DNA of 40,941 nucleotides. Origin: Bacillota bacterium (GTDB lineage: Bacteria > Bacillota > Sulfobacillia > UBA3575 > DUQP01). Shown here piece by piece: positions 1-40,941 of this stretch. Position numbers and translations under genes: made by a program. The stretch lies in NCBI GenBank assembly GCA_012837735.1, contig DUQP01000054.1, positions 1 to 40,941 of the forward strand, in the 5' to 3' direction. A model generated the notes under the pieces. That model was given only the letters and a program-made list of their open reading frames with translations, did no database searches and was not told the DNA's origin. Position 1 is the stretch's first letter; each line of letters starts with the position of its first letter.

Positions 1-67
1 CAAATCCTTTATGCTTGATTGAAATTGATGCAATTGCTGTAGTTGAAGAAAGAGAGGATTGCATGGA

Positions 68-202
68 ATGATGGATACTTCCAGATTGAAACGAAAAATT
101 AATCCAATGCCCAAGGATTTGGAGGAAAGGCTTCAAACAGCATATGCAGCAAATAGCTTATTATTGCATAATGGTAACATAATGCGATGTAAGGTTTGTT
201 GA
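68..202 (+). pseudogene. possible truncated YdeI/OmdA-like gene fragment
   Basis: This 44-codon ORF contains the segment SRLKRKINPMPKDLEERL. It resembles, from memory only, the start of the C-terminal part of the YdeI/OmpD-associated family, where an arginine/lysine-rich stretch is followed by a PMP-type motif and a helix. After about 20 residues the resemblance ends, and the ORF stops at 200-202, so it would be a remnant rather than a working gene. There is no convincing SD site. It lies just upstream of the AT-rich membrane-protein gene, in a region with other signs of decay. It could also be a chance ORF. Confidence 0.25.
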
Positions 203-211
203 GGTGATAAA

Positions 212-670
212 TTGAATAGTCTAAAGAAAGAATTATTATATTTAGCATTAGGTGAATTTGCAGCTCTATGTACATTTATATTTGTATATAGATCATTAAA
301 TATTGGAATGGCTAGTTTCATAGCATTTTCATATCTTATTCTTATATTATTACAAGGAAGTATTTATTGGTTTTATAGATATATATTGATAATAAAAAAA
401 GAAAGCTTTGGTCCTAAGGCTATAAAATTCCTTAGATTTCTAAGAAAGTTAAATATGATTTTATTAGTGGCGCTAAGTATGATAATACCTATCATTAAAA
501 GCAGCAATAAAGATTTGATTATTGCTATTGGGTTATTTTTATTCGGAATAATTGAATATATAAACTACTATTGGTATAGATTAAGCTACGGAAAATCAGG
601 ATTTAATATAAAAACACTATTAAATACAGGATTAAAAAAATCAAGTATAAATAAGATGATTTACAAATAA
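212..670 (+). CDS. hypothetical small integral membrane protein, AT-rich
   Basis: A 152-residue protein of unknown function that reads as a membrane protein. Hydrophobic segments are visible at about residues 10-28, 31-55, 82-98 and 103-120, with basic stretches between and after them. The start is a TTG at 212 behind an AGGTGA SD site 7 nt upstream. Base composition is much more AT-rich than the rest of the window (many ATA, TTA and AAA codons), unlike the GC-rich housekeeping genes from 1590 on. This points to recent acquisition from a low-GC donor. It resembles the small uncharacterised membrane proteins common in Clostridium and Bacillus accessory DNA, but I recognise no family. Its neighbours are pseudogene fragments, so no function can be inferred from context. 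Confidence 0.7.
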   Translation: MNSLKKELLYLALGEFAALCTFIFVYRSLNIGMASFIAFSYLILILLQGSIYWFYRYILIIKKESFGPKAIKFLRFLRKLNMILLVALSMIIPIIKSSNKDLIIAIGLFLFGIIEYINYYWYRLSYGKSGFNIKTLLNTGLKKSSINKMIYK

Positions 671-903
671 TGCCCAAAGGTTGGTTATAGATTATATAAT
701 GGGTACTTTATATGTTGATAATCAGCTATATAGAAACATCATGGAACAGTAGGAGAATTTCCTTGAAGATTTAAATTTATGCTAAAATGCGGTGGATATG
801 TTTCCGATAACAGATGGTTTTTGAAGAAATTGTCGAAAGTTCGTAGATATGTTTCCGCAAACAGATAGTTTTCAAAATAGTTCAAGACATCAATCTGAAC
901 CGC
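671..903. other. non-coding or degenerate stretch
   Basis: No intact gene is visible between the AT-rich membrane-protein gene and the kinase pseudogene. Composition shifts from AT-rich towards the host average. The second half (795-890) holds the 51-bp imperfect direct repeat listed separately and may be the decayed upstream part of the kinase gene: one frame gives short kinase-linker-like strings broken by a stop. Confidence 0.4.
795..890 (+). repeat. 51-bp imperfect direct repeat, two copies
   Basis: The core GATATGTTTCCG occurs at 795-806 and again at 846-857. Each copy is followed by a near-copy of AACAGATGGTTTT (AACAGATAGTTTT in the second). The period is 51 bp, a multiple of three, and one frame gives DMFPITDGF and DMFPQTDSF, with a stop after the first. 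Two copies do not make a CRISPR array. It is either a duplicated fragment of a decayed gene or a small transposition or slippage scar. Confidence 0.5.
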
Positions 904-1430
904 TCGAGCCAACCTGTGTGGGCACAGCGCCAGGAAATGGAGCAGGCCCGGCAGCGCGCGGAGTTTCTTGCTCACTTGCTCCACGAGCTGCGTACCCCCT
1001 TGACGAATATTTTTTCGCCCTGTAGAGGTTGGAAACGAAGGCCCCCGGATTCTTTCAGCTCATCCTGCAAAATCAGAATACCGTTCAGGTGTTGGAATAC
1101 ATAACCCTTTCTACGCAAGAATACATTGCCCAGTAAAGGGATTGCACTGACATTCGACACGGATGGGGAGGAGCGCATGTGGCCTGTGATGCGGACCAAT
1201 GTCCTCAATCCGCTGTCAAATGCAGGCAAACATACAGAACACGGGTGTAATCACCGTCGTGTGGAAGAATTTGCCATAGGATTCCATCGCCCAAAAAGTG
1301 CGGAACACAGGCCGTTGGTTGAGCCCCTGATGGAGATGCATGGTGGCTCGATTGCCGCTCAAAGGAGCTCGGTCCCGGAAGCGAGTTCGCAGTGTTTTTG
1401 CCTGTCTGGCGCCTGAAGAGGGGGAACCAC
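904..1430 (+). pseudogene. frameshifted sensor histidine kinase pseudogene
   Basis: Pieces of a histidine kinase lie in order but in different frames. Around 970-1012 one frame reads LLHELRTPLTNIF, the H-box with the phospho-accepting His. Immediately after, another frame reads a helix-like stretch starting RLETKAPGFFQLIL, fitting the second dimerisation helix, and ends at a stop near 1134. The N-box remnant LSNAGKHTEHG (about 1213-1245) is in a third register. The C-terminal G2-like remnant MEMHGGSIAA (about 1330-1360) is followed, after a shift, by GSEFAVFLPVW. At least three frameshifts and internal stops rule out a working protein. The order H-box, N-box, G-box is standard for HisKA/HATPase kinases. 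The type (sporulation or membrane kinase) cannot be told because the sensor part is missing. Confidence 0.8.
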
Positions 1431-1589
1431 AAAAGGCTAATGAGGTGGCCTGCTGTCGAGATGGGGTTGAGAGGATCGAAGTGGAGTTCTCAGATATGTA
1501 TTCCTTGTAACCGTCGGTTGTAATTACCGGTGCTGTCTGGTAAGATATGTGATAACAACTTGTGGAAACGAGCAGGAGGGAAATGACTG
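1431..1589 (+). promoter_or_regulatory. upstream region of asp23 with weak candidate promoter
   Basis: The region between the kinase pseudogene and asp23 has no gene. A candidate sigma-A promoter is TTGTAA (1519-1524), a 16-nt spacer and TAAGAT (1541-1546), about 45 bp before the GTG start. Each hexamer deviates from consensus. An AGGAGGG SD site lies at 1574-1580. Confidence 0.3.
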
Positions 1590-2006
1590 GTGGAAAAGCG
1601 CGACGCCAAAACCTTACCGTTGCATACGGAAGGTTCCGACGACGTCGGACATATAAAGATTGCGGATGAAGTGGTCAGCATAGTGGCTGGGATTGCCGCC
1701 ACTGAGGTGGAAGGGATCGCCGGCATGAGCGGCGGGATTGTCGGTGGGATCACCGAGATGCTCGGCAAGAAAAACCTTGCCAAAGGTGTCCGCGTTGAGG
1801 TGGGAGAGCGGGAGGCGGCGATCGATCTGTATGTGGTGGTAGAATACGGGGTGCGCATCCCCGATGTAGCGCAGAAGGTGCAAGAAGAGGTCAAAAAAGC
1901 GGTTGAGAGCATGACAGGCCTTGAAGTGGTAGAAGTGAATATCCACATCCAAGGGGTCAACCTGGGTGGAGAAGCCAGGGAGGAATTTGATTCGCGCGTC
2001 AAGTGA
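1590..2006 (+). CDS. Asp23/Gls24 family envelope stress response protein
   Basis: A 138-residue protein of the Asp23/Gls24 (DUF322) family, cytoplasmic proteins tethered at the membrane by AmaP and linked to cell-envelope and alkaline stress. Family marks are IKIADEVVSIVAGIAATEVEGIAG near residues 22-45 (shown in part: VVSIVAGIAATEVEGI), the glycine-rich stretch after it, and the C-terminal VEVNIHIQGV strand. A GTG start at 1590 is set by the AGGAGGG SD site 9 nt upstream; an ATG at 1583 is in the wrong frame. It is followed 15 bp later by amaP and then by the DUF2273 gene, the usual three-gene envelope-stress set. In several Firmicutes this set lies upstream of nusB, as here. Confidence 0.93.
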   Translation: MEKRDAKTLPLHTEGSDDVGHIKIADEVVSIVAGIAATEVEGIAGMSGGIVGGITEMLGKKNLAKGVRVEVGEREAAIDLYVVVEYGVRIPDVAQKVQEEVKKAVESMTGLEVVEVNIHIQGVNLGGEAREEFDSRVK

Positions 2007-2021
2007 TGGAGGGCCGGGAAG

Positions 2022-2564
2022 ATGTGGATTTTTGATCGCATTTTGTTGACCATTTACGCCGTAGCCGGGATGGTTTTATCCGGCGGGATTGTGCTGTGGG
2101 CGGCCGGCTGGGAACGCCCATTACAGTATCTGAACAGGGAGCTCACCTATAATCCCAACAGTCGCTGGCTATTGGGATTGCTGGGGTTCGTGTTTCTGTT
2201 GGGAAACTTCCGGTTTCTGACGGTGGCCTGGCAACGGCGGCGCGGCCGGAGGGCGGTCGTCCACCAGACTAAGCTAGGTGATGTGCGGATATCTCTAGCG
2301 GCAGTGGAGCACCTAATCAGTCGCGCTGCGCGTGGTGTGCCCGGGGTTCGTGAGGCTAAAACCCGCGTGGCGGCTGGGAATGAGGGTTTGCTGGTCGCAT
2401 TGCGCACGTCTGCCCTGCCGCAGGTCAGTATTCCGGAGACTTCCCAGCGCATTCAGGATGTCGTGCGCAGGCAGTTGCAGGATGTGGTTGGGATCCCCTT
2501 GGAACGGATCGAGATAGAGGTAGATGCGATTGCCGGCGAGGGGCGGCGCACCCGAGTGGAATAA
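2022..2564 (+). CDS. amaP: alkaline shock response membrane anchor protein AmaP
   Basis: A 180-residue protein with two N-terminal membrane segments (about residues 8-28 and 49-67) followed by a basic cytoplasmic patch (RRRGRR) and a soluble domain that is itself a degenerate Asp23-like fold (GDVRISLAAVEHLISRAARG). This layout is that of AmaP, which anchors Asp23 to the membrane. The ATG start at 2022 follows a GGGCCGGGAAG stretch. It lies between asp23 and the DUF2273 gene, so the three probably form one transcription unit ending at the terminator at 2874-2902. Confidence 0.9.
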   Translation: MWIFDRILLTIYAVAGMVLSGGIVLWAAGWERPLQYLNRELTYNPNSRWLLGLLGFVFLLGNFRFLTVAWQRRRGRRAVVHQTKLGDVRISLAAVEHLISRAARGVPGVREAKTRVAAGNEGLLVALRTSALPQVSIPETSQRIQDVVRRQLQDVVGIPLERIEIEVDAIAGEGRRTRVE

Positions 2565-2609
2565 GGACAACCCTTGCGAAGCCGATTTGCTGGGGAGGGG
2601 GCGAGTAGC

Positions 2610-2843
2610 GTGTGGGAAAAGCTGCTGCTAGAATTCATTAATAGCCACCGTGGGCGCCTGATGGGTGGGCTGTTGGGTTTGATATTGGCCTTGCTGGTCC
2701 TGCATTACGGGTTCCTGGCGGCGCTGTTTATCGCCGCGTGCGTAGCCGGCGGGTATTTAATTGGCCGGCGTTTGGACGAGGAAGATGAAGGTTTCTGGGA
2801 ACTGTTAGAGCGAAACCTGCTTTCCCGCCGCGATCAACTTTGA
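2610..2843 (+). CDS. DUF2273 family small membrane protein
   Basis: A small protein of 77 residues starting with VWEKLLLEF. It has a hydrophobic hairpin at about residues 17-52 containing glycine-rich turns, then a charged tail (RRLDEEDEGFWELL). DUF2273 proteins (B. subtilis YloU/YqhY-cluster associates) occur next to Asp23 and AmaP, and their exact job is unknown. An upstream in-frame start at 2574 exists, but GTG at 2610 sits 8 nt behind a GGGGAGGGGG SD run and gives the usual family length. It is the last gene before an intrinsic terminator. Confidence 0.85.
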   Translation: MWEKLLLEFINSHRGRLMGGLLGLILALLVLHYGFLAALFIAACVAGGYLIGRRLDEEDEGFWELLERNLLSRRDQL

Positions 2844-2873
2844 TGGACGCTAAGCAATGTTTGTCAGCTGTAG

Positions 2874-2902
2874 CCACTTCCGTTTAGGAAGTGGTTTCTT
2901 TA
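2874..2902 (+). terminator. intrinsic terminator after the asp23-amaP-DUF2273 unit
   Basis: A perfect 8-bp stem CCACTTCC (2874-2881) / GGAAGTGG (2887-2894) with a 5-nt loop is followed by TTTCTTTA. It separates the envelope-stress genes from nusB. Confidence 0.85.
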
Positions 2903-2953
2903 TCAGGCCTTAGGAAAAGTTAGGATGGAGATGCGATGAGGGAGGGATGCATC

Positions 2954-3430
2954 TTGAGGCATCGGGCCCGCGAGGTAGCCTTGCGCACATTGTTTCAGCT
3001 TGACCTCAGTAACGGAGATTTACAGGAGGCTTTCGCCGCCGCCCAGGAAGGGATCCCCTTGAATGAGGGGGGTGTCGAATTTGCGCGGCGCTTGGTGGAG
3101 GGGACTTTGGAAAATTTGCCGGGTTTCGATAAAAAAATCACTGGTTTAGTGCGGGCCTGGCGATTAGAGAGATTGGCCCGTGTAGACCACAATATTTTAC
3201 GCATGGCCTTTTTTGAAATTTATCACTGCCCTGATATCCCGATTGCCGTGACCATCAACGAAGCCGTCGAGCTGGCAAAAGAATACAACAGCGAAACGGC
3301 TGCCCGCTTCATTAACGGCATTTTAGGCAGTGTCGCCCGAGAACTGACCGGCACAGCTGAGGAAAGGAAACCAGCCGCGGAAAGCGAACTACAAGAAGAT
3401 CCAAAAGACGCACCCTACACACGGGAATGA
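2954..3430 (+). CDS. nusB: transcription antitermination factor NusB
   Basis: NusB, an all-helical RNA-binding protein that joins NusE (S10) at boxA for rRNA antitermination. The sequence begins RHRAREVALRTLFQ and ends with the family's INEAVELAKEYNS and ARFINGILGS signatures; the length, about 158 residues, is normal. An ATG at 2936 is in frame, but the GGGAGGG at 2940-2946 gives a 7-nt spacing to the TTG at 2954, which also matches where family members begin; either start is possible. The last ~25 residues are charged and variable. The stop overlaps an in-frame ATG of the next gene, so translation may be coupled. Confidence 0.95.
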   Translation: MRHRAREVALRTLFQLDLSNGDLQEAFAAAQEGIPLNEGGVEFARRLVEGTLENLPGFDKKITGLVRAWRLERLARVDHNILRMAFFEIYHCPDIPIAVTINEAVELAKEYNSETAARFINGILGSVARELTGTAEERKPAAESELQEDPKDAPYTRE

Positions 3431-3450
3431 AAGAGCGGAGGGGTTTGTTC

Positions 3451-5724
3451 GTGTATAAGATTGTTGCCAAACGTGTGTTGAACCCGATTACAAAGCTGTT
3501 TTTGATTGATGCGCCCATGGTAGCTAAACGGGCACAACCGGGGCAGTTCGTGATCGTGCGGACACATCCGGACGGTGAGCGAATCCCGCTCACTATTGCG
3601 GATTACGACCGGGAGCAGGGTACCGTCACGATCGTTTTTCAAGAGGTGGGCAAGACCACCCGCCTGCTAGGTTCATTCCAAGCGGGAGATGAATTGGAGG
3701 ACTTCGTTGGCCCCTTAGGCGTGCCAATGGAGCTGCCGGAGGCGGGACCGGTGTTGTGTGTGGCGGGCGGGGTGGGGGTGGCTCCCATTTATCCTAAAGC
3801 TCGTGCTCTTTACGAACGGGGGATCGAAGTAATCAGCGTGATCGGCGCCCGTAGTGCCGACTTATTGGTGTTCGAAGAAGAGATGCGCTCCGTTTCCAAA
3901 GAACCATACATTACCACTGATGACGGCTCGCGGGGCGAAAAGGGGCTTGTCACCGACGTGGTAAGACGATTGTTAGCAGCAGGGCATCCGTTTGCGGAAG
4001 CGATCGCGATTGGGCCTCCGGTGATGATGAAGGCCACCTGTGATGTGACAAGGGAATTTGGACTCAAGACCCTGGTTAGCCTTGATCCGATTATGGTGGA
4101 CGGGACGGGAATGTGTGGGGCCTGCCGGGTGACAATCGCCGGCGAGACAAAATTTTGCTGCGTGGATGGGCCAATTTTCAACGGACATGATGTGGACTGG
4201 GAGGAGCTGGCGAAACGCAAGACGATGTATCGGGATCAGGAGCAGATCAGCATTGCCCATCAATGCCGCTGTAGCACTCACGCCCATGCAGAACAGGTGG
4301 CTGCCCGGGAAGAAGGGGCAGCCCGAAACAGGGGTCGCGTGCCGATGCGCACCCAGGATGCGCAGCTAAGAAGGCGCAACTTCGGCGAAGTGGCGGTGGG
4401 ATATTCAGAAGAGGAAGCCCGGGAAGAAGCGGCCCGCTGTTTGAACTGCAAGAACCCGCTTTGCCGCCAGGGATGCCCGGTGGAGGTGCAAATACCGGAT
4501 TTTATCTGCCAAATAACCGCCGGGGATTATGCCGGAGCATACCAGACGATCTTGGAAACGAACAGCTTACCGGCTGTCTGTGGGCGGGTATGCCCGCAAG
4601 AATCCCAGTGTGAAGCGACCTGCATATTGGCTAAAAAAGGCCAACCAGTGGCGATCGGCCGCTTGGAACGGTTCGTGGCGGATTGGAGCCGGGCGCAAAC
4701 CGATTCGGTTACCGATTCCCCCCGGGACAAGGACAAAGGGCGTGTGGCGGTGATTGGCGCTGGCCCGGCCGGCCTGACATGCGCCGGGGACCTGGCCAGG
4801 AAAGGTTATGCGGTGACAATTTACGAGGCTTTACACGCGCCGGGCGGGGTATTGATTTATGGTATTCCGGAATTCCGGCTGCCGAAGGAGATTGTGCAAG
4901 CGGAGGTGGAGTATGTCCGCTCCCTGGGCGTGGAGGTCGTTCTCAATGCGGTAATCGGTCGTACCCTGACCCTGGATGATCTATGGGAGATGGGCTATGA
5001 TGCTATTTTCCTTGGTACGGGAGCCGGGCTGCCTCGCTTTATGGGCATTCCGGGAGAAAACTTGCTGGGCGTGTATTCCGCCAATGAATACTTGACACGC
5101 ATCAATTTAATGAAAGCCTACCGGTTTCCCGACAGCGACACCCCGATTCGTTCCGGGCGGCGTGTGGTGGTGGTTGGGGGTGGTAATGTGGCGATGGATT
5201 CCGTGCGCTGTGCGTTGCGCCTGGGAGCACAAGACGCTGTAATTGTCTATCGGCGTTCAGAAGCGGAGATGCCGGCCCGGTTGGAGGAAGTGGAGCATGC
5301 CAAGGAAGAGGGCGTGCAGTTCGAATTCTTGACAAATCCGACCGCCATTTTACCTGATGAGAACGGTTGGGTGCGCGGTATGGTCTGCCAGCGGATGAAA
5401 CTTGGTGAACCAGATGCGTCTGGTCGCCGTCGCCCGGTGCCTGTGCCGGATTCGGAGTTTGTAATTGAATGCGATACCGTCGTGATGGCGCTGGGGACAA
5501 AACCGAATCCGCTTTTGACCTCCCAGTTGGGCGGTCTGGAATTGACCAAATGGGGTGGAATCGTGGCCGATGAAGAAACCGGCGCCACCACTTTACCGGG
5601 GGTGTATGCGGGCGGGGATGCCGTGACGGGCGCCGCCACTGTGATTCAGGCTATGGGGGCCGGGAAAAAGGCTGCTAAGGCGATTCACGAGTTCATTGCC
5701 GGCAAGAGCCGAAGGGAGGAATAA
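3451..5724 (+). CDS. fused NfnA-NfnB-type bifurcating transhydrogenase (DHOD-B-like/GltD-like)
   Basis: About 757 residues joining two proteins that are usually separate. The N-terminal ~270 residues are NfnA/PyrK-like: an FAD-binding barrel, an NAD-binding domain (CVAGGVGVAPIYP) and a [2Fe-2S] motif with D217, C222, C225 and C237. This Asp-Cys-Cys-Cys spacing (+5, +8, +20) matches the unusual Asp-ligated cluster of Thermotoga NfnA. The remaining ~465 residues are NfnB/GltD-like: two Cys groups (CLNCKNPLCRQGC, then CGRVCPQESQCEATC), FAD site VIGAGPAGLTCA and NADPH site VVVGGGNVAMDS. Known NfnAB complexes couple NADH and reduced ferredoxin to NADP+ reduction. GTG at 3451 follows GGAGGGG at 7 nt; an ATG at 3427 is the alternative. 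The following folD uses NADP(H). The protein could instead act as a sulfide dehydrogenase (SudAB) or glutamate synthase small chain. Confidence 0.9.
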   Translation: MYKIVAKRVLNPITKLFLIDAPMVAKRAQPGQFVIVRTHPDGERIPLTIADYDREQGTVTIVFQEVGKTTRLLGSFQAGDELEDFVGPLGVPMELPEAGPVLCVAGGVGVAPIYPKARALYERGIEVISVIGARSADLLVFEEEMRSVSKEPYITTDDGSRGEKGLVTDVVRRLLAAGHPFAEAIAIGPPVMMKATCDVTREFGLKTLVSLDPIMVDGTGMCGACRVTIAGETKFCCVDGPIFNGHDVDWEELAKRKTMYRDQEQISIAHQCRCSTHAHAEQVAAREEGAARNRGRVPMRTQDAQLRRRNFGEVAVGYSEEEAREEAARCLNCKNPLCRQGCPVEVQIPDFICQITAGDYAGAYQTILETNSLPAVCGRVCPQESQCEATCILAKKGQPVAIGRLERFVADWSRAQTDSVTDSPRDKDKGRVAVIGAGPAGLTCAGDLARKGYAVTIYEALHAPGGVLIYGIPEFRLPKEIVQAEVEYVRSLGVEVVLNAVIGRTLTLDDLWEMGYDAIFLGTGAGLPRFMGIPGENLLGVYSANEYLTRINLMKAYRFPDSDTPIRSGRRVVVVGGGNVAMDSVRCALRLGAQDAVIVYRRSEAEMPARLEEVEHAKEEGVQFEFLTNPTAILPDENGWVRGMVCQRMKLGEPDASGRRRPVPVPDSEFVIECDTVVMALGTKPNPLLTSQLGGLELTKWGGIVADEETGATTLPGVYAGGDAVTGAATVIQAMGAGKKAAKAIHEFIAGKSRREE

Positions 5725-5726
5725 TG

Positions 5727-6575
5727 ATGGCGGCACGGATTATTGACGGAAAGGCGATTGCGGCCGAAATCCGGGCCGGGATCAAGGACAAAATCGCCCT
5801 TTTACGGGCCAACAATGGCCCAGTGCCGGGGTTGGCAGTGATTCTGGTCGGTGAGGATCCCGCTTCTCAAACATATGTCCGTAACAAAGAACGGGCCTGC
5901 CAGGCGGTTGGCATGCATTCTGAGGTATACCGGTTACCGCGGGACACGAACCAGGGAAAACTGTTGGAATTAATCGATGAACTAAATGGGCGCTCAGATA
6001 TCCACGGTATCCTGGTGCAGCTGCCGGTTCCGGAGCAAATCGAAACAGCGGCGATTATTAACGCCATCCGCCCGGAAAAAGATGTGGACGGGTTTCATCC
6101 TGTGAACGTAGGTCGGCTGATGGTGGGCGAACCGGCCATGATCCCCTGCACACCGCAGGGGATCATGGCCCTGCTTGACCACAGCGGGGTGGAATTGACA
6201 GGCAAGAAAGCTGTGGTGGTAGGGCGGAGCAATATCGTTGGCAAACCGGTGGCTTTACTGCTTTTGCAAAGACACGCCACCGTCACCATCTGCCATTCCC
6301 GCACCAAAGACCTGGCCGGGCATACTCGGCAGGCGGATGTACTGGTGGTGGCCACCGGCCGCCCGGGCACCATCACAGGTGAGATGGTGAAAGAGGGGGC
6401 CGTGGTGATCGATGTCGGGGTGAACCGGGTAGAAGGGGGCTTGGTGGGCGACGTCGCTTTCGATGAAGTGGCTAACAAAGCGGCCGCCATCACTCCTGTC
6501 CCGGGCGGGGTAGGGCCGATGACAATCACGATGCTGTTGCAAAACACATTGCAGGCAGCAACAGGAGTGTGGTGA
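5727..6575 (+). CDS. folD: methylenetetrahydrofolate dehydrogenase/cyclohydrolase FolD
   Basis: Bifunctional cytoplasmic enzyme that interconverts 5,10-methylene-, methenyl- and 10-formyl-tetrahydrofolate using NADP+. Visible family marks are YVRNKERAC with the catalytic Tyr and Lys, the PVPEQI segment, PCTPQGIMALL, the nucleotide-binding VVVGRSNIVGKP and the C-terminal PVPGGVGPMT. The length of about 282 residues is normal. Two ATGs lie in tandem (5724 and 5727); the AGGGAGGA SD site favours 5727. The first ATG overlaps the stop of the Nfn gene, so the two are probably translated together, which fits shared NADPH use in one-carbon metabolism. Confidence 0.97.
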   Translation: MAARIIDGKAIAAEIRAGIKDKIALLRANNGPVPGLAVILVGEDPASQTYVRNKERACQAVGMHSEVYRLPRDTNQGKLLELIDELNGRSDIHGILVQLPVPEQIETAAIINAIRPEKDVDGFHPVNVGRLMVGEPAMIPCTPQGIMALLDHSGVELTGKKAVVVGRSNIVGKPVALLLLQRHATVTICHSRTKDLAGHTRQADVLVVATGRPGTITGEMVKEGAVVIDVGVNRVEGGLVGDVAFDEVANKAAAITPVPGGVGPMTITMLLQNTLQAATGVW

Positions 6576-7807
6576 CACTGGATCTGATGCCAGGGATGGG
6601 CGGTGCCCGGGCGGTTTTGACAGTCAGTGAACTGACTGGCTATATCCAGGCTGTTTTGGAGTCGGATGACCTGCTGGCTGCTGTGCAGGTGCGCGGTGAG
6701 TTGTCTAATTTCAAGCACCACAGCAGCGGGCATATGTATTTCACGCTGAAAGACGGCGGAGCGACTTTACGCTGCGTTATGTTTCGGCGACACGCAGACC
6801 AGCTGCGCTTCCGCCCAGCGGACGGTATGCGGGTTTTGGCCACTGGCCGGGTGGGCGTTTACGTGCGTGACGGGCAATACCAGCTATATGCGGATTATTT
6901 ACAGGCAGACGGGACAGGGGAGCTCTATGCCGCTCTGGAACGTTTGAAAAAGCAGTTGCAAGCAGAAGGCTTGTTTGCTCCAGAACGAAAACGCCCTTTA
7001 CCTTATTTGCCGCGTGCCGTTGGGGTCGTGACTTCCGGCAGCGGCGCTGCCTGGCGTGATATCATCCACGTTGCCCAGAGGCGGCACCCGGGTGTCCCGC
7101 TGATTCTGGTGCCAGTGGCGGTGCAAGGTGTGAATGCTGCCCAGGAAATCAGCGCTGGGATCCGCCTCTTGCATCGAGCCCCGGTGCCAGTGGATGTAAT
7201 GATCGTTGGGCGCGGCGGTGGGTCTTTAGAGGAATTGTGGGCCTTTAACGAAGAACCGGTTGTGAGGGCAATTGCCGCCTCAGAAATACCGGTGATATCA
7301 GCAGTGGGGCACGAGACGGATTTCACATTGGCCGATTTGGCGGCGGACGTGCGGGCTGCCACGCCGTCAGCGGCTGCGGAGCTGGCCGTACCGGAATATG
7401 CCGTGGAAATGAGTCGATTGCAAGAGATGGCCGGCAGCATGCGGCGGGCCCTGGTAAAGTGGTGGGAAAGCAGGCGGGAGCGCTTGCACCGCCTGGGCAT
7501 GGAGCTGGTGGCCCAACGTTTGGTGCGGTGGTGGGAACAGGAGGGTCAATTCCTGGATCAGATGACCCGGCGCTTACAGGCAGCAATGCTGAACAAATGC
7601 GCTACCCTGCGGACGCAACAGGAAGCTCTGGCCGGTTGTTTGCAGGCTCTCAGTCCTTTGGCGGTTTTGGCGCGGGGCTACAGCCTGTCCCGTCGCTGGG
7701 ATGGGACGGTGATTCGGCGCGCGCAACAAGTGTCAATCGGGGAGCGGATCAAAATCATTCTTGGCCAGGGTGAACTGGCGTGTGTTGTCCAGGTGAAGGA
7801 GGAATGA
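6569..7807 (+). CDS. xseA: exodeoxyribonuclease VII large subunit
   Basis: The large, catalytic subunit of ExoVII, which degrades single-stranded DNA. An N-terminal OB-fold region (VRGELSNFKHHSSGHMYFTL) is followed by the conserved nuclease core with the GRGGGSLEELWAFN motif and GHETDFTLADLAAD, then a long coiled-coil part and the C-terminal LARGYSL segment. About 412 residues, as usual. The start is uncertain: GTG at 6569 or 6572, or ATG at 6587; all overlap or abut the end of folD. The small subunit gene follows directly. Confidence 0.96.
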   Translation: MVTLDLMPGMGGARAVLTVSELTGYIQAVLESDDLLAAVQVRGELSNFKHHSSGHMYFTLKDGGATLRCVMFRRHADQLRFRPADGMRVLATGRVGVYVRDGQYQLYADYLQADGTGELYAALERLKKQLQAEGLFAPERKRPLPYLPRAVGVVTSGSGAAWRDIIHVAQRRHPGVPLILVPVAVQGVNAAQEISAGIRLLHRAPVPVDVMIVGRGGGSLEELWAFNEEPVVRAIAASEIPVISAVGHETDFTLADLAADVRAATPSAAAELAVPEYAVEMSRLQEMAGSMRRALVKWWESRRERLHRLGMELVAQRLVRWWEQEGQFLDQMTRRLQAAMLNKCATLRTQQEALAGCLQALSPLAVLARGYSLSRRWDGTVIRRAQQVSIGERIKIILGQGELACVVQVKEE

Positions 7808-7811
7808 TCTG

Positions 7812-8072
7812 ATGAGCGATGAAAAAACGCGCCCTGAGGGCGAATTGACGTATGAAGAAGCGCTGGAACGCCTGGAACAGATCGTAGCCAGTCTGGAAGC
7901 AGGAGATGTGGCGCTGGAGGAAGCATTGCAAAAATTCGAAAGCGGCGTCAAGTTGGTGCGGCGCTGCACCGAGCTGCTCGACCAGGCAGAAAAACGCATT
8001 GCCTGCTTGATGGAAAAGGAAGACGGTTCTGTAGAGCTGGTACCGCTCCGCTTGACCGAGGAGGGAGCATAA
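7812..8072 (+). CDS. xseB: exodeoxyribonuclease VII small subunit
   Basis: An 86-residue, helical, acidic protein with the family pattern LTYEEALERLEQIVASLEAG and the second helix LEEALQKFESGVKLVRRCTE. It binds the coiled-coil of XseA to form the ExoVII holoenzyme. The ATG start at 7812 lies behind AAGGAGGA, 4 nt after the xseA stop. The ispA gene follows 3 nt after its stop. Confidence 0.95.
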   Translation: MSDEKTRPEGELTYEEALERLEQIVASLEAGDVALEEALQKFESGVKLVRRCTELLDQAEKRIACLMEKEDGSVELVPLRLTEEGA

Positions 8073-8075
8073 CAG

Positions 8076-8966
8076 TTGGAACAGGGTTTGTCGAACTACT
8101 TGCAAGAACGGGCGGCGATGGTTGAACAGACACTACAGGAACTGTTACCTGCTGCGGAAGTCGTGCCCGGCATTTTGCATGAGGCGATGCGCTATAGCAC
8201 TTTCGCTGGTGGCAAACGGTTGCGGCCGATTTTATGCCTGGCGGGGGCGGAATTGGTGGGCGGTAGGCCGGAAATAGTGCGGGAAGCGGCGTGTGCTTTG
8301 GAAATGATTCACACGTATTCGCTGATTCATGATGATCTACCTTGCATGGATGATGATGATCTGCGCCGGGGACGCCCAACTAACCACCGCGTTTTTGGAG
8401 AGGCGGTGGCGGTTTTAGCCGGGGACGCTTTATTGACGCTCGCTTTTCAAATTCTGGCAACATACCCCGCCCAAGTGCCGGCCGAGCGGCGTTGCCGAGT
8501 GGTGCAGTTTGTGGGTGAGGCGTCAGGTTCCCTGGGCATGGTCGGGGGGCAGGTGCTGGATCTGGAGGGTGAAGGCCAGCGACTGAGCAGGGCAGAAATG
8601 CAACAGATGCATGCCAGCAAGACAGGTCGTCTTTTGCGGGCCGCGCTTTGCAGCGGGGGCATCCTGGCCGGGGCGAGCCCTAGGGAAATCAAGGCTATGG
8701 ATGATTATGCGGCGGCCTTCGGTTTGGCTTTTCAAATCACGGATGATATCCTGGATGTAACGGGTAATGTGGAGAAGCTGGGCAAAGCCCCTGGCAGCGA
8801 CCAGCGCAAGGAAAAAGCCACCTATCCAGCATTGTTTGGGTTGGATGCCTCCCGGCGGATGGCGGCTGAAATGGTGGCGCGGGCTACGGCGGCCTTGCAG
8901 GAATTTGGTGCACGGGCTGAAATATTGAAACAACTGGCCATCTTTCTTCTTGAGCGTGAGCAATAA
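8076..8966 (+). CDS. ispA: polyprenyl (farnesyl/geranylgeranyl) diphosphate synthase
   Basis: A chain-elongating prenyltransferase that condenses isopentenyl diphosphate with DMAPP or GPP, supplying isoprenoids for the cell wall carrier and quinones. The first Asp-rich motif is DDLPCMDDDDLRRG (about residues 86-99) and the second is DDILD (about 222-226); the GGKRLRP substrate motif is near residue 46. Length 296. It starts with TTG behind a GGAGGG site. It ends the nusB-to-ispA run; the OLE RNA follows after ~170 bp. Genes for isoprenoid synthesis on both sides of OLE are the typical arrangement. The exact product length cannot be fixed from sequence alone. Confidence 0.95.
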   Translation: MEQGLSNYLQERAAMVEQTLQELLPAAEVVPGILHEAMRYSTFAGGKRLRPILCLAGAELVGGRPEIVREAACALEMIHTYSLIHDDLPCMDDDDLRRGRPTNHRVFGEAVAVLAGDALLTLAFQILATYPAQVPAERRCRVVQFVGEASGSLGMVGGQVLDLEGEGQRLSRAEMQQMHASKTGRLLRAALCSGGILAGASPREIKAMDDYAAAFGLAFQITDDILDVTGNVEKLGKAPGSDQRKEKATYPALFGLDASRRMAAEMVARATAALQEFGARAEILKQLAIFLLEREQ

Positions 8967-9041
8967 TTAGAGTAGACAACAAAACAATTGCTTGCTGGCT
9001 GAAACTAACCCAAGATGCAGTTGCCTTGCCTTCTGTGACAT

Positions 9042-9070
9042 TTGTCGCACCGAAATGTTTGTGTTAATAT
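9042..9070 (+). promoter_or_regulatory. candidate sigma-A promoter for the OLE RNA
   Basis: TTGTCG (9042-9047), a 17-nt spacer and TAATAT (9065-9070) would start transcription near 9077, about 60 nt before the terminal stem of the RNA. The -10 box matches 4 of 6 positions and the -35 box 4 of 6. The RNA may also be cut out of a longer ispA transcript. Confidence 0.4.
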
Positions 9071-9138
9071 AAAGTTGGCAAAAAAGATCCAAAAACTCAA
9101 TATTGCAAATCATGAACCGCTTAAAAATGTTCATTAGA

Positions 9139-9735
9139 GCGGTCGGTGGTGCAGTATCCTAGTCGCGGTCTGCGTCCCTGAAGGCGGGCCTAAAAATCCG
9201 TCACGGGCACAACGATGAAGTTCCTGGTGGCGGCTGCCGAAGCCCAGTCGGGGGTCGTTGCTGGGAGTTAAGAAGGCGGGGCGATCTACAACGGCATGTA
9301 GGCGTGGACCCTGCCTTCGCGGAGGCCCAGGCTTGTGGTGGGAGGGAACCATTACGGGCTGGGGGATGAACCTGCATGCGGTGAAAAGCTGTGTGCAGTG
9401 TAGCCTGCCTTGAGCGGGGACGGTGGAGGAAAGCAAAGTGGAAGGAACCGGCGGGGCCCCGAAGGTTCCGGTCCAATTTCTAAAACCGGCTCTGCAAAAG
9501 AGGCTAGGGGGCGAAGTGACTGCGGAGAGGAAAGCTCCTAGGCTGTTCGCTGTCAGCGAGGTGAACCGGGGATTACAGTGTGGTCTAAGTGGCAATCCAG
9601 CACCGCAGGCGGCGACGTAGCGGGTGTGGGCTGAAAGGGAAACCGTCATCATGGTGACGTGATGGCGTCCACACGGGAAATCATGCTGGACCTCAAGCCG
9701 CAACGTTTACTCGGTTTTGCTACCACCGATCCAGA
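9139..9735 (+). ncRNA. ole: OLE RNA (ornate, large, extremophilic RNA)
   Basis: About 600 nt without a credible gene, placed between ispA and the oapA-dxs pair, the classic site for OLE RNA. Its ends pair: TCGGTGGT (9143-9150) with ACCACCGA (9722-9729), extended by 2 bp on each side past single bulges. G-rich, hairpin-dense sequence fills the interior, for example GTCATCATGGTGAC near 9645-9658. Base bias and length differ from the flanking spacers. OLE RNAs form a ribonucleoprotein at the membrane with OapA, whose gene follows. Known work in Halalkalibacterium (Bacillus) halodurans links the complex to cold, ethanol and magnesium stress. A strong terminator sits directly after the 3' end. The identification rests on position, size, closing stem and the neighbouring protein; no covariance search was run. 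Confidence 0.9.
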
Positions 9736-9743
9736 ATTGATGC

Positions 9744-9767
9744 GGGGGCCAATGGGCCCCTTTTTTT
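9744..9767 (+). terminator. intrinsic terminator of the OLE RNA
   Basis: Stem GGGGCC (9745-9750) / GGCCCC (9755-9760) with the loop AATG, followed by seven T residues. It lies 9 nt past the closing stem of the RNA and about 50 nt before oapA, so oapA and dxs need read-through or their own promoter. Confidence 0.9.
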
Positions 9768-9815
9768 GTCTTTACAGCATCCCAATTGGTCAAGCTAACA
9801 CGAAGGAGACTTGAT

Positions 9816-10454
9816 GTGAGTAACTGGGGAAAACGCTTCCTGCGGCAGGGTCTGGTGATTGGGGCGACCACGGCCGTGATAGCGATCATGATTGCGGCTC
9901 CGGCCGGGGCGGTCACGGAGCGACAAACGATTTACGTGGCCTTACCGCTCTTGCTGTTGATTATCCTAATTGGAATTATATTTGACATTGTCGGGGTGGC
10001 GGCAGCAGCGGTATCTGAAACCCCGTTTCACGCCATGGCCGCCAAGCGAGTGCCGGCGGCCCGGACTGCCATTCGACTCGTTCGTCATGCTGATCGCGTG
10101 GTGTCGATCAGCTGCGATGTGGTGGGAGACCTGACCGGTACAATTAGCGGCGCGGCAGGAGCGGCGATTGCAGTCAGGTTGGCGGGCATGGGTGGTTGGG
10201 AACCCAGCCTGGTTAGCTTATTTATGATTGCCGGTATCGCTGGCCTGACGGTGGGTGGAAAAGCTGCTGGGAAGGGTTTGGCATTAAATCGTTGTGTGGA
10301 GATCATCCTGCGGGTTGCCACTGTAATACATATCTTGGAACGATTGTTCCATTTTGAGCTTTATGGTCAGCGCCCGCGCGCTAAGACGCATAAGGACAAG
10401 CAGGGAAACGGCCGCGGTCAACGAAACCATAAGGGAAAATTGGAAAAAGATTAG
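9816..10454 (+). CDS. oapA: OLE-associated protein OapA, membrane protein
   Basis: A protein of about 212 residues with four hydrophobic segments (roughly residues 11-33, 38-62, 115-140 and 147-168) and a very basic C-terminal tail suited to RNA binding (QRPRAKTHKDKQGNG). Between segments two and three lies the conserved-looking loop SETPFHAMAAKRVPAAR followed by LVRHADRV and DVVGDLTG. This loop resembles DUF21-type membrane domains, as described for OapA. Family members bind OLE RNA and hold it at the membrane. The GTG at 9816 is chosen because AAGGAGA lies 6 nt upstream; the longer reading from a TTG at 9786 would translate the SD site itself. It lies between the OLE terminator and dxs, the typical location. 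Confidence 0.9.
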   Translation: MSNWGKRFLRQGLVIGATTAVIAIMIAAPAGAVTERQTIYVALPLLLLIILIGIIFDIVGVAAAAVSETPFHAMAAKRVPAARTAIRLVRHADRVVSISCDVVGDLTGTISGAAGAAIAVRLAGMGGWEPSLVSLFMIAGIAGLTVGGKAAGKGLALNRCVEIILRVATVIHILERLFHFELYGQRPRAKTHKDKQGNGRGQRNHKGKLEKD

Positions 10455-10484
10455 GGGTAATGGATTAAAAAGTGGGGGATGCGG

Positions 10485-12374
10485 ATGGCCCAGCTGGATG
10501 ACATTAAAGGCCCCGGGGATTTACGGGGATTGACGACGGCCCAGTTGACTGACCTGGCTGACCAACTGCGCCGCCGCATCATTGAAACAGTGGCCGAAAC
10601 AGGTGGGCATCTGGCCTCAAATCTTGGTGTCGTGGAGCTCACCCTGGCATTGCATACGGTCTTTGACAGTCCGAGCGATAGACTGATTTGGGATGTGGGA
10701 CATCAAAGTTATACCCATAAATTGATTACCGGACGTGCGGACCGGTTCGCTACCCTGCGTCAATATGGTGGGTTGAGTGGCTTTCCGAAGCGCAGTGAAA
10801 GCCCTCATGATGCCTGTGAGACCGGCCACAGCAGCACGTCAATTTCGGTTGCCCTCGGCATAGCCACCGCGCGCGATCTCAAAGGAGAAAAATATTCTGT
10901 CGTGGCTGTAATTGGTGATGGGTCGCTAACAGCCGGGATGGCTTTTGAAGCACTTAATCACGCCGGCGAAGCCGGGCGCGATCTCTTGGTCGTACTGAAC
11001 GATAACAGCATGTCCATCTCGGCCAATGTCGGCGGATTGCCCTCTTATCTAAGCCGGATCCGTACTGATCCGGCCTATTACCGTGTAAAGGCGGATGTGG
11101 AGGCCGCCCTGCGCAAGATTCCGGCGGTCGGACCGTCTGTGGCGCGGGCGGCGGAACGAATCAAGGATAGCTTGAAATACCTGGTGGTGCCGGGTGTGGT
11201 GTTTGAAGAACTAGGTTTTACTTATCTGGGGCCGATCGACGGGCATAACATTCCTGCCCTGCAGGAGGTGTTCCGCCGGGCCAGGCAAACAAGCGGGCCG
11301 GTGTTGGTACACGTGATCACGGAAAAGGGACGCGGTTATGAGCCGGCGGTGCGGGAGCCGGATATCTTTCACGGTATCGGTCCGTTTGACGTTGTCAGTG
11401 GCAGGCCGATCAAAAAACCATCCCCACCAAGCTATACCGAGGTGTTCGGTTCTCAACTGGTGGAGCTAGCCGAAAACGAACCGCGGTTGGTGGCGGTGAC
11501 GGCCGCGATGAGTGATGGGACAGGTCTGAAAGAATTTGCCAGGCGTTTTCCGGAGCGATTCTTTGATGTGGCGATTGCTGAACAACACGCCGTCACCTTT
11601 GCCGCCGGGTTGGCAAGAGCCGGTTTGCGGCCGGTGGTCGCTATCTATTCCACATTTCTGCAACGTTCTTATGATCAAATCGTACACGATGTCTGTTTGT
11701 CCCGCTTGCCGGTTATATTTGCGATCGATAGGGCCGGGCTGGTGGGACAGGATGGTGAAACGCACCAGGGTGCCTTTGACATTCCCTACCTGCGCCATAT
11801 CCCCAATATGTGCTTAATGGCACCGGCGGACGAGAATGAACTGCGACACATGCTCGCCACCGCATTGGCCCTGGACGGGCCGGTGGCCATCCGCTACCCG
11901 CGTGGGCCTGGGGTCGGGGTGCCTTTAGAGGGTGGCGCGCACGCGTTGCCAGTGGGAAAAGCGGTTTTGTTGCGTTCTGGATCCGATCTGGCAATCATTG
12001 CTTTAGGACAACCGGTGGCTGCCGCCCTGGAAGCGTCCGAGCAGCTGCGGCGACAGGGAATCAGTGCCAGTGTCGTGAACGCGCGCTGGGTTAAGCCTTT
12101 AGATGAAAACCTGTTGCTGGAGCTGGCTCGCGGTACCGGAAATCTATTGACGGTGGAAGATGGCGCGGGCCAGGCCGGATTTGGCAGCGCCGTTTTGGAG
12201 ACTTTAGCCAGGCATGGCGTGGCGGCCCGGGTGGCTTGCCTCGCTTTGCCGGATGAATTTGTGCCCCACGGCTCGCAAATGGAGTTGCGGCGGGCGGTGG
12301 GGATCGACAGCCAAGGGATCGCCGCTAAGGCTCAAGAACTACTTCAGGATAGAGTGCGGGAGCGGCGGGCCTAA
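10485..12374 (+). CDS. dxs: 1-deoxy-D-xylulose-5-phosphate synthase
   Basis: Thiamine-diphosphate enzyme joining pyruvate and glyceraldehyde-3-phosphate, the first step of the MEP isoprenoid route. Marks include [13 protein letters not shown], the TPP motif [18 protein letters not shown] near residue 145, GPIDGHN, the catalytic-Glu region [11 protein letters not shown] and the transketolase C-terminal domain. Length about 629 residues. The GGGGG run fits the second ATG (10485) better than the first (10479). It shares the locus with ispA, so early and late isoprenoid steps flank the OLE RNA. The stop TAA overlaps the ATG of tlyA. Confidence 0.97.
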
Positions 12375-13183
12375 TGCGGGGGGTGCGGTTGGATACCCTA
12401 CTGGTAGAAAGGGGGCTTTTCCCGAGCCGCCACCGGGCTCAGGCCGCCATCATGGCGGGCGAAGTCATTGTGGCCGGAGAACCGGTCCACAAAGCCGGGC
12501 AACGGTTTGAGCCCGGGGTGGAGATTACTGTCAAACCGCGCAAAGCGGCTTTCGTTAGCCGGGGTGGGTGGAAACTGGCCGGGGCGCTGGATTATTTTGG
12601 TGTGGACCCAACTGGACGAGTGTGTTTAGATGCCGGTGCCTCCACTGGCGGTTTTACGGATTGTCTTTTGCAGCGAGGAGCAATACGGGTTTATGCGGTG
12701 GACGTTGGTTACGGGCAACTGGCTTGGCAGCTGCGCCAGGATGAGCGGGTGCAGGTGATGGAGCGGACAAACATCAGACATTTGCAACCGGCCGACCTGC
12801 CGGAGCGCGTCGACCTGGTAACGGTCGACGTTTCCTTTATTTCACTCACAAAAGTGTTTCCCGCCTTAGTACAGGTCATGAAAGTAGATGCAGATCTTTT
12901 GGCACTCGTCAAACCGCAATTTGAAGCGGGACCGGAACGGGTTGGAAAGCGCGGGGTGGTGCGTGATCCGGCTGTGCACCGGGCTGTGTTACGGAACGTG
13001 ATTGCGGCTGCCGAAAATACCGGTTTACAAGTGGTTGCTTGCCATTTTTCATCTTTGCGGGGCCCAGAGGGGAACATTGAATTCTGGGTGCACGCCCGCC
13101 CCATGTCCGGCAGCGCACCTGTGCCCGATTGGGAAGAACGCGTGGCGCAAACTGTAGCCGCCGCGCACAGGATCCTGGAGTAA
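12374..13183 (+). CDS. tlyA: TlyA family rRNA 2'-O-methyltransferase
   Basis: A 269-residue protein with an N-terminal S4 RNA-binding domain (LDTLLVERGLFPSRHRAQ) joined to an FtsJ-type SAM methyltransferase. The SAM motif is CLDAGASTGGFTDCLL (about residues 80-95), with VDVSFISL and LVKPQFEAG further on. TlyA proteins 2'-O-methylate ribosomal RNA. Despite old names, a haemolysin role is not supported. It starts by a one-base overlap with the dxs stop. tlyA-nadK-argR-recN is a conserved order in Firmicutes. Confidence 0.95.
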   Translation: MRGVRLDTLLVERGLFPSRHRAQAAIMAGEVIVAGEPVHKAGQRFEPGVEITVKPRKAAFVSRGGWKLAGALDYFGVDPTGRVCLDAGASTGGFTDCLLQRGAIRVYAVDVGYGQLAWQLRQDERVQVMERTNIRHLQPADLPERVDLVTVDVSFISLTKVFPALVQVMKVDADLLALVKPQFEAGPERVGKRGVVRDPAVHRAVLRNVIAAAENTGLQVVACHFSSLRGPEGNIEFWVHARPMSGSAPVPDWEERVAQTVAAAHRILE

Positions 13184-13214
13184 GAGGAAACGGCTGGATA
13201 GTTGGGGAATAATA

Positions 13215-13748
13215 GTGCGGGATGTGGATGAGGTGCGATTAGCGGACATCATGATCCTGCTGGCCGTCGGTTTAATTGCCCTCCTGTGGTTTCAAAAGGG
13301 TAGCTCGCGCCTAGAACAGGGAAAGCGCGAGCTTGGCCGCCGCCAAATGAGTGCCGTGCATCTGCTGGAGGAAAAGGGCTATCAATTAGTGGGCCACCAT
13401 TTGGAAGTCCCTGTGCAGGTGGATGTGGATGGTCGCTTGAGCGAAACGCGCGTCGGCTGCGATTTAGCGGTTGAGCGGGATGGGCAATGGTTTGCAGTTG
13501 TCCTGCGCCGGGGGGAAGGCTGGCGGTTGACCGCTGCGTTAGTGCGGCGTAGGCTGATGGAAATTGTGTGTGCTTTTCAGCCGGACGGCGTTCTCCTGGT
13601 GGATCCGGAAGCCGGCAAAATTAGAGTGATCAAGCTGACCGTTCATTCCTTCGGGGGGCGACGCCGCTTCCCCTGGGTGTTTTTGGCCGGCTTCGCGATC
13701 GGGATAGCGGTGACGGTGTTTGCTGTGTGGAGGGGGTACATTTTGTGA
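13215..13748 (+). CDS. hypothetical protein with terminal membrane segments, nuclease-fold-like core
   Basis: A 177-residue protein of unknown function. One hydrophobic segment lies near the N-terminus (about residues 11-26, IMILLAVGLIALLWF) and one at the C-terminus (about 152-172). In between is a soluble alpha/beta region with VGCDLAVERDGQWFAVVLRRG, which loosely recalls the strand-turn-strand core of PD-(D/E)XK proteins, but the acidic/Lys pair is not intact, so any activity is doubtful. The start GTG at 13215 has only a weak SD site; GTG at 13233 is possible. It sits between tlyA and nadK with a short overlap into nadK, so it is co-expressed with them. I cannot assign a family. Confidence 0.75.
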   Translation: MRDVDEVRLADIMILLAVGLIALLWFQKGSSRLEQGKRELGRRQMSAVHLLEEKGYQLVGHHLEVPVQVDVDGRLSETRVGCDLAVERDGQWFAVVLRRGEGWRLTAALVRRRLMEIVCAFQPDGVLLVDPEAGKIRVIKLTVHSFGGRRRFPWVFLAGFAIGIAVTVFAVWRGYIL

Positions 13749-14620
13749 GCAAAGTCGGTATCATCGCCAATCTGGATAAAGAGCAGGTGCGCCTGATCCT
13801 GCCCGCATTGCTGCAGGAGTTACGTGCCACTGGGCATCAAGCTTTGTTGCGGGATGAAACGGCTGAGGCTTTGGGCCTGGATGAGGGATTACCGAAAGAT
13901 AAATGGCAGGCAGCGGTGGAACTGGTAATCGTGCTGGGTGGGGATGGCACATTGCTGAATGCCGTCACTTCTCTCATTCCGGCCGGGGTGCCGATTTTGC
14001 CTGTGAACGCTGGTGGGTTGGGCTTTCTGAGCGAATTGGAAAGCGGTGAGCTACTGGCTGCCCTGCCCGATTTGCTGGCTGGGCAATATTGGATCGATGA
14101 ACGGATGATGCTGGAGGCGACGGTAATCCGGGAGGACGCGAGCTCCGTTTCCTTTTTGGCATTGAACGACGTGGTGGTGACAAAGGGTCCATTGGCCCGC
14201 TTAGTGCGGCTTCAGGCCCATGTGGCGGGCACATATCTTGACACCTATCCAGCCGATGGCCTGGTGGTGGCTACACCGACTGGCTCCACTGCCTATTCCC
14301 TTTCTGCAGGAGGGCCGATCGTCAATCCGACCCAGGATGTAATCATTATCACGCCGATCTGTCCGCACACCCTATCGTCCCGGTCGGTGTTGATCTCATG
14401 CCAGGAGAAACTCACTTTATGTTTGGCCAGCAATCAAAAAAGGGCCATGTTGACAGTGGATGGACAGCGTGGCTATCACCTGACGGCAGGGGACCAGGTA
14501 GTGATTGGACGGGCGTCCACTGTGACCCGCCTGATCCGGCGACCGGGCTGGAGTTTCTATGATGTCTTGCGCCGCAAAATGAAGATGCGGGAGTGGCCGC
14601 GTGATGGAGACGTGATTTAG
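13745..14620 (+). CDS. nadK: NAD(+) kinase
   Basis: ATP- or polyphosphate-dependent kinase making NADP+ from NAD+. Key motifs are GGDGTLLN (about residues 64-71), NAGGLGFLSE, and VATPTGSTAYSLSAGGPI (given in part: TPTGSTAYSLSAGG), plus DGQRGY near the end. Length about 291. The GTG at 13745 is set by GGAGGGGG 8 nt upstream and overlaps the preceding stop by 4 bases. Earlier ATG 13727 would read through the SD site. In this window NADP+ supply fits with the Nfn and FolD enzymes upstream. Confidence 0.96.
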   Translation: MSKVGIIANLDKEQVRLILPALLQELRATGHQALLRDETAEALGLDEGLPKDKWQAAVELVIVLGGDGTLLNAVTSLIPAGVPILPVNAGGLGFLSELESGELLAALPDLLAGQYWIDERMMLEATVIREDASSVSFLALNDVVVTKGPLARLVRLQAHVAGTYLDTYPADGLVVATPTGSTAYSLSAGGPIVNPTQDVIIITPICPHTLSSRSVLISCQEKLTLCLASNQKRAMLTVDGQRGYHLTAGDQVVIGRASTVTRLIRRPGWSFYDVLRRKMKMREWPRDGDVI

Positions 14621-14637
14621 ATGGGAGGCGGGGTGCA

Positions 14638-15096
14638 ATGACCGTGAAAATGCGCCGACAGATGAAAATTTTAGAGGTAATCAGAAACACCGTCACGGAG
14701 ACTCAGGAACAATTGGCAGAACGCCTCCGGGAACAAGGGATTGACGTCACCCAAGCCACCGTTTCGCGTGATATCAAGGAATTGCGATTGATTAAGGTGT
14801 CCTCCGGTGATGGGCGTTACCGGTATGCCCTGCCGGAGGAGCATGGATCCGGTCAACACGTCAGCCGCCTGCGGCGATTGTTCCGGGAGTCGGTGGTGGG
14901 AATGGACGCCAGCGGCAACCTAATCGTGGTGCGGTGTCTGTCAGCAACCGCTCCCGGGGTGGCGGAAGCGATTGACAGGCTATACTGGCCAGAGGTGATT
15001 GGGACGGTGGCCGGAGATAACACCGTTCTGGTGGTTGTGAAGCCGGTGGATGCCACTGCCGTGGTCATGCAGCGTTTGCAGGAGATGGCACGTTAG
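14638..15096 (+). CDS. argR: arginine repressor ArgR
   Basis: A 152-residue transcription factor. The N-terminal winged helix contains ATVSRDIKELRLIKV (about residues 38-52) and the C-terminal arginine-binding, hexamer-forming domain contains the GTVAGDNTVLVV strand. It controls arginine biosynthesis and catabolism genes, none of which are in this window. Position between nadK and recN is the usual Firmicutes order (ahrC-recN). An SD site GGGAGG lies upstream of ATG 14638; internal ATGs at 14650 and 14662 are alternatives. Confidence 0.95.
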   Translation: MTVKMRRQMKILEVIRNTVTETQEQLAERLREQGIDVTQATVSRDIKELRLIKVSSGDGRYRYALPEEHGSGQHVSRLRRLFRESVVGMDASGNLIVVRCLSATAPGVAEAIDRLYWPEVIGTVAGDNTVLVVVKPVDATAVVMQRLQEMAR

Positions 15097-15106
15097 GGGT
15101 GCTAAC

Positions 15107-16798
15107 ATGCTGTGCAGGTTACAAATTCGCAATTTTGCTTTAATTGAACAAGTGGAGCTGGAACTGGGCCCCGGCTTGAATGTTTTAACGGGGGAAACCG
15201 GCGCCGGCAAGTCCATCATTATCGACGCGGTTGAAGTGGTATTGGGCGGTCGCAGTTCAGCTGATTCCGTTCGCACCGGCTGTGAAACCGCCACTGTGCA
15301 GGCGCTGTTTGTCGGGGTGGACCACCCGGACTTATTGGCCGCGCTGACCCGTATGGGACTGCCGACAGGCGAGGAGCTGTTATTTACCCGTGAGATCCAC
15401 GCCAACGGGCGCAGCCAATGCCGGGTGAACGGCAGTCTGGTGACGGCTGCCATGGTGCGCGAGTTGAGTTCTCACCTGGTCGATATCCATGGGCAACATG
15501 AGCAGCAATCGCTTCTGCAGCGTAATGTGCAGCGGGCCTTGTTGGACGAATTCGGCGGTGCGGAATTAATAGCTGTACGGGAGGAGTTTGCGGATTACTG
15601 GCGGCGCCGGGAGCAGTGCCGGTCAGAGTTGAGGCAACTGGCCGGGAATGAGCAAGAACGTGCCCGGCAGCTTGACCTGTTGAAATTCCAATATGAGGAG
15701 ATTGAACAGGCTAGGCTTTACCCGCAAGAGGAGGAAGACTTGCTCACTGAGGCACGCATTTTGGCCAATGCTGAAGAACTGGCCAATGCTGTGGCAGCCG
15801 CGTACGAGTTTGTCTATGGAGGGGAACAAGCGGCGGCCGGATTGACAGGGCTGGCTTTGCAAAGGCTAGTGACGGGAGTGGCGATCGATCCTACTCTGTC
15901 CAGGTTGGAGAAGGATTTGCAGGGGGCCCTGACACAACTGGAAGAGGTCGGGCGAGAATTGCGCACGTATTGGGAGACCGTGGCCGTAGACCCGGAAAGG
16001 CTGGCGGCGGTTGAGCAACGTTTGGAGACTATCCGCCGCTTGAAGCGGAAGTATGGGAACGATGTGACGGAAATCCTCGCCTTTGCCGCCCGCGCCAGGC
16101 AAGAAGCGGAACGGCTGGCAAGCAGTGCCGAAACTGCCCAGGCTTTGCAGACTGAATTGAGTGGAATCGAAAAAGCATTGGCGGACAGCGGTTGTCGGTT
16201 GCGGATGTTGCGCAAACAAGCGGCCCGGGACTTAGAGAAATTGGTTGATCGGGAACTGGCGGAACTAGGGATGGGGGAAGCGCGGTTTCAAGTGGTGATT
16301 CAAGGGGAATTGGACCCGGACGGCATTGACATCGGTGAAGGCCCGCAAAAAGGCTCCTGGCACGGGTTGGATAACAGTGAATTTTTGCTGTCTGCCAACC
16401 CCGGTGAACCTCCCAAACAGTTGGCGCGCGTGGCCTCCGGGGGAGAATTGTCCCGTGTCATGCTGGCGCTTAAGACCGTTTTAACCGGTAGCGGCGGGGT
16501 GTCGACGCTGATATTTGATGAAATAGACGCCGGCATCGGCGGCCGTACTGCTACTGCAGTGGGTGAACGGCTGGCGCGCTTGGCGGCTGAGCGGCAAGTG
16601 CTATGTGTTACCCATTTGGCACAAATTGCCGCCTGCGCCGACCGGCAGTATTTAATCAGTAAAGAAAACCTGGGCGGGCGCTCACAGACACAGGTCCGGT
16701 GCCTGGATTGGGATGAGCGGGTGGAGGAATTAGCCCGCATGTTGGGTGGCGATGCGGAAACGGGCCGGGAACACGCCCGCCGGATTATGCAAAGATGA
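15107..16798 (+). CDS. recN: DNA repair protein RecN
   Basis: SMC-like ATPase acting in double-strand break repair. Walker A is GETGAGKSI (about residues 28-36); the ABC signature VASGGELSRVMLALK and Walker B TLIFDEIDAGIGG lie near the C-terminus, separated by the coiled-coil arms (about 150-380). Length about 563 residues. The ATG at 15107 is preferred over the upstream reading from 15050, because family members start with a short strand before RNFALI. It ends the plus-strand block; its stop abuts the hairpin shared with spo0A. Confidence 0.97.
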   Translation: MLCRLQIRNFALIEQVELELGPGLNVLTGETGAGKSIIIDAVEVVLGGRSSADSVRTGCETATVQALFVGVDHPDLLAALTRMGLPTGEELLFTREIHANGRSQCRVNGSLVTAAMVRELSSHLVDIHGQHEQQSLLQRNVQRALLDEFGGAELIAVREEFADYWRRREQCRSELRQLAGNEQERARQLDLLKFQYEEIEQARLYPQEEEDLLTEARILANAEELANAVAAAYEFVYGGEQAAAGLTGLALQRLVTGVAIDPTLSRLEKDLQGALTQLEEVGRELRTYWETVAVDPERLAAVEQRLETIRRLKRKYGNDVTEILAFAARARQEAERLASSAETAQALQTELSGIEKALADSGCRLRMLRKQAARDLEKLVDRELAELGMGEARFQVVIQGELDPDGIDIGEGPQKGSWHGLDNSEFLLSANPGEPPKQLARVASGGELSRVMLALKTVLTGSGGVSTLIFDEIDAGIGGRTATAVGERLARLAAERQVLCVTHLAQIAACADRQYLISKENLGGRSQTQVRCLDWDERVEELARMLGGDAETGREHARRIMQR

Positions 16799-16799
16799 A

Positions 16800-16830
16800 A
16801 AGGGACGGCCTGCCCAGCCGTCCCTTCCCT
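16800..16830. terminator. bidirectional terminator hairpin between recN and spo0A
   Basis: A perfect 10-bp stem AAGGGACGGC (16800-16809) / GCCGTCCCTT (16817-16826) with a 7-nt loop lies between the convergent stop codons. The T-tract is short on both sides (TTCCC on plus, TTTTCATCTTT on minus), so efficiency may be moderate. Confidence 0.75.
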
Positions 16831-16831
16831 A

Positions 16832-17614
16832 TTAAGAAGCCTTGCTTTCCAAGCGCAACTTGTCCGCTACCATGGCAATGAATTCGGAATTGGTCGGTTT
16901 GCCGCGTTCGCGGCTGATAGTGTATCCGAATAAAGCGTTGATCACTTCCATATTGCCCCGGTTCCAAGCCACCTCAATGGCATGCCGGATTGCCCGCTCG
17001 ACTCGGCTGGGAGTGGTGTGGTGCTTTTTGGCCACCGACGGATACAACTCTTTTGTGATCGCTCCCAGCAAATCCACCCGGTTGATAACCATGATGATGG
17101 CGTCGCGCAGATAAATATAGCCTTTAATATGGGCGGGGATGCCGATTTCATGAATGGCGTTTGTGACCTCCACGTCTATGTTGCGCGTGCGCGGCATAGC
17201 CGGGCGCTGTGCCGTTACTTGCCCCTTTGCCACCAAGCGGACCCGTTCTGCCAGGACATCCAAATTGAATGGTTTTAGAATATAATAGTCCGCGCCGAGA
17301 TGCAAAACTTTTTGCGTGAACGATTCTTGGCCGAAAGCGGTCAGCATAATCACCTTGGGCCGGCGAGGCAGTTCCATTGCGTTCAACCTTTCCAAAACGC
17401 CGATGCCATCCAAATGAGGCATAATTATGTCGAGCAAGATGACATCCGGAATTTGATCTGGTCTTTCCTTGGCCAGATACTGAATGACCTCCAGACCGTT
17501 AAACGCCACGGCGCTGACTTGGCACTGGGGTTGAGAATTGAAGTGGTCTTTGAGTAACTCGCAAAACTCGCGGTTGTCATCCGCGATCATAATACGAATG
17601 ATTTCATCTGCCAT
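16832..17614 (-). CDS. spo0A: sporulation master response regulator Spo0A
   Basis: A 260-residue phosphorelay response regulator that starts sporulation. The receiver domain has acidic pocket D12/D13, the phospho-acceptor D62 in VILLDIIMP, a Thr in MLTAFG and the Lys in ILKPFN. The C-terminal DNA-binding domain (about residues 145-260) carries the Spo0A-specific [32 protein letters not shown] and [10 protein letters not shown] segments. An AAGGAGG SD site lies upstream. As in Bacillus, spoIVB lies upstream on the same strand. A candidate sigma-H promoter with an overlapping 0A-like box is listed separately. Confidence 0.98.
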
Positions 17615-17649
17615 TAAACAAAAACCTCCTTGTCACTGGGTGAGTAGTG

Positions 17650-17679
17650 AGTTTCGACGCGCCAAGAAGGTTTTCCTTT
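17650..17679 (-). promoter_or_regulatory. candidate sigma-H promoter with 0A-box-like sites upstream of spo0A
   Basis: On the minus strand AAAGGAAAA (17671-17679) is followed after 12 nt by GTCGAAACT (17650-17658), close to the sigma-H pattern RnAGGAwWW-N11-12-RnnGAATWW. The -10 part overlaps CGTCGAA (17653-17659), a 6/7 match to the 0A box TGTCGAA. A second 6/7 match, AGTCGAA, lies at 17728-17734. A TATAAT at 17753-17758 (minus) may be the -10 of a vegetative promoter but lacks a -35. Confidence 0.5.
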
Positions 17680-17762
17680 TGGAGCAATTGCCGTACATTT
17701 CGCAAAATCACCCATTTTTCTCCGCAATTCGACTAAAAACGCCCATGTGGTAATTATATCCG

Positions 17763-19094
17763 CTAGGAGGCAGCTGCCCCCTCCCCAAAAATATTATCCT
17801 GCCAAAGTCCGCATTCCCTAACCATCCATTCAATGAAAACTCCATAACCACGTGTCGGATCGTTTACCATAACATGTGTCACCGCACCCACCAGGCGCCC
17901 ATCCTGGATGATCGGACTGCCGCTCATCCCTTGCACGATCCCACCTGCTTTTTGCAACAGACGTTCATCTGTTACTTTGATAATCAAACCTTTGCCGGCC
18001 GGCTGCTGCTGCTGATAAACGCGGCTGATTTCCACGGCATAACGCTCTGGACGATCTCCCTGCAGAACAGTGATAATTTCCGCCGGTCCAGTGTGCACCT
18101 CGGTAGCGAGCGCGATCGGCACCGGATGGGCGATGCAATGCTCCCTGGGACGTTCTTGCAAGTGCCCGCTGATGCCAAAGATGGTATTCTGTTCAATTGT
18201 CCCGGAGAACTCTGTTTGGGCTTTGAAAACCCCGATTTTTTCCCCAGGCACCCCTGCCACACCTTCCTGGATTCCAGAGATGGAAGCCTTTACAATTCGA
18301 CCTGAGCGCACTGGCAAGGGCTCTTCAGATTGTTCGCCCACGATCGGATGGCCGAGGGCAGCATATGTCTTGGTTTCGGGGTCGTAGAATGTCAGAGTGC
18401 CGACACCGGCCGAACCATCTTTCACATACAGACCAAGGCGGAAAATATCGTCCTGACCCTGGACCGGCTTGACTTGCAAATGTAGTTGGCGGCCTGCGCG
18501 TTGGATTGTGAGGCGGACTGGGTTTTGCTTATGCCCGGAATGTTGCACGATACTGGTCAGCTGCTCAATTGTGATGAGAATTTGTCCATTGGCACGCAAA
18601 ATCAGATCGCCTTGTTTGATGCCGGCCTGGCGGCTGGGACTGGCCACAGTGCCCGACTCTGTGGCAAGATCAGCGTAACCTACCACCAGTAACCCAGACG
18701 ATCTCACTAACACTCCAATCGAATGTCCTCCCGGCACAACATTGATGCGTGGTACCACATCAACTACCACGCGCCGCCAGGGGATAAAGCCAAACAGTCG
18801 CATTTCCAACACTGTACTGCCGACTTGATGCGGGGTGACAGTAAGAGGAGCGCCAGGCACGATTTTCCAGCCATTGGACAGGTCGCGTCCCTGGACTTCC
18901 AAAATGCCTTCTTGAGCCGATTTGACATAAGTTGTGAAGGGCAATGCAGGCTTAATTTCCTGCAATTGTCCCTGTGATAATCTGATATGATCGGGAAACA
19001 TGATAATACCTTGCAACGGTGTACTGACCGTGAGCAAGAGCACAACGGCAATCAACAATAGACCGAACGGTTTCCGGCATGGTTTTGAATTCAT
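17763..19094 (-). CDS. spoIVB: SpoIVB serine peptidase (sigma-K checkpoint)
   Basis: A 443-residue secreted peptidase that signals from the forespore to activate SpoIVFB processing of pro-sigma-K. An N-terminal membrane/signal segment (about residues 10-30) is followed by a beta-rich region, a PDZ domain (about 115-210, around SRQAGIKQGDLILRANGQ) and the S55 peptidase domain. The catalytic His is in ALGHPIV (near residue 248) and the Ser in GMSGSPII (near 391). The SD site is weak. Whether all sigma-K pathway members exist in this organism cannot be judged from the window. It is followed by spo0A in the same direction, the standard order. Confidence 0.96.
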   Translation of the reverse strand: MNSKPCRKPFGLLLIAVVLLLTVSTPLQGIIMFPDHIRLSQGQLQEIKPALPFTTYVKSAQEGILEVQGRDLSNGWKIVPGAPLTVTPHQVGSTVLEMRLFGFIPWRRVVVDVVPRINVVPGGHSIGVLVRSSGLLVVGYADLATESGTVASPSRQAGIKQGDLILRANGQILITIEQLTSIVQHSGHKQNPVRLTIQRAGRQLHLQVKPVQGQDDIFRLGLYVKDGSAGVGTLTFYDPETKTYAALGHPIVGEQSEEPLPVRSGRIVKASISGIQEGVAGVPGEKIGVFKAQTEFSGTIEQNTIFGISGHLQERPREHCIAHPVPIALATEVHTGPAEIITVLQGDRPERYAVEISRVYQQQQPAGKGLIIKVTDERLLQKAGGIVQGMSGSPIIQDGRLVGAVTHVMVNDPTRGYGVFIEWMVRECGLWQDNIFGEGAAAS

Positions 19095-19403
19095 AGCACA
19101 TGCACCACGCTTTGGTTGGATTTTTTTCTAAATGTGATGGATTCTGATCCGGACTGAACCCTTGCACAGGTAAACTCTCCTCTGCAGCAGGTCGGTATGT
19201 AGGTTGGTAGACATAAAATATTGTCACTGATTGTGCAGACTGGCAAAAATGCAGATACCAAAACGGCGGCGAGTCAGCCGGGATGCGATTGGGGCTAAAT
19301 GGGCTGTCGCAGCTGACAAAAACTGTTCGGCCGAAAAAACCTTAAACTGTTACTTTTGTCCGTATGTGGGATGGAGAAGGGCACCAAGCTAGGGTTGGGG
19401 TGA
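19095..19403. promoter_or_regulatory. divergent intergenic region between spoIVB and steA-like gene
   Basis: 309 bp without a gene, expected to carry promoters for both directions. A 10-bp palindrome TTCGGCCGAA sits at 19326-19335, flanked by inverted copies of GACAAAA (19314-19320) and TTTTGTC (19354-19360), with ACTGTT occurring near both. I see no clear consensus promoter. A forespore (sigma-G) promoter for spoIVB is expected from biology, but no convincing match was found. Confidence 0.3.
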
Positions 19404-20531
19404 GTGCTGGTGATTACCGGAATTGCTCGGTTGGGACGTCGTACGAAAGAATTGGCGATTCGCCTGAAAGCCGGTGACATCGCCGTAATCGATCACGAAG
19501 GCATTGACGGCGTGGCCGCTTGGTCCTTAGTGGCGCGTGGCGCACGGGCCGTTTTGAATGCCGCCCCTTGTTTTAGTTCCCAGTATCCAAATACTGGCCC
19601 GCAAGTGTTCTTGCAATGCGGTTTGCCTGTTTGGCATAGTTGCGGCGCAGCTGTTTTCGATCTGCACGACGGTGAGCGGATCAAGATCTGCGCCGGGCGA
19701 GTGTATCGCGCTGGTGACGAGCGCGTTTTGGCGCAGGGAGAGCTGTTGACTCAAGAACAAATGGCAAAACATCAAATAAAGACCATGGCTGCCCTGGGCA
19801 GGCAGTTGAACATATTTGTCGATAACACGCTGGCGTTTGTTCAGCGCGAAAAATCACTATTAGTGGATGACCTGGCGCTGCCACCGTTAAAGACCAAACT
19901 GGCGGGCAAACACGTTTTGGTGATTGCCCGCGGCCCCGGGTATCGCACTGACCTGTTTGCTATCAGGGGTTATATGGACGCCATGCAACCAGTTTTGATC
20001 GGGGTGGATGGCGGGGCGGACGCCTTATTGGAGCTGGGCTATAAGCCAGATATGATAATCGGCGATATGGATAGCGTGACAGACGCGGCTTTGCGGCAGG
20101 CGCGCGACTTAATCGTGCACGCTTATGTTGATGGTCGTGCGCCCGGGGCGGCCCGGTTGCAAGCCCTGGGCCTTGGGTTTGGATTGGTCCGGTCTTTAGG
20201 GACAAGCGAAGATGTTGCTCTGTTGACGGCGCACCAACTCGCTGCTGATTTGATTGTTGGGGTAGGCTTGCATTCCAATATGATTGATTTTCTTGAGAAG
20301 GGCCGTCCCGGTATGGCCAGCACCCTGCTGGTACGGATGCGAGTGGGTCCGAAATTAGTCGATGCCAAGGGCGTTAGTCGGCTTTGGGAAGGGCGTCTGC
20401 GCGCCAGACAGTTTCTACCTTTAGTGGCCGCGGCAATGCTGCCCATAACCATAGTGATGTGCGTGGCCCCATGGAGCCGACTGATCCTGCGGTTGCTATG
20501 GATGAAATGCCGTTTGGTATTTGGGTATTGA
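19404..20531 (+). CDS. steA: SteA-like putative cytokinetic ring protein (TPK-fold)
   Basis: A 375-residue protein with an N-terminal region (LAIRLKAGDIAVIDHEGIDG), a middle domain resembling the thiamine pyrophosphokinase catalytic fold (GVDGGADALLELGYKPDM then IIGDMDSV) and a C-terminal membrane segment (about 338-370). This layout fits SteA, which in actinobacteria works with SteB at the septum. The role in Firmicutes is unproven. The GTG start at 19404 has a weak AGGGTTGGGG site. It overlaps the next gene, a SteB/MctB homologue, and leads a four-gene envelope cluster. It is not a real thiamine pyrophosphokinase by context. Confidence 0.85.
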   Translation: MLVITGIARLGRRTKELAIRLKAGDIAVIDHEGIDGVAAWSLVARGARAVLNAAPCFSSQYPNTGPQVFLQCGLPVWHSCGAAVFDLHDGERIKICAGRVYRAGDERVLAQGELLTQEQMAKHQIKTMAALGRQLNIFVDNTLAFVQREKSLLVDDLALPPLKTKLAGKHVLVIARGPGYRTDLFAIRGYMDAMQPVLIGVDGGADALLELGYKPDMIIGDMDSVTDAALRQARDLIVHAYVDGRAPGAARLQALGLGFGLVRSLGTSEDVALLTAHQLAADLIVGVGLHSNMIDFLEKGRPGMASTLLVRMRVGPKLVDAKGVSRLWEGRLRARQFLPLVAAAMLPITIVMCVAPWSRLILRLLWMKCRLVFGY

Positions 20532-20544
20532 CGGGGGTGCAGGG

Positions 20545-21423
20545 GTGGGGTTGAATCAGCGCTATTTGATCATCTCGTTTGCGGCTATATTCATGGCGCT
20601 CGGAATCGGGCTGTTAGTGGGCATGTCCTTGGCCAATGATGGTACCCTGGTGCAACGGCAGGAGGCATTGATCAGTTCCCTGGAAGCGGATTTCGTCCTT
20701 TTGCAAGGGGAGCTGGCAAACCTGCGCAACGAGTTACGTAGGGCCAATTTGCGCGCCAGTGCTGCAGACACATTTGCCCAGGCTGTGAACGAATATCTGG
20801 CCAGCGATCGCTTGCAGGGTTATCGGGTTGCAATCGTGCAAACTGACAGCCAAATACAACGGGCACTGGTCGGGACGTTGAAACAAGCTGGGGCACAGGT
20901 GCTGGCAGTGGTCCAATTCTCGGCCGTGCTACCGACAAACGCTGATCCCCCGGGTTGGGATAGACCCGTTTGGGGGTCGCAGGCACTATCGGCCGGGGAG
21001 GCGTTGGCTACCGGGTTATATGCTTGCCTGAACGATGGCCAGACTGATTTGCTGCAGAATTTAGCCCGAGCGGGTGTCTTGGGTGTTTTGGAGGAAACAA
21101 GCGCGGCCGGGACAAGCGGTCCGTGCCCGGTGGCGGTCCTATTCGTCGGTCCCTGGCCGGCAGCAGGACAGGAATTATTACATTCTGCGATCACAGCTTT
21201 GCAGAGGCAGGGATGCCAACTGGTGGCAGCGGAACCGCTTGGCACGGACGGGAATGGGTTGGCGTTTTTTCGCTCCTTTGGTATCAGCACGGTCAACCAT
21301 TTGGATTGCCCGGGTGGCGAACTGGCGGTCGTGTTAAGTCTAGCCGGGGCCAATGGTAGTTTCGGCTATGGCCGCGGAGCGGACGATGGGATCATACCGT
21401 GTTTGGGTGGTGATGCTGAATGA
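20545..21423 (+). CDS. SteB/MctB-like DUF3186 family membrane-anchored protein
   Basis: About 292 residues with one N-terminal membrane segment (roughly residues 8-28, IISFAAIFMALGIGLLVGM), a coiled coil (about 35-70) and an extracytoplasmic alpha/beta domain. This is the DUF3186 family, often annotated as copper transporter MctB; in corynebacteria the paralogue next to SteA is SteB. With one membrane segment a channel role is doubtful, and pairing with SteA suggests an envelope function. GTG 20545 or TTG 20551 are likely starts; 20521 would be a longer one. The stop overlaps the following ATG (ATGA). Confidence 0.8.
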   Translation: MGLNQRYLIISFAAIFMALGIGLLVGMSLANDGTLVQRQEALISSLEADFVLLQGELANLRNELRRANLRASAADTFAQAVNEYLASDRLQGYRVAIVQTDSQIQRALVGTLKQAGAQVLAVVQFSAVLPTNADPPGWDRPVWGSQALSAGEALATGLYACLNDGQTDLLQNLARAGVLGVLEETSAAGTSGPCPVAVLFVGPWPAAGQELLHSAITALQRQGCQLVAAEPLGTDGNGLAFFRSFGISTVNHLDCPGGELAVVLSLAGANGSFGYGRGADDGIIPCLGGDAE

Positions 21424-22118
21424 AACTGTGCGCGTTGATCCCGGCTTTCAATGAACAAGCACGGATCGCCGCTACAGTTGGTGCTTTACTGGAAGTTTGC
21501 CAGCAGGTGCTGGTGGTAGATGACGGTTCGGCAGATGACACGGCCATTTTGGCTCAATCCGCTGGTGCGCAGGTAATCAGCCTGCCCGTCAACCGGGGGA
21601 AAGGGGCGGCTATCAGGGCCGGCCTACCTCACTTGACAGGGGACGTGGTGTTATTGGTGGACGGCGATTTGGGCCGGGCAGCGGCCAGATTGGTGCCGTT
21701 GGCCGACGCGGTCAAAAGTGATATTGCCGACTTGACGATCGCCCGTTTTGACCGTACGGGAGCGGGCGGTGGTTTGGGGATTGTGCGCGGATTGGCCCGC
21801 TGGGCGGTGCAAACCCAACTTGGCATCCCAATCACAGAGCCTCTTTCCGGACAAAGGGCCGTGCGCCGGGAGCTATTGGCAAGCTTGCCGCTGGCAGAGG
21901 GTTTCGGCGTAGAGGTGGGCATGATCTTTGATGCGATTAAATGTGGTGGACGGGTGCTGGAAGTGGATTTGGGCAGACCCCCGGACGGGATTGTGACAGG
22001 TAAGACTTTAGCAGGCTACTACCATCGCTTGCGACAGTTGCTGGATGTCTTGGTGGCCCTGCGGGACCGTTGGCAGTGGTTTGGGCGCCGCAAAGGGGGA
22101 AAAAAAAGGTTTGTTTAA
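21420..22118 (+). CDS. family 2 glycosyltransferase
   Basis: A 232-residue GT-A fold enzyme of the GT2 family, DPM1/polyprenyl-phosphate type. It has ALIPAFNE at the N-terminus, VVDDGSADDT (about residues 37-46), VNRGKGAA and the DXD motif in LLVDGDLGRA (near residue 80), then SGQRAVRRE. No membrane segment is visible, so the enzyme is cytoplasmic, perhaps bound to its membrane partners. Substrate is unknown. It lies between the SteB-like gene and a MraY-like gene with overlaps on both sides, so the three act together, likely on a lipid-linked sugar. Confidence 0.88.
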   Translation: MKLCALIPAFNEQARIAATVGALLEVCQQVLVVDDGSADDTAILAQSAGAQVISLPVNRGKGAAIRAGLPHLTGDVVLLVDGDLGRAAARLVPLADAVKSDIADLTIARFDRTGAGGGLGIVRGLARWAVQTQLGIPITEPLSGQRAVRRELLASLPLAEGFGVEVGMIFDAIKCGGRVLEVDLGRPPDGIVTGKTLAGYYHRLRQLLDVLVALRDRWQWFGRRKGGKKRFV

Positions 22119-23019
22119 TGTTATATTATGGGCCGGCAGTAGCATTGGTCAAGCTATCATAGGTGGGGCATTGGCGTGGGCGGTTGGACAGTTATTGTTG
22201 CCGCCTGTCCTGCAGGCTTTGCAAAAGGGTGGGGCAGAGCGAAAAAACTATTGCGGTGAGTTGATTCCCACTGCCGGTGGATTGGCGATTGTGTTCGCTA
22301 CTGTGAGCGTGATCGCACTCACCGGAATGGCCGGGCATCCCCTGACCGGGGTTTTTTTGTTTGTGTTCCTCGGATTTGCCCTCCTGGGTCTCTTGGACGA
22401 TTGGATTGGCCTAAATGGTCCGCGGGGCTGGCGGGGTCATTTGGGCTATTTGCGCGCCGGCGAAATCAGCAGCGGCACTTTAAAAATGCTGGGCGGTGGT
22501 CTACTGGGTATCGGGGCGGCATTGGCTTTACCGCTGTCATTGGTGACACTTATTCCGGCCGCAGCGGTAATCGCTCTTTTTGCAAACACTTGTAACTTGC
22601 TTGACCTCCGCCCAGGCCGCTGCCTAAAAGTGGCACTGATATTTTGTATTTTGCTATTACTTGGTGATATGGACAACCTTGGGTTTTTGGCGCCGCTTTG
22701 TGGTGCTTTGCTGGCGTTTTTGCCGTATGACCTGGCGCGCCGCGCTATGTTGGGAGATTGTGGAGCAAACGCGGTTGGGGCTGGGATCGGCTTGGCGGCG
22801 GTGGTGAGCATGACTCCGGTCCTAATCGGTGTCTTGGCCATATCGCTGCTCGTTTTTAATCTGTATTGTGAAAAACATTCATTTAGCGTGGCAGTGCGCA
22901 ATAACTCTTTTTTGGCAATGATTGATGCCTGGGGTGGCAACGGAGAAAAAATGAGAGCTTTGCCCGAAGGTGAAAATTCGACTTCGCAAGGAGGGAAAGA
23001 TGGTGCGGTGGAGAATTAG
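22111..23019 (+). CDS. MraY/WecA-like polyprenyl-phosphate sugar-phosphate transferase, divergent
   Basis: About 302 residues with roughly 8-10 hydrophobic segments. Family hints are LLDDWIGLNGPRG (about residues 96-108), the loop NTCNLLDLRPGRC (about 164-176) and LGDCGANAVGAG (about 213-224), which match the positions of the MraY DD motif, the NxxNxxDG motif and the GD motif. The usual second Asp of DGLDG is replaced by LRPGR, so chemistry could be altered. The TTG at 22111 follows AAAGGGGG and overlaps the GT2 stop. It ends the steA cluster. It is not the main MraY, which belongs in the murein cluster. Confidence 0.8.
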   Translation: MFNVILWAGSSIGQAIIGGALAWAVGQLLLPPVLQALQKGGAERKNYCGELIPTAGGLAIVFATVSVIALTGMAGHPLTGVFLFVFLGFALLGLLDDWIGLNGPRGWRGHLGYLRAGEISSGTLKMLGGGLLGIGAALALPLSLVTLIPAAAVIALFANTCNLLDLRPGRCLKVALIFCILLLLGDMDNLGFLAPLCGALLAFLPYDLARRAMLGDCGANAVGAGIGLAAVVSMTPVLIGVLAISLLVFNLYCEKHSFSVAVRNNSFLAMIDAWGGNGEKMRALPEGENSTSQGGKDGAVEN

Positions 23020-23038
23020 TGGGTTTGGAAGCCCCCAC

Positions 23039-23071
23039 CTGGTAATGGTGAGTGATGGCGACCATTACCAG
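23039..23071. promoter_or_regulatory. perfect 11-bp inverted repeat upstream of the leucine dehydrogenase operon
   Basis: CTGGTAATGGT (23039-23049) and ACCATTACCAG (23061-23071) are exact complements with an 11-nt spacer. No T-tract follows, so a simple terminator is unlikely. It lies about 38 bp upstream of the candidate -35 box, the distance expected of an activator or repressor site. Confidence 0.5.
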
Positions 23072-23109
23072 AGACTGGTATTTACGGCCTCAAGCTCCCG
23101 TTGCGGCAC

Positions 23110-23138
23110 TTGACGGCTGTTTCATATTGCAATTTTAT
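23110..23138 (+). promoter_or_regulatory. candidate sigma-A promoter of the leucine dehydrogenase operon
   Basis: TTGACG (23110-23115), 17-nt spacer, TTTTAT (23133-23138). The -35 is 5/6 and the -10 is 4/6. The predicted start is near 23145, leaving a short leader of about 40 nt before the gene. A sigma-54 signature (GG-N10-GC) was looked for and not found. Confidence 0.45.
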
Positions 23139-23184
23139 CCTACTTATTTTGCAAGTCAACTTCTCAATAAGGGGGTTTCAGTGT

Positions 23185-24279
23185 ATGGAGATTTTTGAAA
23201 AAATGACAACACAAGGGCATGAGCAAGTAATTTTCTGTTACGATGCGCCGTCCGGTTTGCGAGCGATAATCGCAATTCACGATACCACGCTCGGACCGGC
23301 CCTGGGTGGGGCGCGTATGTGGCCTTACCAATCAGAAGCTGATGCCCTTTATGATGTGTTGCGGCTTTCGCGCGGTATGACATACAAGAACGCCGCGATG
23401 GGCTTGAACTTGGGTGGTGGTAAGTCTGTCATTATCGGTGATGCGCGGACCGAGAAAACGGAGGAACTGTTGCGCAGCTTTGGGCGTTTCGTGCACTCTT
23501 TAGGCGGTCGGTACCTGACTGCGGAAGATGTGGGCATCGGGCCGGAGGATATGGGACTGATAAGAATGGAAACGCCTCATGTAGTGGGGTTGTTGGAGAA
23601 AAGCGGTGATCCCTCACCTGTCACGGCGTTTGGTGTTTACCGGGGCATGCAAGCCTGCGCGCAATTTGCCTGGGGAGAGGAATCATTGCAGGGCCGGACC
23701 GTTGCTGTGCAAGGCCTGGGTCATGTCGGTAAGAATTTAGTCAAACGGCTGGCTGAAGAAGGGGCGCAGCTGGTGGTAACGGATATCGACCCGGAACGGG
23801 TGCAAGAGATCGTACAGAATTATGGGGCCCGGGCTGTGGACCCGGACGAGATCTACGGTGTGGATTGCGATTTCTACGCGCCCTGCGCCTTGGGGGGGAC
23901 ATTGAACGATGATACCGTCTCCCAGCTCAAGTGCCGCGTGGTGGCTGGTTCTGCCAATAACCAGCTGGTTGAGTTGCAGCATGGCGATGTGCTGCGGGCA
24001 AAAGGAATCATCTACGCCCCGGACTTCGTGATTAACGGCGGCGGTGCGATAAATGTGGCCGGAGAATTGGAACCCGACGGTTATAACCGGGATGTGGCTT
24101 TCAAAAGGGTGGAACTGATTTACGGCAAAATCATGCAGGTTCTGGAGACTTCTGAACGGGAGGGGATTTCAACTGTGCAAGCCGCCAACATGATGGCGGA
24201 GGAACGCATCGCCCGGATAGCGAAACTAAAAAGAACATATCTGCCAGATAGACGGACTATTCATCGAGGCTCTTGCTAG
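23185..24279 (+). CDS. leucine dehydrogenase (Glu/Leu/Phe/Val dehydrogenase)
   Basis: About 364 residues. It deaminates branched-chain amino acids to 2-oxo acids with NAD+. The catalytic Lys region is NLGGGKSVI (about residues 76-84), the substrate-site loop [10 protein letters not shown] lies before it, and the NAD-binding motif is [11 protein letters not shown] (near residue 177). The ATG at 23185 is behind AAGGGGG; the longer reading from 23101 starts in the promoter. Followed by butyrate kinase and a 2-oxoacid:ferredoxin oxidoreductase, the natural next enzymes. Valine or phenylalanine specificity cannot be excluded. Confidence 0.93.
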
Positions 24280-24291
24280 GGAGGGGACACA

Positions 24292-25368
24292 GTGAAAGAC
24301 CTATTTGTATTAGTCATCAACCCAGGATCCACATCCACCAAAGTGGCTATCTTCAAAGGAGAAGAACCTTTCCTGGAAAAGACGATCCGGCATAGCAGCG
24401 AAGAACTAGCGGTATTCGCTACGATCATGGACCAATTGGATTTTCGGCAGCAACTGATTGAGGATTGGTTGAAAGAGGAAGGGTTTTCCGTTCAACAGAT
24501 AGCTGCGGTGGTCGCCCGCGGCGGAGCTTTGAAACCAATCGCCGGCGGAACATATAGCGTCAATGATGAAATGATCGCTGATTTGAAGGAGAGCCGTTAC
24601 GGCCGCCATGCGTCCAATCTGGGTGCTAGCTTGGCGAATGCGATCGCAGGACCCTTGGCGATTCCGGCTTTCATCGTAGATCCTGTGGCAGTTGATGAAC
24701 TACAGCCGCTCGCTCGTTATTCCGGCCTTCCCGAATTGCCCAGACGCAGTGTTTTCCATGCCCTGAACCAGAAGGCTGTGGCGCGCGTGGCAGCGCGTGA
24801 CCTTGGCACAAAATATGATCAAATCAATTTGATTGTCGCCCATATGGGCGGCGGCATCAGCGTCGGTGTGCATGTGCGCGGGCGCGTGATAGACGTCAAC
24901 AACGGCCTGGACGGGGAAGGTCCGCTCAGCCCGGAACGGGCCGGCACGTTACCGGTGGGAGATTTAATTAAGCTGTGTTTTTCCGGCCAATACACCATGG
25001 ATGAGATGTATCGGCGTGCCGTCGGAAGAGGCGGGCTGGTGGCTTACCTGGGCACAAACGACGTGCGAGAGATTGAAAAAAGAATCGATACCGGAGACAA
25101 AGAAGCTGCGGAAATATTGGAGGCTATGGCCTATCAGGTGGCAAAGGAAATCGGGGCCCTAGTGGCCGTGGTTGCTGGTGACGTGGATGCGATCGTGTTG
25201 ACCGGTGGCCTTGCGTATTCGGAGCGCTTCGTCGGTTGGATCCGCAAGCGAGTGGAATCATTCGCGCGCGTGATGGTTTATCCTGGAGAAGATGAAATGC
25301 GGGCCCTGGTGGAGGGTGCCCTGCGCGTCTTGCGCGGAGAGGAAGCACCAAGAGAATACACCGCATGA
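24292..25368 (+). CDS. buk: butyrate kinase (acyl kinase)
   Basis: A 358-residue ASKHA-fold kinase that turns butyryl- or branched-chain acyl-phosphate and ADP into the acid and ATP. N-terminal VINPGSTSTKVAIF (phosphate 1 motif), VARGGALKPI, AHMGGGISVGVH and VLTGGLAYSERF are in the expected order. GTG start behind a GGGAGGGG site, 12 nt after the previous stop. In this operon it would make ATP from isobutyryl-, isovaleryl- or 2-methylbutyryl-phosphate. A phosphate butyryltransferase gene, its usual partner, is not seen in the window. Confidence 0.95.
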   Translation: MKDLFVLVINPGSTSTKVAIFKGEEPFLEKTIRHSSEELAVFATIMDQLDFRQQLIEDWLKEEGFSVQQIAAVVARGGALKPIAGGTYSVNDEMIADLKESRYGRHASNLGASLANAIAGPLAIPAFIVDPVAVDELQPLARYSGLPELPRRSVFHALNQKAVARVAARDLGTKYDQINLIVAHMGGGISVGVHVRGRVIDVNNGLDGEGPLSPERAGTLPVGDLIKLCFSGQYTMDEMYRRAVGRGGLVAYLGTNDVREIEKRIDTGDKEAAEILEAMAYQVAKEIGALVAVVAGDVDAIVLTGGLAYSERFVGWIRKRVESFARVMVYPGEDEMRALVEGALRVLRGEEAPREYTA

Positions 25369-25405
25369 GTGGTTGCTGTAGACTACGCGGCAAAGGAGAG
25401 GTACC

Positions 25406-26137
25406 GTGATAGTCGATAACAAGCGTGTCATCGTGTTTGTAGGTGCCTACGGCAGCGGGAAAACAGAGATTGCAATCAATTACGCTTTGCGGCGGCGGCG
25501 CCTGGGCGAGAAGGTCACTTTGATTGACTTGGATTTGGTCACCCCGTATTTCCGCAGCCGTGAAGCTCGTCAACCCCTGGAGCAAGAGGGTGTGGACGTG
25601 GTTTCGCCTGAGGGTGGGCTTGCTATGGCCGATTTGCCGGTGATGCCACCCAGAATTGCCGGTTCGTTGGATGACAGGGAACGCTGCGTGATTATCGATG
25701 TGGGTGGTGACCCTACTGGCGCCCGTGTGCTTGGTACGATACGGAAATCCCTGCCGGAAGGCGATCATGACATTTTGATCGTATTGAATGCCCGGCGGCC
25801 ATTTACACGGACCCCAGACACCATGCTGGAGAGCATGGGCCGTATCGAGGCGGCTTCCCGCGTCAAGATCACTGGTATTGTCAACAATACCCACGTCTGC
25901 GGTCTGACGACGCCGGCGGAGGTGCTTGATGGTTATGAGAAGGTGGCCGCGGTGGGCCGGGAGTCAGGTCTACCAGTGGTTTTCTCCGGCGCCCTAAAGG
26001 AAGTAGTCGCGCAAATCGACGCAGACAGTTTCCCCACGCCGCTATTGTCGATTTCCAGACATATGCTGGCACCGTGGGAACAGCCGGATGAATATTGGAA
26101 ACGCACTACCCCGATGCGCCTGGAAGAATGGGAGTAG
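25406..26137 (+). CDS. P-loop ATPase of unknown role in the vor operon
   Basis: A 243-residue nucleotide-binding protein of the MinD/SIMIBI type. The P-loop is GAYGSGKTE (about residues 12-20), a second Asp-rich strand is TLIDLDLVTPYFRSRE (about 45-60) and the Walker-B-like VIIDVGGDPTGA lies near residue 94. The deviant P-loop lacks the leading Lys of classical MinD/ParA. No membrane or DNA-binding part is visible. It is placed between buk and the ferredoxin subunit of the oxidoreductase, so it could help assemble or regulate that enzyme. That role is inferred only from position. GTG start behind AAAGGAGAGG. Confidence 0.85.
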   Translation: MIVDNKRVIVFVGAYGSGKTEIAINYALRRRRLGEKVTLIDLDLVTPYFRSREARQPLEQEGVDVVSPEGGLAMADLPVMPPRIAGSLDDRERCVIIDVGGDPTGARVLGTIRKSLPEGDHDILIVLNARRPFTRTPDTMLESMGRIEAASRVKITGIVNNTHVCGLTTPAEVLDGYEKVAAVGRESGLPVVFSGALKEVVAQIDADSFPTPLLSISRHMLAPWEQPDEYWKRTTPMRLEEWE

Positions 26138-26237
26138 GGCGAGGACACTTGCACGTGGGTGCCGGGGGAGGTGGTGGCAAAGGGATTTTGTCAAGGCCTG
26201 ACACCGTAGAAACTTACATGTAAGGAGGGTTGCATGG

Positions 26238-26441
26238 ATGGCCAAGGTGTTGTTCAACGAAGAACGATGCAAGGGCTGTGAGCTCTGCACGATGGTCTGC
26301 CCGCAAAAAATAATTTTTATGGCGGACCGGATTAACAAGCAGGGTTATCACCCGGCAACTGTGGAAGAAATGGACAAGTGCACGGCTTGCGCCACTTGTG
26401 CACGGGTTTGTCCGGACGTCGTCATAACGGTTGAGAAATAA
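26238..26441 (+). CDS. 2-oxoacid:ferredoxin oxidoreductase delta subunit, 2x[4Fe-4S]
   Basis: A 67-residue bacterial-type ferredoxin subunit. Two CxxCxxCxxxC motifs are visible: CKGCELCTMVCP (about residues 11-22) and CTACATCARVCP (about 48-59). It passes electrons from the catalytic subunits to ferredoxin. The ATG at 26238 lies behind AAGGAGGG. The alpha subunit follows about 30 nt later. A 100-bp spacer before it contains no gene. Confidence 0.93.
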   Translation: MAKVLFNEERCKGCELCTMVCPQKIIFMADRINKQGYHPATVEEMDKCTACATCARVCPDVVITVEK

Positions 26442-26469
26442 GGCCATGCAAAAGGAGGGAACCAGAGGT

Positions 26470-27540
26470 ATGGGCGAAACGATCCTTATGAAGGGGAATG
26501 AGGCGGTCGCTGAGGCGGCGATCCGCGGGGGGTGCCGTTTCTTCTTCGGTTACCCGATTACCCCACAAAGCGAAGTCCCTGAATACATGTCACGCCGTTT
26601 GCACGAAGTGGGAGGTGTCTTTCTCCAGGCCGAGAGCGAGGTGGCAGCTATCAACATGGTCTACGGTGCTTCTGGCGCCGGAGCCCGCGTGATGACATCC
26701 TCCTCCAGCCCTGGAATCAGCCTCAAGATGGAGGGTATTTCCTATATCGCCGCGGCAGAATTGCCGTGCGTGATTGTGAACATGGTCCGGGGAGGCCCCG
26801 GCCTGGGTACCATCCAGCCGGCTCAGTCGGACTATTTCCAGGCTACCAAAGGCGGGGGCCATGGTGATTATCACCTAATCGTCTTTGCTCCCCAGTCGGT
26901 GCAGGAAATGGTTGATATGACCATCGAGGCCTTTGATGTGGCCGATAAGTATCGCAACCCCGTCATGATTCTGGCCGATGGTCTGATTGGCCAAATGATG
27001 GAACCGGTCGTTTTCCCGGATGGTGAAGATCGGCCGAACACCGAAAAACCATGGGCTACGGTTGGTATGGGTGACCGCGCAGAGCGGAACATTGTCACAT
27101 CAATGGACCTTAACGCGGAAGCCATGGAGGAGATCAACTGGCGCATTCAGGAAAAGTATGACAAAATTACAAAAGAAATGCTGCGCTACGAGACCCTCGA
27201 CACAGAAGATGCAGATTTGATTTTGGTGGCCTATGGCTCCAGCGCTCGGATCGCTTTGAACGCCATGAGCAAGGCGCGCGAGAACGGCTATAAAGTCGGT
27301 TTAGTAAGACCGCAGACAGTCTGGCCCTTCCCGTACGAAGTGATCAAAGACCTGGCCAATCAGGCCAAGGCTTTCCTGACAGTGGAGATGAGTATGGGCC
27401 AGTTGATTGAGGATGTGAAGTTGGCGGCTGGTGAAACTCCAGTCTACCACTTTGGTCGTTGTGGTGGCGTCATTCACTCCCCGGCAGAGGTCTATGAAAA
27501 GATCGAAGAGATTCTCAACGGGGGAGGTGCTGCGAAATGA
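26470..27540 (+). CDS. vorB: 2-oxoacid:ferredoxin oxidoreductase alpha subunit VorB
   Basis: About 356 residues, the pyrimidine-binding and transketolase C-terminal parts of a 2-oxoacid:ferredoxin oxidoreductase. Marks: KGNEAVAEAAIRGGCRFFFGYPITPQSE (seen in part as GYPITPQSE), MTSSSSPGISLK, GGPGLGTIQPAQSDYFQATKGG (in part GPGLGTIQPAQ) and the C-terminal RPQTVWPFP. The likely start is ATG 26470 after an AAAGGAGGGA site; upstream ATGs overlap the ferredoxin gene. The family cleaves branched-chain 2-oxo acids (Vor) or related keto acids; the leucine dehydrogenase upstream favours Vor. Confidence 0.93.
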   Translation: MGETILMKGNEAVAEAAIRGGCRFFFGYPITPQSEVPEYMSRRLHEVGGVFLQAESEVAAINMVYGASGAGARVMTSSSSPGISLKMEGISYIAAAELPCVIVNMVRGGPGLGTIQPAQSDYFQATKGGGHGDYHLIVFAPQSVQEMVDMTIEAFDVADKYRNPVMILADGLIGQMMEPVVFPDGEDRPNTEKPWATVGMGDRAERNIVTSMDLNAEAMEEINWRIQEKYDKITKEMLRYETLDTEDADLILVAYGSSARIALNAMSKARENGYKVGLVRPQTVWPFPYEVIKDLANQAKAFLTVEMSMGQLIEDVKLAAGETPVYHFGRCGGVIHSPAEVYEKIEEILNGGGAAK

Positions 27541-28286
27541 CAGTAGTCTTTGATCGTCCTAAAAGTTTGCGGGACGTAAGAACCCACTATTGCCCCGGTT
27601 GTTTGCACGGTGTTGCCCACCGTCTGGTGGCCGAGGTAATCGATGAACTGGGGATTCGTGAAATCGGCATCGGCGTCTCCCCGGTTGGTTGTTCCGTATT
27701 GGCTTACAACTATATCAACACCGATTGGCAGCAGGCGGCCCACGGCCGTGCTCCGGCAGTGGCGACCGGAATTAAGCGGGTCCATCCGGACAAGTTTGTG
27801 TACACATACCAGGGTGACGGCGACTTGGCTTCCATTGGTACCGCTGAGATCGTGCACGCCGCGATGCGGAACGAGAAGATCTCCGTCATCTTTATCAATA
27901 ACGGTATTTATGGTATGACCGGTGGGCAGATGGCTCCGACTACGCAGATCGGTCAAAAGACCACTACCAGCCCGTTCGGGCGTTCGGCAGAACACATCGG
28001 TTATCCCATCCGGATGACCGAGATGCTGGCGCAGTTGGAAGGCGACAACTATTTGGCCCGCGGTACCCTGCATAACGCAGCCGGGATCGCCCGCGCCAAA
28101 CGGTATATTAAGAAGGCCTTCCAGTACCAGTTAGATAATCGCGGTTTTTCCATGGTTGAGTTGATTTCCAACTGCCCGACCAACTGGGGTATGCACCCGA
28201 AGGAATCGATTGAGTATATCAAGGAACACCAGTTGAAATATTATCAGCTCGGCGAGTTCAAGGGCGGAGAGGAGGCATCAAAATGA
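27537..28286 (+). CDS. vorA: 2-oxoacid:ferredoxin oxidoreductase beta subunit (TPP-binding)
   Basis: A 249-residue thiamine-diphosphate binding subunit. It shows YCPGCLHGVAHR near residue 18, the TPP motif GDGDLASIGTAEIVHA (about 87-102) closed by NNGIYGMTGGQMAPTT, and no iron-sulfur cluster of its own. It overlaps the alpha gene (ATGA) and the gamma gene, so the subunits are made together. It binds CoA and 2-oxo acid with the alpha subunit. Confidence 0.93.
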   Translation: MTVVFDRPKSLRDVRTHYCPGCLHGVAHRLVAEVIDELGIREIGIGVSPVGCSVLAYNYINTDWQQAAHGRAPAVATGIKRVHPDKFVYTYQGDGDLASIGTAEIVHAAMRNEKISVIFINNGIYGMTGGQMAPTTQIGQKTTTSPFGRSAEHIGYPIRMTEMLAQLEGDNYLARGTLHNAAGIARAKRYIKKAFQYQLDNRGFSMVELISNCPTNWGMHPKESIEYIKEHQLKYYQLGEFKGGEEASK

Positions 28287-28819
28287 CCCACGAGTTTATC
28301 ATGGCCGGTTTCGGTGGTCAGGGTGTCATGCTCATGGGCCAGTTAATGAGTTATGCCGGTATGTTTGATGGCAAGCACGTTTCCTGGATGCCTTCCTACG
28401 GCCCTGAGATGCGCGGTGGCACCGCCAACTGCTCTGTTGTGGTTTCCGATCAGCCGGTGGCTTCCCCGGTGGTAACTGAGCCCACCTGTGCGGTGGTCAT
28501 GAACGCTCCATCACTTGACAAGTTCGCCCCCACTGTGGTACCGGGCGGCTGTCTCTTGATTAACAGTTCCTTGGTGACGGCTGATCCTGGGCGTGACGAT
28601 GTAAAGGTTTTCAAAGTGCCGGCAAACGAAATCGCCAACGAATTGGGCAACTCCCGGGTTGCCAACATGGTGATGCTGGGCGCTGTGGCTAAGGCGACAG
28701 GTGCGGTACCAATGGAAAGAGTTGAGGAAGCTCTTGCCAAGAAGATGCCCGCCAGGCACAAACACCTCTTGGATACAAACCTGGAGGCTTTGCGGCGCGG
28801 CGCTGCTTGCGTGGAGTAA
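28283..28819 (+). CDS. 2-oxoacid:ferredoxin oxidoreductase gamma subunit
   Basis: A 178-residue subunit of the pyruvate/ketoisovalerate oxidoreductase catalytic domain family, with AGFGGQGVMLMGQLM at the start and YGPEMRGGTANCSVVVS (about residues 39-55). It completes the delta-alpha-beta-gamma set. An ATGA overlap joins it to the beta gene, and a terminator 28 bp after its stop ends the operon. Confidence 0.93.
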   Translation: MTHEFIMAGFGGQGVMLMGQLMSYAGMFDGKHVSWMPSYGPEMRGGTANCSVVVSDQPVASPVVTEPTCAVVMNAPSLDKFAPTVVPGGCLLINSSLVTADPGRDDVKVFKVPANEIANELGNSRVANMVMLGAVAKATGAVPMERVEEALAKKMPARHKHLLDTNLEALRRGAACVE

Positions 28820-28846
28820 ATCTGGGATAGTCAAGCGATCGTGCGG

Positions 28847-28873
28847 GGGAGCCCAAAGCGGGCTCCCTCTTAA
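28847..28873 (+). terminator. intrinsic terminator of the leucine dehydrogenase-vor operon
   Basis: Stem GGGAGCCC (28847-28854) / GGGCTCCC (28860-28867), 5-nt loop, followed by TCTTAATTT. The T-tract is interrupted. Confidence 0.8.
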
Positions 28874-28877
28874 TTTG

Positions 28878-28913
28878 TCCTGCCCGATGGTAAATACTAT
28901 CCTTTGGGCAGGA
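28878..28913 (+). promoter_or_regulatory. long hairpin that encloses the SD site of the M20 peptidase
   Basis: TCCTGCCC (28878-28885) pairs with GGGCAGGA (28906-28913). Inside it GATGGTA (28886-28892) pairs with TACTATC (28895-28901), with one G-T pair and a CTTT bulge (28902-28905). The 3' arm contains the first bases of the AGGAGG SD site (28910-28915), so the fold would hide the site from ribosomes. No known riboswitch class was recognised. Confidence 0.55.
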
Positions 28914-28922
28914 GGGGATATT

Positions 28923-30032
28923 GTGATCAGGGAAGAACGCATTAAGAAGACATTTTGGGAGCTGGCACTGACCAACAGTCCTTCCCGGGCCGAACGCCCA
29001 TTGTGTGATTACTTGCAAAACCGTTTACAGGGGCTAGGCTTAACGGTCTGGGAGGATGGAGCCGCTGCCGTGGTGGAGGGTAACAGCGGCAACTTGCATG
29101 CCCGGGCCGGGGACAGGGTACGGCGGGTGTTAATGGCACACATGGATACAGTGCAACCAACAATTGGCCTGCGACCGCAGTTAATGGACGACATGATTAC
29201 CGCGCAGGGTGGAACGATTTTGGGGGCCGATGACAAAGCGGGTATCACCGCTATTCTGGAGGGCCTGAGTTCCTTACACGAAGATGGCTGGACGCTTGAC
29301 GGTGTGCAGATTATTTTCACAGTGGCCGAGGAAATCGGCTTGTTGGGAGCAGCCGCTTTAGATCTCAGTGACTTGCGCGCAGCAGATGGGTTCGTGTTTG
29401 ACAGCGGTGGCCCAGTTGGAACAATCATTGTGCAAGCACCCTGGGAAATTGATTTGCAAGTGACGTTCCACGGCCGGGCTGCCCATAGCGGAGTTGAGCC
29501 GGAAAAAGGCCGCAGCGCCATTCAAATGTTAGCGAACGCGGTCGACAACATGCGTTTAGGGCGTTTGGATGAAGAAAGCACGGCAAATGTCGGTTTGGTC
29601 AGCGGCGGTAGCGGAATTAACATCGTACCGGCCATGGCCCAACTTTGGGCGGGGGCGCGCAGCTTACAAGCGAAAAAAGTGCAAAGCCAGGTCACTGCCA
29701 TGGAAAAGGCCTGCCACGAAGCGGCGCAAAGGTTTGGGGGGCACATCCATGTGGAACGAGTGCTGGCCTACCCGGGTTTTAAACTTGATGAGGGCGACCG
29801 GGTGGTGCGGATGGCCATGGCGGCGGCGCGGCGGATCGGGCTGGTTCCCCGCCTGCAAAGTCGCGGAGGCGGTAGCGACACCAATGTTTTGAACGGACGC
29901 GGCTTAAAGGCGGTGAACCTGGGCATCGGAGTGGAAAACGATCATACCAGTGCCGAACGGGTGCGGTTGACTGATTTGAAAAAATGTGCCCGCTTGGCAG
30001 AGGTCTTGCTGAGGGGAACGGACCATGATTGA
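28923..30032 (+). CDS. M20 family metallopeptidase (PepT-like)
   Basis: About 369 residues. It is a cytoplasmic dizinc aminopeptidase or deacylase of the M20/tripeptidase-T type. Metal-ligand and catalytic segments visible are LMAHMDTVQP (His, Asp), ILGADDKAG (bridging Asp), TVAEEIGLLG (catalytic Glu then metal Glu) and a C-terminal His in ENDHTSAE; the dimerisation domain holds HGRAAHSGVEPEKGRSA. GTG 28923 follows AGGAGGGG. It lies just past the vor terminator and overlaps the next gene by 8 bases. Substrate is unknown. Confidence 0.9.
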   Translation: MIREERIKKTFWELALTNSPSRAERPLCDYLQNRLQGLGLTVWEDGAAAVVEGNSGNLHARAGDRVRRVLMAHMDTVQPTIGLRPQLMDDMITAQGGTILGADDKAGITAILEGLSSLHEDGWTLDGVQIIFTVAEEIGLLGAAALDLSDLRAADGFVFDSGGPVGTIIVQAPWEIDLQVTFHGRAAHSGVEPEKGRSAIQMLANAVDNMRLGRLDEESTANVGLVSGGSGINIVPAMAQLWAGARSLQAKKVQSQVTAMEKACHEAAQRFGGHIHVERVLAYPGFKLDEGDRVVRMAMAAARRIGLVPRLQSRGGGSDTNVLNGRGLKAVNLGIGVENDHTSAERVRLTDLKKCARLAEVLLRGTDHD

Positions 30033-31089
30033 TACCGCATGGGCGCTGGTGCAGGATGTGAAAAAGCGTTACCCCGATCTGGAGGAACTGACCGTCGCGT
30101 TGGGTGGGAGTGTCGCCACAGCGATTAATTATCCCGCCTGGACGGGCCCGGCCCATCCTGGTGACAGGGTGCTTTTGAACGTGACGGCTGTGCGGTTGGG
30201 CCTTGGCACCGGTGGCGTACATTTTGTGATGCATATCAAGGGGGTGCCGACCCAGTCGCAGGGGCCGGGCCATTTGATGAAACTGCGCTATACCCCGTGG
30301 CAGATTAGGACGCTGGCGGTGGATGAGGATGATAGTCCACACCGGAACGGAATGGCGGCCGGGTTGGACGGGTTGCCGGTGGTAGTGTGTGAATTACACA
30401 GCCAAATGGGCGCTGTGGCGGCTGCTTTTCGGGCTTTGGCACCGCGATCCCGGTTGGTATATGTGATGACGGATGGGGGAGCCCTGCCGCTTGGCTTCAG
30501 TAACTTGGTTAGGCAATTACGGGTAGCGGGTCTGCTGGACGGCACAATTACCATCGGGCATGCTTTTGGCGGCGACTTAGAGGCGGTCAATCTCCATAGC
30601 GCGCTACTCGCAGCTCGATCCGCTTTACGGGCTGATGCCTGTGTGGTGGCGATGGGGCCAGGTGTGGTAGGAATGGGCAGCCGCTTTGGATTCAGCGGTT
30701 TGGAACAAGCCGCGAACTTGGATGCGGCAAATGTCCTGGGCGGACAACCGGTGGCAGTAGTGCGCATGAGCGTGGCGGACAAACGGGCCCGGCATCGCGG
30801 AATCAGCCATCATTCCCAAACTGTGCTGGGGCAGGCCACATTGTCCCAGGTAATTGTGGCTGTACCGCCTGTGCCGGAAGAATGGCACCAGAGTATCTGT
30901 GAGCAACTGAGGATGTGTTCTAATCACCGTTTAGTAGTGACCGACGGTGGTGCGGGGCTCAAATTACTTGCTGCCAAAAACATTAATCTGCGTTCTATGG
31001 GGCGCAGTCCGGACCAGGATCCGTTGTTTTTTGCTGCGGCAGCCGCCGGCGGTGCAGTGGCAGCAGGTTTGCTTGCAGATATTCCCTGA
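30025..31089 (+). CDS. DUF3866 family protein
   Basis: A 354-residue protein of the uncharacterised DUF3866 family, recognised from the N-terminal GDRVLLNVTAVRLGLGTGG, then GVPTQSQGPGHLMKLRYTPWQ and the long Gly/Ala-rich middle with TDGGALPLGFSNLV, GPGVVGMGSRFGFSG and KRARHRGISHHSQTVLG (each seen in part). Function is not known. No signal peptide or clear membrane segment apart from a weakly hydrophobic C-terminus. It overlaps the peptidase gene, so it is likely translated with it. A possible antisense ORF overlaps its 3' end. Confidence 0.88.
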   Translation: MIDTAWALVQDVKKRYPDLEELTVALGGSVATAINYPAWTGPAHPGDRVLLNVTAVRLGLGTGGVHFVMHIKGVPTQSQGPGHLMKLRYTPWQIRTLAVDEDDSPHRNGMAAGLDGLPVVVCELHSQMGAVAAAFRALAPRSRLVYVMTDGGALPLGFSNLVRQLRVAGLLDGTITIGHAFGGDLEAVNLHSALLAARSALRADACVVAMGPGVVGMGSRFGFSGLEQAANLDAANVLGGQPVAVVRMSVADKRARHRGISHHSQTVLGQATLSQVIVAVPPVPEEWHQSICEQLRMCSNHRLVVTDGGAGLKLLAAKNINLRSMGRSPDQDPLFFAAAAAGGAVAAGLLADIP

Positions 31090-31174
31090 CGGTCCGTCCA
31101 TCCGGGGCCATTATCTGCAAATGCCAGCGGAGATCCCGTACCCGGCCGGCAAACAGAATCAAGTGCGTGCGCAT
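30995..31174 (-). CDS. candidate small antisense ORF, 59 aa
   Basis: On the minus strand an ATG (31172-31174) follows GAGGGGGG (complement of 31181-31188) by about 6 nt and opens 59 codons starting MRTHLILFAGRVRDLRW, ending TAG at 30995-30997. The first half looks like a beta strand followed by an amphipathic region; the second half overlaps the DUF3866 gene and is Pro/Arg-rich, as expected from antisense. No family is recognised. Only the strong SD site and the location mostly in a spacer support it. Confidence 0.35.
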   Translation of the reverse strand: MRTHLILFAGRVRDLRWHLQIMAPDGRTVREYLQANLLPLHRRRLPQQKTTDPGPDCAP

Positions 31175-31263
31175 AGCGTTCCCCCCTCGTCCCTAGGCTA
31201 CGTTTATGGCAGACAGATTATGCCAGGGGCAAGGAGGGGTGAGCCTGATGGGAGGGAGAACAG

Positions 31264-31797
31264 ATGAGGGAACTGTGGGAGCAGCCGATCACAAGCGAAT
31301 TAGTCTACCAGGGTCCGATCATTAATGTCAGAAGGGATGAGGTTGAGTTACCGGATGGTCGCCGCTCCTTCCGGGAAGTGGTTGAACACCCTGGCGCGGT
31401 GGCGATTTTGGCCATCACAGACGATGAACAGGTTTTGCTGGTGCGGCAATATCGGCATGCCACGGGGGAGGTTTTATGGGAAGTACCGGCTGGTAAACTG
31501 GATATGGGTGAGGATCCGCGGGCTTGCGCCAACCGGGAATTGGCGGAAGAGACCGGATACCGGGCCCAATCACTGGAGCCTCTGGTCAGTTTTTTCACCA
31601 GCCCCGGCTTTGCGAATGAATTATTGCATGTCTTTCTGGCTACCGGTTTGAAAAAGGGTGTGGCCAGGCCGGAGGCGGATGAACTGTTGGAGCCGGTTTT
31701 GTTGCCGTTGGAAATGTTGGAGCGGATGGCCGTCGCAGGACAGGTGCGGGATGCCAAGACCCTGGCTGCCTTGTGCCTCTATCGGTTGCGGCGATGA
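31264..31797 (+). CDS. nudF: ADP-ribose pyrophosphatase, NUDIX hydrolase
   Basis: A 177-residue enzyme splitting ADP-ribose to AMP and ribose-5-phosphate. The Nudix box is complete: GKLDMGEDPRACANRELAEE followed by TGY (about residues 77-99), preceded by LVRQYRHATGEVLWEVPAG. An SD site GGGAGGG lies upstream of ATG 31264. It overlaps the PHP nuclease gene by ATGA. The Bacillus homologue (NudF) lies in the same spoIIM-region neighbourhood. Confidence 0.94.
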   Translation: MRELWEQPITSELVYQGPIINVRRDEVELPDGRRSFREVVEHPGAVAILAITDDEQVLLVRQYRHATGEVLWEVPAGKLDMGEDPRACANRELAEETGYRAQSLEPLVSFFTSPGFANELLHVFLATGLKKGVARPEADELLEPVLLPLEMLERMAVAGQVRDAKTLAALCLYRLRR

Positions 31798-32957
31798 ATA
31801 AACTCATCCGGGCAGACCTGCATGTACACGTCGGTGCCACCGCTGCGGGGCAAATGGTGAAAATTTCTGCCAGCCCAGACTTGACATTACATGGGATCAA
31901 GGCGGCCGCGGCCTGGAAAGGCCTGCAAGTTGTGGGAGTAGTGGATTGCCACGTGCCGGCGCTGCAAGAGGAACTGGCCGGGCTCGTAGCAAACGGGGAG
32001 TTGACGGTGCCTGGCGGCGGTGGATTCCGGTGGCGGGACGGAACGCTGTTTTTGCCGGCGGTGGAAGTGGAGACCAGGGAAGGACCACAGGGGCGACCGA
32101 TGCACTCTTTGGTCTTTTTGCCGGATCTTACTGCATTACAGGCCTTTACAGATTGGTTGCGAACCAGAGTATCCAACATCCATCTCAGCTCCCAGTACTG
32201 CCGGGCTGCCTTGGCGGAGGTCTGGCAAACGAGCTTGTTCTGGGGCGGATTCTTGATCCCGGCACACATCTTCACCCCCCATCGCGGCATGTATGCGGCG
32301 GTGAATGGACTACGGCAATTGTTGGATGCCGATGCTCCGGCGGGGGTGCCGGCGGTTGAACTGGGATTGAGCGCCGACAGCGAGTTGGCGGATGGACTGC
32401 CGGAACTGGCCAATTTAACGTTTGTGAGTAACTCGGATGCCCACTCTCCGCTTAGCATGGGGCGGGAATACAATCTGATCAGGCTGGAGGACGTGTCATT
32501 TGCCGGAGTGCGGGAAGCTTTGCAAAAAGGCGGCGTTCTGGCCAACTTCGGGCTCGACCCGCGCCTGGGCAAATATTACCGGAGCTATTGCCGGCACTGC
32601 CAGCGGTTGCTGACCGGGAGCCCGCCCCAACTACATTGCCTGTGCGGTCGGGATGATAAATTGGTAGTGGGGGTTTTGGATCGGATAGCAACGCTGGCCA
32701 AAGGATCCGCCTCAACCGGACGGCCTCCTTATTACCACCGGGTGCCATTGCCGATGGTGCCCGGCATCGGTGCAGCCACCCTCAAGAAAATGGTAATGGC
32801 ATTTGGCAGCGAACTGGCTGCCGCAGAAGCAGATTATGAACAATTGGCCCGCGTGGTGGGTGAGCGGTTGGCAGAAGTGATTTGTTTGGCCCGCTCTGGG
32901 CAGGGCCGGTTTGTCAGTGGCGGCGGCGGGCAATACGGGCGGTTGCTACAGGGCTGA
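31794..32957 (+). CDS. EndoQ-like PHP domain endonuclease
   Basis: About 387 residues. The PHP metal-binding domain has ADLHVHVGATAAGQMVKIS at the N-terminus (D8, H10, H12), then GVVDCHVPALQEEL in place of the usual TDH, AHIFTPHRGMY and SNSDAHSP. A Cys cluster (CRHCQ and HCLCG, about residues 265-285) can bind zinc, and a helix-hairpin-helix PGIGAATLKKM follows near 328. This order matches endonuclease Q, which nicks DNA at deaminated bases. It overlaps the NUDIX gene. It could also be the B. subtilis YqxK-type relative with similar function. Confidence 0.88.
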   Translation: MNKLIRADLHVHVGATAAGQMVKISASPDLTLHGIKAAAAWKGLQVVGVVDCHVPALQEELAGLVANGELTVPGGGGFRWRDGTLFLPAVEVETREGPQGRPMHSLVFLPDLTALQAFTDWLRTRVSNIHLSSQYCRAALAEVWQTSLFWGGFLIPAHIFTPHRGMYAAVNGLRQLLDADAPAGVPAVELGLSADSELADGLPELANLTFVSNSDAHSPLSMGREYNLIRLEDVSFAGVREALQKGGVLANFGLDPRLGKYYRSYCRHCQRLLTGSPPQLHCLCGRDDKLVVGVLDRIATLAKGSASTGRPPYYHRVPLPMVPGIGAATLKKMVMAFGSELAAAEADYEQLARVVGERLAEVICLARSGQGRFVSGGGGQYGRLLQG

Positions 32958-33034
32958 GCATATTCCTTGTCCCAGGGGCATAGTAATTTTCCGCGGAGGA
33001 CAGCCATTTTGCTCCGTAGGCGGGGGCAAGGATA

Positions 33035-33655
33035 ATGTATAGATTACGGCAACGTTTTTTCGATCACATCGAGGCCCATCTGGGCTTGTATGTGTTCACC
33101 ACCTTACTGGCGGCAGTGGGGATTGCCTTTGGTGCCCTGGCCGTGGAAGCGCTGGGCGCAGGGCAAAAATTAGAGCTAATCGAATACTTACAGGGTTTTC
33201 TGGGCAGTTTGGAGCTAACCGATAACGGCTACAACCCACTGGCAGCCCTGGCTTTTGCCCTGGGCATGAATCTAAAGACGATCGCCGCGATCTGGTTTCT
33301 GGGGCTGACGGTGGTGGGGGCGCCAATGGTGGCTCTGGTGGTTTTCCTGCGCGGTTTCTTAATCGGTTTTAGTGTTGGTTTGCTGGTCAGTGAAATGGGT
33401 TTCTCCGGGATATTAATCGCGTTGACCGCTGTGCTGCCACATAACCTGCTTGCGGTACCGGTTCTCATCATGGCTGCAACCAGTGCCTTCGGTTTTTCCT
33501 TTCAGCTCGTGCAAAGTCGCTTGCGCGGTGAACGCGTTTTTTACGCGCAGTTTCTTTCCTATACCGCTGTGCTCACCTGCTGTGCTTTCCTCTTGTGTTT
33601 GGCCAGCCTGTTCGAAAGTTACCTGACACCGCTTTTGGTCCGGATGGCGACATAA
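33035..33655 (+). CDS. spoIIM: stage II sporulation protein M
   Basis: A 206-residue integral membrane protein with five or so hydrophobic segments (about residues 15-38, 68-88, 95-125, 130-155 and 178-198). SpoIIM forms the DMP complex with SpoIID and SpoIIP in engulfment. Sequence marks: NPLAALAFALGMNLKTIAA and TAVLPHNLLAVPVLI (each seen in part). ATG start behind AAGGA. Position before xerD and deoB matches the Bacillus order, without the fur gene that lies there in B. subtilis. Confidence 0.93.
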   Translation: MYRLRQRFFDHIEAHLGLYVFTTLLAAVGIAFGALAVEALGAGQKLELIEYLQGFLGSLELTDNGYNPLAALAFALGMNLKTIAAIWFLGLTVVGAPMVALVVFLRGFLIGFSVGLLVSEMGFSGILIALTAVLPHNLLAVPVLIMAATSAFGFSFQLVQSRLRGERVFYAQFLSYTAVLTCCAFLLCLASLFESYLTPLLVRMAT

Positions 33656-33859
33656 ATTTCCTGAGGTGCAATAAAGGCCATGGATGCGGTTATGCTATGC
33701 CTGGACTGTCTTCAGCAGGAATTAATTGGTCGCACGGTGTAATCTGAAAGGCGACAAAATGCGCAGGTTTGGGAGTAAAGTACTCTCTTTGAGCCATAGT
33801 TCTATCAGCGGGCCCAAAAGCATAACATTAGGTAAACTGCCCTGGGGACGGTGACGACG
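33656..33859. other. spacer between spoIIM and a small ORF, no gene seen
   Basis: About 200 bp without a credible gene. A 20-codon reading from an ATG near 33681 is too short to support. No convincing promoter or hairpin terminator was found. Confidence 0.35.
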
Positions 33860-33982
33860 ATGTCGCGCCAACGGGTGGCGATTCTGGGCCGGATTGGGCT
33901 GCTGACGATAGTATTGGGTTGGACTTTAGTGCGGGTGATTACCCTGTGGGGCACCCTGGTTGCTGGCGGAGGTTTGCCATAA
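33860..33982 (+). CDS. candidate 40-residue single-pass membrane peptide
   Basis: The reading MSRQRVAILGRIGLLTIVLG starts a 40-residue peptide with a basic N-terminus and one hydrophobic helix (about residues 8-33), ending GGGLP and a TAA at 33980-33982. The SD-like GGTGA is 5 nt before the ATG; an in-frame GTG at 33851 is an alternative. In B. subtilis a small membrane-protein gene (yqzK) lies at the same place just before xerD, but sequence similarity to it is not evident. Confidence 0.5.
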   Translation: MSRQRVAILGRIGLLTIVLGWTLVRVITLWGTLVAGGGLP

Positions 33983-34091
33983 CAAGGATTTAGACGTTTT
34001 ATGTGGAAAAGATAGGATGCGCCTTTGCTCTGGAGGGAAAAACCAGGGGAAGAAGTAGCGTGAACGTTACCAATAAGAGGGGATGCGGGAC

Positions 34092-34979
34092 GTGCAGGCA
34101 TTGATCAAAGAATTTATAAACTATCTGGATGTGGAACGCGGTTTGGCCTCTAACACTTTAGAATCTTACGGCCGAGACCTGCGGCAATATTCGGAGTTTC
34201 TTGCCGGCGACGCTACCGGGTCCCTGGCGACCGCTTCCCGGGCCACAATCGTCACATATTTGTTACACCTGCAGAAACAAGGCAAGGCTACCGCCACCAT
34301 TGCCCGCCGTTTGGCGGCTTTAAAGGCCTTTTATCAGTTTTTGGTGCGGGAACAATATCTTGATCAAGATCCGACCGCCAACTTAGAATCACCCAAGCTG
34401 GAAAAACGCTTGCCGAGCGTCTTGACTGTGCAAGAAGTGGAGGCGCTTTTGCGGCAACCGGATCCCTCTGTTTCCGTTGGTTTGCGCGACCGGGCGATGC
34501 TGGAATTGTTATACGCCACTGGGATTCGCGTCTCGGAACTCGTGTCACTGGACATCGGTGATGTGAATCTGGAATTGAGTTTCTTGCGTTGTATGGGGAA
34601 AGGAGCGAAGGAGCGGATTGTACCGATGGGGAGCATGGCGATCCGGAGTGTGCGCGAGTATCTGCAAAATGGTCGCAGTCGTTTAGTGCGCCTGCCTGAG
34701 GAAACTGCCCTGTTTGTCAATCACCATGGACGCCGAATGACAAGGCAGGGATTTTGGAAAATCGTGAAAAAATACGCTAAGGACGCCAACATCAGGCAAG
34801 ATATTACCCCACACACGCTGCGACATTCCTTTGCCACCCATCTGCTTGAGAACGGCGCTGACTTGCGTTCTGTGCAGGAAATGCTGGGGCATGCCGACAT
34901 TTCCACCACTCAGATCTATACCCACCTGACACGCGGCCGTCTGAAAGAAGTGTATGCCAAAGCGCATCCGCGGGCCTGA
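34092..34979 (+). CDS. xerD: site-specific tyrosine recombinase XerD
   Basis: About 295 residues. It resolves chromosome dimers with XerC at dif. The N-terminal SAM-like domain (NYLDVERGLASNTLESYGRDL) is followed by the catalytic domain: Arg in TGIRVSELVSL, Lys near GKGAKERIVPMG, the HxxR in TPHTLRHSFATHLLENGADL (seen in part as HTLRHSFATH), the second His in LGHADISTTQIYTH, and the Tyr in that same string. The GTG at 34092 is 9 nt behind AGAGGGG; ATG 34083 is directly next to the SD site and less likely. A terminator follows. Confidence 0.95.
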   Translation: MQALIKEFINYLDVERGLASNTLESYGRDLRQYSEFLAGDATGSLATASRATIVTYLLHLQKQGKATATIARRLAALKAFYQFLVREQYLDQDPTANLESPKLEKRLPSVLTVQEVEALLRQPDPSVSVGLRDRAMLELLYATGIRVSELVSLDIGDVNLELSFLRCMGKGAKERIVPMGSMAIRSVREYLQNGRSRLVRLPEETALFVNHHGRRMTRQGFWKIVKKYAKDANIRQDITPHTLRHSFATHLLENGADLRSVQEMLGHADISTTQIYTHLTRGRLKEVYAKAHPRA

Positions 34980-35002
34980 GCGGGTTCATAACATAGCATC
35001 GT

Positions 35003-35027
35003 AAGAGCGGTCTGCCGCTCTTTTTTT
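35003..35027 (+). terminator. intrinsic terminator after xerD
   Basis: Stem AAGAGCGG (35003-35010) / CCGCTCTT (35015-35022) with loop TCTG and a seven-T tract. Confidence 0.92.
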
Positions 35028-35040
35028 GTTGGGACCGGGG

Positions 35041-35300
35041 ATTCCCAGCAGGGCGGGGTGTTTGCTCCCGGAAAACTACCAGGTTGGAGGTGGGGAGGAT
35101 GCCGGGACTGCCAGGCATTATTCATTTGCATTTCTCATTACGGCGTTTTCCTGCTCCTGCGCTGTACATCCTTGTATCGTGGGTTAGATCTCACGGGTGG
35201 TGTATTAGGAGCAATTGTGTTCAGTGCTTTGCTCGGTGTCTGGCGACCGACTGGGCACGGCCTGGGGAGCGATACAACGAGCAGGGTTGAGCCCAGCTGG
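35041..35300 (+). other. gene-poor spacer, possibly a decayed small membrane gene
   Basis: No intact, recognisable gene. A good SD site (GGAGGTGGGGAGG, 35086-35098) precedes an ATG at 35099 that reads MPGLPGIIHLHFSLRRF, but this frame loses protein-like character. A different frame further on reads GLDLTGGVLGAIVFSALLGV. Together they suggest a frameshifted membrane protein, or simply non-coding sequence. Confidence 0.3.
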
Positions 35301-35324
35301 TGACAGGGCGGTGGGCGCCCAGTC

Positions 35325-35333
35325 TGGTATAAT
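35325..35333 (+). promoter_or_regulatory. extended -10 promoter for deoB
   Basis: TGGTATAAT carries a consensus -10 (TATAAT, 35328-35333) with the TGn extension. No matching -35 lies at 17 bp; GTGACA at 35300-35305 is too far. The transcription start is predicted near 35340, about 26 nt before the ATG. Confidence 0.6.
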
Positions 35334-35365
35334 GTAGAAAGAACGCCGTGAAAGAAGGTGCTGCC

Positions 35366-36607
35366 ATGGCAACAGATATGGAACGCGCACTCTTGATTGT
35401 ACTTGATAGTATGGGGATCGGGGCTTTGCCCGATGCGGCTGAATACGGTGATCAGGGTAGTGATACGCTCGGCAATATCTGTCGAGCGGTGCCCGATCTG
35501 GCGTTGCCCAACCTGGCGGCGCTGGGGCTGGCCCGGATCACAGATTTACCATTGGGGGAGGAGGCCCAGCTTTTACCGGCCAAACGTCAACCAGGGGGCG
35601 GGTTTGGTCGCATGGCCACGGTCTCCCCGGCCAAAGACACGCTCACCGGGCACTGGGAGCTGATGGGCCTGATTACGGAACGTCCGTTTCAAACATTTCC
35701 GGAGGCTTTCCCTGAGGCGCTGATTGCGCTATTGGAGCAGGCTTGGGGTACGGTTAGCCTGGGTAACGAAGTGGCCCCAGGAACGGAGATCATCCAGCGC
35801 CTGGGGGCAGAACACATTGGCACAGGATACCCGATCATTTACACATCGGCGGACAGCGTGTTGCAAATCGCCGCCCATGAAGAAATAATTCCGGTGGCGA
35901 AGCTGTATGAGATGTGCGGTAGTGCCCGGCGGATCCTGGACGAGCACGGATTCTTTGTGGGGCGGGTGATCGCCCGCCCGTTCATAGGCGAACCGGGTCG
36001 CTTCGTGCGTACGGTAAGACGGCGCGATTTCAGCGTGCTACCGCACGGAGAGACGTTGCTGGATGTGCTGGCCAAGGCGGGCCGACATGTGCATGCGATT
36101 GGCAAAATCAAAGATATTTTCGGCGGGCGGGGCATCAGCAGCAGTCGCCCGACGCAGGGCAACCAGGATGGTATGGTCGCTTTGCGGGAAGCCCTGGACA
36201 AAATCCCGGCTGGCCTGATCTTTGCCAACCTGATCGATTTTGATATGCTGTATGGGCACCGGAATGATCCCCAGGGCTATGCCAGGGCCCTGCAGGAATT
36301 TGATGGTTTCTTGCCTGAACTATTGCAAACCCTTACTCCGAGGGAATTATTAATGATCGTGGCGGACCACGGCTGTGATCCGACAACAGAGAGTACCGAT
36401 CATTCCCGGGAATATGTGCCGCTGTTGGCGGCTTGGGGCCGCGCTGGCTCTGGCTGCGGGGGTGGCCTGGTGGACCTGGGGACACGGGAGAGCCTGGCCG
36501 ATGTGGCTGCCACTTTAGGAGAATTGTTTGGACTACCAGTTGGTCATCTAGCCGGCAGAAGTTGTGCTGCGGAATTGAGGGGGGAGCGCTTTGCTGGCGG
36601 TGAATGA
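35366..36607 (+). CDS. deoB: phosphopentomutase
   Basis: About 413 residues; interconverts ribose (or deoxyribose) 1- and 5-phosphates using two Mn ions. Alkaline-phosphatase-superfamily marks are VLDSMGIGALPDA with the metal Asp, the phospho-Thr in SPAKDTLTGHWE (near residue 91), and ADHGCDPTTESTDHSRE at the C-terminus. ATG 35366 follows AAGAAGGTG; a GTG at 35348 is less likely. Followed with overlap by the nucleoside phosphorylase whose product it uses. Confidence 0.96.
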   Translation: MATDMERALLIVLDSMGIGALPDAAEYGDQGSDTLGNICRAVPDLALPNLAALGLARITDLPLGEEAQLLPAKRQPGGGFGRMATVSPAKDTLTGHWELMGLITERPFQTFPEAFPEALIALLEQAWGTVSLGNEVAPGTEIIQRLGAEHIGTGYPIIYTSADSVLQIAAHEEIIPVAKLYEMCGSARRILDEHGFFVGRVIARPFIGEPGRFVRTVRRRDFSVLPHGETLLDVLAKAGRHVHAIGKIKDIFGGRGISSSRPTQGNQDGMVALREALDKIPAGLIFANLIDFDMLYGHRNDPQGYARALQEFDGFLPELLQTLTPRELLMIVADHGCDPTTESTDHSREYVPLLAAWGRAGSGCGGGLVDLGTRESLADVAATLGELFGLPVGHLAGRSCAAELRGERFAGGE

Positions 36608-37940
36608 ATTGATCAGGCGCAAACGGGATGGACAGGCCATTTCGGGGCCGGAAATGGAGGAGCTGATCGGGGCTTATGCCAATGGTGAGGTGCCGGATTA
36701 CCAAATGGCTGCCTGGCTGATGGCCGTCTACTTCCAAGGTTTGAGCCGGGGGGAGACTGTAGCCATGACAAGAGCGATGCTGAATTCCGGCGCTACGGTC
36801 GATATGGCGGATGTCCCGGGGATCAAGGTAGATAAGCACAGCAGTGGGGGCGTAGGCGACAAAACCAGCCTGGTGCTGCTCCCGTTGGTGGCCGCCGCCG
36901 GGGTACCGGTAGTGAAAATGGCCGGCCGCGGTCTGGGACACACGGGCGGTACGATCGACAAACTGGAGTCGGTGCCCGGCTTGCGCACAGAGTTGACGCC
37001 GCAGGAAGTGGTAACGGTGGCGGAGCGGGTCGGGCTTTGTATTGCGGCCCAGAGCAAGCAGTTGGTGCCGGCCGACGGGCGGCTGTATGCTTTGCGGGAT
37101 GTCACTGCCACGGTGGAGAGCGTGCCTTTAATTGCCGCCAGCATTATGAGCAAGAAGATTGCGGCGGGAGCGGATCGCATTCTGTTGGATGTCAAAACGG
37201 GCAAAGGAGCTTTTGCCCAGGACATGGATACAGCCCGGCAACTGGCGGAATTGATGGTGAGCATCGGCGCCGAGCTGGGGCGTACCACAGCAGCGCTGGT
37301 GACCGGGATGGATCAACCCCTGGGCTTAGCCGTAGGCAATGCTCTGGAGATGCATGAAGCGGTCATGACCCTGCGGGGCGCTGGTCCTGCTGATGTGCGC
37401 GAATTGTGCTTGGCACTGGGTGCCCTGATGTTAGCCATGGGCGGCCAGGAAACGGACTTGGCGAAAGGCCGGGCAAAATTAAAGGAATTATTATCAAGTG
37501 GTCAGGCTTTGACGGTGTTAAGGAAGATGGTTGCGGCTCAAGGCGGTGACACCGGGTTTATCGAGGCACCAGAACGGCTCCTCAGTGCCCCGGTGCGGCT
37601 GCCATTGGTGGCGGCCGAAACAGGTTATGTCTCTGAGGTGCATGCGCGCATCGTCGGTGACTGTGCGGTCAGGCTGGGGGCTGGCCGAATGCAAAAAGGG
37701 ACAAAAGTGGATCATCGGGTCGGTATCCTGCTGCATAAAAAAGTTGGTGCTCCAGTAATGAGAGGTGAATTGTTGGCGGAAGTGCATGCGGCGCAACCGG
37801 ACCGGGGGCAAGAGGCGCTTCCCCTGTTAAAAGACGCTTTTGTGATTACTGCCCAACCGCCGCAGCCTGCCGCTTTAGTGCGTGGATTTGTGACGCCGGA
37901 CGGGTTTTCACGCCAACTACCGAAAGAATTTAAGGTTTAG
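36591..37940 (+). CDS. pdp: pyrimidine-nucleoside phosphorylase
   Basis: A 449-residue enzyme of the thymidine/pyrimidine phosphorylase family that splits uridine and (deoxy)thymidine with phosphate. Family marks: VDKHSSGGVGDKTSLVLLP, KMAGRGLGHTGGTIDKLES (both seen in part), SKKIAAGADRILLDVKTG and the C-terminal hammerhead domain. TTG start behind GAGGGGGG, overlapping the deoB stop by 17 bases. Bacillus has a purine phosphorylase gene at this place, so this is a swapped salvage activity. Confidence 0.95.
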   Translation: MLAVNELIRRKRDGQAISGPEMEELIGAYANGEVPDYQMAAWLMAVYFQGLSRGETVAMTRAMLNSGATVDMADVPGIKVDKHSSGGVGDKTSLVLLPLVAAAGVPVVKMAGRGLGHTGGTIDKLESVPGLRTELTPQEVVTVAERVGLCIAAQSKQLVPADGRLYALRDVTATVESVPLIAASIMSKKIAAGADRILLDVKTGKGAFAQDMDTARQLAELMVSIGAELGRTTAALVTGMDQPLGLAVGNALEMHEAVMTLRGAGPADVRELCLALGALMLAMGGQETDLAKGRAKLKELLSSGQALTVLRKMVAAQGGDTGFIEAPERLLSAPVRLPLVAAETGYVSEVHARIVGDCAVRLGAGRMQKGTKVDHRVGILLHKKVGAPVMRGELLAEVHAAQPDRGQEALPLLKDAFVITAQPPQPAALVRGFVTPDGFSRQLPKEFKV

Positions 37941-37977
37941 GGTTGGGGTACCATATCCCCGTGAAGGAGGGGTTGAT

Positions 37978-39189
37978 ATGGTGCCGAGACTGTACCGAGC
38001 TTTGTTGGTGGCGCTCGTTTTTGCGGTTATGGTACTGCCGGCTGCGTCTGGATTGGCAGGGCCAGGGGAAGAAACTGAGTGGCTGACAAGCAGGACCCCC
38101 GGGTTCGACCTGCAGGCACCGGGAGCGGTACTGATGGATGGGACAAGTGGCCAGGTGATATTCGCCAAAGGGGCGGATGAGCCGCGCGCACCGGCCAGCC
38201 TTACAAAATTGATGACGCTGGTGTTGGTGTTTGACGCCCTGAAAGCCGGTCGGATTGGGATGGACGATGTGGTGGTTGCTAGTGAGCGAGCAAAACAGAT
38301 GGGAGGCTCCACCATCTTCCTGGATACCAATGAAAAAATCGCTCTGGAAGACCTTTTGAAAGGTGTAGCTATCTCATCAGGCAATGATGCCAGCGTTGCC
38401 CTGGCCGAGCATATCGCCGGCAGCGAAGCGGCGTTTGTGGCCATGATGAATGACAAGGCGACCAGTCTGGGGATGGAAAACAGCCACTTTGTCAACTGTC
38501 ATGGGATCGACGCCCCGGGTCATGTCATGAGCCCGATGGATGTGGCAATCCTAGCCCATTATGCAATCCAAAACCATCCCGAGCTGCTGGCCTATACCAG
38601 CATCTATGATGGCGGCTTTTTGCGACCAGGCACGAAAGAAGAATTCTGGCTGGTGAATACAAACAAGTTAGTGCGCTTTTACCCGGGCGCCGATGGCCTA
38701 AAAACCGGTTCTACAAATCAGGCCAAATATTGCGTGGCTGCTACCGCACAGCGTGAAAAAACGCGCATGATTGCGGTGATTATGGGAGCCCCGAATAGTA
38801 CCACGCGCTTTGCAGAAGCGCGGCAATTAATGGATTATGGTTTTGCCAACTATGTGACTATACCGGTTGTCCAAGCCGGTGAAGTCGTGCAGGCCGGGGT
38901 GCCGGTGGCGAAAGGCTCTCCGGCTACGGTTGACGTGGTGGCCGCCCGCGATCTATTGGTCACGATAGAAAAAGGCCGGGAACAAGCCATTGGCGAAGCG
39001 CAGGTGGAAATGGCACCTTTGTGTCCGCCGTTGCGGGACGATAGTGTGGTCGGCTCTTTGTTAGTGACAGATGATGCGGGCAATCTCCTGGGAAAGGTCG
39101 ACCTGGTGCCATGTCAAGATGTGCGGCGGGCTTCCCTGCCGTCCATGATCACGCGTGTATTGGGTTGGTTGTTTCCCTTCGTCCGCTAG
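37978..39189 (+). CDS. dacF: D-alanyl-D-alanine carboxypeptidase DacF
   Basis: A 403-residue penicillin-binding protein of the low-mass PBP5 type. A signal peptide (about residues 1-26), then the catalytic motifs SLTK (S74-K77), SGN (S134-N136) and KTG (K242-G244), a beta-rich C-terminal domain and an amphipathic C-terminal helix (VLGWLFPF) that could anchor it to the membrane. In Bacillus DacF acts in forespore cortex modification and is read into spoIIA. Here a strong terminator separates them. SD AAGGAGGGG precedes ATG 37978. Confidence 0.95.
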   Translation: MVPRLYRALLVALVFAVMVLPAASGLAGPGEETEWLTSRTPGFDLQAPGAVLMDGTSGQVIFAKGADEPRAPASLTKLMTLVLVFDALKAGRIGMDDVVVASERAKQMGGSTIFLDTNEKIALEDLLKGVAISSGNDASVALAEHIAGSEAAFVAMMNDKATSLGMENSHFVNCHGIDAPGHVMSPMDVAILAHYAIQNHPELLAYTSIYDGGFLRPGTKEEFWLVNTNKLVRFYPGADGLKTGSTNQAKYCVAATAQREKTRMIAVIMGAPNSTTRFAEARQLMDYGFANYVTIPVVQAGEVVQAGVPVAKGSPATVDVVAARDLLVTIEKGREQAIGEAQVEMAPLCPPLRDDSVVGSLLVTDDAGNLLGKVDLVPCQDVRRASLPSMITRVLGWLFPFVR

Positions 39190-39201
39190 GGCAAATTACT
39201 A

Positions 39202-39235
39202 AAGGGAGTGGTGCCGGTCACCACTCCCTTTTTTT
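39202..39235 (+). terminator. strong intrinsic terminator between dacF and spoIIAA
   Basis: A perfect 12-bp stem AAGGGAGTGGTG (39202-39213) / CACCACTCCCTT (39219-39230), 5-nt loop, followed by TTTTT. Confidence 0.95.
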
Positions 39236-39239
39236 GCCG

Positions 39240-39269
39240 GCAGGAAATCATCGTTTGACCGCAGAAGAG
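39240..39269 (+). promoter_or_regulatory. candidate sigma-H promoter of the spoIIA operon
   Basis: GCAGGAAAT (39240-39248), 12-nt spacer, GCAGAAGAG (39261-39269). It fits the sigma-H pattern RnAGGAwWW-N12-RnnGAATWW except at the T of GAAT and the final W. It starts right after the dacF terminator, as needed for separate spoIIA expression. No 0A box was clearly seen. Confidence 0.5.
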
Positions 39270-39304
39270 GGCAGGAAATTTCCGGTAGAGGGGTGCCAGG
39301 CTAG

Positions 39305-39649
39305 ATGATGGTGGAATGTCATTGGCAAGACCGGGCACTTGTGGTACGGCTACGTGGTGAGCTTGATATTGGTGGGGCTCAAGAACTGCGTGCCGTGGTA
39401 GACCCTGCCTGGGAGAACGGTGAGGCCCTGGCCATGATTTTCGATCTGAGCGGATTGACATTCATAGACAGCTCGGGTTTGGGGGCGATCCTGGGACGGT
39501 ACCGCCGGGTAGCGGAAAGTGGCGGCCGCACGATGCTGGTTGGATTGCCGGAAGGGATGCGGCGGCAACTGGAGATGGCTGGTTTATTGCGCTTGTTGCC
39601 CTTATTTGAGAGTTGCGAAGCTGCCCTGGCGGAGGGGATGGGGAAATGA
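39305..39649 (+). CDS. spoIIAA: anti-sigma F factor antagonist SpoIIAA
   Basis: A 114-residue STAS-domain protein that releases sigma-F by binding SpoIIAB. The regulatory Ser is S57 in FIDSSGLGAILG. Start at ATG 39305 or the adjacent ATG at 39308, behind AGAGGGG. The stop overlaps spoIIAB by ATGA. The gene order spoIIAA-spoIIAB-sigF is standard. Confidence 0.97.
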   Translation: MMVECHWQDRALVVRLRGELDIGGAQELRAVVDPAWENGEALAMIFDLSGLTFIDSSGLGAILGRYRRVAESGGRTMLVGLPEGMRRQLEMAGLLRLLPLFESCEAALAEGMGK

Positions 39650-40071
39650 ACAGGATGTGTTTGTCTTTTTTGAACCGGTCTGAAAATGTGGGACTGGCCA
39701 GGGTGGCAGTAGCAGCATTTGCCGCCGGGGGTGAGTTCACAGTCAGTGATTTGGAAGAAATCAAGGTGGCGGTGTCCGAGGCGGTCACGAATGCCGTCGT
39801 GCATGCCTACGGAACGGCGGACGGCGAAGTGACGGTAAGGTGCGAGTTGGGGGACGGCCGATTGGTGATCGAGGTGGAGGACAAGGGGCAGGGGATTGCG
39901 GACGTAGAACAAGCCCGCACCGCCTCCTTTTCAACTGATCCAGAACGGTTGGGGCTGGGATTCGTGTTTTTGGAATCATTTTCGGACCAGCTCGTGGTGG
40001 AATCCACCGTCGGCGTGGGGACACGGGTCAAAATGGTCAAGTTGTATCGGACGGGTGTGGAAGGGGAATGA
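39646..40071 (+). CDS. spoIIAB: anti-sigma F factor / serine kinase SpoIIAB
   Basis: A 141-residue GHKL-type ATP-binding protein that holds sigma-F inactive and phosphorylates SpoIIAA. The N-box is EAVTNAVVHAYG (about residues 45-56), the G1 box is VEDKGQGI (about 77-84), and a G2-like GLGFVFLESF follows near 105. ATG 39646 overlaps the spoIIAA stop; the upstream in-frame reading from 39613 is inside spoIIAA. The stop overlaps sigF. Confidence 0.97.
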   Translation: MNRMCLSFLNRSENVGLARVAVAAFAAGGEFTVSDLEEIKVAVSEAVTNAVVHAYGTADGEVTVRCELGDGRLVIEVEDKGQGIADVEQARTASFSTDPERLGLGFVFLESFSDQLVVESTVGVGTRVKMVKLYRTGVEGE

Positions 40072-40766
40072 GCGGGCAGCGGGATGATCTGTTTGCGCAG
40101 GCGCAAAGCGGTCAACGCTGGGCTCAGGAAGAACTGGTGAAAAAACATCTACCATTGGTCCACAGCCTGGCGGCGCGGTTTCGGGTGACCGGGATCGAAT
40201 GGGACGACTTGGTGCAAGTCGGGTGCCTGGGATTGCTAAAAGCGATCGCCCGCTTCCAACCGGAGCGCGGTTTTCAGTTCAGCACATTTGCTGTTCCCAC
40301 TATTCTAGGTGAAATGCGGGACTATCTACGCCAACAAGGCTCGGTGAAATTGGGTAGGGCGGCACAACGGTTGGTGGCGCGGGCGCGCCAGTGTGAAGAA
40401 GAACTGGCCCAAAAGGGTTTACCTGTCACTATGGCGCGTTTGGCGCAGAATGTCGGGGTGGAAACGGCCGAGCTGGTGGCTGCTTGGGAGGCTGTGCGAC
40501 AGCCGGTATCATTGCAGGGCGGAAGGGAAGCAGGACCGGCCTGGCAGGAGTTGCTGAAGGATGATGACAACGAATGGATTGAACAAGTGGGGGTGCGGGC
40601 CGCCTTGCAACGCATACCTGAGCTGGAGCGGAAAGTAATTGCCTGGCGGTTTTTTCGTGATCTAACGCAAGCGGAGGTTGGACGGCTATTGGGTTGCGAT
40701 CAGGCCACCGTTTCTCGTTTGGAACGCAGTGCTCTGGCGCTAATGCGCAAAGAGCTGGCAGAATAA
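40068..40766 (+). CDS. sigF: sporulation sigma factor SigF
   Basis: A 232-residue forespore-specific sigma factor (SpoIIAC) directing early forespore genes. Region 2 is visible as LVQVGCLGLLKAIARFQPERGFQFSTFA (in part GCLGLLKAIARF), region 3 lies in the middle, and region 4 ends with LTQAEVGRLLGCDQATVSRLERS (in part). Translation couples to spoIIAB by ATGA. A terminator follows the stop. Confidence 0.97.
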   Translation: MSGQRDDLFAQAQSGQRWAQEELVKKHLPLVHSLAARFRVTGIEWDDLVQVGCLGLLKAIARFQPERGFQFSTFAVPTILGEMRDYLRQQGSVKLGRAAQRLVARARQCEEELAQKGLPVTMARLAQNVGVETAELVAAWEAVRQPVSLQGGREAGPAWQELLKDDDNEWIEQVGVRAALQRIPELERKVIAWRFFRDLTQAEVGRLLGCDQATVSRLERSALALMRKELAE

Positions 40767-40780
40767 AAGGGCCTCCTGGC

Positions 40781-40822
40781 ACCCGGTTTGGGGAGAATCA
40801 TCTGACCAGGCCGGGTTTTTTG
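40781..40822 (+). terminator. intrinsic terminator after sigF
   Basis: ACCCGG (40781-40786) pairs with CCGGGT (40811-40816) around a 24-nt loop that contains further short pairs, and a T-rich tract (TTTTTTGTTTTG) follows. It ends the spoIIA operon. Confidence 0.75.
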
Positions 40823-40885
40823 TTTTGTATAAAGCATTTGGGGAAGGCAAAAATAAGCGTAGCCAGAACGGAGGGAGGTTTTTTG

Positions 40886-40941
40886 ATGAGTGTTATCAAG
40901 GTTGTGGAATTGATTGGTGAATCACATCGAGATTGGCAGGA
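40886..40941 (+). CDS. dodecin family protein, 5' fragment
   Basis: Only the first 18 codons are in the window: MSVIKVVELIGESHRDWQ, cut by the window edge. This fits the start of dodecin, a small flavin-binding dodecamer (usually ~65-70 residues) of the form M-S-V-x-K-V-x-E-L-x-G-x-S-x-x-x-W. The SD site GAGGGAGG is well placed. The call rests on the first 18 residues only. Confidence 0.75.
   Translation, partial: MSVIKVVELIGESHRDWQ

Follow-up and report, generated by a model that had tools for sequence, protein, structure and literature searches.

We found a full-length OLE RNA and, directly downstream of it, the gene of its partner protein OapA in the window, i.e., the whole stretch of 40,941 nucleotides that was analyzed. 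Taken as a whole, the locus is very probably a genuine ole-oapA locus, whose RNA would most likely serve as a membrane-held dimeric scaffold in adaptation to stress and Mg2+. It is an ordinary further member of a known and well-described family, in the usual setting of that family. The host is a deep-branching member of the Bacillota whose genome, probably a MAG, carries sporulation genes.

9130 to 9742, forward strand: full-length OLE RNA (RF01071), from a cmscan match of 465 bits and from covariation.

The cmscan match to Rfam RF01071 (E 1.6e-133) far exceeds the gathering score of that family (50 bits) and covers model positions 1 to 616 with no truncation. A preliminary description of this DNA had read the block as OLE RNA and had suggested the Rfam model as the check; the segment is indeed a genuine OLE RNA over its full length, and nothing we found speaks against this identity. 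OLE was the sole Rfam family matched in the window, and it is present in a single copy in its own genome (1.55 Mb, 67 contigs, 94.9% complete). We also considered that the block could be coding and rejected this, since neither of the open reading frames inside it, one of 189 aa on the opposite strand and one of 65 aa in sense, has any match in Pfam.

The structure of the RNA is backed by strong covariation among relatives. With the Rfam structure mapped onto the window, 145 of the 159 consensus pairs were standard, and stem P1 added 8 more. To count covariation, 28 sequences of the class (the window and 27 relatives) were aligned with MAFFT. Paired cells amount to 89.6% in this alignment, against 78.6% in shuffles and 41 to 46% in slid controls, and changes on both sides occur in 102 of 153 pairs. 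The covariation score is 0.394, compared with 0.194 for shuffled and 0.09 to 0.13 for slid versions, and none of 500 shuffles reached any of the pairing or covariation measures.

9143 to 9150, forward strand: 5' strand of stem P1, TCGGTGGT, one half of an exact inverted repeat (covarying helix 1).
9722 to 9729, forward strand: 3' strand of stem P1, ACCACCGA, the other half of the exact inverted repeat (covarying helix 1).

That the ends of the block pair had been noticed before; the two strands are exact complements and form the covarying stem P1, in which 6 of the 8 pairs changed on both sides and 98% of the cells pair across the 28 sequences. Helices 7 to 9, 13, 20, and 23 are present in the window, so that the OapB-binding region P12.2/P13 and the arms P7/P8/P9 are there, and the RNA is neither variant 1 nor variant 2. 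The 14 consensus pairs that are non-standard in the window, many of them in the variable arms P7/P8/P9, could be taken as signs of a decayed or non-functional remnant. This reading is extremely improbable: the match holds its 465 bits across the full length, the conserved nucleotides are intact, oapA is intact with its own ribosome-binding site, and all the partner genes are present (see below).

Well over 100 columns are invariant among the 28 divergent OLE sequences. Such conservation, together with the size and complexity of the RNA, resembles what is seen in large ribozymes (an argument made in PMC11332333), and it could mean that OLE is itself a ribozyme with catalysis as its main function, the proteins serving as chaperones and anchor. 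Yet the cited literature reports no catalytic activity, and sequence alone cannot show catalysis; we consider this explanation rather improbable.

The reading that we prefer, a dimeric scaffold, draws on the dimer-contact sequences. The OLE dimer is held together through its P4 (A-rich), P5.1/P6.1, and P9 (palindromic) loops (PMC12265935), and the published contact sequences CUAAAAAUCC, GCCCA, and GGCAU vary little or not at all among the 28 sequences.

9444 to 9469, forward strand: apical stem-loop of P9 with the self-complementary loop GGGGCCCC, a palindrome conserved in relatives.

In published OLE dimers, the P9 loop makes the intermolecular kissing contact (PMC12265935). Of 27 sequences, 25 have a 6-nt palindrome in the loop, where shuffles would give 6.6, and its letters differ by species (GGGCCC, TGGCCA, GAGCTC, GGCGCC, CGGCCG). 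The loop thus stays self-complementary while its letters vary, as a homodimeric kissing contact predicts. All three kinds of contact sequence (the A-rich P4, P5.1/P6.1, and palindromic P9 loops) are present and conserved, which suggests that this RNA may dimerize as well. Two relatives have OLE RNAs with full scores elsewhere and no palindromic kissing loop: the P9 arm is missing in G025 (L005:1501-2066) and shortened in G053 (L010:1501-2091). These RNAs provide a natural test of the need for the P9 dimer contact.

9075 to 9104, forward strand: tentative promoter-like site TTGGCA-18-AATATT upstream of OLE, from a consensus scan (9 of 12 matches).
9744 to 9766, forward strand: hairpin with a 7-bp stem followed by a T-run, a probable terminator between ole and oapA.

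The signals flanking the RNA are less distinctive. The consensus scan found three promoter-like patterns in the region against 0.8 expected; these hits are weak and not evidence of function. By eye, a second candidate promoter, TTGTCG-17-TAATAT, lies at 9042 to 9070. A terminator right behind the block had been part of the preliminary description, and a hairpin with a T-run does stand there (about -14.6 kcal/mol for the segment), but a pattern of this kind is no more frequent than chance predicts, with 2 found and 2.0 expected in the region. Because it is at chance level and absent from most relatives, among which the segment is mostly not conserved, we regard it as a local feature and rejected the terminator as a defining feature of OLE.

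8076 to 8966, forward strand: ispA, farnesyl diphosphate synthase, the upstream neighbor of ole (NF045485, 378 bits, cut-off 275).
10479 to 12374, forward strand: dxs (TIGR00204, 855 bits).

The genes around the RNA follow the order xseA-xseB-ispA-ole-oapA-dxs-tlyA, a 177-aa open reading frame, nadK, and argR, then recN (recognized by eye) and spo0A. The gene-free block of about 600 nt that had been placed between isoprenoid genes is therefore present, between ispA and dxs. These surroundings, from xseAB to recN and spo0A, are usual for OLE, and ole and oapA often have dxs as immediate neighbor (PMC10898510). Hence, the claim that the locus offers a new host context was overstated: the neighborhood is the usual one and has already been described, and OLE is present in 56 of the 61 genomes sampled from the class. 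Two observations concern other parts of the window. A single open reading frame of 765 aa (3427 to 5724) looks by eye like an NfnA/SudB-like FAD/NAD-binding protein fused to a GltA/NfnB-like subunit. Sporulation genes are kept despite the small genome of 1.55 Mb: besides Spo0A, which has a search match, the stretches 16832 to 19094 and 33035 to 40766 encode, by eye, SpoIVB, a SpoIIM-like protein, DacF, SpoIIAB, and a sporulation sigma factor.

Compared with the OLE RNAs of Halalkalibacterium halodurans and Clostridium acetobutylicum, the RNA in the window has the same full-length match to the model, the same stems P1 to P13, the same dimer-contact sequences, oapA directly downstream, and isoprenoid neighbors. 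It differs in being G+C-rich, in a P1 of 8 uninterrupted pairs, in having its own terminator-like hairpin ahead of oapA, and in its host, a deep-branching member of the Bacillota whose genome has 1.55 Mb.

9816 to 10454, forward strand: oapA, OLE-associated protein A, 212 aa, with a GTG start after AAGGAG (CNNM match, alignment, and fold).

The gene begins 73 nt past the OLE match and encodes the four-helix protein with a basic tail that had been noted and named OapA, an assignment that now rests on a weak CNNM match, 39 aligned relatives, a CNNM-like fold, and a pair of aspartates. The protein scores 20.5 bits against CNNM (PF01595), below the cut-off of 28.4; in Pfam we found no domain in its 212 aa besides this sub-threshold match, and neither CBS nor CorC_HlyC domains. 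Sub-threshold similarity to CNNM is the published behavior of OapA (PMC11332333). In an alignment of 40 OapA proteins (alignment A2), the one in the window is 28 to 48% identical to the other 39, and most of the relatives from the class are encoded directly beside an OLE RNA. Residues D57, G60, D101, G104, D105, G112, and K149 are invariant in all 40. D101 and D105 match in spacing D100 and D104 of H. halodurans, the residues changed in OapA-PM1 (D100A/D104A; PMC9723947). The four long helices, the basic C-terminal tail, the sub-threshold CNNM match, and the invariant aspartate pair are thus shared with known OapA.

A direct sequence search of OapA against solved structures gave no meaningful match, so we used a fold search instead. 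The AlphaFold model (mean pLDDT 89) has long helices at residues 3 to 36, 39 to 65, 92 to 126, and 130 to 158. The top five PDB hits found with it by Foldseek are all CNNM transporters, including 7m1t, 7m1u, and 7cff, with TM-scores up to 0.54 and a probability of 1.00 for four of the five; their E-values range from 0.02 to 0.75, none reaching 0.001. The predicted model thus shares the transmembrane-domain fold of CNNM/CorC/MpfA Mg2+ transporters, whereas OapA differs from them in lacking CBS and CorC_HlyC domains and in its Pfam score below the cut-off; by profile, OapA and CNNM/MpfA are clearly apart. Because the Foldseek E-values are only 0.02 to 0.75, we describe OapA as a protein with a predicted CNNM-like fold, not as a member of the CNNM/MpfA family.

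The search for OapB and OapC elsewhere in the genome, proposed in the preliminary description, yielded both homologs. OapB is a KOW protein, encoded between map and infA in an operon of translation genes, that matches PDB 7k9b, "OLE-associated protein B" (E 2.5e-12). The OapC/YbxF homolog, a kink-turn protein of the L7Ae family, is encoded between rpoC and rpsL and matches the YbxF structures 4lck and 3v7e (about 2.7e-17). The same genome also encodes bS21. MpfA was not found, there being no CNNM protein besides OapA in the 94.9%-complete draft, and this absence is uncertain because about 5% of the genome is missing from the draft. All the known partners (OapA, OapB, OapC, and bS21) are thus encoded in just 1.55 Mb, with no MpfA found.

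Across the class, OapA occurs in exactly the same 56 genomes as OLE. MpfA is present in all four near-complete genomes that lack OLE (G006, G013, G031, G048) and in 10 of the 56 that have it, an anticorrelation with p 0.002 by genome and 0.049 by family, uncorrected for relatedness and with the OLE-less genomes belonging to two families. Of the five genomes whose OLE is shortened (below 320 bits), four carry MpfA, but these represent two independent families only. The shortened or divergent RNAs of G005, G030, G047 (f6), and G060 (f40) score 272 to 306 bits, and each of these genomes has one or two MpfA genes.

These patterns bear on a further hypothesis, already published (PMC11332333), by which the particle is mainly an RNA-controlled transporter of Mg2+ (divalent ions), with OapA as channel or exporter, OLE as its regulator, and the whole replacing MpfA. 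The weak sequence similarity of OapA to CNNM, its CNNM-like predicted fold, the failure to find MpfA in this genome, and the anticorrelation in the class all point this way. On the other hand, no Foldseek hit reaches E 0.001, 10 of the 56 genomes with OLE have MpfA too, the cited papers do not demonstrate transport by OapA, and the known phenotypes are broader than Mg2+. We regard this explanation as possible, although unlikely. A stronger form, in which the OLE ribonucleoprotein is, in this class, the MpfA-type Mg2+ export system of the cell, and the RNA, not OapA, is what is fixed at the ispA-dxs operon, is suggested because lineages without OLE keep MpfA and those with shortened OLE carry it too; we find it doubtful.

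The membrane-held scaffold would work in this host most likely as proposed from studies of H. halodurans and Clostridium, from which we infer its transcription, dimerization, membrane location, and function. There, OLE is an RNA dimer held at the membrane by OapA, with OapB, OapC, and bS21 bound (PMC12265935, PMC12286853, PMC12054373), and acts in cold, alcohol, Mg2+, and carbon-source stress (PMC10898510). Here, the RNA would most likely be made from its own promoter, as part of the operon, or both, ending at the hairpin at 9744 to 9766. Two molecules would dimerize by means of the P4 (A-rich and conserved), P5.1/P6.1, and palindromic P9 loops, and an OapA dimer would hold them at the membrane. 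The expected binding sites of the other proteins are P12.2/P13 for OapB, the kink turn for OapC, and P6 for bS21. Such a particle would help the cell to adapt to stress and to a load of Mg2+, and it could plausibly stand in, to some extent, for MpfA, the Mg2+ exporter that was not found here.

Few bacterial RNAs whose biochemical function is not known are as large as OLE, and one extra copy changes little. The value of the finding, low to moderate, lies mainly in the natural variants among relatives, which amount to natural experiments (ole and oapA unlinked, the P9 arm missing, OLE-less lineages with MpfA) and thereby inform the question of which parts the particle needs. A record named "Acetobacteraceae" with an OapA gene (L043, JAIMBG010000109.1) hinted at a transfer of OLE to Proteobacteria. 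We rejected this because the contig of this record (8,534 bp) coincides with one in G011 (C206), a genome of the same class as the window; the MAG behind the record is probably misnamed or mixed. Five of the 56 genomes, from three families (G008, G027, G033, G045, G058), have ole and oapA at separate loci. In family f28 (ole in L004 and L015, oapA in L109 and L110) and in G008 (L009), the RNA still lies between ispA and dxs and oapA is elsewhere, in f28 beside genes that look by eye like those of an ABC transporter and an Fe-S oxidoreductase.
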